Source of the DNA: Paralichthys olivaceus
Lineage: Eukaryota > Chordata > Actinopteri > Pleuronectiformes > Paralichthyidae
Reading direction: 5' to 3'
DNA length: 64,000 bases
Assembly: GCF_024713975.1 (NCBI RefSeq)
Contig: NC_091114.1
Location: 11,752,001-11,816,000 of the forward strand
The notes beneath the pieces were generated by a model. That model worked only from the letters and a program-made list of their open reading frames with translations. It searched no databases and was not told the DNA's origin. Positions 1 to 64,000 of the stretch are shown here, piece by piece. Position 1 is the stretch's first letter, and each line of letters starts with the position of its first letter. A program made the translations under genes and the position numbers.

Positions 1-1835
1 CACTACAGCTCATTTAAACCCGATCTTAGCCGGGGCCGCCCTTGTTATTATGACCAGCTCAGCTACCAGCTCTTTCAATACACTCAACCCCAACAGACTG
101 ATTTTTAAAATGTTCTCACACATAGTTTAATATTTTCCCTCATTCGACTGGATCTTACCTCCAGTTTCAAGCATCCAATAGTTTTTGCATTATCCTGCAA
201 ACTAACAAACAAACAGAACGAAAACAGAACCTCCTTGGCGGAGGTGATGAAATGTACCAGTGTAATTTCAGCATGGCCTGTTAAGTCCAAAACAAACTAA
301 TTAAATAACTCAAGGAACTATGCTCATAACATTTGGTTAAGGGGTCATATGGAGTTCACACACATCAGTGCAACATCTCATTAAGGCCGCAGTCCCCTCA
401 TTCACTCACGTTGGACCTTGTCCTGTCTGTCTCCTTTGGCTTCAGGATGTTGGCCGGATCCAATTTCAAATCAAACTATTTCTTTTTAACTTCACTAAAT
501 CCGGTTTGCACCCGGTGGAGAATTAACCACAGTAGTTATTTCTTTCCATGCTGGTTCAACACTGTAGCGTATAGTGGAAAGTTAAATGTAATTCTACTAA
601 TTGCAGGGTCTGTGAATTTTTTTTTTAGCTCGCTTTCATCACAAGGAAGCTGTGTCTACCTGTGTAATTAGCAAATTTGTTAGCGTGAGCATGTTTCTGA
701 GGTCTGCTGCCCCACGGGGCTTTAATGGGAAATTTGCTTGGTGCTATACTCATATTGGCCTCTTACCAGTTGTAGATATGACTCTGTGGTCACTTTCTTC
801 TCATATCTCCTCCTGCATATCGCTTTGGTGACACGGCAAAAGGGACTCTGCCATACAGAAATACAAAATTAGGTTTTTAATTAAGAAATGGTGTCTGGTA
901 AAATGTCACACTTATTGTGTACCATGGTCATTTTTTATAAAAAATAAAATCTAAATGATCTTTACTCAGGTATTTAGTTTTTGTTCTGTTTATGTTCGTT
1001 ATCAGTACTCACTTCAGTGGATATCTGCACATTAGCCTAACAAACTGCTGTGTGTTTTCGAGAGAGAACCATTTCTCATGTCCCTGCTGCCTGATGTGCA
1101 ACTTCAAGCAAAATATTTGATTTTGAGGTTTTTAGTTCATCGAGCGCTCGACAGCATGAGAAGGACATTAAATCACACACAGCTGCAGAAATGTCAAAGA
1201 TGTCGGGTCGAAGTCTCAGATTTATTTTCATTGTGGTCGGTGATGTAGTAACAAGTCTGGGCGACATCATAACTCCACCAAACCAGCACAAATACCCACT
1301 TTATGTCATCATCAATAAAATCACATCAAGTCAAAACTGAACTTGATCTTTATAGTCATCATATATGAAGCTGTGCTTGCACCTGACAGTTTAATAAGTA
1401 CTCAGTCATCTGAACTGTTCAAGTTCAGCCACAAGAGACGAACGTTTCACTTTCAGACCATCTCTGAATTCCATGTAATGTGATCTCATAGTATCAGACC
1501 TTATTATAGTTTAACAAGAACTGCACTGAAGTGACAAGTGTAACCGGATCACATTGTCTATAAAACTGAGGTTTTATAAGAAGTGCTATTGAACCAGCTT
1601 GTCCTCTTTAAAGACAGAGTTTACAGTTTGCAAGTTAAAAAAAGGATCTATCCAATGTATTGAAGGATATATTTTGAAAACTACAACTGGTGTTGAGATG
1701 GAAAGTGACTTTAGCAGGTAGCATGAAATGGAATTGACAACTCAATACAACATTTTTGAAGTGCTCCTAAACTAATAGGTTAATTGGTGATTGTTTACTT
1801 TAATTCCAACTGTGCTCCTGTTTCTTCTTTTACAG
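1..1835. other. dvl2 intron (5' part of gene outside window)
   Basis: There is no exon here that I can support. The first recognisable dvl2 exon begins at 1836 after a pyrimidine-rich acceptor, so this stretch is read as intron. No reading frame in it resembles the DIX domain. It holds the tail of a dispersed repeat near 100-260 and is otherwise A/T-rich unique-looking sequence. Confidence 0.7.
100..262 (+). repeat. Dispersed teleost repeat, family A, copy 1
   Basis: The end of this block reads as a 'tagtttttgcattatcctgc' core, then an aacaaacaaacag run, then 'aacctccttggcggaggt'. The same order of motifs recurs near 15265-15530, 38303-38450 (reverse), 44270-44430 and 50010-50360. The copies are diverged, which points to an old interspersed element. 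The family is familiar from percomorph genomes; I cannot name it with certainty. Confidence 0.65.
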
Positions 1836-4800
1836 TCCCAACGCCACAGGCAGTGTGGAGACTTTAGACGACCAGACCGAAACTGAGTCTGTAGTTTCTT
1901 TTAGGAGAGAGAGACCTCGCCACAGAGAAGGCATGGAGCAACACGGTGAGGAACACAACATCACAGTACACACTAAATAATGTTGCTTTAGGATGGAGCT
2001 CGAATCAAGATCTGGCATGCTCCCAACATCCAAACTCTGAATAGATTGAGATTTAATCATGGAAGCGAGGAATGCTTAAAAAAAACTGACTCCAGAAACA
2101 TGAAAATTCATGGTGTGTATCTTCCCTCCTTGTCTGCGGGGCTGCTGCTGTGGTGTCCCAGGGCCTCGTTTGAATGGCCAGAGTCGTCTGGAGCGCCATC
2201 TGGCAGGATACGAGAGCTCCAGCACAGTGATGAGCAGCGAGCTGGAAACGACCAGCTTCTGTGACTCCGAGGATGACGACACCATGAGCAGGTGAGAGGA
2301 GGGTCGACTGAGAAAGTCGTTGAATTCAGGAGATGTAATCTCTTGTTCATTTTAACTACACCACTCAGCGCTTAACTTGGCGTACATTTATAATATCCTA
2401 TGTGCTTAGTCGAAAAACAACATTTTTTGTTTATGTTTGTAATATTTAATTTTTCTAAAAAAAGATTGTTGCTTTGGCCAGCTTTAATAATATATAGAAG
2501 TTTGATCAAAACCTGATTGTTTCTGGAATATGTGGCAATATGGATCTGATGTATTTACTATTTATTTACGTTGCCAATTTAATGCTCTGGTAGCTATTTG
2601 AGTTTTTTATGTTTTCTTCTATTTAACTGCTCAAGAATCCCCAGTTAGCCTCCTCATTATCTTGATGGGTTTCAGATACAAATAGCAACACAAAACGGGG
2701 ACACAGAAACACGCCTGTAAAAGTTTTACGTCTGACCTCTCACCTCCTGTTGACCCTTGAACTTGTAGGTTCAGTAGTGCAACAGAGCAGAGCACAGCCT
2801 CCAGGCTTCTCAAGCGGCACCGCCGACGCAGGAAACAGCGCCCTCCGCGCCTGGAGAGGGTATGTACATATGCTTTACATTTCTCTCATACGTTTGCCTT
2901 TGTCAACTCTTCATGTAGTTGTGTGACTGCCCCCTGCTGTTCCACGGCTGTCAGATGTATGTCAGTAGTAAGCAAATTTCATGGTGGAATTTTGTGCTTT
3001 TCATCTCCAGGCCTCCTCCTTCAGCAGCGTGACAGACTCCACCATGTCCTTGAACATCATCACCGTCACTCTCAACATGGGTCTGTGAACTCCTTATCCA
3101 TTCTAGTTGGTTTGCCAAATATTTTACTTTTTAATCAGAAAATTTGTTTAGACTTGTGAGTCAAGTGCTGCACTACACTTTCTTTTGACAAATGTCAAAT
3201 TAACATTTTTCTAATTCCTCAATAATATAGAGAAGTACAACTTCTTGGGCATCAGTATTGTGGGTCAGAGCAATGAAAGAGGTGACGGAGGCATCTACAT
3301 TGGTTCCATCATGAAGGGAGGAGCGGTGGCTGCTGATGGACGCATTGAACCTGGTGACATGCTGCTGCAGGTGAGCGCGACTTAGGCCTTTCCCTTAATG
3401 AAATCCTATTTTTACGTCTTTTTCAGTTTTTGCATGCACCACCTTTCCAAAGGTTGAGCTTTATGTTTTTTAAATTCAAACTAAAGACCATCCTGCAATG
3501 GGATCACACCAGCCACACTGACCGCCAACATGTTTACTCACTGACCCATGAGAACTCTGAGTAGTTATTTCTACATTATTATACAAGTGCTCATGGGTTT
3601 GACTTTACACATTTTCAAACTCTAGACTGTTGTGACTGGTAAAAAAAAAAGTAGAGGTCAAATCTGTTTCTTATGCTTTTTCTCAAGGTGAACGACATTA
3701 ACTTTGAAAACATGAGTAACGACGATGCAGTACGAGTACTGAGAGAGATTGTACACAAGCCTGGGTGAGTTCCTGCTCTCCTATATTGAATGTGATCAGA
3801 CCACAGTCGACATGATTGTAAACAGATTTTTAACTTGGAGGAGTTTTGTTTTTCCTTTTGGTGTTTTCCAGACCCATTATCCTCACAGTGGCTAAGTGCT
3901 GGGACCCCTCTCCTCAGGGCTACTTCACTCTGCCTCGCAGTGAGTACCACACTGCCTCGCACACACCGAAATACCAATTTTCCTGTTATTGATGTCGGTG
4001 CCAGTGAGTTTCCTAATCTCTTCTCTACCCTTGTAGATGAACCGATCCGACCCATTGACCCAGCAGCGTGGGTCAGCCATTCTGTGGCTATGACCGGGGT
4101 CTACCCTCCCTACCCAGGCAGCTCCTCCCTCAGCACCATCACTTCCTCCTCCTCTGTCACTGAGACCGAACGTGAGAGCCTCTTTTAATATTCATCTCAT
4201 TCTCTGTGCGCGCTGTAACCGACCTCCCCTCTTTATTCTCAGCTCTTTCACAGCCACAGAATCTTCTCATAAAACTATATCCAATGCCAAACTGAGCCAA
4301 GTTCCTTTGTTAGTCTGTCAATGGTTTCAGCTTGAATGATGGTCGTTATTGTAAAGTATCTTTTTCCTTCCTTACTGTTTCTTTCTTCCATCTTTTTCTT
4401 GTAATGACATTGGCACAGGACTCGTCTTTCACATCTGTTTTTCTACTTTTCCGCTGACGCCGCTGTGACGTGATGTGATAAATGATGTCTCCTGCTTTTG
4501 ATCTTCTCTTCAAAGTTCCACTCCTCGCCGTCTTGTTTTGACCCAGTTCTGATTTCATCTCTCCATCACTCTTTCATTTATCCTTGCACATCTGCACTTC
4601 TTCCTCTTCAGATTTCCTAAAGTGCTCCTCCCTCTCTTCTTCCAGGTTTTGACGACTTCAACTTATCACTACACTCTGACATGGCTTCAGTTGCGAAAGC
4701 CATGGCCTCACCGGAGTCTGGTCTGGAGGTCAGGGACCGCATGTGGCTAAAAATCACCATCCCCAATGCTTTCCTCGGTAAGACAAAAAAGGGTGGGGGC

Positions 4801-7800
4801 AAAGAAGGCAAAAAAGAGAGGACATTAACTTCACGAACGCTCTGTGCTTCGAAAAATTTTACAGGGCAGCCATTATGTTCACAGAATTGAAGCCGTGTGA
4901 CTTGTGGGAGGGAAAAAAACCTCAAGAACTAATGCGAGCGCCTGTTTTGACTGAAAACTTCTGTTAAATTGGAATCACCTGCAACAGAATCACAGGGGGT
5001 TTACGCATTTTGTTTTGAGTTGGATGCAAAGTCTGATTTTGCATGCATTTTCATTCTTAATCCAGCAGCTCAACGTTGATCAGTGGGCAGATCATATATA
5101 TTCTTTGAGAATGTCAGAGGTGTTAATTCAGCTGCTCGTTTGGAGGCTTTGTTGTGTCAGTAAAATTTGGATGATGCCAAATTCTCTTTGAACAAGTTGC
5201 ATGGTTACAGACTTTACTCACATTTTATTATCACAGAATAAAGTATCGTGGGAGCAACAGACTTAAACTGCCACTTAGTGCATTGAAATAATACTGTTTT
5301 CACTGCCTGAGAACAGACTGAGGAGGTTGTGTTTCATATTTTTGTGATGTGATCCTAGATTTGATCACCCAAATCTGATTTGTACTGCTACTTATTAACT
5401 GAGTAGAGCAGATTTTTGCATTTGTTTCTCTTGGATGTTGCTCTCTGCTGCTGAACTTGTGCTGCATTGCATATTAAGTACAGGGTTACCCCCTTTTCAT
5501 CGAATTGTACGGTTCGTTCTCGTTACTACTGTTTCTATCTTATTTGCTTCTCGCAGAGATTCATTCAGTTCATTTTATTACACTTTTACGATGAAATTTT
5601 AGTTTCATTTTAGAAGGGGGATATCAGAAGATGAGGATGCCACCTATCTTAAAAATGACCAATATGGAACACGATGCTGGGTTATACTTCAGTACTGTAT
5701 AGGATTTACAAATAACTAAATACTTTGTACTTCTGACTCATCAGCACTACTTTATCGGAAGTATCAGGAAATATATTGTACAAGAAATGTAAGATTCTAT
5801 TCTGAAGAAAGAACCACACAGACTCCTTTGTAGAGGAGGAAACGTTTGGTAGTGGTTGCCTGCGATTGGATGACACAATACCAAAACTTAAGTAGTAGTT
5901 TAGATAATGATGACATTTCCAAGATTTTTGATACCCATTTCAATACCATGTCAAAAAACAACAATAAATCCCATTCACACACACTCCTTTATAAAAATAT
6001 TTGAACAGACAAAAAACTTTATTCTTGCAGTATTATTACATTGAGTTCTCCGATTTCCTTTCTTCCATTTGACCCTCATACTCTGTCATCAACTATGTAT
6101 GTGTTAAAATAACTATATCAAAATAACTTGTGTGGTGGAAACATTTCCTTTGGTTGATGAGTGAACTTCTCTCCTCTTTTCTACCCTGTCTCTGTTTCCA
6201 CCAGGCTCAGATGTGGTGGAGTGGCTCTTCCATCACATCGAGGGATTCCAGGACCGCCGTGAAGCCAGGAAGTACGCCAGCAACCTACTGAAGGCCGGCT
6301 TCATTCGACACACCGTCAACAAGATCACCTTCTCTGAACAGTGCTACTACGTGTTCGGAGACTTAAGCGACTGTGAGAACTGTGAGTTACAGACCGGCTG
6401 AGATCAATCTGCTGAGTGTTGGATCTTATTCACATTCTGCACACAGGCCTGTTGAGGCCACGCTGGCAGTTGCAGGGTTCAATCTTGTGACATTTCAGTT
6501 ATAGAACGATTTAAATTTTATTTTGTGCCATCTCCAAAAAACATTTGATAACAACTAAGGAACAAGACATTATTGATTATTTTAATGCAGTCTGACTTAA
6601 CTAGTTTCTAATGTATGTGAATGATACATATATTCAAGTGTAACATGGTTGAAAAAAGGAGGTGATAATGAAATGTAATGAGCATCTTTTAAGGAACATG
6701 TCTCTGCAGAATTAATATAATCTCTTTCATCTCCCACCCAGACATGGCCAATCTGTCCCTGAACGACAATGATGGCTCCAGCGGGGCCTCAGACCAGGAC
6801 ACTTTGGCCCCCCTGCCACTCCCTGGGGCCTCCCCGTGGCCCATGATGCACACCTTCCCCTATCAGCCCTACCCTACACATCCCTACTCGAGCCAGCCGC
6901 CTCCGTACCACGAGCTCACCAGCTACAGCTACGCCCCCGGCAGCACCGGCAGCCAGCACAGTGAAGGTGAGAACAATCTGATCAGCTGAGACACATGATG
7001 CATGTTAAGTTCTTGGATTTCCTTCCCTAACTACATTTCTGAAGTCCTCTGTGCTTCTTGATGGTGGTATCAGGATTCTTTATAAAACACACTGTTGAGT
7101 TGCAGTTGTAAATTTGTAGGATGTAGTTGTCATTTGCTAAAAATGTTGTGTTGTAACAAACCCAGAAGAAGAATAGATAAGTGGATCTTCTGAAAAAGAT
7201 AATATTCAGTTTTTGGCTTTTTGCTGTTAAGCAGCTGTGTTTGAGTTAAGAATTGTTAAGTTTATATGGTTGCAGCTGTATTTCAAAGTATTTCTTTCTA
7301 AAAAAAATGTTTTCTGTCTGACCTCAGGGAGCCGAAGCAGTGGATCGACAAGAAGCGAAGGCGAGCGCCGTCGCAGCAGTAAAGGTCCCGGCAGCACTGT
7401 GGGTGGAGGGGAGAAATCTCCCTCTGCCGGTGGCGGAGAAGGTGGTGGGGCCGACTCGCGCTCAGGCAGCGGCAGCGAATCAGAGTACTCCACCCGCAGC
7501 AGCCTGCGGCGAGGCCACGGTTCTGCTGCCCCCAGTGAGCACAGCCACGCCTCCTCTCAGCGCTCGCATCATCACCGTATCCCCCAACCCCCCCACATGT
7601 CTCCCTACCCACCGGGCATCCTGCCCTACAACCCCATGATGGTGATGATGGTGCCGCAGCACCCGCACGCGGCCATGGCAGCCGCTCACGCTCTCCCTCA
7701 CGCGCAGGCGCTGCCCACAGCCCCCATGCACCCAGCTTTACCTCCGCCCCCTTCCTCCACTCCGGGGGGACCTCCCGGCGCCCCGCCCACCCGTGACCTC

Positions 7801-7890
7801 GGCTCGGTACCGCCAGAGCTGACGGCATCACGCCAGTCATTCCATCTGGCCATGGGCAACCCCAGCGAGTTCTTTGTGGATGTCATGTAG
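1836..7890 (+). CDS. dvl2: Dishevelled segment polarity protein 2 (5' partial)
   Basis: Cytoplasmic scaffold that passes Frizzled signals to canonical Wnt and planar-polarity branches. Exons: 1836-1945, 2162-2291, 2769-2859, 3011-3080, 3231-3370, 3688-3764, 3872-3939, 4037-4171, 4646-4777, 6205-6381, 6742-6966, 7328-7890. They join in one frame to 638 residues plus a split codon and a TAG stop. The order seen is: acidic/Ser-rich linker ([26 protein letters not shown]), a basic patch ([16 protein letters not shown]), the PDZ domain ([22 protein letters not shown] in exon 5), the DEP domain ([16 protein letters not shown] through [11 protein letters not shown]), then a Pro/His/Ser-rich tail ending SEFFVDVM as in vertebrate Dvl. 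The linker and tail match human DVL2 better than DVL1 or DVL3. The DIX domain, roughly the first 100 residues, must be encoded upstream of the window. High confidence in family, good in paralogue. Confidence 0.95.
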
Positions 7891-9035
7891 TTGTTCAGTC
7901 TGTGTTGAGTGACAATTCATGTGAAGTTAGTGTACGGTTCCCACTTGTTTTGACAAGGATCTGGTGGTAGCCTGTTGAGCTCACAAGTGCCTATTGGATG
8001 AGGGGCGCTTGTTACAAATTTGGTGAAAACAGGGTTTAACATTGACAAAGAAAATATGACAAAATTAGAGTATAATTAATGGTCAGAACAGATGCATTCA
8101 CAACATCTAGTCTCTCATTCTAAATCATTAAATAACTCCGAAATCTACAAAGACCAGTTCTGTTTTTAATCCCTGCACTGAGCTTGTTGGAGCAAACTCT
8201 CAGTAAAGTTTTTGAGTGCCTGCCAGAGCTGCTTAGCACTCTGCTTTTTTCAATTCCAAATATATTTTAGGAGGGTGAGCACCTTCACAAATCAGCCGTT
8301 TATGTCAGAGCAGCCCATCCAGGAAGCGCACAGACCACAGTTTAACACTAGAGGGCGCCCAGCACACCATGTACTTGAAAAGGATTCAATCCTGTACATA
8401 AATCTGGATCATAACGCCAGAGTCGTTGGCGGCACAGGAGTATATCAAGTGCCTTACTCATCTTTACACTCCAAGTACATAGAAACACCTCCTCTTGTTC
8501 CAGCATTGTTTGACAATGAACTTTCTGTATATATCTACTACTCCAATGTAAATGCAATAATACAGAACAGCAAGCTCTAATGTGAAAAAGAAAATAGGTC
8601 CAAATATGTCAGGTGAACTTGTGTTTAGTAATCACTGTCTAGGCCTAGTCAAATAAACGCGTATTGTGAGGAGTGCTATGGTTTGTGGTCTGGGACTGTA
8701 GAGGCTTTACGGTACTAGTCAGTGAAGATAAGATACTGAAAGCGGTACTTTTTGATTACATACAGAGTACATCTTAAGTAACTGTGATCCAAATGCCCCC
8801 AGCTCCTCATGCTTATTTTTATGTTACTGACTCGCATTATTCGCCTATTTCATTTTTGTATGAGTGACTATATAAATCATTTGTAACCCAACTATTAAGG
8901 TGCTAATGAAGAGTCAACATTTAAAAAAAAAAAAAAAAAGAAAGAAAGGATGACATTTTGACAGTGTCACATTGTTTGATTTCATATTGCCACCTCTGTT
9001 TGTGTATTTGAGAATAAATTTGATACTCGCATTCT
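7891..9035 (+). other. dvl2: dvl2 3' untranslated region (inferred)
   Basis: Non-coding sequence after the dvl2 stop. An AATAAA at 9013-9018 is the likely poly(A) signal, preceded by an A-tract near 8922-8947. A 122-codon open frame at 8212-8580 has no protein-like character and I do not treat it as a gene. The end point is inferred, not observed. Confidence 0.5.
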
Positions 9036-10037
9036 GGTCAGACTTGAGTTTGTAAAACATATGAACCTCTCACACAACCAGATAAATGGAAACACAGGTT
9101 AGTTATCAAGGTCTTCGGCGGTTTGCTGTTACTCTCGGTTCTTGTTGCAACTGACCAATCAGGGTCGTGGAAAATGACCAGAAACTCTCTAAGCATTACA
9201 TTAAAATAATAGGATAGGGTGTGTATTGAGTTCATTTTGGAAAAGATGCACAAATTTCCAACTTTGTGACAAAACAGGAGGATTTATTCAGTGTAGTCGA
9301 AAATAACAACTCATCAATACCTAATGGTCACTACAAGGTTTAATGATTCAAAGTGTAACTGCACAACATTTGTCCTAATTTAAGGAACCAGTGCACGAAG
9401 CGTTTTGACTTTCATTATCACCTGTTTACATTTCTATTATGGTTCATTGTTATTTTTCACTTTAATAACTTTGTAAATCAACCTTCATCTTTAAAGACCT
9501 CTCTGAAAATCCAAATTGTGATAATTAATAAAAATGCCCAACATGAATCTCACATAACATGAATCTACTGAGAACTGTGACTTTGTGATGTGAAGATTTC
9601 TATCAGGTTAAGATACCTGCATGTTACCTATTCTGGAAGTTGAATCAAGAGGACGTTGACCCTCGATGTAGATGTGAGGTTAATGATTGTTAAATAAAAC
9701 TGGGATGGGACGTTTGATCAATAATAATTAACCAATTTCAATAATTTGTTCAGTTTGGGATCCGTAATGGCAGAATTTTATGTACACAAATATTAATATT
9801 TAAAGGTTTGTCCAACTTTAAAACTACTGGGGAGAAGAAGGACAAAGTCACAGAACATGAGGTACAGTATATATTGTCAATATGTGGAATAACTACAATA
9901 AGTATTACTCCCACTTATTTATGTTTGCGCTATATTTATATATGTTAAAGTAAATTAATTGTTGAAGTTGTCTGTTAAATGACGTAGTGGCTTTTTAAAA
10001 TGTATTTTGGTTCGGTAGACTTGGACCACCCCCGTAC
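9036..10037. other. Intergenic, dvl2 to acadvl
   Basis: A/T-rich spacer of about 1 kb between the likely dvl2 poly(A) site and the acadvl promoter. I see no gene, RNA or clear repeat in it. Confidence 0.5.
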
Positions 10038-10062
10038 ACTACATATCCCAGGGAGCACCGCG
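10038..10062 (+). promoter_or_regulatory. ZNF143/Staf-type site in acadvl promoter
   Basis: The string ACTACATATCCCAG followed by GGAGCACCGCG agrees with the long ZNF143/Staf motif (ACTACAATTCCCAG plus a GCG-containing 3' half). It lies 316 bp before the acadvl start codon, at the shift from A/T-rich spacer to GC-richer sequence, as expected for a housekeeping TATA-less promoter. Assignment is by eye only. Confidence 0.6.
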
Positions 10063-10064
10063 GT

Positions 10065-10377
10065 CGCCACTCTACAGTAGAGGAGTTCTTTTGAGGGGAA
10101 TCGAACAGTCGACTCCCGTCAGGACCTTGAGGACGTGAAATAACTTGAGCAGGTACTTTACACATATTTGTTTTCGTTTCGCGACCGAAGGAATTAAACC
10201 ATTCAAACCGACACCAGCCGCTTTTTGTGCGAGGAGTCAGAAAACGTTACGTAGCCTTCCTGCGCACCGCGTTAGCCGTTAGCTAACCTACACTAGCCGC
10301 TAGCTAGCAACCGGTGTGTTATCGAGCTAACTAGCTTGTGTTTGCCTTCACAGAAGAATAACAACACATCAATAACC
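10065..10377 (+). other. acadvl: acadvl 5' untranslated region (inferred)
   Basis: GC-richer sequence leading to the start codon. A possible donor (GAGCAG|GTACTT, 10152/10153) and an acceptor (tttgccttcacag ending 10353) suggest a non-coding first exon and a 201-bp intron, with the ATG exon starting at 10354. An unspliced leader is equally possible. A CTAGC/GCTAAC-rich stretch lies at 10268-10335. Confidence 0.4.
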
Positions 10378-21346
<10,969 letters not shown>

Positions 21347-23190
21347 ACGCACAATGCTCTGTTTATTTTTTTACCCCTCAAATCTCAGCAGGTACTTTGT
21401 CAGATGTGCCAGATTCTCTCACACTTGATCAAATTTATATTCATCATTGCTCCACTCATCATATCTGTATTTATTTCAGGCTTTTATCCAAAGCGCCTTT
21501 GGCCGATTTACCTCTCATTCTCACACACACCCACTCATGTACATAAGGCAAGAGCATTTAGTCTTGCTCAAGGGTACTGACATGTGGACTGCAAAGGTGG
21601 GGGTCAAACCTCATGATCCCATCTGTACGATTAAGCATTAATGAAGATGCATCTGCAACCTCATAATTTTTATACAAGAGTCATTGTTTTTGAACTTGAG
21701 TTTGGTTCAGCACACTGTAGCTGCTTTCAGACACTCACTGTGGGCTGGACAATTATCTGACGTTTCCCAGGGGGTTATGTACATGAGAATGAGAATGTTA
21801 ATGAGAATTCAAATGTCTCACTCAGTACGAATATTTTCTGGAACTTTTCGTGGCAGGCCCTTTGGAAAATGTCCGGAAAATATCTTAACCATGTGAGAAT
21901 GCAGCAGGAACATTTCTTCAAAAGTCACAACGAGCATCACGTTGATGATGTTTCGTGCAAAGGACGCAAAATTGTAAGAATACAAATATCTCAGGATGAA
22001 AAAAGAGCTGTCATGCACGTAAAAGATGCTGACGAGGATGTCAACCTGGAAAGACCACGAGAGCTTTTGGCGATAAGGGCCATAACAGATGTCGATGTGC
22101 TGTAAACAAAAACACTGCGCTTTTCTCAGCGGAATTTACACATCATGTCCAGCCTCCTTCGTGCTCTTCCCAGGCACCACGCCTCGCCTGAACGTTCCTC
22201 AAGTTCTCTTGTTGCTGTGAACGTGTCTGACTCAGACAATTTCCTGCTGCGTTCTTCATATGTGAAAGATATGTCTGTGTTATCTGGATCGTCATCAGGT
22301 TGGAGCCCTATCTTAACACCTGGTGCAAAGCGGTGCTCAGAGCGACTCAAATTTCTTTGCTCGTTTCAGACCGACCAGTTGGTCATTTAGTTTCCCCGTC
22401 CAGCTGCCATGTTGTTTAAATGGCAAAAACAACCAGTGTATTGAGGCAGTGATATGCAAAGGTGCAATTAACCAACAAAACCTTGTCTGAAGTCAGTGAT
22501 GCTGTACTTTTGTGTTACTGTAATCTTAAGGACACATGATAGAAACAGATAGAAGCATGATGGAGTAAATTCACCGCATAGCAGAAGCTGACTGTCAGAT
22601 TGCATTTAATCTGGTGAAAAATGAAATCATGGTGTTATGTTTGTTTGATTACTAAACAACAATGCAACTTTGAGATTAGAAAGCTTTGAACTAATCTGTT
22701 TTAATGTATACTCAACGGGGCTTTAAGGATCAAACTTTTCCTTTTGACTTTGTACACTTGTTTGCATTGTGTTGCATTGTACATACAGTATAACAGAGTG
22801 GCGTTCATGTACTTTAATGGTCTTCTGCACGTGTAAGAAGCCTTTGCCTTTTGCTCCACAGATGCTGTTTGAGGTTCCTGTTATGACTTGAGGTTAGACA
22901 CATTCTTTACTTCCGTCACACAGTGTTTCAGAAGTACACTGTCTCTGCTGAAGGTGACCGGTATCATTAACTGTAAATAGATATCTGTTGCAGCTCGAAC
23001 TGTATCTGTACAGGATCCACAAAAGATCTGCTCAGTGTTTGTATTGTGACAAAGCTGCTGTTTGATATGAACACATGCACCAGATGATTGATGAGAGGGG
23101 TGGTGATGTTTGTGCAGATCTGCTTTGAGCTTTGTGACATAACGACACACTTCTATTGGGATTAATAAATAAAATGGCCATTAACCTGAC
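21347..23190 (+). other. acadvl: acadvl 3' untranslated region (inferred)
   Basis: No further exon follows the TAA at 21346. Overlapping AATAAA hexamers at 23164-23173 are the best poly(A) signal, giving a UTR of about 1.8 kb. It includes a retroposon fragment (21475-21625). An earlier, unseen poly(A) site cannot be excluded. Confidence 0.45.
21475..21625 (+). repeat. Common fish retroposon fragment in acadvl 3' region
   Basis: Contains 'tttatccaaagcgcctttgg' and 'tcttgctcaagggtactgac', the diverged forms of two phrases found together in a widespread teleost repeat ('tttatccaaagcgacttaca ... cttgcccaagggtac'). Confidence 0.6.
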
Positions 23191-23894
23191 ATCTGTATGG
23201 ATTCTAATTTATACTTAATAAACATATCTTTAGTTTGGCCTTTGCCTGAACTGAGATATAGTAATGTCCTGGTACTTGTTACTGATATTGTCATATCAGT
23301 GAATGTGGCTTTGACAGAAAAAAACTTGAATGACTTTTAAGCTCTTATTTACAACCTTTAAAAAGTGTATTAAATATCGAACCCAAAAAAAAGTCCTTGT
23401 CACCCTCCCGCTTCTCCCCCACACTTCTTCCTGCCAGACTTACTTCCTGTTTCTTCTGTATTTATTATTATCTGCAGTTTGTTTTCACTTCTGCAGCCCC
23501 GGACTCTTCCAACTCAACGCTCTTTACAGGAATCCCAGCAAGTGCTCCGCCACCACATAGCTGCTGTGGTATCTGTGTAGCTGTAGAACTAAAAACAGGA
23601 ACTCGCTCCTGCACTTTTACACACTTGTTAAGTGTCGCTGCCACGCGATGTGGATGTTGCTGAGCCAGTGCATCAGGAGCCGTGTGGTTAAAATGTTGTG
23701 AATTCCCCCGTCTAACTGAAAGTGTGCGTGACAGACTGCAACTCAGCCACAAAATGACCAAGATGGCAGACTGTTTGCAGCATGTGGGGAATGGAAATAT
23801 TGAAGTGGATCAAGGCCATTAGAGTTAGAGATCTTTCTTTTTTTTATATGCACATGGTAAAGAACACATGGAAACAACATTTTTGCTCCATCGC

Positions 23895-24085
23895 AGTCAA
23901 ATGATGCCAGACTGTTTGTAGCCAAGAGGTCTGAGAGGTTGACTTGTGAGCTGAAGACTTTTAGGTTTAAATCCCTGGACCAGCCAGGCAAATTCACAGT
24001 AAGAGAAGTAACTAGTTGAACCACACTCTGCTCCGCTGTTAGTCCATGTGTCCTTGTGATTCGTCCAAACATAACGTTGCTGTAC
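23895..24085 (+). repeat. tRNA-derived SINE-like sequence
   Basis: The block has a box-B-like 'ggtttaaatccctgg' about 35 bp after an A-box-like 'gtctgagaggttgacttgtg', the spacing expected of a tRNA-related SINE head, followed by an unrelated body. It lies between acadvl and the GPCR gene. It is diverged and not a functional tRNA. Confidence 0.5.
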
Positions 24086-24870
24086 ATCCTGGTCTTAATC
24101 TTCTCCTCATGAAGTCCGAGGAGATTCCTTGAGGCCCTGAGAAAACCGGCTACTTCTCCAAATGTCCCTGTGCCGCTCAGGATCCCAACAGCGACATTCT
24201 TTGCACCCCCCCATCAGGCATTGTCTGCATCACCCTGACATGAGTGTGAGTCATGTGAGGAACTCCGGACTGACATTGGCCTCATTTCCTCCTCCTCCTC
24301 CACTAGGACTTGTGGAACCTCTTGGGAGATGATCGTCAGGGCGGTGAGTGTTCGCTCCCTGGGGGGGACGGACATGAAATTAGACAATAGGTTCAAGAAT
24401 GAAGTCGTGTGCTCTTTTTGTGGTGTGGTAAGATGCAAAAGACTGAAAGGGGAAGTATTTTCTGTTTGTGGTTTAATTCTAAAAAAGACAATGGTAGCAT
24501 GATGTCAATTACTCATTTAGTTAGGTAGTAGAAGTAGTAACAGTAATATTGAGCTTTATGCAAATGAACTAGTTCTACACGTTTTTGTCAAATGAGGGAA
24601 CTTGTCTTGTTCTTACTCGTCCTTCACTTTGAAGAAGGGACAGTTTTCTACTTTAACGCCTCAAGTCAGTATCTCTGCAAAGTTTTGCATACTCCGTTCA
24701 TTGTAATCTCTGCCCAAACAATATGCTGTTTATGACATCCTTGATAAATAATCTACTTACTGGTGTGAGTTAAAGAAACAGATGTAGAAGTGCTCTCACA
24801 TATGATTTTTTAATATATATATATATATAACCTGAGTTTGGAACCTCACATTAAGAAAGGTTGTGCAATT
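24086..24870. other. Intergenic, nothing recognised
   Basis: A/T-rich spacer with a (TA)n run near 24812-24828. No supported gene on either strand. Confidence 0.4.
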
Positions 24871-24874
24871 GTGT

Positions 24875-25145
24875 TTTTATCCTTTTAGAAACACAGCCAA
24901 GGTGAAATCTTTTATTTCACATTTACACCTGGAGAAAAATCATCAACGCCCTTATTTCCTCTCAAAACTCCCTTCACAGTCTTACTCAGAAATCAATCCT
25001 TCATCTACAGTTAGTCCAGAATGCTGCTGCTCGGCTTTTAACACAATCCAAAAAGTCTAAGCATCCTGGCACTGGCTGCCGGTTTGTTTTAGGATTGATT
25101 TTAGGTGATTTTAAATACACTGATTTCTATCCTGAATATTTTGAT
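24875..25145 (+). mobile_element. Decayed L2/Maui-type LINE reverse transcriptase fragment
   Basis: One frame reads FRNTAKVKSFISHLHLEK, matching the 'lrnIaKirsFlshadlek' region of L2-clade reverse transcriptases. In a second frame, 25006-25050 reads LQLVQNAAARLLTQS, the near-invariant LQLVQNAAAR motif, and further frame changes follow ('gcactggctgccggt' for LHWLP). Several frameshifts are needed to join them, so this is a fossil fragment. Confidence 0.8.
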
Positions 25146-25404
25146 AACATTTTATTGTAAGGGGAGAAAAATCACAACATGCATGATCTCAAGGCGCTTA
25201 AGATATTAAGGAGGAGAACCTACAAGATGAGAGATTCCACTAAGAATGTGTATTTTGGTGACTCTGGAAGGAAAAACCCCTCTTTGCAAAAACAGATCTC
25301 TAGATCAGGCTCAGCCATCTGCCTCGACCGGTTGGGATGAGTGGGAAAAAGTGGGGGAGAGAGGAAAGGTGGGTGGGAAGGTTACCCCAAAGTTAATCTT
25401 TGTA

Positions 25405-26412
25405 TTAGTAACTTATTAGAACTTTTATATGAGAAAAAGCAAACCTGTAGGAGTCGCACCGTGTTCTGTGGTGGGGGGGTACCCAGCTGCCTCGCACCGT
25501 CCAGCCCAGGACACTCTTCAAGTACCGGGAACAGCAAGGGAACCTGTGGCTCACGTTCTCCAGGAGTTCCTCTTTGCGCAAACCGTAAACAATTGGCGCG
25601 ACGCACTGCGCCAGGCTGAAGAAGGCGAAGGTGACCACTGCGGACAGTTCTCTGGTCCGCGTCAGGATGAGCTCGTGCTTGTGCAGCGTCGTCAGCACGA
25701 AGCTCACGAAGCTGGGGAGGATGTAAACGGCCAGCTGGGTGCCGTGCAGGGCGATGGTCCGACACCCGGCACGGTTGCGCCGATTGAGCACCCCTAACCT
25801 CCGCCCCTCCACCAGTATGCACACATAGCTGTACAGAATCAACATCGTGCACAACCCGATGAACAGCACCTTCTGCAGCACGCCTCTCCTCAGCTGCTCC
25901 GGGCCACACTTCCCGCTGTAGTTGTCCTCTTGGCTCGGCTGGAGGAGCAGGCTGAGGGGGATGACCAGCGCCACCAGCCAGGTGAGCGCACCCAGCAGCC
26001 AGGGCCAGTGCCCCGCGATGCAGGTGGCGGTGTAGCGCATCGGGTGGCACACGGCGCAGTAGCGGTCCAGAGCCATCACCGTGAGCGTCAGGAGGATGCA
26101 GGAGGCGCTGCAGATCAGGATGGTCACCATGAGCAGACAGGCGGTGCGTCCCGGCTGCGCGTCAAGGTGCACCTGATAGTAGAAGACGCTGCTCATGCCC
26201 AGGTGGAGCAGAGCCGACACCAGCAGCTGGAAGACCAGCACGAAGCGCGCTCGAGTCCGGAGCCGCTCCTCCCGCACGATGGTCCAGTTGATGATGAGGT
26301 TGAAGAAGAGGAGAACCGAGAAGGAGACGGTGGACACGTAGAAGCGCACACAGGTGTACTCCCTCCCCGGTGCTGCTGCTGCTGTTGTCTCCGCGGTGCT
26401 GTTCACTGACAT
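25405..26412 (-). CDS. Rhodopsin-class GPCR, odorant receptor 131-2/GPR148-like
   Basis: Intact single exon of 335 aa. Seven hydrophobic segments are visible near residues 23-46, 54-80, 92-115, 134-157, 178-201, 217-242 and 256-279. N-glycosylation sites occur at N4 and N42. Class A marks: Cys92 with Cys169 as the likely disulfide, DRYCAV (116-121) with CHPMRY after it, and PIVYGLR (273-279) in place of NPxxY. LHGTQLAVYILPSF in TM6 and the PIVYG ending fit the fish or131-2 family and also mammalian GPR148, which share these features; I cannot choose between them. Ligand unknown. The coding part is much richer in G+C than its flanks, and the two antisense open frames over it are by-products. 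The start is the first in-frame ATG and gives a short extracellular N-terminus typical of this group. Confidence 0.85.
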   Translation of the reverse strand: MSVNSTAETTAAAAPGREYTCVRFYVSTVSFSVLLFFNLIINWTIVREERLRTRARFVLVFQLLVSALLHLGMSSVFYYQVHLDAQPGRTACLLMVTILICSASCILLTLTVMALDRYCAVCHPMRYTATCIAGHWPWLLGALTWLVALVIPLSLLLQPSQEDNYSGKCGPEQLRRGVLQKVLFIGLCTMLILYSYVCILVEGRRLGVLNRRNRAGCRTIALHGTQLAVYILPSFVSFVLTTLHKHELILTRTRELSAVVTFAFFSLAQCVAPIVYGLRKEELLENVSHRFPCCSRYLKSVLGWTVRGSWVPPHHRTRCDSYRFAFSHIKVLISY

Positions 26413-26559
26413 GATCCCTCAGGTGGGGCAGGCTGGACTGATGATGATGAAGATGATGGTGATGATGATGAAGATGATGGGAAAGAGAGCTTATACCCTG
26501 CATGATCCTCTCTCGTTGCTCTCTCACTGAAGACTGAGTCAGAAACACCGCTGCTCAAG

Positions 26560-26702
26560 TTTCCTCCCCTCTCTCTCTCTCTCTCCTCTCCCTCGCTCTC
26601 TTTCTGTCTCTAATTTTCTCTCTCTCTCTCTCTCCTCCTCCTATCTCTCTCTCTGTCTACCTCTTTCTGTCTCTAATTTTCTCTCTCTCTCTCTCTCTCT
26701 CG
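26560..26702. repeat. (CT)n low-complexity tract
   Basis: About 140 bp of CT-rich sequence with pure (CT)n runs, just 5' of the GPCR gene on its minus-strand upstream side. Confidence 0.95.
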
Positions 26703-26714
26703 ATGTAAATACAG

Positions 26715-27215
26715 TAGGTCATTCTCTATGAGATAAACAATATAAAATAAAACATAATACACGAAATAATGCATAATACATGTAATAATACATGTAATAC
26801 ATGAAATGATAAATAATATATGTAACAAGACATAATACGTGAAACAATGCATAATATGTGTAAAAATACATTAAACAACACATAATTAGGAAACAATGTA
26901 TAACATATATAATAATACATAATATGTGTAATAATACATGAAATAATACATAATACATGAAATAATACATGAAACAATGTATAACATATGTAATAATACA
27001 TAAGATATGTGATAATAAATGAAATAATACACAATATGTGTAATAATACATTAAACAACACATAATATATGAAACAATGTATAACATATATAATAATAAA
27101 TAATATGTGTAATAATACATGAAATAATACATGAAACAATGTATAACATATGTAATAATACATAAGATATGTGATAATAAATGAAATAATACACAATATA
27201 TGTAATAATAATAAT
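26715..27215. repeat. A/T-rich tandem repeat (minisatellite-like)
   Basis: Built from short variants of 'aataatacatgaaacaatg' and 'tataacatatgtaataatac', with a higher-order unit: 26965-27050 recurs almost unchanged at 27118-27205. Two overlapping minus-strand frames (185 and 156 codons of Tyr/Ile/Cys/His) are open only because the repeat lacks stops on that strand; they are not genes. Confidence 0.85.
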
Positions 27216-27491
27216 TCTTGCTCAATTTAACATTAGATCTATTTCCGTTTTTTATGTGAGCCCATTGCACCATCACGCGGTCAAAATAGGTAACACAAGT
27301 TCAAGTCCATGTGTACACTATTCTATTCTCTTCTCTTCTCTGCACCACTTGACACAACTCCATCATATTATTTTCTAGTGTGAAAAGTCTGACAGTGACT
27401 GAATACAGCATCAACTAGTTAGTAGTAGAAGTTGAAGTATTTTTATACCTAAACTAAAATAGAAATCCCTGGTACTGAAAGTAACCTTGTT

Positions 27492-27495
<4 letters not shown>

Positions 27496-27528
<33 letters not shown>
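27496..27528. repeat. (TTC)n microsatellite
   Basis: About eleven copies of CTT/TTC in the spacer between the GPCR and plac8-like genes. Confidence 0.95.
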
Positions 27529-27530
<2 letters not shown>

Positions 27531-27547
27531 ACCTGTTGAACACTTTC

Positions 27548-27632
27548 CTCTGATGTGTTTTATTCTAATATCATGAATAAAACACATCAGAGAGAGACAG
27601 TGTTGTTCAGACTGAACAACACTGTCTCTCTC
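27548..27632. repeat. Two abutting palindromes
   Basis: Palindrome 1 has 18-bp perfect arms, 27548-27565 and 27575-27592, with a 9-nt loop. Palindrome 2 has 21-bp perfect arms, 27590-27610 and 27612-27632, around a single unpaired base at 27611. They share 27590-27592. Neither arm pair resembles the nearby element families. Confidence 0.95.
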
Positions 27633-27677
27633 GTTTTCTCAGGAAATAGAAACTAAAATTTTCACATGCACGCACAC

Positions 27678-27680
27678 GTG

Positions 27681-27711
<31 letters not shown>

Positions 27712-27712
27712 A
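27678..27712. repeat. (CA)n microsatellite
   Basis: Short CA run directly before the presumed plac8-like first exon. Confidence 0.9.
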
Positions 27713-27719
27713 CACCCAC

Positions 27720-27797
27720 GCACAGCAGTGAACTGCTCAGCAGCTCCTCGCACCTTGACAGATTTTACTTCTTCAGTCACGCAGTCAGACCCAAAGG
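27720..27797 (+). other. Possible non-coding first exon of plac8-like gene
   Basis: A stretch ending in ACCCAAAG followed by the strong donor GTAAGAGT, with no ATG-led frame. The coding exon downstream starts at an acceptor (cctccag, ending 28917) only two bases before its ATG, so an upstream non-coding exon is required. This is the best candidate; its 5' end is not visible. Confidence 0.4.
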
Positions 27798-28919
27798 TAA
27801 GAGTGAGTTTGTTCCATCAGTCTTGGTCAGACTTTGCTTGATTCGGATCCTGCAGTGAACTTGTTGAAAAGTCTCACCGGAGAATCGCGGTTTTTTTCTT
27901 TCCTTCCACTGGTGGAAAGTTTTGGTGACCGCACCAGAGAGTGAGGGTCACTCACAGTTCTTGTTTAAAAGTTTAGAGTAAAGTCTGAACTGTCAATTAG
28001 CTGCATTCTGAGCTGTTTCCTCTTTTCTTCGACCTCATGTGATTTATTCACACTTTGCTTCCTCTGTGGACTATTAACGTTGCTTTTTAAAAAACTTCAT
28101 GATAGTTAATATGACTGAACCAACATTTAATCAAACTGTTAATGTGAATCAGGGCCAATGATCTGATTTAGTGGATGAACATTAACATTTTAATATCATG
28201 AGATTTCTTTGATTTATATCAAAACTAACGAGTGTGTGAGCAAACAAGATGAATGCATGAGACAACCCGTGTTAAAAACAACTTATATCAAAACCTGTCT
28301 TTTTAGCTACAACATGTGGCTTTAGCTAAGTTAGCTAGAGCTAGCTAGAGCTGCAGCTCCGAGATAGCCACAGTTGAAGCCCTGAATTAGCTAAACTAGC
28401 CAAAAGCTGTAGCTCTAAATTAGCTTAGATAGCTTTGCTCAGGATGTTTATATGATATCTGTGTTTTAATGTAGTGTTATTTCCTGGGACCAAACCCCTC
28501 CACCAAGTGATGTGGTAAACCATCAGTGGATCCTGAATACAAGCTAAAAAAAAGAGTAAAAGATTGAGAGAAGTTTAAAGAAGGGAAACGTCAAACAGCA
28601 GGCAAAGTTAAACTTTTCCCACACTTATAAAAATGTGATTCATATCAAATCTTGCAACATGTTGCTATAACCGCATCCACTCATCTGTGCAGGATCTGCA
28701 AGATATCGCACAGTTTAGGAGCAGCACATTCAAACCACTCTGGTTTTTTGCTTTAACGCGTCAGCACAGGAAGAAGTAGTCACGGACACCAAGTATTTGG
28801 TTTGATATATGGTTTTCTTTGTTATTGACCTGAATGAGAAAACACTGAGATTATTTTTATACTGTGACAAACCAGTCCCCATTCCCACTTTCTGAATTCC
28901 TATCTTGTATCCTCCAGCC

Positions 28920-30653
28920 ATGGCCAACTATAGCCAGGTCCCGACCATCTACCAGCAGCCTGGGACCGCCTACAACCAGCCAGCGCCCGCCTACAACCAG
29001 CCACCGCCCGCCTACGGGCAGCCACCGGCCATCTACAACCAGCCCATGCCCATCAGCTCACCCCAGGTTGTGACAGTGACCACCACCAACGCCCAGAGCC
29101 ATAGCACATGGAGCTCCGGCCTCTGCGATTGCTGCGCTGACATGGGCACCTGTAAGCACCGTCCCCTGCGTCTTCTACGTGCTTTGCTCCTCTTTTTCGT
29201 GCTGAGATATTTATACTCTTCCAGTTTAACATCCGTTGCATGTGTTATAAACGCCATTGGCGCGCGCCCACTCGCTCGCTGTGAGTTTTCCAGATATGTA
29301 ACACACAAAACTTAATGCCAAGTCAAATGTGATGAATTCTTTTCTGTCTGCTGCAGGTTGCTGTGGGCTGTGGTGTTTCCCCTGCATGCAGTGTCAGACA
29401 GCCAGTATGAACGGCTGGTGCTGCCTTATGCCACTCCTGGACTGCTGCTGTGTGGTGTCCTGCTTACTCCGCTCCTCCATTAGAGAGCGCAACGGCATCC
29501 CTGTAAGGCTGGTTTGAACGAGGGGGGCATTGATGAGGGGAGTGGGTGAGAATGTCAGAGTGTTGTTCTGTGGTCGGTTATGAGATGTGAAGCCGGGAGA
29601 GTCGACGGAACAGCGTGAGATCTTTTTAGTCCAGTTTTTGGGATTATCTTTACACAGTTTTCTGTTCCTCTGTATTTCCAAGAAATGTCTCATGTCTCAC
29701 TTCTGGATTAAGCAGTTCCAGTTCACAGCATGAATTTTGTCCACCTTAACTCTCAAGTTTGACTTGTTTGAAATGTCTGGTCTCGCCCCAGACGCTAATG
29801 TGAGAATCACACATTTGTTTTTTTTTTAGTATCAGTTCAACTAAATTTGGAACTTTTTTTTTTTTCACTCACCTCAGGCCCGATAGATGGGAGTGAGAAA
29901 AACAATTATATCATAGATGATAGAATCTTGATTTCTGTTGAACGTTGAGTTTTAGGGTTTTTATTCCTGGAAATTTGGGTTAAAAATCGTAGTTTAACAT
30001 CTGTAGTTCAGTAATACAAAATTAGGGACTTTTATGTACTTGACATCCAGTAAAGGCTGTTTTTGCAGGTCTTTATGGACTAGCACTGAGTTTCATATCA
30101 TTCATTTCCTCAATCGTCTCTCTATCAGATAACTGCACAGTTTGCATCTGTCAAGAGGAACTGTGAGCTTTCTGAATTTGGAAATAACAAGAGATAAAAA
30201 AAAAACCCTACATCCACCACATAATTTTAAACAAACCTGACTCCCTTTATTATTTAACTAAAAACACAACTCCCTGAGATCTTATTTGAAATGTGATCAA
30301 TAGCTGCTAGGATTCAAATTCAGAGCATTCAAACATTGTTTTTGCAATGTTTGAATTACGTAGTCATGGTTTGACAAAAACAAATATTAATTTACCCCAT
30401 CGCTCAAACAGCCTTGAACTGAAGCCTAAATACACACAGCAACTGAGGGCTGGTTAGAAACAAATGTTCATTTGCCCAGATTCATCCCCTCTGTCTTTCT
30501 TTCCTCCTGCAGGGTTCTTGCTGCGACGACTGCTGCAAACTCTCCTGGTGTTACGTGTGCGTCTGGTGCCAGATGAACCGAGAGCTGAAGGTCAGGGAGG
30601 GCCGGGCAGCCAGCTCCTCCACAGTGGTCACCACGCAGGTCATCAATGTATAG
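28920..30653 (+). CDS. PLAC8/cornifelin-family cysteine-rich protein
   Basis: Three coding exons, 28920-29151, 29357-29502 and 30513-30653, join to 519 bp (172 aa). Residues 1-50 are a Tyr/Pro/Gln-rich tail with four near-repeats of the form AYNQPxPAY, giving way to [12 protein letters not shown]. The rest is the PLAC8 domain: [24 protein letters not shown], then [38 protein letters not shown] and a final [15 protein letters not shown]. The CC/CxxC order, the R-x-x-I/Y-R-x-R-x-G-I-P motif and the closing C-x-x-C-Q-x-x-R-E-L are family marks. Members are small proteins linked to membranes and to leukocyte, epidermal or ion-handling roles; the function of this one is not readable from sequence. 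Fish carry several PLAC8-like/ponzr copies, so no symbol is given. ATG context (CCAGCCATGG) is strong. An AATAAA follows at 30911. Confidence 0.92.
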
Positions 30654-31932
30654 GGGGTTAATAAAACACCAGGTCACAATAACGGCATGTTCCTTTTTCT
30701 AGTTGTAGTTGCAATGTTCTGCTGTCAGTGTTAGTTGGAAGACGTAGATGTAGCCGACAGATTCACGGTTGTTTTTCGGCAGATGTTTCAAAGTGGACCG
30801 TTGTGACTGACCATGTTATATCATGTGATAATGAACCATATCCCTCCTGTCCTTCACGCTCTTTGCTGTTACATTGTATAACTTGTGTTAAAAGCAAAAT
30901 AATGTTCTCTAATAAACCTTTCTTTATTGGCATCACATCGTTGTCACAACAAAATCACTTTATTCTCTCAGACAGCTAAAAACCAGACTTCACTTCTGTA
31001 TTTATTCATGATGTTGAAACTGAACATGTTCGATACACAAATAGCTTTTGCTGGAACAGGAAACTGCGTAGATTGATGTGACCAACAAGAACAAGTCTAG
31101 GAGGGGTTGGAGAGAGAAACTTAACACACAATATGTAAAAGAGCCACAGGTGCAGGAAGTGGCAGTTCTGATGCATGCTTCAAAGCCTCCACATTATTAA
31201 GCAGCCATGGATGTTTGATGAGTTTAGATATAAGGGTAACGCACACTTGACACATTTGTTTTAAAGGTAAAACATTTCAAACTGAATTGGATACAAAGCC
31301 AATGAAAGAGAAAACACACTGAGGCATCACACACACAACAGAAGTCAATGCACTTCAGTAATGAATCCAAAACGAGCTGAGGTTTAAAAGAGGTTGTGTT
31401 GTCAGCTCTTTTCCTGCAGAGGGCAGTGTTGGAGCTGGATAATAAACTGGTGCAGCTTTGGTTTATTTGAACTGAGGCTGAATCACAAAGCTGTTTCAAA
31501 AAACATGTCTGCTGCTTCTTTGATTCACACACATTTTTGCTTTATAACTAACTTCATACAGTTTAAATGTTTAGTCATTAACATTTCATTTCTCACTGTT
31601 CAAGACTATTTCACACTTCCGCTCTTATCTACATTTTTGTTGTGCGCTGTTGAGAATATTTAGCAATAGATTTTATAACAGGAAGTTATCAGTAACCTCT
31701 GCTGACATTAACACATTTGCAGGAAGTAAAGTGCAACTGTGGGAATGGATTATTATCACGTGCCAGCTCTCGTCACTGTCAGTGGGCTTTACGCATACAG
31801 GAAGCTGGGTTTTCCTCTTTTGTGCATCTGCAGCAGAAGAGAGGAAGTTTTGTGTTTGTCTGTGACTGTGTGTTCACACGCTGCGTGTCCAGAGCTCAGC
31901 CTACACTCGGAGGACGAGACCTCTGAGCTCTG
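30654..31932 (+). other. plac8-like 3' UTR and abr-like upstream region
   Basis: The plac8-like transcript probably ends shortly after AATAAA at 30911-30916. From there to 31932 is spacer plus the presumed promoter and 5' UTR of the abr-like gene. The last 260 bp contain an E-box CACGTG (31757-31762) and GAGGAAGT (31842-31849), an ETS-type core; these are short motifs and weak evidence. Confidence 0.35.
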
Positions 31933-34900
31933 ATGGACATCTACGAGGAGGCCGTGTTCTATCTACGGGAAAAACATGTACCAGGTGAGGGACATTGTGT
32001 TTTGGGATGTGAGGGAAAATATGATTTAAAAAGCATTTAGTTTTTCTTTGGGGAAACCACAACACATCCCACATCAAACTGAGAGTAAGAACATTTGCTG
32101 TTATGTACACCAGAACTTTTATTGCTATTGCTAGGTTGTTTTTTAAAAAAGTTGAACCCATATTTGTCAAAGACAGTTTTTTTTTGTCCTTTGCAGCAAC
32201 AACTAATTTGCACATATTTAAAAGAGGAAGCAGAGATGTGTTGTTTTCGATCACTCATGTGTTTGTGTGCTGCAGTGGAGATTGGGGTCCTGGAGGAGGA
32301 TGTGCCCCTGGAGGAGACAATGTCTCCTCTTCATACAGAAAGTATGGACTTCCCCGCCATCTCTGTGAGTTCACATTTCTTTCCATTTCAAAAAAGTTCT
32401 GCGTCGCTCTGTCTCTCTGTAGTTCCTCTAATTCTCTAAGGGACAGTTCAGTCCTTCAGCAAACCTTGTTTTCACGATGCCGGTGGGAAAACTCAGAGGC
32501 AGCCAAGGCCACTCTGTGTTTGGTTTGAGATGCAAAGGAAGATGCATCCTAAAACATTTCAATACTGTACAATAGCTATTCCAGGTCCTCTGTTTATGCA
32601 TAAGATTTACAAAAGAAATATTAAAAGATCTTCCACCTCTTGACTATGAATGTACCTGTATTTTATTGACTGATTTCATAACTTTTTTAAACAGTTTAAA
32701 AAAAAAGAGAACTAAGAAAAGGAATACAGTAAGCCTTTGTGTTTGTTTATATTTTGTTTGGCTTTGCTTCCTCATTCGTTCCCTCCGACTCAAACAGGAG
32801 AAACGTGTCACTCTCGGTTGTACACAAATGAAACCTTTCACTAGTCAAAAAAAAAAAAAAATCCATTTGCATAAAGTTAGAAAAAATGGTGGAGTGTCAG
32901 GATGAGTACGGCAAAAATTGTCTTGATGTTGAATCTGATTCAGGCGTCGATCAGCCCAGAGGAACTGTTGGAGAGGAGGCTCGTGGTCCTGAAAGGCATC
33001 GTGGAGAGTGAGGAGGTTTATCTGAGCGAGCTGGAGGCCCTGCTCATGGTAACACACACACAAACACACAAAAATGAACCAACACCGATATCTATTTCTA
33101 TATATACACATCTATATCCACATTTCCATATCTATATATACATCTAATTGTTGTTGCGTCGCCTGCAGTCACTCTTGATTCATTTCACCTCTTCATGGAT
33201 GTAAATTTTGACTTTGCATCAACACACAGGAGCTCATTTTGTACGTATTCACTGGGTTTGAGCAGCAGTCACATGCACATTGCTGTGCCTGTGGTCAGAG
33301 TCAATGTCATTTGCAGTATTCAACATATTTGTCGTTCAGCTTCCTTGTTTGAGCCTTAAATCAATTGTTCTCCATTGGAAATGTAATTCCCCCATTATTT
33401 TCTACATCTAATATGATGTAACAGTAAGCACCAGTCAGCTTAGCTCAGCATAAAGAATGTTTACAAGGGGAAACAGTACAGTGTTTCATTATTTTCTACC
33501 TAATACTTGATTAAGTTTGACACGTCTTTAAATTAAATCCATAGCATTTAATATGTTCGTAACTGAAAGCAGAAAAATGTGTTCAGGTATGGGCAGAGTC
33601 TTGATAAAAGTAGAGATACACTGTATTTGCAGGAAGTGCTTGGTCAGTTTTTTTTTGTGCTACTAATAGCAACGTTAACCCCAATTTCCTCATTCTCTGT
33701 GACTCATACAGTCAAACTGAATCTAAACACTGATGCTGGGTCTGCTAGTGCTGCGTTGGTTGCAGCTCATCAGAATGCAAACGTTTTGTGGTTTTTATTT
33801 GTCATGAAAAAGTATTTTCTATTTTCTTGTTTTGATTCAGCAGCAGCGTGAGTACATGTGTCAAAGATAAAATAGGGAAATAAATGCACGCTATAGCTCA
33901 AATGAGTCCTTTCATGCTCATATCACCACGGCCTCTGTCTGTTTTCTCTTGGCCTTCAGCCTTTTTGCTTTTGCAGCTCAGTTGTTTAACTCTTTTGAAA
34001 ATGTTTGATTCTAGCCCATGAAGGCTCTACGGGCCTCGGCTGGGACGTCCAAGCCGGTTCTGTCCAGTCAGCAAGTCCAGACAGTTTTCTACCAGGTGCC
34101 CGAGATCAGAGACATGCACCAAAGTTTCTACTCCGGTCTGAAGGCCCGGCTGAGCGCTCACTGCCACACAGATCTGGATGAGCAGAGAGAGAGGAGCCAC
34201 GAGGGCTCTGGGCTGACGGTGGGGGACCTGTTCCTGAAAATGGTGAGATTTCTATTGGTTTTAGTGTTTGTGTGGCTTTGAATGAAACATCCTAACACAG
34301 TTTGAACAAAGTGCAGCAATTTGCAGCTAAAGATTCAGATACTTTCCTCTGGAGTTGATGGAGATTGGAGCCAACGAGCAAAGTTCATAAGCAATTTACA
34401 GATTCATGAAACTGCTGAAGTTCGATGCGCAGCCGTTGTTATGTCATGAGTCTCACCTGCTCGTTCCTAACGGCTCCTATTGGACTCACCTGGTTTCTGG
34501 GCTTCGTCCTGATGGAAACTCATAAAACACCTGAGCACAGACAACACTCTTGATAGATCTTCTTCTTAACTTGAGTTCAGTGCAAATGTCTGTCGAGAAG
34601 CGAGACGATCGTGGAAACATGGGTTTTTTTGTTGAGCAAATCCTCAGACAGAAGTTGTCCTTTATTCCTCAGTGGTTTTTTCTGTCTAATTGAACTCAGG
34701 CAGCAACTAAACCTGTGAGTGTAAGGAGACAATCATGAGATTCAGTGTGAGCACATGTTTAATATTTAGAGGAAATTAATACATTTATTTCAGCTGTTCA
34801 AACATCCATTTATCAAGTTAATATTATTATTAATTCTGTCATGATGCTACGTTTCTTTATCTTTTTGATGGTAAATAGATATCTCATCATATCTGTGGTT

Positions 34901-37072
34901 CTTGAACTTTTTTCCCATCATGCTTTTCTAAAGAAACCACAAAATAAATTTAACAATTATGTGTAAATATTCTGCTGTGTATCTAAAATGTTTAGTTTGC
35001 ATATTAACTTAAAATGTAGTAGATTATTTTCTGTGAAATTTTTGGTTTCACAAACTATCAGAAATACATTCTTCAGTTTTAATCACATGTTCATCAGATC
35101 CTTGTTGTGCTCTGTCACTCAGGTGAACCAGATCGGTCTGTACGGTGGCTTCATAGAAAACTATGAAGAAGCTGTTGCCGTTGTTCGCAGGTGCACACAG
35201 TCGGACCCTCGCTTCCGAACTCTGGCCGAGGTAAAAACAGCTGTACAGTAAAAGCAGAGTAAACACAGGAGTCGTCCTGTATCAGGGTGATCCTCACCAG
35301 TTCTCGTGTGTTTCAGAGCATGATGTCGAACAACACTGCAGACAAAGCTCGCACCAAATACACATTTGAAGGTACAAATTGAGTTATTTAATATAACCTG
35401 ACTTGTTTGCTGCTTTATGGTCTGATTGCCGTCTGTTCCTTCACAGCTCTACTGTATAAACCTTTGGACAGAGTCACCAAGACCACACTTGTCCTGCATG
35501 TGAGAAAAAGTGCATTTAATCACATTAATTTTTTATTTTGAATCCTGAAACTTCTTAATTATCTCTGATGCTCATCTTTGTTTTTGCATCAACAGCTGAT
35601 GATGAAATAATCTTGTTGTGAAGTGTAATTGAAGCAGAGAACCACTACGTCCTCCCGCTTTTCTGATTCACGACCTCTCTGTGATCCTGCAGGACCTCCT
35701 GAAGACGACGCCAGCGGGCCATGGGGATCACGCAGCCTTACAGGAAGCTCTGAGGTTGTCCCGCAGCTTTCTGTCTGGTGTCAATGAGAGTTCACAGTGC
35801 AAACGAGAGGTCACGCTCAGTCACGGCTTGGTGAGGCCCATCTCCAAGTGCACCCATCCTCAGACGTCCTCCCGCACCTGACAATGTGCAGCATCTGAAG
35901 CAACAGAATAACACAGAATATAATCTGTGTGTGTTTATCCCAGAGACGTCAGTTGATTCGTGACGGCTTTGTGGTGGATGTGAGCGAGGGGGAACGCAGC
36001 CTGCGTCACCTGTTCCTCTACACTGACCTCCTGCTGTGCACCAGATTCAAACCAGCAACCAGAGGGTGAGTGTAACCCTGACAAACACAAGGGCCTGTGG
36101 GAAATATAGTCTACACGTTAGCATTAATAAAACTGCATGTGTGTATCCACCTTCATCTCATCTGGGTAATTTTACCTAACAAATAGATGTTTGATTAAAT
36201 CAAACCAATGTTCATACTGAGGCGGTTGTTACTCCTGAAAACTTCATGTTGTATTGGAGGTGAATGAAAACTGATTAGCAATAGCTTGAGAGTAGCTAGT
36301 AAAGTAAAAGTAATCCAAAAATTAAAGTTTAAAATAACCTAATGGACACCTAAATGTTAGTGAGTTGGTAAACGGGTAAATAGTTGAAATATAATATTTA
36401 AAGTAGTGGGAAAGGAGTTAATTAGCTGAATGCAATGGATGCACATTTAAAAACATGATCAACTCATAATAAATGTGATGGTAAATTGTGTAAATTTTTT
36501 TTAATAATTATGCAGTTCTAAATAACAAATCCAGGTTCTGAGGCTGATTTTTTTTCCATTAATTATTGTTTGGTGATTGTTTTGTCTATTTTTGTTGTGT
36601 GTGTGTTAATGCTGGTGTAGCATGATAACAATTGTGTTTTGCTTTTTCAAAATAAGAAGAAATGTCCCCTAGGACATTTATTATTTTGGAATGAGATACA
36701 TCTATAAGTTTGTGTGTGTGTGTTCCAGGAAGCAGGACCAGTACAGGTTCTGCTGGTTTCTTCCTCTCGCTAGTCTCAAACTGCGCTGGTCCTCAGATCA
36801 TGAACCGGACACACGTCTTCGCTTACACTCCGTGAGAAACAAGATGTACGTTCTCCGGCAGCAGCTGCAGCAGCATGCGGTATGTTTAATACACAGACAC
36901 AGACGTGTGTGTGACCTTTTAAACAGACACATGAAATGTAAACGTGTGTGTGAAGGGATCCAGAGGCCTGATGGTGGCGGCTCGTACCCGGAGGAAACTG
37001 GAGCAAACGGAGCTGATGCTGTTCACTCAGTCGCCTTTTTATAGACTGGAGCTGCACAGCCCCAGTGGAAAG

Positions 37073-37119
<47 letters not shown>

Positions 37120-40100
37120 TCCTCTGTTACTAAAAGGAAAAACAGCAAAAGCATAAGAGAAATCTGTTTTCTTTCTGCAGAGTCACACTCTCCTCTTCCC
37201 CTCCTTGTATGAACTTGAAGAATGGAGAGAAGCCATTCATAAGCTCACCACACAGAGTAAGTTCTAGATTTTCTCTTGTAGAAAATGTCATTATGCCAGT
37301 TGGTCATTAAGACTGGCTGTACACATATTCTGTTATGTTAATTTTTTTATATTCTCGCCCATTTCTGTGTGTTTGTGCAAAACAACAACAATGCATGTTG
37401 ACAAGTTTTCACCAAACGTGGTGGTAATATTACTCGGGAGGGTAATTTACTTTTAGAGCTAATAGGTCAAAGGTCATGGTCAACAAAAATATAGTTTGGA
37501 GAAAAGATATGCAGTGTCAAAGAGTTTTGTTTCCCTATCATATATGATATTATAGGTAATTCCATGATAAAGTCACAGCGTAGTCAGAAAATGATACGGT
37601 GCATTGTTCAGTATATGTTTTTGAGTTTGTATGAATGGTGTGTGATCGTGAAAGGCTGCTGTCTGAACGTGTGTGTGAAAGAGGGAATGTGACTTGTATT
37701 AAAGAACTTTTGAGTGCTCGATAAAACTGGAAAATATCTGTGAATACAATTAATTAATTATGACATCATCTTGGTGTCAGTGTGATGGTGTCCTGCATAA
37801 TGAGATGTCATAGGTGTGTATATAATGTGCTGTTTGCCTTTATATGATTTATATGTATAATCAACATCACTAACTAAACTTGATCTGAGTCTTGAGTCAA
37901 GTGATGATTGTACTTAATTATGTACAACTGAGGGATCCTTGTATTTATAATTTTCTCTTCTGTTTTGCTGTTTTTTTTGTGGACAGTTTTTCATTAAAAC
38001 ACAAAAAAAGTTAATAAAAAATCAAACGTGATCTTTAGCTTATTTAGATTAACCAATAATTTGTCATCATATGGTATAAATGATGATGCTAGCTATCCAG
38101 CTAGATATTTAGCTAGGTAGGGCTGTATTTCTATCATTTGTCGAACAGGTTTAAAGCTCATGAATCAAATATGTCTTTGGATTAAACTGTCTGCATATTA
38201 ATACTTGTTATGATTTGCAATGCTGGTGATAATGTTCAATTAAACAAAACCTATCCTTTTAATTTCCTTTTTCCTGGAAAGTGCATCTTCAGTTATTACT
38301 TCCATCAAGGAGGTTGTGTTTTCACCTGCGTTTGCTTGTTTCCTAGTTTGAAGGATTACGCAAAAATGGAATCAACCAATCTGGTGCATATCCAGATAAA
38401 AATCTAGAACAAATGAATGGGCTTAATGAGGGGGACTTGGTGCAGGTCTTTGATGTGTTATTCAAGTTTCCACTAATTTCCTTTTCTCTGTAAAGTGAAG
38501 CCACAACAGCTCATTGCTGTATTTAAAATTTAAACTTGTGTTGTCTGTCAGACATAGAAACGGTCCCTCCAGACCTGCTCACTCTCACCAGTGCATGTGT
38601 GAAACTGAGGATGACCCAGCAGCCGCCTCTGCAAACCTCCAACTCTGGTACAACCACATCACATCCTGTGTCTGAAATCAAATACGACTCTGACGGCTTT
38701 TACGGCTGATCTCTTTCCACGCTCTCTATGACTTGCTCATCTTTCACTTGAGCTCAGGACGATAAAATGCTCAGGATATTTTTGTCTCTGTCTCACCAGT
38801 AGAGGACAAGGCTCAAGACTCATTGCGTGGGACTCTAAACGTGGCGGTCCACTCTGCCTGTGGCCTGCAGCAACCAGCCTGTATGTATGTACACAAAAGT
38901 TTAGATTTAAAAAAGAAAATAGGTTAATGTGGTGATGGATTTTTTTTTTTTTGTGATCCTTTTTTCAGGTGTGTATGTTTGTGTGGAAGTAGACGGCCAT
39001 GAGTTTTATGATAAACAGGCCCAGACGCACACTTCAGTCCACAGCATCAACCCACACTGGGACCAGGTCAGACTGTGACACCTTTAAAACTAACGAATCC
39101 TCATATTTTATTCTGAAACCTTAAATTAGAGAATGGTGAACTATGTCTAGTGGTCAGATCCAGTCGGACACATTTGGTAGATGATTCAGTCTGAGTTGTT
39201 GAAAGACATCTTTGTGTCTAGACAGCATCTGACGTGATGTCAGGCCTCAGTTGAACTCACGGGGGATTAAAGTGTCTGCAGAGTGGCCGAGCTTTAAACA
39301 TGATCATCGGCAGTAAAACCTGCTCTAAATCCAACTGGAAGCCACAAGAAAGACTTGAAGTGTTAATGATGTCTCCTTCATATCAAACAGGAGCTGACGT
39401 TCCAGGTGGACGGGGCTCAGAACCTGAGGGTGGTCTGTGTGAGTCAGTCTGACGAACACGATGAATCTGTCCTGGGAAAAACTTCTTTCAGGGTAAGAAG
39501 ACGTTCAGGAACTTCAGCTTAGTGTCTTCAAGGTTCAATGCAAATAAAACACGTTGTGTTTTCAGCTCGTTCTGTCGTCCTGAAGTGGCTGAAAAATAAT
39601 TGTTGCTGCTTTTAAAATATATAAAAAAAGGGGAAATATAATAGCGCCTGCTGCAGGTTGAGGATTTTACCTGCAGAAGCATCATGTTGATTGTTTGTAG
39701 AAAGAGTCTATTTAAAAGCAGAGATGTGGAAAAAACGACCCCAGACCATTGTTCCTCCCTTAGTTCACTTCCAAAGTATTTGTTTTGATCCAAGATATAA
39801 ATCTAAACATTTGCCTTCATATTGATTTAATACGTATTTGTGTTTTTCCAGCTGGAGTCTAAATCCTTGAGTAAGCGATGGAGGAGACAGACTCTCCAGC
39901 TCGGCCGAGTGGAGGTGACTGTGTCCCTGAGGTACAGTCCCCACCCGCTGGAGCCGCCCAGCTCCACAGCTCCACACCTCCCCGTCTTCTGTGTCCCTAT
40001 TGAAACTGTGGCTCAGTAAGTTCCTGCCAGTCTGTCTGTAATACTCGACACTTAAAGCTGCAGTTCAATTTAAAGTTTTATTTGCCTGCTGAGCCTTTTT

Positions 40101-42350
40101 ACGAAGCTAGTTTCGGGAAGTCAGGCGATTTATTTTGTGGCACCGTGAGAGAAGCAGGAGTGTGTCAAGAATGGAGTCTGAAATGAAAATGAATCAAACT
40201 GATGCGTTAAACATCTGAGGAGGTGGTTTTAATTCTTGATACTTGTTATTCTGTTCCAGACAGGAGGGGGCGCTGGTTCCCCATGTGGTGCGGTGCTGTG
40301 TGGAGGAGGTGGAGCGGAGAGGCATGGACGAGGTGGGGATCTACAGGATTTCAGGGACCGCCAGTGATATCTACACGCTCAAGGCTGCGTTCGACAGCAG
40401 TAAGATACGCACAGTCAATCATCAGTTCCTGGGTATTTAAAGGGAGGCTGGTTGTAATTCATACTCGTAAACTGCTTGAAACAACAGGAGATCGTCACGT
40501 AAATGCTGGAAATCAGGGTCAAAAAGTCGGGAGCTACTATGAGGTTTTGTCCAAAATAACAATCGGGTCCCTCTTGACAGTTTTCCCATAGTATCACATT
40601 ATCATACTAAAGCAAATAGCCATAAAGACGCTTTGGGAATTAATTCACAGGTGCTTTACGTCAAATTCACGCTGAGGCACAACCACTGGATTTCCATGGA
40701 AACTGGTGGAAACATTCACATGTTGAATGCTATTTAGCATCTGTTGGCATAAAAGCACTTAAATCTGCTGAAGCATGTTAGCATTAACTGTGTCTTGATT
40801 GCCCCCTGGTGGCTGGCTGCAGTATGAGTCATAATCCCTGACCTCCACCATGTTAACAAATGGGATATGGACCAAAATAAAATGCAAAGAAGATGAAACT
40901 GAAGTTTTCGTATGCGATCCTGCCTGTGTATCGGCAGGATCTCATTGCCACTGTTCCACTATGCAAAAAGCCAGAAGAAGGAGCAGTTCTAAGTAATCCT
41001 CGTCTGCCTGTTTCAGATCTGCGTGAAGCTGTACACAGGCTGAGAAGCTCCGAGGTGAACGTCGTCTCTGGTGTCCTCAAACTGTACTTCAGAGACCTGC
41101 CTGAGCCGCTCATACCCTCTGAGCTGTTCCACAGTCTGACCAGGTCGCTGGGTAAGAAACACTTAAACCTGAAAGATTCATGATTCCACTTTATGAGCTT
41201 CCATGTTTATATAGACAGTTATAAGCCCTGATACTTTGTATACTTTTATATCACAAATACTTCACTATTTGGGTATTTTTTCAGAGACATTAATCAAATG
41301 TTAATTTTCTTCGTAAGTAATTTGTCATTATAATTGAAGGATAATCCATCAAATAACACACAGACTAAATCAAACTTCATATCACAAAATATAGATTCTG
41401 TGTTATTAAGTTCTATATATTTGGTTGTGTTTGTGTTTTCTTTCTATTTGTCACATTTCTATGTCATGAGGAAGAGATAGACTTCTTGGGAAGCATTGAC
41501 AATTTTTTATATTGTAATATATCTTTATCTGTGAGACATCTGTATTTTCTCTTATCAGCCGGGCTCTACGGAAAATATTTGTTTAGAGAAAGATCAGGCA
41601 GCTTGTCAACATAAGATTTAAAGATACAGGCTGAAGGATAAAGGCCTTACTGCTTCCCCTCCAGACATCCAGGACATGAACGCCCGGCTCGTCTCCATGC
41701 TGTCCCTGCTGCAGTCCTGTCCTGACACCAACCGCTGCACCTTCCTCTACCTCATGCACCACCTGCAACGGTCTGAGTCAGACAGCGCCGCGTGATCTCA
41801 CCTGATGGTTCGACTTGAAATGTTTTAACGTGTTTTTCTACTCCGTGTTTCTTCAGAGTCTCTGAGAGGCAACACATCAACAGGATGACTCCGATGAACC
41901 TGGCCACAGTGTTTGGTCCCAGCCTGTTACGCCCCCCTGTGGCTGTGAATCTCTCAGAGGAGGTGGTGTTGCAGGTGGGGGTGAAGCCGTGGAAATGTTT
42001 TAGTGAAGGTTTTCCAGACAATCAAAACACAATCATTTAAAAAAAATTAATTTATTCATTAATTTATTCAGTTAATTATTCTGTGATGTTTATTTTTTCA
42101 TGCAAAGATTTAAATGTCTTCCCCACAAAGTCATAAAATTATGACAGGGAAATACATTGTTTTCATAATAAAATGTATAATAATATGAACATGCATAGGA
42201 AATAGATAGATAGGTAAATAAAAGGATTTATCTGAAATAAGTTAATTAATTATGTTTCTTAACAGTTCTTAAAAAATGTATTATGTATCACAAAAGGGGG
42301 TTCTCAACTTTTCTGTATTTAATTATGCTTTGGTTTAAAAATTAAATTGA

Positions 42351-42442
<92 letters not shown>

Positions 42443-42548
42443 TCAGGTCCAGGTGGTTTTCTGCTACCTGCAGTGCAACAACCTCCCTGAAGCCCAGATC
42501 TCTGTGCCACATGACACTGAAGACGATGATGAGGCCACCCACACGTGA
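31933..42548 (+). CDS. ABR/BCR-type Rho GEF and GAP (abr-like)
   Basis: Dual regulator that can load and switch off Rho/Rac/Cdc42 GTPases. Exons: 31933-31984, 32276-32364, 32944-33048, 34015-34242, 35123-35230, 35317-35371, 35447-35499, 35693-35830, 35944-36065, 36729-36879, 36956-37072, 37181-37256, 38552-38647, 38800-38880, 38969-39066, 39391-39492, 39852-40015, 40260-40399, 41017-41151, 41665-41770, 41857-41974, 42447-42548; 2436 bp, 811 aa (human ABR 859). Domains: DH ~50-275 (VVLKGIVESEEVYLSELEALL, ALLYKPLDRVTKTTLVLHDLLK), PH ~277-430 (RQLIRDGFVVDVSE, LFLYTDLLLCTRF), C2 ~465-590, RhoGAP ~612-795 with GIYRISG (arginine finger near Arg641), LKLYFRDLPEPLI and NLATVFGPSLLRP. No coiled coil or kinase part, so ABR-like rather than full BCR. 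It is clearly more diverged than a direct ABR orthologue should be, so it is probably an extra fish paralogue. The start follows a weak TCTG context, but no upstream in-frame ATG is supported. Confidence 0.93.
37073..37115 (+). repeat. (CA)n microsatellite at an abr-like donor site
   Basis: CA run beginning inside the donor of exon 11 (AAAG|GTACACACA). The intron to exon 12 is only 108 bp. Confidence 0.95.
37257..38551. other. abr-like intron 12 (1.3 kb)
   Basis: A/T-rich intron. It contains a reverse-oriented fragment of repeat family A at 38303-38450; nothing else recognised. Confidence 0.5.
38303..38450 (-). repeat. Dispersed teleost repeat, family A, copy 3
   Basis: On the minus strand it reads through 'gcaaacgcaggtgaaaacac' to 'aacctccttgatgg', preceded by 'tagatttttatctggatatg'. 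It is the same motif order as the other copies, in reverse orientation. Confidence 0.65.
40798..40878 (-). mobile_element. Fragment of non-autonomous element (family B, copy 2)
   Basis: Shares 'gccccctggtggctggctgc', 'tgagtcataat' and 'aaatgggatatggacc' with the reverse complement of 51650-51745. Terminal parts are missing. Located in abr-like intron 18. Confidence 0.75.
42355..42440 (+). repeat. (TG)n microsatellite abutting the last abr-like exon
   Basis: About 85 bp of uninterrupted TG ending directly at 'tttttcag', the acceptor of the last coding exon at 42447. Confidence 0.98.
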
Positions 42549-42640
42549 GACCACCCTCACTGTCTCGGCTGGCAAGAAAATTCAAATTGTGTTAAAAAAA
42601 TAAATACAATTCTGTAAAGACAATAAATATATTTATTGAC
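42549..42640 (+). other. abr-like 3' UTR (inferred)
   Basis: AATAAA hexamers at 42599-42604 and 42622-42627 follow the TGA closely, suggesting a short 3' UTR. Confidence 0.5.
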
Positions 42641-44269
42641 AAATATATGGTTTGTTTTGTTACCGCTGACATTTTCTGTTTTTTAATAAATTTACAATTA
42701 TATAAATACAGTTTGACATGTGAAATCATTTAAAAACAATTTTTATATGCTGCAATAATTCCCCAAAGTCCTTTTTTATTGAATTACAATAATCAGTCCC
42801 TGTAGAAGCTGCATTAAACTTTCAATCATATATTTTAAACAGCCCAGTTGTCTTGAAAATGAAAATGATTTTGTTTTTTTGGGCTCTGTGGACTTTTCAT
42901 CCTTGTCGGCTTAAAAGTTTAAAGCATTTATGACCTGGAAACGGCCTTTGAGAAAAAGTTTCCACTCGGTACATTTCCTGTCTTATTATCTACAATAAAT
43001 GTTGATCTGAAGTGAATGAAACCACCTGATCAACAGACTGTCACTGACCGTAACGTGTTGTTTTTAATATCTGCACCCAGGCCTCCTCAGAGAGCAGATG
43101 GACTCGGGCAGCTCGGAGTAACGTGACGCTGAAATGTGGTTGAGGAAAAATCAGGGGCGCAGATGTTGTAAAAAGGTCAGAGGTCACCTCCCCGAGCCTG
43201 AAATCCAATCAGTTACGGTTCAAATCCAACTAGACGGAGTTCAACACGAAGTGCACGCCCCATAAAAATCATACACACACGGTGAGTTGAAAACCAACAC
43301 ACACGGCCTGCGGTCGACCCATCCACACCACACATGGGAGTCTCTTTTCAGCCTCGCCACCTGGGCAGGCCGGGGTAATGTTACCCCCCCAACCTTTTAC
43401 CCCAAAACCCCCCTCAGTCGTTTGATCGCTAATCCTGGACCCCCAGTCCAGCCCGGCCCTCCCAGTACAAACACACTGTACGTGGACGCCATAACAACAT
43501 CCAGAACAGGTCTCAAACTGGAAGGAGGAGGTGGGATCAGCCTGTTGCCCTGCGGCGTCATAAATCACCTGTCCCCTCCAACACGGTGGCTGCCAAAATA
43601 AGGTTCCGCTCGACGACTACAAAGACAGAATGAGGTTCCCATTGCAGACTACAAAGCCGAGGAAGGCCGGAGCCGTTTGTGACTAAAGACTGGAACAGAC
43701 GACTGGTCGACACCTGGGACTGGTGGGAAAGTTTTTACGGGAGAAGTCGGATTCTGGTCCTGTGACAGCACGAGTTCCACAGATTTAAATTTCCTATCAT
43801 CTCATCAACGATACAGGAACTTAAAAACACTTCTTCTTTGTGGTAGTCATTGAGTGTGAGGATATTTATATCTTATCTTATATCTTTTCTTGTTTGGGAG
43901 TTTTTGAAATAAGACTTCTTAGTTTTATGAAAAAACGTTGCCCTTAGTTTCACTAATGAGACATTAAACTCATTAAATTACAATTTTCCAGTTATGTTTC
44001 CACAGAACAATGCAATCTATTTTATTTATGATTCAACAAACGTCTTCACACTTCATCTAACTTTTTAAATTGTTTAGATTTTTGCAAACAGACATCAATT
44101 GATATTTTTGTTGAGCTGGATTAAATAAGTCTTTATTATCTTGGATTTCTAACTTCAGTGGATTTTCTGCTCTATATTTATATTCTTGTATTTTATCCAT
44201 GTTTTAATCTGTGCTGACTCATCAGCGGTTTGGTTTCCACACACTGAGCTGCAGCAGGATGAATTCCTC

Positions 44270-44430
44270 CGTCCTGCTAGTAACCATCAAAATAACAGTC
44301 TGGTCAAATAGTGTCTCATCCCATGCCCACAAAAACAGGTTCTGTCCGTCCGCCAAGTTTCGTGGAAATCCAGAGAGTAGATTTTGTGTAATCCTGTTGA
44401 CAAACACACAGACAGTAAAATAAACGATTT
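44270..44430 (+). repeat. Dispersed teleost repeat, family A, copy 4
   Basis: Reads 'ccaagtttcgtggaaatcca', then 'gtagattttgtgtaatcctg' and an acaaacacacagacagtaaaa run. Matches the 3' half of the copy at 50010-50360. Confidence 0.75.
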
Positions 44431-46299
44431 GGACTTTGAGCAAATACACAGTGAAATGTGATGTGAAGGCCGTGTGCTGCTGTGAACGCTCGGTGGTTTG
44501 ACTCTTGAAAACAACACTTATCTTCAGCAGTTATTCTCATAGGGAATCTAAAACAGCAGAAGCTCCCTGCGTGCACATGTATGTAGAACAGCATATCAGT
44601 GTTGTAGCTGTGTGTGTGTGTGTGTCGTGGGGTTTCTGTCCGGAGCCATGCCATGCTTCATTAGTTCTAATCTCGCTGGGAGTCAGGTTGCTGTGTCGGC
44701 GGCGTGTCTGTATGGAAGGCATGCAGGCTGGAGATCACAGGGATTGACCCTCTGCCTCTCAGGTTAACAGAAGCTGTGTGTGTGTGTGTGTCTAACCTGA
44801 AAACGGTGTGGTGGTGAAACTTGCTGAACTTGGACTTGGAGTTCTTGGACTGTGAGAGGAAGAGATATACAAATCTAAGTGTGTGTGTGTGTGTGTGTGT
44901 GCATGAATAGGAAGTGAGAGGATAAAAATAAGAGTGTGTGTTTGCACGAGGTCTAGTTGAACTTTGGCTCTGGCTGCAGTGCAGGAGGAGTCACCTCTCG
45001 TTAAAAGTACCCTCAGCAGGTTGTAAACATAATACCACACACACACACACACACAATGTCACTAACACAGTAGGCCCGGCCTCGTCCGCAGCGCCTCAGT
45101 AGAAAGTGTGTGTTGTGAACACAGCCGCAGACATGGTGCTGCCTCTACACAGCAGAGAGCTGCGGGCTTAAGTTGTCTGTTAGTGTCTGTGTAAGTGTGT
45201 GTTTGGGGAGTTTTAGGATCAAACCCTCATGTCGACAGGGGCTGTGCCGAGGAGACGGCCTCTGACAGGTGTTTCCTGCCGCTACACAGCAGGTGCACAC
45301 ACACACACACATTCCTATATTACTAACACTGGCGTTAGTAGTGGTACACAATCAGAAACTGTTTTTTTTTTTTTGTCGTTACGAGCAACTTCCATTAGAC
45401 ACACGTTGTCATTTGATCCAATATAAAAATAATTATTAAGCAGCTTTAAATTCAAATAAAAAATCAAATATGTTCAATCCTAATCATTAACTTAACTATA
45501 TCATTTTCTCTTTAGATTTCTGAATGTATTTCTACGACACCGATCTTCTTCGTCACACTCTCGAATAATTAGCATTTATCATTTTCAAGCCAGGATTTGA
45601 AAACGTCTGACAAACTGCAGCTGAATTGAATTCAGCCTGGAGGTTTGACACAGAGACAGTTTTTATTAGACCAATAGATTAATGAATGGAAGTCGTGATA
45701 TAAAAGCTGTCGGTCTCATTTGCTCTAATATTTTATTCAATATTCAATATTTAGATTTTCATTATCTTTTATTTGCGCTCTCCTGTTGTCAGAGGACACA
45801 CAATGTCCCACACTATGTCCTCTTTATGTTAATTAAAGTCTTTAATTCTGATTATTCAATATTTGGAATTTATGACGACGTTTCTCTTTTATATTTCATG
45901 ACAACCTGGTTAAGGAATGTTTGGGGGGATGAAGCTTTAAAATTTAAAAAGTAGGTAAATGAACGATCCTGATAATTTTATAAAACATTAAACACAGACT
46001 CACACTAAGTACAATTACTATGCAATCATTTATAATAGTATTTGTATTAAAAATCAACCTTTAACCTGACTGTTTTCCATAGTTGTTTTATAAACATCTT
46101 TTTTCTTGATACACATTTATTTAAATTACTGTATATTTTCATGTTGTAATTCGATTACGACTTCCCAGCAAAAGCTTTTTACCATATTTGTTCTTGTCAA
46201 ACCAGATTATATATTAAATCTTTAGAAACACTGTCCTGTTCCATTCTTACAACTTTGTTAAAGTGAAAACTAAAAAAACAGGATTGTTCTCACACACAC

Positions 46300-46670
46300 A
46301 CACGCACACATCTGAGCATTCATCAGTCAGCGAGTCTATTTTTCTCTTTTCATTTTCGATCTCCGGCCTCAGCCTCAGCCAATCACTGACCCGGCCGCCA
46401 CCAAAACAACGTGTCTGCTGAACAAATCGCAGCTCCTCCATCTGTCTCATTACACCTCCAGCTCCAGCAGGTCCCCTGGGCCATGACGCCATATCTCCCA
46501 AATGGAAACAGAAGCCATGACGACAGGTCAGACCGATGCTTTTCAGATCCATATCGAGGCCTGTGACTGTGTCTCTGAGGATTCCTGTACGGTTAGAAAA
46601 TACAGCTGAGCTCAGTTTGGTCTCATGCGTCAGCTGTGCATCGAGGCTGCAGATCGTAGATAGTGTCAAT
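46300..46670. other. Candidate conserved non-coding block
   Basis: A stretch of balanced base composition in an otherwise A/T-rich spacer, free of simple repeats, with CCAAT-like and TGACGCCATAT motifs. It overlaps a 143-codon minus-strand open frame without protein-like features. Conservation is inferred from composition only. Confidence 0.25.
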
Positions 46671-46699
46671 TTTCCCAAATATTGTACAGAATGAAAGCA

Positions 46700-46701
<2 letters not shown>

Positions 46702-46754
<53 letters not shown>
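46702..46754. repeat. (TG)n microsatellite
   Basis: About 26 TG dinucleotides. Confidence 0.97.
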
Positions 46755-46755
<1 letters not shown>

Positions 46756-47762
46756 CCTAGAACTGCAGTACTTTTATCCAAAGTACTTCAAATAAATGCA
46801 CAAGTTAAATAAAGTGAAAGAAAAGCAGCTAATTTATATTAAAAAGAATTTGTGTTGTGAACATAGTAACAACGCACAATTTCAGGTACAGAGGGTTTTT
46901 AAATAAAAACAGGAAAATTCATTTAAAATAAACGTGACATATGAAATATTAGTATTTGTGAAATATTACTTCACAAAGTATTAGTGCAGTATTCAGGTTT
47001 CTTATCTTTTTATATTGACCGGCTGCATTGGGGTAAGTTATCTATAGCTATAAAAATAATAGTTTTCGTACCCTGAACTTTCTCTAGATGTTAAATATCA
47101 ACTATGTCAAAGTTCTGTATGTTTCATTGTCAATTTAAAATATTCTCTTTGTTTAAATTCAATAGATTCTATCTTTTTCAAATTTTAAAACAAAGTTATT
47201 GTGTTGGCCTTATTTGTAGTAAACTCTTTATTAAAACTTAGCAGAAAATGATTCATATAACAGGATTTCACCTTTATGAATAAGCTTTGGTTACAACTGT
47301 GTGTAAAAAATGTGAGGTAGAATATTTACCCTTGTGTGTGTATTTAGTTTTGTGTGTGTTACATAAAGAAATCTTAAAATTAAATATGATTCAAACAATC
47401 TCATTCAGAAGAAAATACTGCTCAGCCTTTCTGTCAGAATAAAGTCTTACTTTCATTTTTGAGTTTCTGTGTAGAAAGAATTAAAATCCTTTTAATTAAT
47501 GTGATTGTTTTGTTGTTTGTTGTGGACTTTTCACCATTTACCACTTTGTGCTGCCGCATCGTGAATTTGACCTTTACCCTCCAAAAACAAAACACAACAG
47601 ATGCACACGTTTCTTCACATTTTAGATCAGATTGTGAACAATTTCTTTTAAAGTCCTGTTTTCACTTTTTGTAGAAAAAAAAAGAAAGTCTGAAAAATCT
47701 TTTTCTTCTCTAATTGTCGTTCTGAAAAAAGTCCGGAAAGGTGAAGGGGTAAGGTGGAGCCC

Positions 47763-49231
47763 TCACTCAGGAAGTGGCGTGGAGCAGACCAGAGCCGGTG
47801 TGAAGGGGGACGGGCTCGTCTCTGTGGGAGGGTGTGTGTGCGGCTCTGCTAAGGTTTGAGTCTTGTCCACTTTGACAGAGTGTGTGTTCACATTGTCTGT
47901 GTCTTTCTCAGTCAGCAGGTGGGGGGGGATGTACCCAGCCTGTGGTTTTGTTTGCTCCCTGCGTTGGCTGTTGGGGGACTTTGCGGGGCAGCGCCCCCTC
48001 TTGTCGTGGCCCCGGAAGCCCCTGAGTTTGGGGCTCCAGTGTTCCCGCCACTGGAGGGCCAGAGTGGAGCGGTCCGCCACCAGGCGACTCTCCTCTGGGC
48101 CCCAGCCCCGCTCTCCTTCCTCCGCGCCAATCAGGAGGTAAGTCCGACCCACGTGTAGGGCGGGGCAGCCGCAGCCGAGGTCACGGTCGGGGACCCAGAG
48201 GGAGTGGGGGCCCCTGCGAACGCGGGAGGTGGAGCCCGTACGGTAGACGGTTTGGACTGAGATGGAGAACTGCCACCAGGGACCTGAACGCTCCATCCCT
48301 CTCACCTGCACCTTCAGCACTGAGACACAACAAAATACATGTTTTAAATCATTTAATGTTTTTATTATTATTGTTGTTTAAAGTCAAATACAAAAGGTCA
48401 CCAACCGTAGTCTTTGAGACAATAGGTCTCTAAGTTCATCCTGACTTTAACCTGAGACGGCTGGCAGTATGAAACACACTCCTCCGCTAAGAGAGAGAGA
48501 GGGAGGGAGGGAGGGAGCATCAAATGAGAGGGTATCATGTCATAGCGAGCATATCAGCACATGTCTTTTCCCCTAATTACAATATGGCTGCTTCTATTTG
48601 TCATCACAGTATCCAGTGACTAACAGATGACCGTCGAGTGCAGCAGGTGGGACATTCCTGGAGCTGCCACTAGGAGGAGGTGCTCGGCTACCCCGCGACG
48701 AGCCGCTCCGCTGAACGTCCCATGTGTTCAAAACCCAACGTGACCCAAGGCGAGAGAAGATTTCTGTTTTGATATATGATTCCATTGAAGTGGCTGTAAT
48801 TTGTGTGTCGTACATGATGTGACACCAATGGGGTCAAAGGTCGAGAGAGCGAGAAAACTTTATTCCACTCGGAACAGAGTCAACCACGGCATTTTAAACA
48901 GAATGATTATATAGATTATATAACAGAAAGATTGTCCTGACAGGTTGCCAACTTTTTCTATCGTGCACTGGGGGCTCGGCTGAGAAACATTACCCGCAAT
49001 GATCAAATACATTTAGAGATATTAGACACAGGAATAAAATAATAGGAATGAGATCAGGTCTAAAGGACACAGGCAACGATCAGTATGAAAGGTACTTATT
49101 GCACGTCTACTCACCGATGCTGTACTGAGGCTGGTACGCTGGGGTCGGAGCGACCTCTTGAATTCCTGTAAAACATAAACACACTTTCAGACAGGTGATG
49201 GGAAACACAGGAAGCTGTCAGGCTGATGCCA

Positions 49232-49268
<37 letters not shown>

Positions 49269-49480
49269 GTTTGTTACGCTCAAATGCCTGTGTGTGTGAG
49301 ACATGCCTGTGCAGAAGATAAGCAAGTGTGAGACTGTTTGTGTGTGCGGTCCTTTTACGGCCCAGATCCACACACACTGACTCACACTGAGCGCACAAAG
49401 ACACAAGCTTAACTTTTTGTTATTCCACCTTGTTTGGTTTTATCTGGAACATTTAACAGAGTCTAATAAAGTTTGTTTGA

Positions 49481-49511
<31 letters not shown>

Positions 49512-52500
49512 GTGGGGGGAGACAACCTGCTGCTCCGCACATACATTATCCAGGCCTCTTGTAAAAGTGCAGCCATATAACACCGGGCTCACGCTGTCCA
49601 TGTCCTGTCTTCGCTGACACAACTGGGCCAGTGACACCCTACACCCCCGTCCAGCTGACTGTCCCCCCAACCATTTTTAAAAGCCAGGAAGTCGCTGTGT
49701 GTTTGTGGATGTACAGTAGGAACACACTCTGTATGTGAGAGGTCGTGATGAGGAAATCGAGGGCTCATGTCTGCACAGAGCTCGGTATCGCTTCAAATAT
49801 TTACATGCGCTAAATACCAAAACTACACTTTGAATGTTTAGACTCAAAAAACAATCAGGTTTACAAATTCAATCTAAACACAAGAAGCTTTATCAAATAG
49901 TTTTTGCATGAAATGGGAAAAACTATGACTTCAAATCCAGCATCAGACACAAACAACAGAACATGATCAGAACTCAGCTAATCTCCTGGTTAATTCAGGA
50001 AAAACTCATCAGGCCCCTTTTGAAAACACATTCGAAGTCCCTAAATCCAGATTTTGATTTTGATCTGAAACAAAATGCACATACTTGCACACATGCCAGA
50101 TTTTTTTTATCAAGTCCCTGGGAAATGTTGAAAATTTCACAATGTTAAAGAAGGAGAAATAATTCGAGATCAACCCCTTGATCCAGATCCACACTGAAAT
50201 TAGATTTGAATTGAATTGAATTCCTTGACCCAGTCTAGTAAGTATATATAATAAAGGATGTATACTTCCTTTTACTAAACTTCGTGGAAATCCATCCTGT
50301 AGTTTTTGTGTCATCCTGCTAAAAACAAAAGGATGAAAACACAACCTCCTTGGTTAAAACTTAATCTAGTTCATGTTCATCAACCAGTGAGAAAATCAAC
50401 TTTCTCATTTACATTCGACGTTAAGATTAGTTTAGTTAAGTTTAGCCTGACTTCTGCTGCTGCTGCTGCTGCTGCTGATTGGTGCCCTTTGGTCTGTCTG
50501 ATGAGAGAAGGAGCTGTGGTGTTGGATGTGGCGGCGCTGGGAGGGCGTAAGAGACGCTATACTTAGCCTGAGATGGTCTGGCAGTAAAAACAAACAAGGT
50601 TTTCTTTCACTCACTCCTTTCACTGGGAGAGTTATGAGTCTGGGCCCAGTGACGGGGGGGGGGGGGCGTCCTGAGCCGGGCAACAGGTGTGAAGCTCGTC
50701 GCCGCTGGCTTCCTATGTCACCTGATTGGGGCTTTGCACAGCGTTGGGGCCTGTGTGGTTGTCGGCACTTGTGCGATTAGCCTCCAGCGAGCGCACGTGG
50801 ATTAGCGCTCGGGGGGCTGTGGTTCGGTGCTGGAGATAAGAGCAGCAACAATCCACTTGATCTGACGCTCATCCCAGATCAGCTGGAGATGAGGTTTCCC
50901 TGCAGTGGTCAGCTCATGTTCTCGCCGCTATGGAAACCGTCTCCAGGGATGATGAAAAGGGAACATGCTTGGAGATTGGGCCAAATTAGACCGGACCGCC
51001 GCGGCCCCTTTTATAATGAGATACCGTTTGATAAAGGATCAGAGCTCTCGATGGAGGTTTTGATCCGTTTAGGCCACGAGCAAATTAGGCTGAAGGAGAA
51101 ATTAATGAGGTCACTTGTTGTCATGAGCGAGAACAAAGTGTTAAGAGTCTGTGATATATTTACAAAGGGCATCAAACACAGAGACTCATCATCCATATAT
51201 GAACGAGTCCTCCGACCTTCTCGAACAAGTTTTCTGATTTGATGATCCCATCGGTTTTTGACCCTTGAAGGGAATGTTTGGTTAACTTTAGACAACTCAA
51301 AGCGCCTGACTCAGGCGAGAGTAACTAGCATCTGCGACCTACTCTAGACTTTATATAAAGATGGATCACACTTCATGCCACTATCCAAATGAAGCCAAAA
51401 TATCCTGGACACAAATACTGCCATCTTGCACATTTGGAGCCAGAGTCTGTGCAGCAGCGATCAGGGGATCAGAGGTCCCACCAATAATCACGAGTCAGTC
51501 TCAGCTGTCAATCGTTACAGTTCACTCCGTTTTTATACAACGAACCAAAAAACAAACTCAGCGAAGAAATGTAAACTTGAACCAACATCAGTGTGGTAAG
51601 AACTACCTAAAATGACAGAAACCGTCTTTGAGAAAATTGTATTTAACATGTACTTTGACTTTTTGGTTTGGTCCATGTCCCATTCACTAACATGGAGGTG
51701 AGATTTATGACTTATACTGCAGCCAGCCACCAGGGGGAGGCAATTTGGCTTCACTTTTCGGGCCCTGTCATGTTGTCAACTCTCCAGCTCTCTGCCAGTG
51801 TTGTGAACTTTAAAAACATCATCTCTAACTTTGCTTCTCTGACATGACTTTTCACTCCAATCAACTTTAGGCCTCTCTAAAGGGTTGAACAAATAAAAGT
51901 CTCTACATAAAGATCTGTAATTGACTGAAGGATTCTGATTGGCTGTAGACTTACGTATGCAGGGCCGTAGAGGGGACTTCCCTTGTTTGTATCCTGCGGT
52001 GCAGCGGTTGCACCTGGCGCCGGTCACCCCTTCTCGACACAGACACTGACCTGACGTCTGGTTGCACCAGCGGCCCACTGCTCCCAAAGGATGGCAGTGA
52101 CACGCTGGAAAAGATAAAGAAAACATTTTACAAAGTTTTACCTTTTGTTGTATTTGTTTCTTCTTCTACGAAGATCAATTTGAGTGACACGTTCAGTGTT
52201 GAGCAGCGAAGCTTGTGCAGCTTGTTTTTGATCTCACTTGAAAATTGCAAAATAAATGGAAAGAAGTAGTGATGAGGAGATTCCGTTCTCTCAGCACTAG
52301 TGGTGATTTCATGAATCACTGTGAGTTTGAGACGATGCTATTTAAGAGTGGCAATTTTTCTTCTGTTGTTAATGTGGCTGTGTTTTTGCAAGAGCATGCT
52401 GCATACATATTGTTTTGATCAATCATACTGGTTCTTGATGTGGCTTCAAGGATTATTTGACGTAATTGGAGCTATGTGAGGTGAACAGATGATCACCCCG

Positions 52501-55500
52501 GCTGATTGCCTGTCCGGGAAAACACAAGGAAAATATTTCCTTTTTTCTTTTTTCTTTTTTAGTTTTTGCTGAAATGATGCAACGGGTGTGAAAAACTAGT
52601 GAATTTTCTGGCCTTAAAAACAAAACAATAAGCTGACGGATGATAAAATGTTTCATGGCTCAAACTCACTCACTCACATGTAGTTGTTTTATGTATGGCT
52701 GAAAATGTTTTAATATTAAACAATGCGTCTTTTCATCACATCAGTCATAAAAGGATGTGGATGCACATTTTAGCCTGCCAACATATCTCAGTCTCTGAAA
52801 TAGTCATGGAGCTAAGCAAGTGTATTTGTCTGAGTTGTCCTGATGCAGACAACATGCAAACACACGCAGAAGATATTTTAAGCGAAGAAATGTTAGTGTT
52901 AAAAAGAGTGTTAAAATTTGTGACCACAGAACAAAACAGAGTCTGTACAACAGGTCGGATTAAAACATCCATCCATCAACGGCAGAACCCAGATTTAATC
53001 CTGGATGACAGCGAGCATCTGTCCCGAGGGAGCGTCCTTGAGCGAGACAAAACACCTTTACTGACAAAGATATTCTTAAGCCTCCCTGATGGGTAAACAA
53101 AGACAAATTCCTCCACGAGGGTATTAACTGAACGACACATGATTTGTTTTGGCTTCCTGACAACACTAATACATTTGCAGCATACCAAACTGTGTCAGCG
53201 GTAGAATCACAAAGTCCTGGACCTATTCCCGTCATTGTTCTTGGAGATTTTAGCCTAAAACCATCAAGCTGCAGCTCGAGCCTGTGTTTAAATTCATTTC
53301 TCATCTGTTTTGTTAACTTTACATTGTTGTGATGCTGTATAATGATTACAGCCTGGATTTGCTATAGTTTACACTGCAGAGCTTTTTATTTACCAGTGCT
53401 ATCACTGGATGAGGCCCGATGAGAGAAGGCAGACAGAGAAAGGGAAGCCACACTCGAGCGGCTCTGTTCACACTTGTATTGTTTACACGAGCCCTTACAA
53501 CCTGACAGGAGAAAATGAATAATCATATCTGTGCTGTCCTCTGAATGGTAACTCGATGAAATATAGCCTGGATAAATTAAAGCTGAGACCGTGTGATCGA
53601 GGATGTGAGTTTGCAGGTTGCATATAAAAATCAGAACCCATGGGGATGTTTAGCCGTAGCTCATTTTTCCTCGTAACACGCGTGTCAAGCTCAAAGAGTG
53701 CCCATTAACTTTGGATATATTGGGCCCGCGCTGGTCGAGCTTCCACATGCCAGAGTGTCACAGTCACTTAGGACATGTGACCAGTCAAAGGTCGGGGGTC
53801 ACAGCAGATTCCGACCGGTGGTAACGATGGAGGATACAGGTGGCAGCTCAGCAGGGTGTGTGTTTTTCTGTGTGTTTCTGTGTTCATACTGCTTACAGGA
53901 ATAGCAGTCCAGTCTCACAATGTAACCACCCAATAAACACTTGGACACACACACACACACACGTAGATACTGACGTTGGCAGGCCTTGCGGTGGTCCAGT
54001 GGCTTGCTGTGGTCGCGGGTATATCCATTCTGGCAGTACTGGCAGTGGCGTCCGGCCGTGTGGTGCCGACACTTCTGACACACCCCTCCGCTGCGTCGGC
54101 CCGACTGTTGAAATATCTCCATGCTGAAGCGGCACTTGTTTGAATGACCATTACACTCACAGGCTGCACAAAGCAAAAAAGAAAAGAGGTTCAGATGTGA
54201 TTATAAAGCTTTGTCTACAGTATATCTTGCATGCTTCATCCATAAAGTAACAAATTAGGTGAAATGTTAGTAATAGTTTTTATAAAGATGGATGAAATAT
54301 GAAATATCCAATATATTGAACTGCTGTGCCTTGCTGGAGGAATGAGCTCGACTAGTGTTTTAACTGTGGTCTCCTGACTCACCAACACAGGGGTTTGGGT
54401 GCGTGGGTGTCGCTCGATGCCATGGTCTGTCAAAGTGGAAATCCTCACACACATCACAGTCTGGCCCCGCTGTGTGATGCTCGCACACGCATACCGCCCG
54501 TCCCGCGTCGTCCCGGCGGCACCGAGAGGCGTGTCCGTTACATTTGCACCTGCCTCCAACCTGCAGGTCGGACAGGGCCAGAGGAGCGTGGGCAGGAGGG
54601 ATTAAAACAGAGGGCATGGCCGCCTGCAGATTCCTGGCACTTTGTCTCATGTTGAGATTATTGTTCCTCCTCTTCCTCAGATCCCGCCCTTTGTTGCCCC
54701 TGCTCCGCCCATCCACTGTCCAGTTACAGCCGCCATTGGGGCAAGGAAGCCAGTGGTCATTTTCTTTCTTTTTGCCGCGACCTCTTCCTTTCCCGCCTTT
54801 CTTTGAAGACGGAAGCGTGTCTATGCCAAAAATGTCCACCCTTTCTTTGCTGGTCACATTGTGTCCATCTTCATCTTGACCTGACCCTTTACCGTGACCC
54901 TTCCTTTCATTTTTGTCCACTTTCTCTCCTTTGTTCCTCGAGTGTTTTGTCTCCCTGTTGAAAAATCCCAGTGCATTATCTGTGTTTAGCTTGTTGACCT
55001 GATCTTCAGCGCGGCCCTTGTGGCCCGCTCTCCACCTCAGCAGCCCAGCTTCTCTGTGATCCTCTTGACTGTCACGCCATTTTGATTCGTCTGCTCTGTC
55101 CAAGCCGCCCATCTTGGCAACTTTGGACACTTGATGGAAAACGACACGTATGTCAGTGGCCGTCACCCAATCCTGGAGGGCGTGGCTGTGGTCAAAATCG
55201 GGAGAGGATGGTCTCCCGTCTAAGGTGGAGAAGGCCAGCACCATGCCACCCCTCTGCTTCTGTAGGGGGCGAGGGTCTGAGCAGAGAGGCTCCGTTTCTT
55301 GATGCCTGGTCTGGGCCACCGTCTGTGAGGGCAGCCCAAAGTCTCCGAGGCAGTTGCTAGAGTAGTGCTGCATCGGCCTCCAGGTGCGCCCATAGTCCAT
55401 TGACTTCAGGATGGAGATGGAGATGGGATCTGATGGTTCCCCCTGGTGGCAGAACTGCAGACTTATATAGGTGATCTCAAAGCGACGGCCCAGTGGAACG

Positions 55501-55844
55501 GTGAGCTCCCATTCCCCGATGTCAGTGCCTCTGTGAGCCATCCAGCAGGTGAGGTTATGAGGGTTGTGGAGATCCGTCAAGGTGGTGACATTGCTGTCAT
55601 AGTCAGGTTCTTGTAGTGAGTGACTGGCGTTAACCGGGACCCCATAGGCGGCGTTGATGAACTCTGACAGGCAGTGACGCGGACGGCCATCCAGATGGTA
55701 GCAGGGGTCATGCGGCGAAGTCCAGCTCAACGGGGTGTGGAAAAGGGAAGAGGAGACAAGGGATGGAGGGAGGAAAAGGAGGAGCAGAAGGAAAATGGGG
55801 AAAAAAGAGGTGGAGGGGGGAGGGGAAAAGGGTAGGAACATCAT
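47763..55844 (-). CDS. Netrin-family secreted guidance protein, divergent
   Basis: Secreted laminin-related cue of the netrin-1/2/3 type; known members bind DCC/neogenin and UNC5. Coding exons on the minus strand: 55844-54383, 54163-53975, 52104-51955, 49165-49115, 48486-48406, 48319-47763; 2490 bp, 829 aa. Seen in order: signal peptide ~1-33; laminin N-terminal domain VI from ~46 ([46 protein letters not shown]); a basic insert ~239-423; three LE/EGF repeats ([12 protein letters not shown] at 431, [11 protein letters not shown] at 488, [20 protein letters not shown] at 552); a short linker; the NTR/C345C domain ~620-758 ([37 protein letters not shown]); a 71-residue tail. N-glycosylation sites at N72, N85 and N97. 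Human netrin-1 has 604 aa; the excess is the insert and tail. The exon starts at an acceptor (cctccgcag, 55855-55857), so a 5' non-coding exon lies upstream. Paralogue not settled. Confidence 0.93.
50010..50360 (+). repeat. Dispersed teleost repeat, family A, copy 5
   Basis: The longest copy in the window: 'ccttgatccagatccacact', 'aaacttcgtggaaatccatc', 'tgtagtttttgtgtcatcct', then 'aacacaacctccttggtt'. Located in netrin intron 3 (between LE3 and linker exons). Confidence 0.8.
50453..50477. repeat. (CTG)n trinucleotide run
   Basis: About eight CTG triplets in netrin intron 3. Confidence 0.95.
50760..51245. other. Candidate intronic conserved element, netrin intron 3
   Basis: Unique, balanced-composition block between repeat family A and element family B, rich in homeodomain-type and other short motifs (AAATTAG, AAATTAATGAGG, TTATAATGAGA, GGATTAGCGC). 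It resembles the texture of fish developmental enhancers. A 117-codon open frame at 50889-51242 shows no recognisable protein. Inference from composition only. Confidence 0.35.
51345..51776 (+). mobile_element. Longer copy of non-autonomous element (family B, copy 3)
   Basis: Starts 'tagactttatataaagatgg', passes through 'atgaagccaaaatatcctgg', 'gacttatactgcagccagcc', 'accagggggaggcaatttgg' and ends 'ggcttcacttttcgggccct'. The start and the last part are the same as the two ends of the 99-bp copy at 20983-21081. No coding capacity. Confidence 0.75.
52105..53974. other. netrin intron 2 (1.9 kb)
   Basis: Intron between LE2 and LE3 exons. A 133-codon plus-strand frame at 52695-53096 lacks protein-like features. 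No repeat family recognised. Confidence 0.5.
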
Positions 55845-55857
55845 GTCATCGAGCCTG

Positions 55858-58800
55858 CGGAGGAAAAAAAGATGATTTTTAAGAGAAAACCATAGGAGCC
55901 AGATCATAAAAAACATAATCTGATTGATTTATATGACGTGCATTTAAAGCCAAAGGAAATCTAAGATCGACCACCTGTGTCTTTATTAAAAACACACAGT
56001 ACCAGCTCACTGCCTCCCTTCATCTGCACCTTATTGGCTTTCGGTAGATGCCAATAAAGATCTCAACCCATAAAAATGTAATCTCAGATCTTCACAGCAG
56101 CGTCAGCCACCAGTTTGAACTCATGAACTTCAAAATACAACAGTCTTAAAAACTCTCCTCGACCCCCCGAAAAAAAAAATTGGATGAGTGGGGGTGAAGA
56201 AGGGACGTGCAACCAGCGGGTCTGTCTGAAATGACAAAAAACATGCCCGACAGCTGGGGCTAAACTCCGGGCTGGACCACATCCATCACGTTTATGGCTC
56301 TCCTTTTCAAATCATTTACCGTTGGTCAGTGCTGCAGGCGAGCGAGGGGGCCGAGTGCCAGAGGTTATCGAGCAGAAAAGAGGGTATGAGAAAACAGACG
56401 GGGAGAAAAAGAGGGGAGGGAAGAAGAGGAGTTGGGAGATTAGCGGTTGGATTGGAGGGAAATGATTTATAGATCGAAATGGGTGTTCAACATGAGCCCC
56501 TACATGGAGACTTCCGTGGTGAAGACAAACCTGGACTTGTGTGTGCCCGCAGTTCGAACAAATCCCTTCCCGTCTCTTACAACCGCTGATGAGAGTAATT
56601 TATTCTTCTGTCAAGATTTCATAGCTGGGAGCGTTAATTTTGGCAATGAACAATGAATCTACTTTCTGCGGAAACCAGTTGTTTATTATTTCTAATAACT
56701 CACACTAAGCCCAGAGGCACATTCCCTAGAGGCACTGCTTTCATGCGAAGAAAGTTTAACACTTTACACCTTCATTATTTTGGACACATTCTTGTTTCTT
56801 TCCTTCCTAAGAGGACTGTCATTTTCTCATCAATAACTGCCGTCCTTTCCGCATTTTCAAGCAACGTTTCCCCCCCTGCTCTTCCGTCTCCCCGTCCATC
56901 TATCACCTGCCCCCTTCATTCTGGTCTGGGAATATTCTTAACTGCTTGGAGATTGATGATGTCCTAACAAGCGTTTGACACTGACAGCAAAGTCAGCAGG
57001 GCTGCATAAACCAAACCCGTAGGAGAGGACGGGGCAGAGAGCCTCTGCAGCCTCGTCATCCCGCTCAATTAGCCGACGACCGAAATATGAGGCTTTCCTC
57101 AGGGACCACACAGCTCTGAGGGGCCTGCGAGGAGAATATAACCCTCTGCTGCCCCTGGAACAAACCGCTCTGCCCTTGCCGTCCAAAACAGAAGAAAACA
57201 AAAGTGAATCAGTTGAACCTGGTTGAGTTGAAAGAAAAGATCAAACCCCAACTCTTTTGTGAAGTTGCTGCAGGAAACGAGCAACAAGTGTGGCGATGAG
57301 CGGTCCGACTTTGACCCCGATGCCGCTGCATGAGCCACATTCCTGGGGTCCAGAATGCCTCGGCTGGTCATTCCTGACGCGTCGAGACGTCCCGCGGGAA
57401 TCTGAACGCACTGATAAAAAGCTGGACTTCTAAGATGATCGGGTGATTAATTGGGTCTCTGATTTCATTCGGTGGCAATGTCTTTTCTGGGGAAGATGGT
57501 GTCAGAGGAGATATGGGCGGGCTAGAGGTTATTAGAGGATTCTGGAGGATTGAAGAGTGGACCTACAGAACTCGAGGTGGGGAATGATAAGTGAGCGTAA
57601 GCGAGGAAGGCCTCAGGGTTGTGGTGGGTGAATCATGAGCGGCTGGGAGAGAATGGGGGGAGGTTGTTTAACATTCCCATGACATGCACTTGTTCTTGTC
57701 TTTGTCACATTACATGTCTAATTAAACATCGGCCCATTACAACCACTCTGATAAATGGACACTCATCCCAGAGAGGCCCCTGAGGTTTTAAATGCGCCCC
57801 ACCAGGCCAAATCCCGGCTCACTCTTCTTCTGAAACAGGATCATCTGTCTGGCGCTGCTACTGTAACCCATCGGATATGGTTTCAACTGTTTTTCTCTGT
57901 CGCTTTCCATAAATTCACACGGCAAGGGAAACGGAAGAACATGCTGAAGATGAGCGGCATTCCCCGCAAAGTGTCATTTGACGAGACGAGAATCTAAAAC
58001 CAACACATCAGGGGTATTTTACACCACTCATCTCATTAAGATACTGAATATCGACGACAAATAACAAATGTGCAAAAGACACCATATATCCCGTTTTCCT
58101 TCCCAAATTGAGGTCTAGAAAAACGAAATATCTTTACGCAATTTCTTTCATTTTAAAAAGCTTATACAATCAAATAGTGGTATGATGAGATCAACAACAT
58201 CTCTGGCGGGTGATCTTTAGAAGCAGCTATGCTTGGCTGGCAAGTGGCTGGAAAAATACTTGCTGACAACCTGGGGGCATGTTTACAGCATAGTCGAACA
58301 GAGAGGAGCGAGGAGACCGCCGCTCATGTTCGTGCTCGAAGCTGGAGACGGTTTACATTTCCTCACGTAAACCGCCTTCGCTCAGTTGTCGTTTTGCAGA
58401 CATTTAATCGTCTGATTAAATTGAGGTGTCGAAATGTTGATGTCGTTTCTGCTGTTTTAAAAAAGAAGGAACTTAGAGAAAGAATTTGTGTACTCTGATT
58501 TTTATTCTTGCAACGTTTAACAGATCGAATGTGCATTTTAGAAAACTCTGTGAAAACTTTGTTTGTAAGTTATGTTTGTTTCTAAATTTATTCTTGACTG
58601 CATACCTTATGTTGAACGCTCGCCGCGAGAATCTAAGAGGAAAAGGTCAACAAAACTACACAATTACGATTAAAAGAAAAATTTAAGCAACATGGGATTT
58701 TATCATTGTCTTTGAGCCATAGTCACATTGTTAAAGCTTTATTCTGTTACTAAACATTTATTTCTTGTAATTTAGCTTGAAATTAAGCCTTAAATTGTGG

Positions 58801-61436
58801 AACTTCTCTGTTAAGAACCTCCGATGTGTGGTATTCTCTCCTCCTACCTGTTAACTCGCTATGGTCTGTTCACACTTCGAAGCTGTGGGCCTGTCTGTGT
58901 CTGGAGCTGTTCTGCCGAGCAGATGAGCTAGATTTGGCCCGTCGCACACATTTTAACATTCCTCGTCATGGCCAGCAGCTTCGTCCAGCCATGAGCGGAG
59001 CGGAGCAGGACGGAGACAAACATTTTAAAACTCAAATCGCTCTACGACTTCCCGATGACTTCAAAAGTTGTGCTTTTTACATAAACAAACAACGCAAAGA
59101 GAGTTTTATATCTGGGTGATAGTCGCTGGGAAGATTTCCCAGGGTTCTCCGCTGCAACTCTGCTTCAAGACGCGGAGCCTTTAAATAAATACGATCAATT
59201 ATATGAGCCCTCTCTTACAGCCCGCGTGTTTGAAGTCAAACCAAGGCACCTGTTGGTGCATGTTACCACACTGACACCTTTGTTAATTTGCAATTGTCCT
59301 CAGCCGGTCAGAAATACAACACTGGGTGAGAAGAGAGAGGCTACGTATGCGGTCTGTATTCCCAAACTGCATTCCTCTCCGCACAGTTGTGTGTGTGTGT
59401 GTGTGTGTGTTATTCCACATGGAGCAGATTCCAGGAGCTCGCTTTTAGGTGTAATAATCTAATTTTAGTGGGGCAGCCCAGGAGGTGGAAGCAACAGACA
59501 CACAAGCACAAAATGGATTATCGCTGCCTGTATCCTTAGATAAAGGCCTCTGTCCTTCAAGCTCGCATCACCATCAAACCTGGTGAACGTTCGGGGGGGC
59601 CCCTGGGGGCCAACTGCACCTCCACGGGTACACGCACTCTGCACCTCTGCCTCTGCGTTGACCCATGAGCGCTGCTTGCTTCCTTTTTTTTTTTGAATAA
59701 GAAAACACATGTCACCCACTTGATATTTAAGTTTCCTGTCCACCCCCCTCCTCCTCCCACTCCACCTCCTCCACCTCCTCCTCCTCTTTATAGCCTCATA
59801 CAAGTTGGCAGGAGTCTTTCTCTCTTTCTTTCTTTTCTGCGCGGCCCCAGCTTCACATGTTGATATTGAAAAACAGATGGAAATGAAATCATTGTGATCC
59901 TGGGCTCCAGCCGCGCCAAAGACAACCTCGGGCGTGATGGAAATAAAAGTGAGGCCTCTGGTTGTGACAATTAAATCCACACTGTGTCACAGAGCAGGTT
60001 AATGATAATGAAGAAGAACAGGCGTCAACCAAAAATATGAAAAAAGATACAAAAGCTGTTATTATTTTATGTCTGTTTTGTAATTATTAAAAATAATCAT
60101 AGGATTATTAAGAGAAATACACAAAATAATGTTTTAATTGATTTCCACAAATGCATTAAAGGCCTCACATGCAAAATAAATAATCACCTTGACTAAATTG
60201 AAAGGAGTAAAAATATCTACTTAGAGAAACACTGTGTATTTTCTCTTGAATTCAAGAGCTGCAGAGGGAACTTAAGAAAACTAATTAACCGCACACAGAC
60301 TTTTTAAAAACACTAAACAGCCCGCAGGTTTTGCGGATGCTACGTTTACTGGAGCTGGGAATAATGATTCACGTTGCCACGGTTGATTATGCATGAAATG
60401 TTTGTCATGTTTAGTGTGATTACTTTGGCAGGAGTAGTAACAGACTAATTACAACCAATCCGCAGCTAATTGCTCTTATTAGGCAGCAGAGAGTCGACGA
60501 GCTCTCTGCTGCAGGGACAATAATATTTACAGAGTGAAGTTATTGCAGCTTAATCAAACGAGTTCAATCTGATTTTTTTTATTTATAAATAATAATTTTG
60601 ATAATTAGCTGCATGTGTTTGGATTTAGATGAAATTATTCCAAGATCACTGGAGCTCATTAAAAACCCTGATATTATCGAGCGAGGCTCAAAATTCGTGT
60701 TTTTGAATTTGGGCTTTCATTTGATCCACAACAGAAAGAAACAAAAGACCAAACTATGTTCTTACATTGTTAAATATGATTGATTACAATTGTCATAGTA
60801 AAGGTGGGATTATCCCGGCGGCAACACGCACTGACTGTGTGGGGAAATATCCGAGTTAAAACACAGCCCTGGTTTTTAAATTGAAAAAGTGAATTTTAAA
60901 TTAAAGCTTCTATCTTTTTTTAAGGGAATCCATTAACTAAGGTCATAAATGAAGCTTAAGTAAACGTATCGATTCGGCCCGAGGTTTAATAAGTTAAAAG
61001 TCTTGTTAAAAACATTATACTAAACTTCAAATTGCCTCTATATATTATATGAATTATTACAAGAAATAAGGACACTTGTTAGTTACAAAGTCTAAAGGCT
61101 GATTTTCTCAGGATAAGTTGAGCAGCAGTAACAGAACAAATGTCAGGACACTTCATCCATTTGTTAAATCAGGATACAAGATCCAAAACGCAGCTCATTC
61201 CTAAATGTTCCTGTAATTCTGTTTATTTCAACGCACATTCTGCTGCATTGATACGTGACTTTGAATTTCTGTTTTCAGTCACAACACCGCCGCTAAAATC
61301 ACACCCGCTGCGCCTCTTTACGCGCGACTCCAGCGCAGACATGAACTTCACCACCAGCACCCGAGCTTCTCCATGCGCCTGAGCCAAGAGGGAATATTTC
61401 AGAGAGGAGAGGATAAGATAAATCACCGGTTCTCAC
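55858..61436 (-). other. netrin upstream region / probable first intron
   Basis: No coding exon recognised. If the netrin leader exon is the one proposed near 61437, this is its first intron. Blocks near 57000-57200, 58230-58500 and 60350-60560 stand out as unique and balanced in composition against A/T-rich surroundings. A (GT)n run lies at 59386-59410. Confidence 0.35.
60350..60565. promoter_or_regulatory. Candidate enhancer-like conserved block upstream of netrin
   Basis: Dense short motifs in about 210 bp: TAATTA-class homeodomain cores (ACTAATTACAACC, GCAGCTAATTGC), ATGCATGAAAT, CCACGGTTGATTA and a perfect 'agagtcgacgagctctct' style inverted motif. The texture is that of a vertebrate developmental CNE. 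No alignment was possible. Confidence 0.4.
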
Positions 61437-61690
61437 CATGTGCCTCCCACTGATTCTCCTGCTCCTCAACGTCCTCTGCTCCCGCGGTGCCAGAGGCGCA
61501 GCAGCAGCAGCAGCAAGTGTCCGGGACATCTAGCTCCGGCTCGTCTGCAGAGGAAGGAGCGCAGTGAGAGTGTACCGAGAGGGGGCAACACGCGGGGTAG
61601 CGGAGGTGGGGGACGTGGTGAGGGAGACAAATTAACGGGATCAGCAGGGAGGAGGTGTCTCTTCTTATAACTGAACTGAGAGGAGAGAGA
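61437..61690 (-). other. Possible netrin 5' non-coding exon
   Basis: On the minus strand a CAG/CTG- and G/C-rich stretch ends in GGCACATG followed by a donor-like GTGAGAACCG (61436-61427). A leader exon is needed because the first coding netrin exon opens at an acceptor 10 bases before its ATG. The location is plausible but unproven, and the 5' limit is arbitrary. Confidence 0.3.
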
Positions 61691-62788
61691 GAGAGAAGAG
61701 CCACATCCTGTCTGACGCACGGCGCACCTCAGCCAAAGCGGCTCACATGGCACATCCACCGAAACACATCCATCACAGTAAAACTAGGACTCCATGAGAG
61801 TGGATGATGATGTTTTATTGAATTCAGGTTCAAAATATTTCCATGGCGCCTTTCTTTGATAACCGAAGACGATATAACCTGTCAACTAATTCGTCTTTTT
61901 GGATAAAAAATATTAAATGGGCCAGATCTATTTTCCAAAGAATGTCACGCGACAAAATGTTTCCCCAAAGTCCAATAATGTCATTTTCAATATGAATCTC
62001 CCATTGCACCAGTGAGGCACCTTGTATATGTCCAAATTATTATTTTTAAAGAAAATATACAGTTGAAGACATTTTAAGCATGTTCAAGTTCGAACTAATA
62101 TCTTTGAGAAGAACGTGTTCTCTGGTAATAGGGACATTTGTCCTTGAGTACAAGTTATTTAGTGGTTTATTTTATGTTTTTGTGCTATCCCTACAATATT
62201 ACTTTTTGTTACAACATTGTTTGACACCTAAACTTTGTCACTTTGCAGATGAAGACTTTACAAACAAAACGTATATGCACTTGTAAAAATTGTGCATTCA
62301 GGGTCATTTTCTGCAGTGAGCACTTCGAAGTAATTTATAAGGTTGACACATAAACTTCAAGTACATTCTACAAATAACAATACTTCAGTTTTGTTTGTTA
62401 ATGGTCAAAATTCATGCTCCCTCACTGTCAGCTTGTTCAAATATTAACAAGATAAAATTGCATGCACCAACAATAGTAATGCATCAGCATGAAATGTCTT
62501 TTTGTACATTTTACATTTTGATATTATTTTTAAATAAATATAATGGTAATTTTGCTTACTCCTATATGGCTATATAGCAACAATCAAAGTGAAAAGATTC
62601 CTTCCAAACCTGCTTATATAAATATATAAATGTGTATATGTGAAAATACTCTGCCTTGAATAATAACTTGATTCCGTTGTGTTATTTCCATTACCTGGCC
62701 AGAAATTCTTAAAATGACATAAACCATCTCTGCAGTTTTGAAAAAATCCTGAATTCTTTTCCCAACAGAGCAATTTAAAAACAATGAG
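61691..62788. other. Non-coding, nothing recognised
   Basis: A/T-rich sequence without a supported gene, RNA or repeat family on either strand. Confidence 0.4.
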
Positions 62789-62790
62789 AA

Positions 62791-62846
<56 letters not shown>
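62789..62846. repeat. (CA)n microsatellite
   Basis: About 28 uninterrupted CA dinucleotides. Confidence 0.98.
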
Positions 62847-62849
<3 letters not shown>

Positions 62850-64000
62850 CAGCAGAAAATATAGTGTCCTTGCATGATCCCAGTGCTCATGATAAGATAA
62901 ATATGTTTTCAGGACCTTTAATAAAAGATCTGGCAGCATATTAGTCACTTGACGATGAGCCGAGTGTCAGAATTTATCTCAAAATAGACCATTTAACTGT
63001 ATTTGTGGTTCCAGGCTCTGGAGAAAATACTAAATCAAATGGACTTTTTTAGTTTTTCCCTTTTTAAGAAAGGCAACTAGGATTTTAAAACTCAATTCCA
63101 CATTTCACGACTTGTTAGGGCATTGTTTTTACACCGTGCAGCTCCTCCACCTCAGTTTTATTACCACTGGCAGCCAAATTGAGGATCCAGCGAGAAGCCG
63201 GTCGCAGTAGCCTCGTCTCATATCGTCTAGGCAGAGAACTCACCCTCCAGTTTGCTCCAATTATCCCTCAGTGGAATAGGAATAATGGTTGAAGTTAATT
63301 GGCCGCAGTGGATCGTTCTCAGATGTGAGGCAAAACTGATACAGATGGAAATATAAGAGAGGATAGAGTCGGAGGGCGGAGGGAGGGAGAGAAGATGCTT
63401 GATTGGAGAGGAGGAAACTTTCCCAGAGAAAGCCATAAAACTGATTGATGACTTCCCTCGAGGAATGTTTCCCCAGGTGTGCTTTGTGTGTGTGTGTGTG
63501 TGCATGTGTGTCAAGTAGTTACAGTGCACTTAAGAAATGCTATCCTTGGACGCAGCACAAGTGCAATAAAGAAAATTGAGGGGTGAAACAGCACGTTTAT
63601 GCGTCAATATTGCACTTTGGCAGCATAAAAACAGAGACACAGGAGATTTCAGTGAGCCCGGATGGAGGCGGAGGTGCACTGGTACCATTTAGTGAATGAC
63701 TTCCATAACACAAATGCTAATTGATAACAGGAATCATCACTGAAGCCATATCAGAAAAATGTTTTAGTGCTTCATAAAACTCTACAGGTGGTCCCTGACA
63801 GGTGCTGCTCTGCCAATGTTTGAACCCTGCAGCGAAGAATGTGCCGAGAGACTCAAATCATAATAAACAAAACACTGACGGAGGTGTAATTATAAGAGTC
63901 AGCATCAAGCCACCATCGCAGAATAAGAGCAGATTTCACAATACCTGGGCGTCTAGTTGATGGATTAGCTGTAGTTAAACATTAAAGTGTTGCAACATGG
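62847..64000. other. Non-coding flank; candidate conserved block 63120-63480
   Basis: No gene is supported to the window end. The part 63120-63480 is balanced in composition and carries TTAATTGG, CAATTATCCC and GGAATAATGG-type cores, so it may be another regulatory block of the netrin locus. The rest is A/T-rich. Confidence 0.25.

Follow-up and report, generated by a model that had tools for sequence, protein, structure and literature searches.

Does the netrin gene in the 64,000-nucleotide stretch of DNA analysed here (the window) really encode a long extra segment between its N-terminal LN domain (domain VI) and its first LE repeat, and, if so, what might that segment do? The observation stands. 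The insert is real and coding, and it is better seen as one part of a remodelled top of the LN domain than as a hinge between domains.

The netrin gene and its insert

The netrin coding sequence (47763..55844) was modelled from sequence alone on the minus strand, to which all coordinates of this gene refer. The model consists of six exons (55844-54383, 54163-53975, 52104-51955, 49165-49115, 48486-48406 and 48319-47763) and encodes 829 amino acids. The joined reading frame contains no internal stops, and all exon borders are GT/AG. In splice-site scoring two of the donors, GTCAGT and GTTGGT, were weak, and an acceptor-like CTCCGCAG is found immediately 5' of the ATG. The first exon belongs to an open frame that runs from 55928 to 54360, stop included; the exon ends at 54383 with the donor TTG/GTGAGT. 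The modelled protein begins with a hydrophobic, signal-peptide-like segment (judged by eye), followed by domain VI, three LE repeats and an NTR domain, with Pfam matches to Laminin_N (4.6e-32), NTR (6.7e-25) and EGF_laminin (2e-21, in three stretches). Domain VI occupies residues 46-236 (55137..55709), as placed by PDB alignment to netrin-1 and by cysteine counts. DLQVGG and most of LE1 (54383..54569) share an exon with the insert, and the last exon (47763..48319) encodes most of the NTR domain and a tail. LE1-LE3 contain 24 cysteines, as in netrin-1, and the NTR core contains six. Beyond the last NTR cysteine that aligns with netrin-1 the chain continues for another 74 residues, among which Pro, Thr and Ser are abundant (47763-47984, minus strand).

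In comparisons with PDB sequences, whose chain lengths differ, the scores were 575.6 bits for netrin-1 (8snp), 191.5 for laminin γ-1, 144.4 for netrin-4 and 70.3 for netrin-G1. Identity to netrin-1 is 64.7% across a 102-residue stretch of LE1 and LE2 and 41% over the NTR domain. We classify the protein as netrin-1/3-like and divergent. Netrin-1 also scored best in four of four BLAST comparisons that included human NTN5 and NTN3, an outcome that a slowly evolving netrin-1 would give anyway and that does not discriminate between orthologue groups such as ntn2/ntn3 and ntn5.

Five other genes or groups of exons were observed in the window. On the plus strand these are the exons of a dishevelled gene (2104-7898; PDZ, DEP and Dsh_C matches, the PDZ matching DVL2 best with DVL3 nearly equal), those of a very-long-chain acyl-CoA dehydrogenase-like gene (13083-21337), PLAC8/cornifelin-type exons recognized by eye (28911-30644; the scanned piece 29317-29511 gave no Pfam match at 0.01) and RhoGEF and RhoGAP exons that are BCR/ABR-like by eye (32935-41986; the RhoGEF match was just below the Pfam cut-off). 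On the minus strand a single exon carries a 323-residue frame of a rhodopsin-type GPCR (25450-26418; 7tm_1, 1e-18).

In the netrin gene, DIRVVF ends at 55137 and DLQVGG starts at 54569. The 189 codons between these anchors (54570..55136) encode residues 237-425. The initial annotation had described a long insert at residues ~239-423, contained in one exon and one open frame, and the measured positions bear out its coordinates to within a few residues as well as its continuity. In human netrin-1 the two anchors are separated by only 26 residues, which makes the net insert ~163 residues long. When measured from the ALQDW strand to CNGHASRC, the segment is 221 residues long in the window's netrin, compared with 54-69 residues in 21 of 22 matched PDB sequences (netrin-1, UNC-6, netrin-4, netrin-G and laminins), the remaining row, laminin α-1, being only partially aligned.

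The reading frame of the insert contains no stops, while the other two sense frames contain 7 and 9 and shuffles lead one to expect ~5.5. Dinucleotide shuffling of the insert left the reading frame free of stops in only 4 of 2000 sequences, and any one of the three sense frames in 11 of 2000. Among 5000 mononucleotide shuffles, 13 matched or exceeded the codon-phase chi-square of 22.3. The GC content of the insert is 0.519. The exon has 0.579 where it encodes domain VI and 0.62 where it encodes LE1, and the five introns have 0.24-0.45, so that the insert is nearer to exon than to intron values. We believe that the insert is very probably translated. A synonymous-codon test gave the insert +8.8 (mean of shuffles -2.1, sd 4.2) but was discounted as coding evidence, since neither of its coding controls, domain VI and the remainder of the gene, showed an in-frame signal.

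The insert had no significant match in Pfam (best E-value 1.9) or PDB (best E-value 5.4). Inside it no tandem repeat was found at a score of at least 30, only short direct repeats, and blastn of the insert yielded, beyond itself, only chance-level matches of 13-24 bases among the eight matches listed. An origin from a repeat or a mobile element was rejected on these results. No relative turned up in scans of prokaryote genomes and viral contigs, which is unsurprising for microbial and viral collections. Among the papers listed by full-text searches of the open PMC library, no title or displayed abstract described such an insert.

Two changes in the LN head

The LN domain has been described as an eight-strand jelly roll in which a long βa-βb hairpin with two disulphides runs across the top edge; in the same account the top is shaped by this hairpin and by the β7-α4 loop (PMC3409155). 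The insert lies 3' of the DIRV strand and 5' of the last LN strand before LE1 (PLALSDL here, YFYAVSDL in netrin-1). Because it lies between these two strands, we assign it to the β7-α4 loop, which would place it at the top edge of the LN head; the strands were mapped from sequence, partly by way of laminin β-2 numbering.

The initial annotation did not mention that domain VI is also shorter than in netrin-1 at another place, by 26 residues that include four cysteines. Between NAAYG (NAAF in netrin-1) and LTDL there are 20 residues without a cysteine (residues 69-88, 55581..55640), where netrin-1 has 46 residues with four. The phmmer alignment to 8snp is split, with query residues 44-80 and 87-240 paired with residues 37-73 and 106-255. 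Domain VI as a whole has six cysteines, compared with ten in human netrin-1. The missing residues and cysteines fit the loss of the two-disulphide βa-βb hairpin as that structure has been described, and if the hairpin is truly gone, the LN fold tolerates the loss of its disulphide hairpin. The loss of the hairpin and the growth of the adjacent loop may be linked. The calcium ligands described for the LN domain of laminin γ-1, an Asp and a Thr eight residues apart (PMC3409155), are kept here as D91 and T99.

Charge of the loop and what it might do

The chain of the insert is basic and glycine-rich. It contains 40 Lys and Arg, 24 Asp and Glu and two cysteines, and its net charge of +16 confirms the basic character that had been attributed to it. 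The CPNGGC pair reported earlier is present at residues 368-373 (54726..54743) and provides the only cysteines of the insert. Basic clustering had also been claimed and is present at residues 348-360 (54765..54803), but its strength is within that expected from composition (2717 of 10000 shuffles). Clusters as a designed-looking feature were rejected, since they do not exceed shuffles of the insert. Two N-glycosylation sites in the insert were matched by 3823 of 10000 shuffles and are likewise within composition. A charge-hydropathy test classed the insert as disordered but did the same for LE1-3 and NTR, both of them folded in netrin-1; the test therefore discriminates poorly. The chain is probably disordered. 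AlphaFold2 run without an alignment gave a mean pLDDT of 38.4, and the model was too poor for use.

We also compared the distribution of charge with that of human netrin-1. The net charge goes from -5 in netrin-1 to +16 here in the β7-α4 loop, from +20 to +9 in the NTR core, from +16 to +13 in LE1-3 and from +1 to -9 in domain VI. GAG binding by netrin-1 has been located in LE2, to an RRXR motif in loop ab and RH/HR residues in loop cd, and LE2 is reported to be shared by the GAG site and the UNC5/DCC contacts (PMC9984387). In the LE2 exon of the present gene (53975..54163), the loop-ab GAG residues R348, R349 and N353 are N, K and S; R351 is kept. RRCR has thereby become NKCR, which no longer matches RRXR. 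All six loop-cd GAG residues (R-H, K, H-R-K) are kept, and LE2 is still basic (+7, pI 9.25, compared with +10 and 9.64 in netrin-1). The LE2 GAG site may thus be weakened but not abolished. F55 and Q443 of netrin-1 are described as interface residues for the neogenin domains FN4 and FN5 (PMC8063088). Of the DCC/neogenin contact residues, F55 is kept as F62 and Q443 as Q591, the latter in the LE3 exon (51955..52104), where R445 has become K593. Since F55 and Q443 are both kept, receptor binding may persist.

Our best guess, to which we assign a probability of about 0.4, is that the loop serves as a tether on a remodelled head. The LN head would have been remodelled at its top edge, where the two-disulphide βa-βb hairpin would be gone and the adjacent β7-α4 loop would have grown from 26 to 189 residues. 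The long loop would be exposed on the head and would disturb neither the angle between LN and LE1 nor the two contacts with DCC/neogenin. As a flexible, polycationic chain it could then tether the protein to heparan sulfate or to other acidic matrix and assume some of the GAG binding that in netrin-1 falls to LE2 and NTR. Heparan sulfate binding by the loop, as a candidate extra GAG site, is plausible from its sequence, and an extra positive loop beside a lost Cys-rich hairpin suggests a remodelled binding surface. Against such a role, the basic clusters, the RKRR motif discussed below and the N-glycosylation sites are all within shuffles of the insert. In addition, with the loop-cd GAG residues kept and LE2 still basic, the original site in LE2 may remain functional. 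The heparan sulfate grip of netrins decides their spread and the clustering of their receptors. If the loop is indeed a tether, this netrin, with its large basic loop at the opposite end and its weaker LE2 motif, would offer a natural case in which the GAG site is separated from the UNC5/DCC contacts. It is a good deal more doubtful that this extends to a whole lineage, in which the hairpin was dropped and a 180-residue flexible, glycosylated, polycationic loop moved the main heparan sulfate site from LE2/NTR to the head, uncoupling matrix capture from receptor bridging along the stalk.

Nearly as likely as a tether is a neutral expansion, in which a tolerated surface loop of a fast-evolving netrin paralogue grew by slippage or small insertions and owes its basic residues to base composition, with nothing specific about them. 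Purines occupy 70, 67 and 52% of codon positions 1, 2 and 3 of the insert, and the purine richness of the first two positions favours codons for Lys, Arg, Gly, Asn, Asp and Glu. A neutral origin also agrees with clusters and sites that are within composition, with the lack of a known domain in the insert and with the divergence of the remaining protein (64.7% identity to netrin-1 in LE1-LE2 and 41% in NTR), which includes a new 74-residue tail. However, it would leave to coincidence that the charge shift in the loop runs opposite to that in the NTR core and domain VI, and that the LN domain is heavily altered a second time along this edge. Nor does the insert contain a tandem repeat at the score of 30 or more used above.

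Processing by a proprotein convertase is improbable. The loop would be cut at RKRR (residues 390-393, 54666..54677), with the LN domain then either held to the stalk by the rest of its fold or released as a fragment. RKRR is followed by NNN and fits the furin-type rule R-X-K/R-R. However, at least one furin-type site was present in 3408 of 10000 shuffles of the insert, so that RKRR is not above what composition provides. A cut before the last LN strand, in the fold as it has been described, would also break the domain rather than cleanly part LN from LE.

The initial annotation had further proposed that the insert changes the angle between domain VI and the LE stalk, which the present analysis does not support. 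According to this proposal the insert loosens or bends the domain VI-LE1 junction and so alters receptor clustering. The insert does directly precede LE1 in sequence, and netrin-1 is described as a rigid rod that bridges two receptors (PMC8063088). However, the last LN strand and DLQVGG come after the insert (the netrin-1 counterpart is YFYAVSDLQVGG), and the LN-LEa1 junction, as far as it is described in PMC3409155, seems to be fixed by the N-terminal LN segment and its proline; the DPC start of that segment is kept here. Because the junction seems to be fixed in this way, the insert is unlikely to act as an LN/LE1 hinge, and we give the proposal as a whole very little credence.

An equally small chance is left to the possibility that part or all of 55136-54570 is a constitutive or optional intron that is open by chance: an acceptor-like site (3.4 bits) with frame-keeping donor partners does exist at DLQ/VGG (54560), but, in a GT/AG scoring that used general splice-site frequencies and untrained weights, the best frame-keeping pair reached only 2.9 bits, compared with a mean of 5.0 (sd 3.2, up to 300 draws) for random 630-base pieces of the window and ~3.8 to 11.5 bits for the five real netrin introns, the best candidate intron (606 bases) would also take out part of domain VI, and the GC content of 0.519 is above the range of the introns. 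The earlier judgement that an unspliced intron is unlikely agrees with this below-background pair and with the stop-free insert.

Comparison with known systems

The closest relative considered, netrin-1 (PDB 8snp, 4urt, 4plm and 7ne0), shares with the present protein the LN domain, LE1-LE3 with 24 cysteines and the NTR core with six, as well as F55, Q443 and the loop-cd GAG residues. The two differ in the number of residues before DLQVGG (189 here, 26 in netrin-1), in the shortened part of domain VI (20 residues without cysteine against 46 with four), in NKCR for RRCR, in the charge of the NTR core (+9 against +20) and in the 74-residue tail. Mammalian netrin-5 is likewise a divergent, netrin-1-like member of the family (PMC4403520, PMC4726805), but the murine protein is described as having no domain VI (PMC4403520).

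UNC-6 (PDB 8edk) has the longest ALQDW-CNGHASRC segment among the LN chains compared, and its 69 residues are still ~150 fewer than the 221 found here. The LN domain of laminin α-5 resembles the present one in that LN-top loops vary, and its βa-βb hairpin is reported to contain unusually long connections (PMC3409155); the hairpin is thus longer there and missing here, and the segment is 60 residues long. In netrin-G1 and netrin-G2 the segment is 54 residues long and has no such insert, but the LN top of these proteins is described as binding NGL ligands (PMC3409155), and hence the top of an LN domain can gain new partners.
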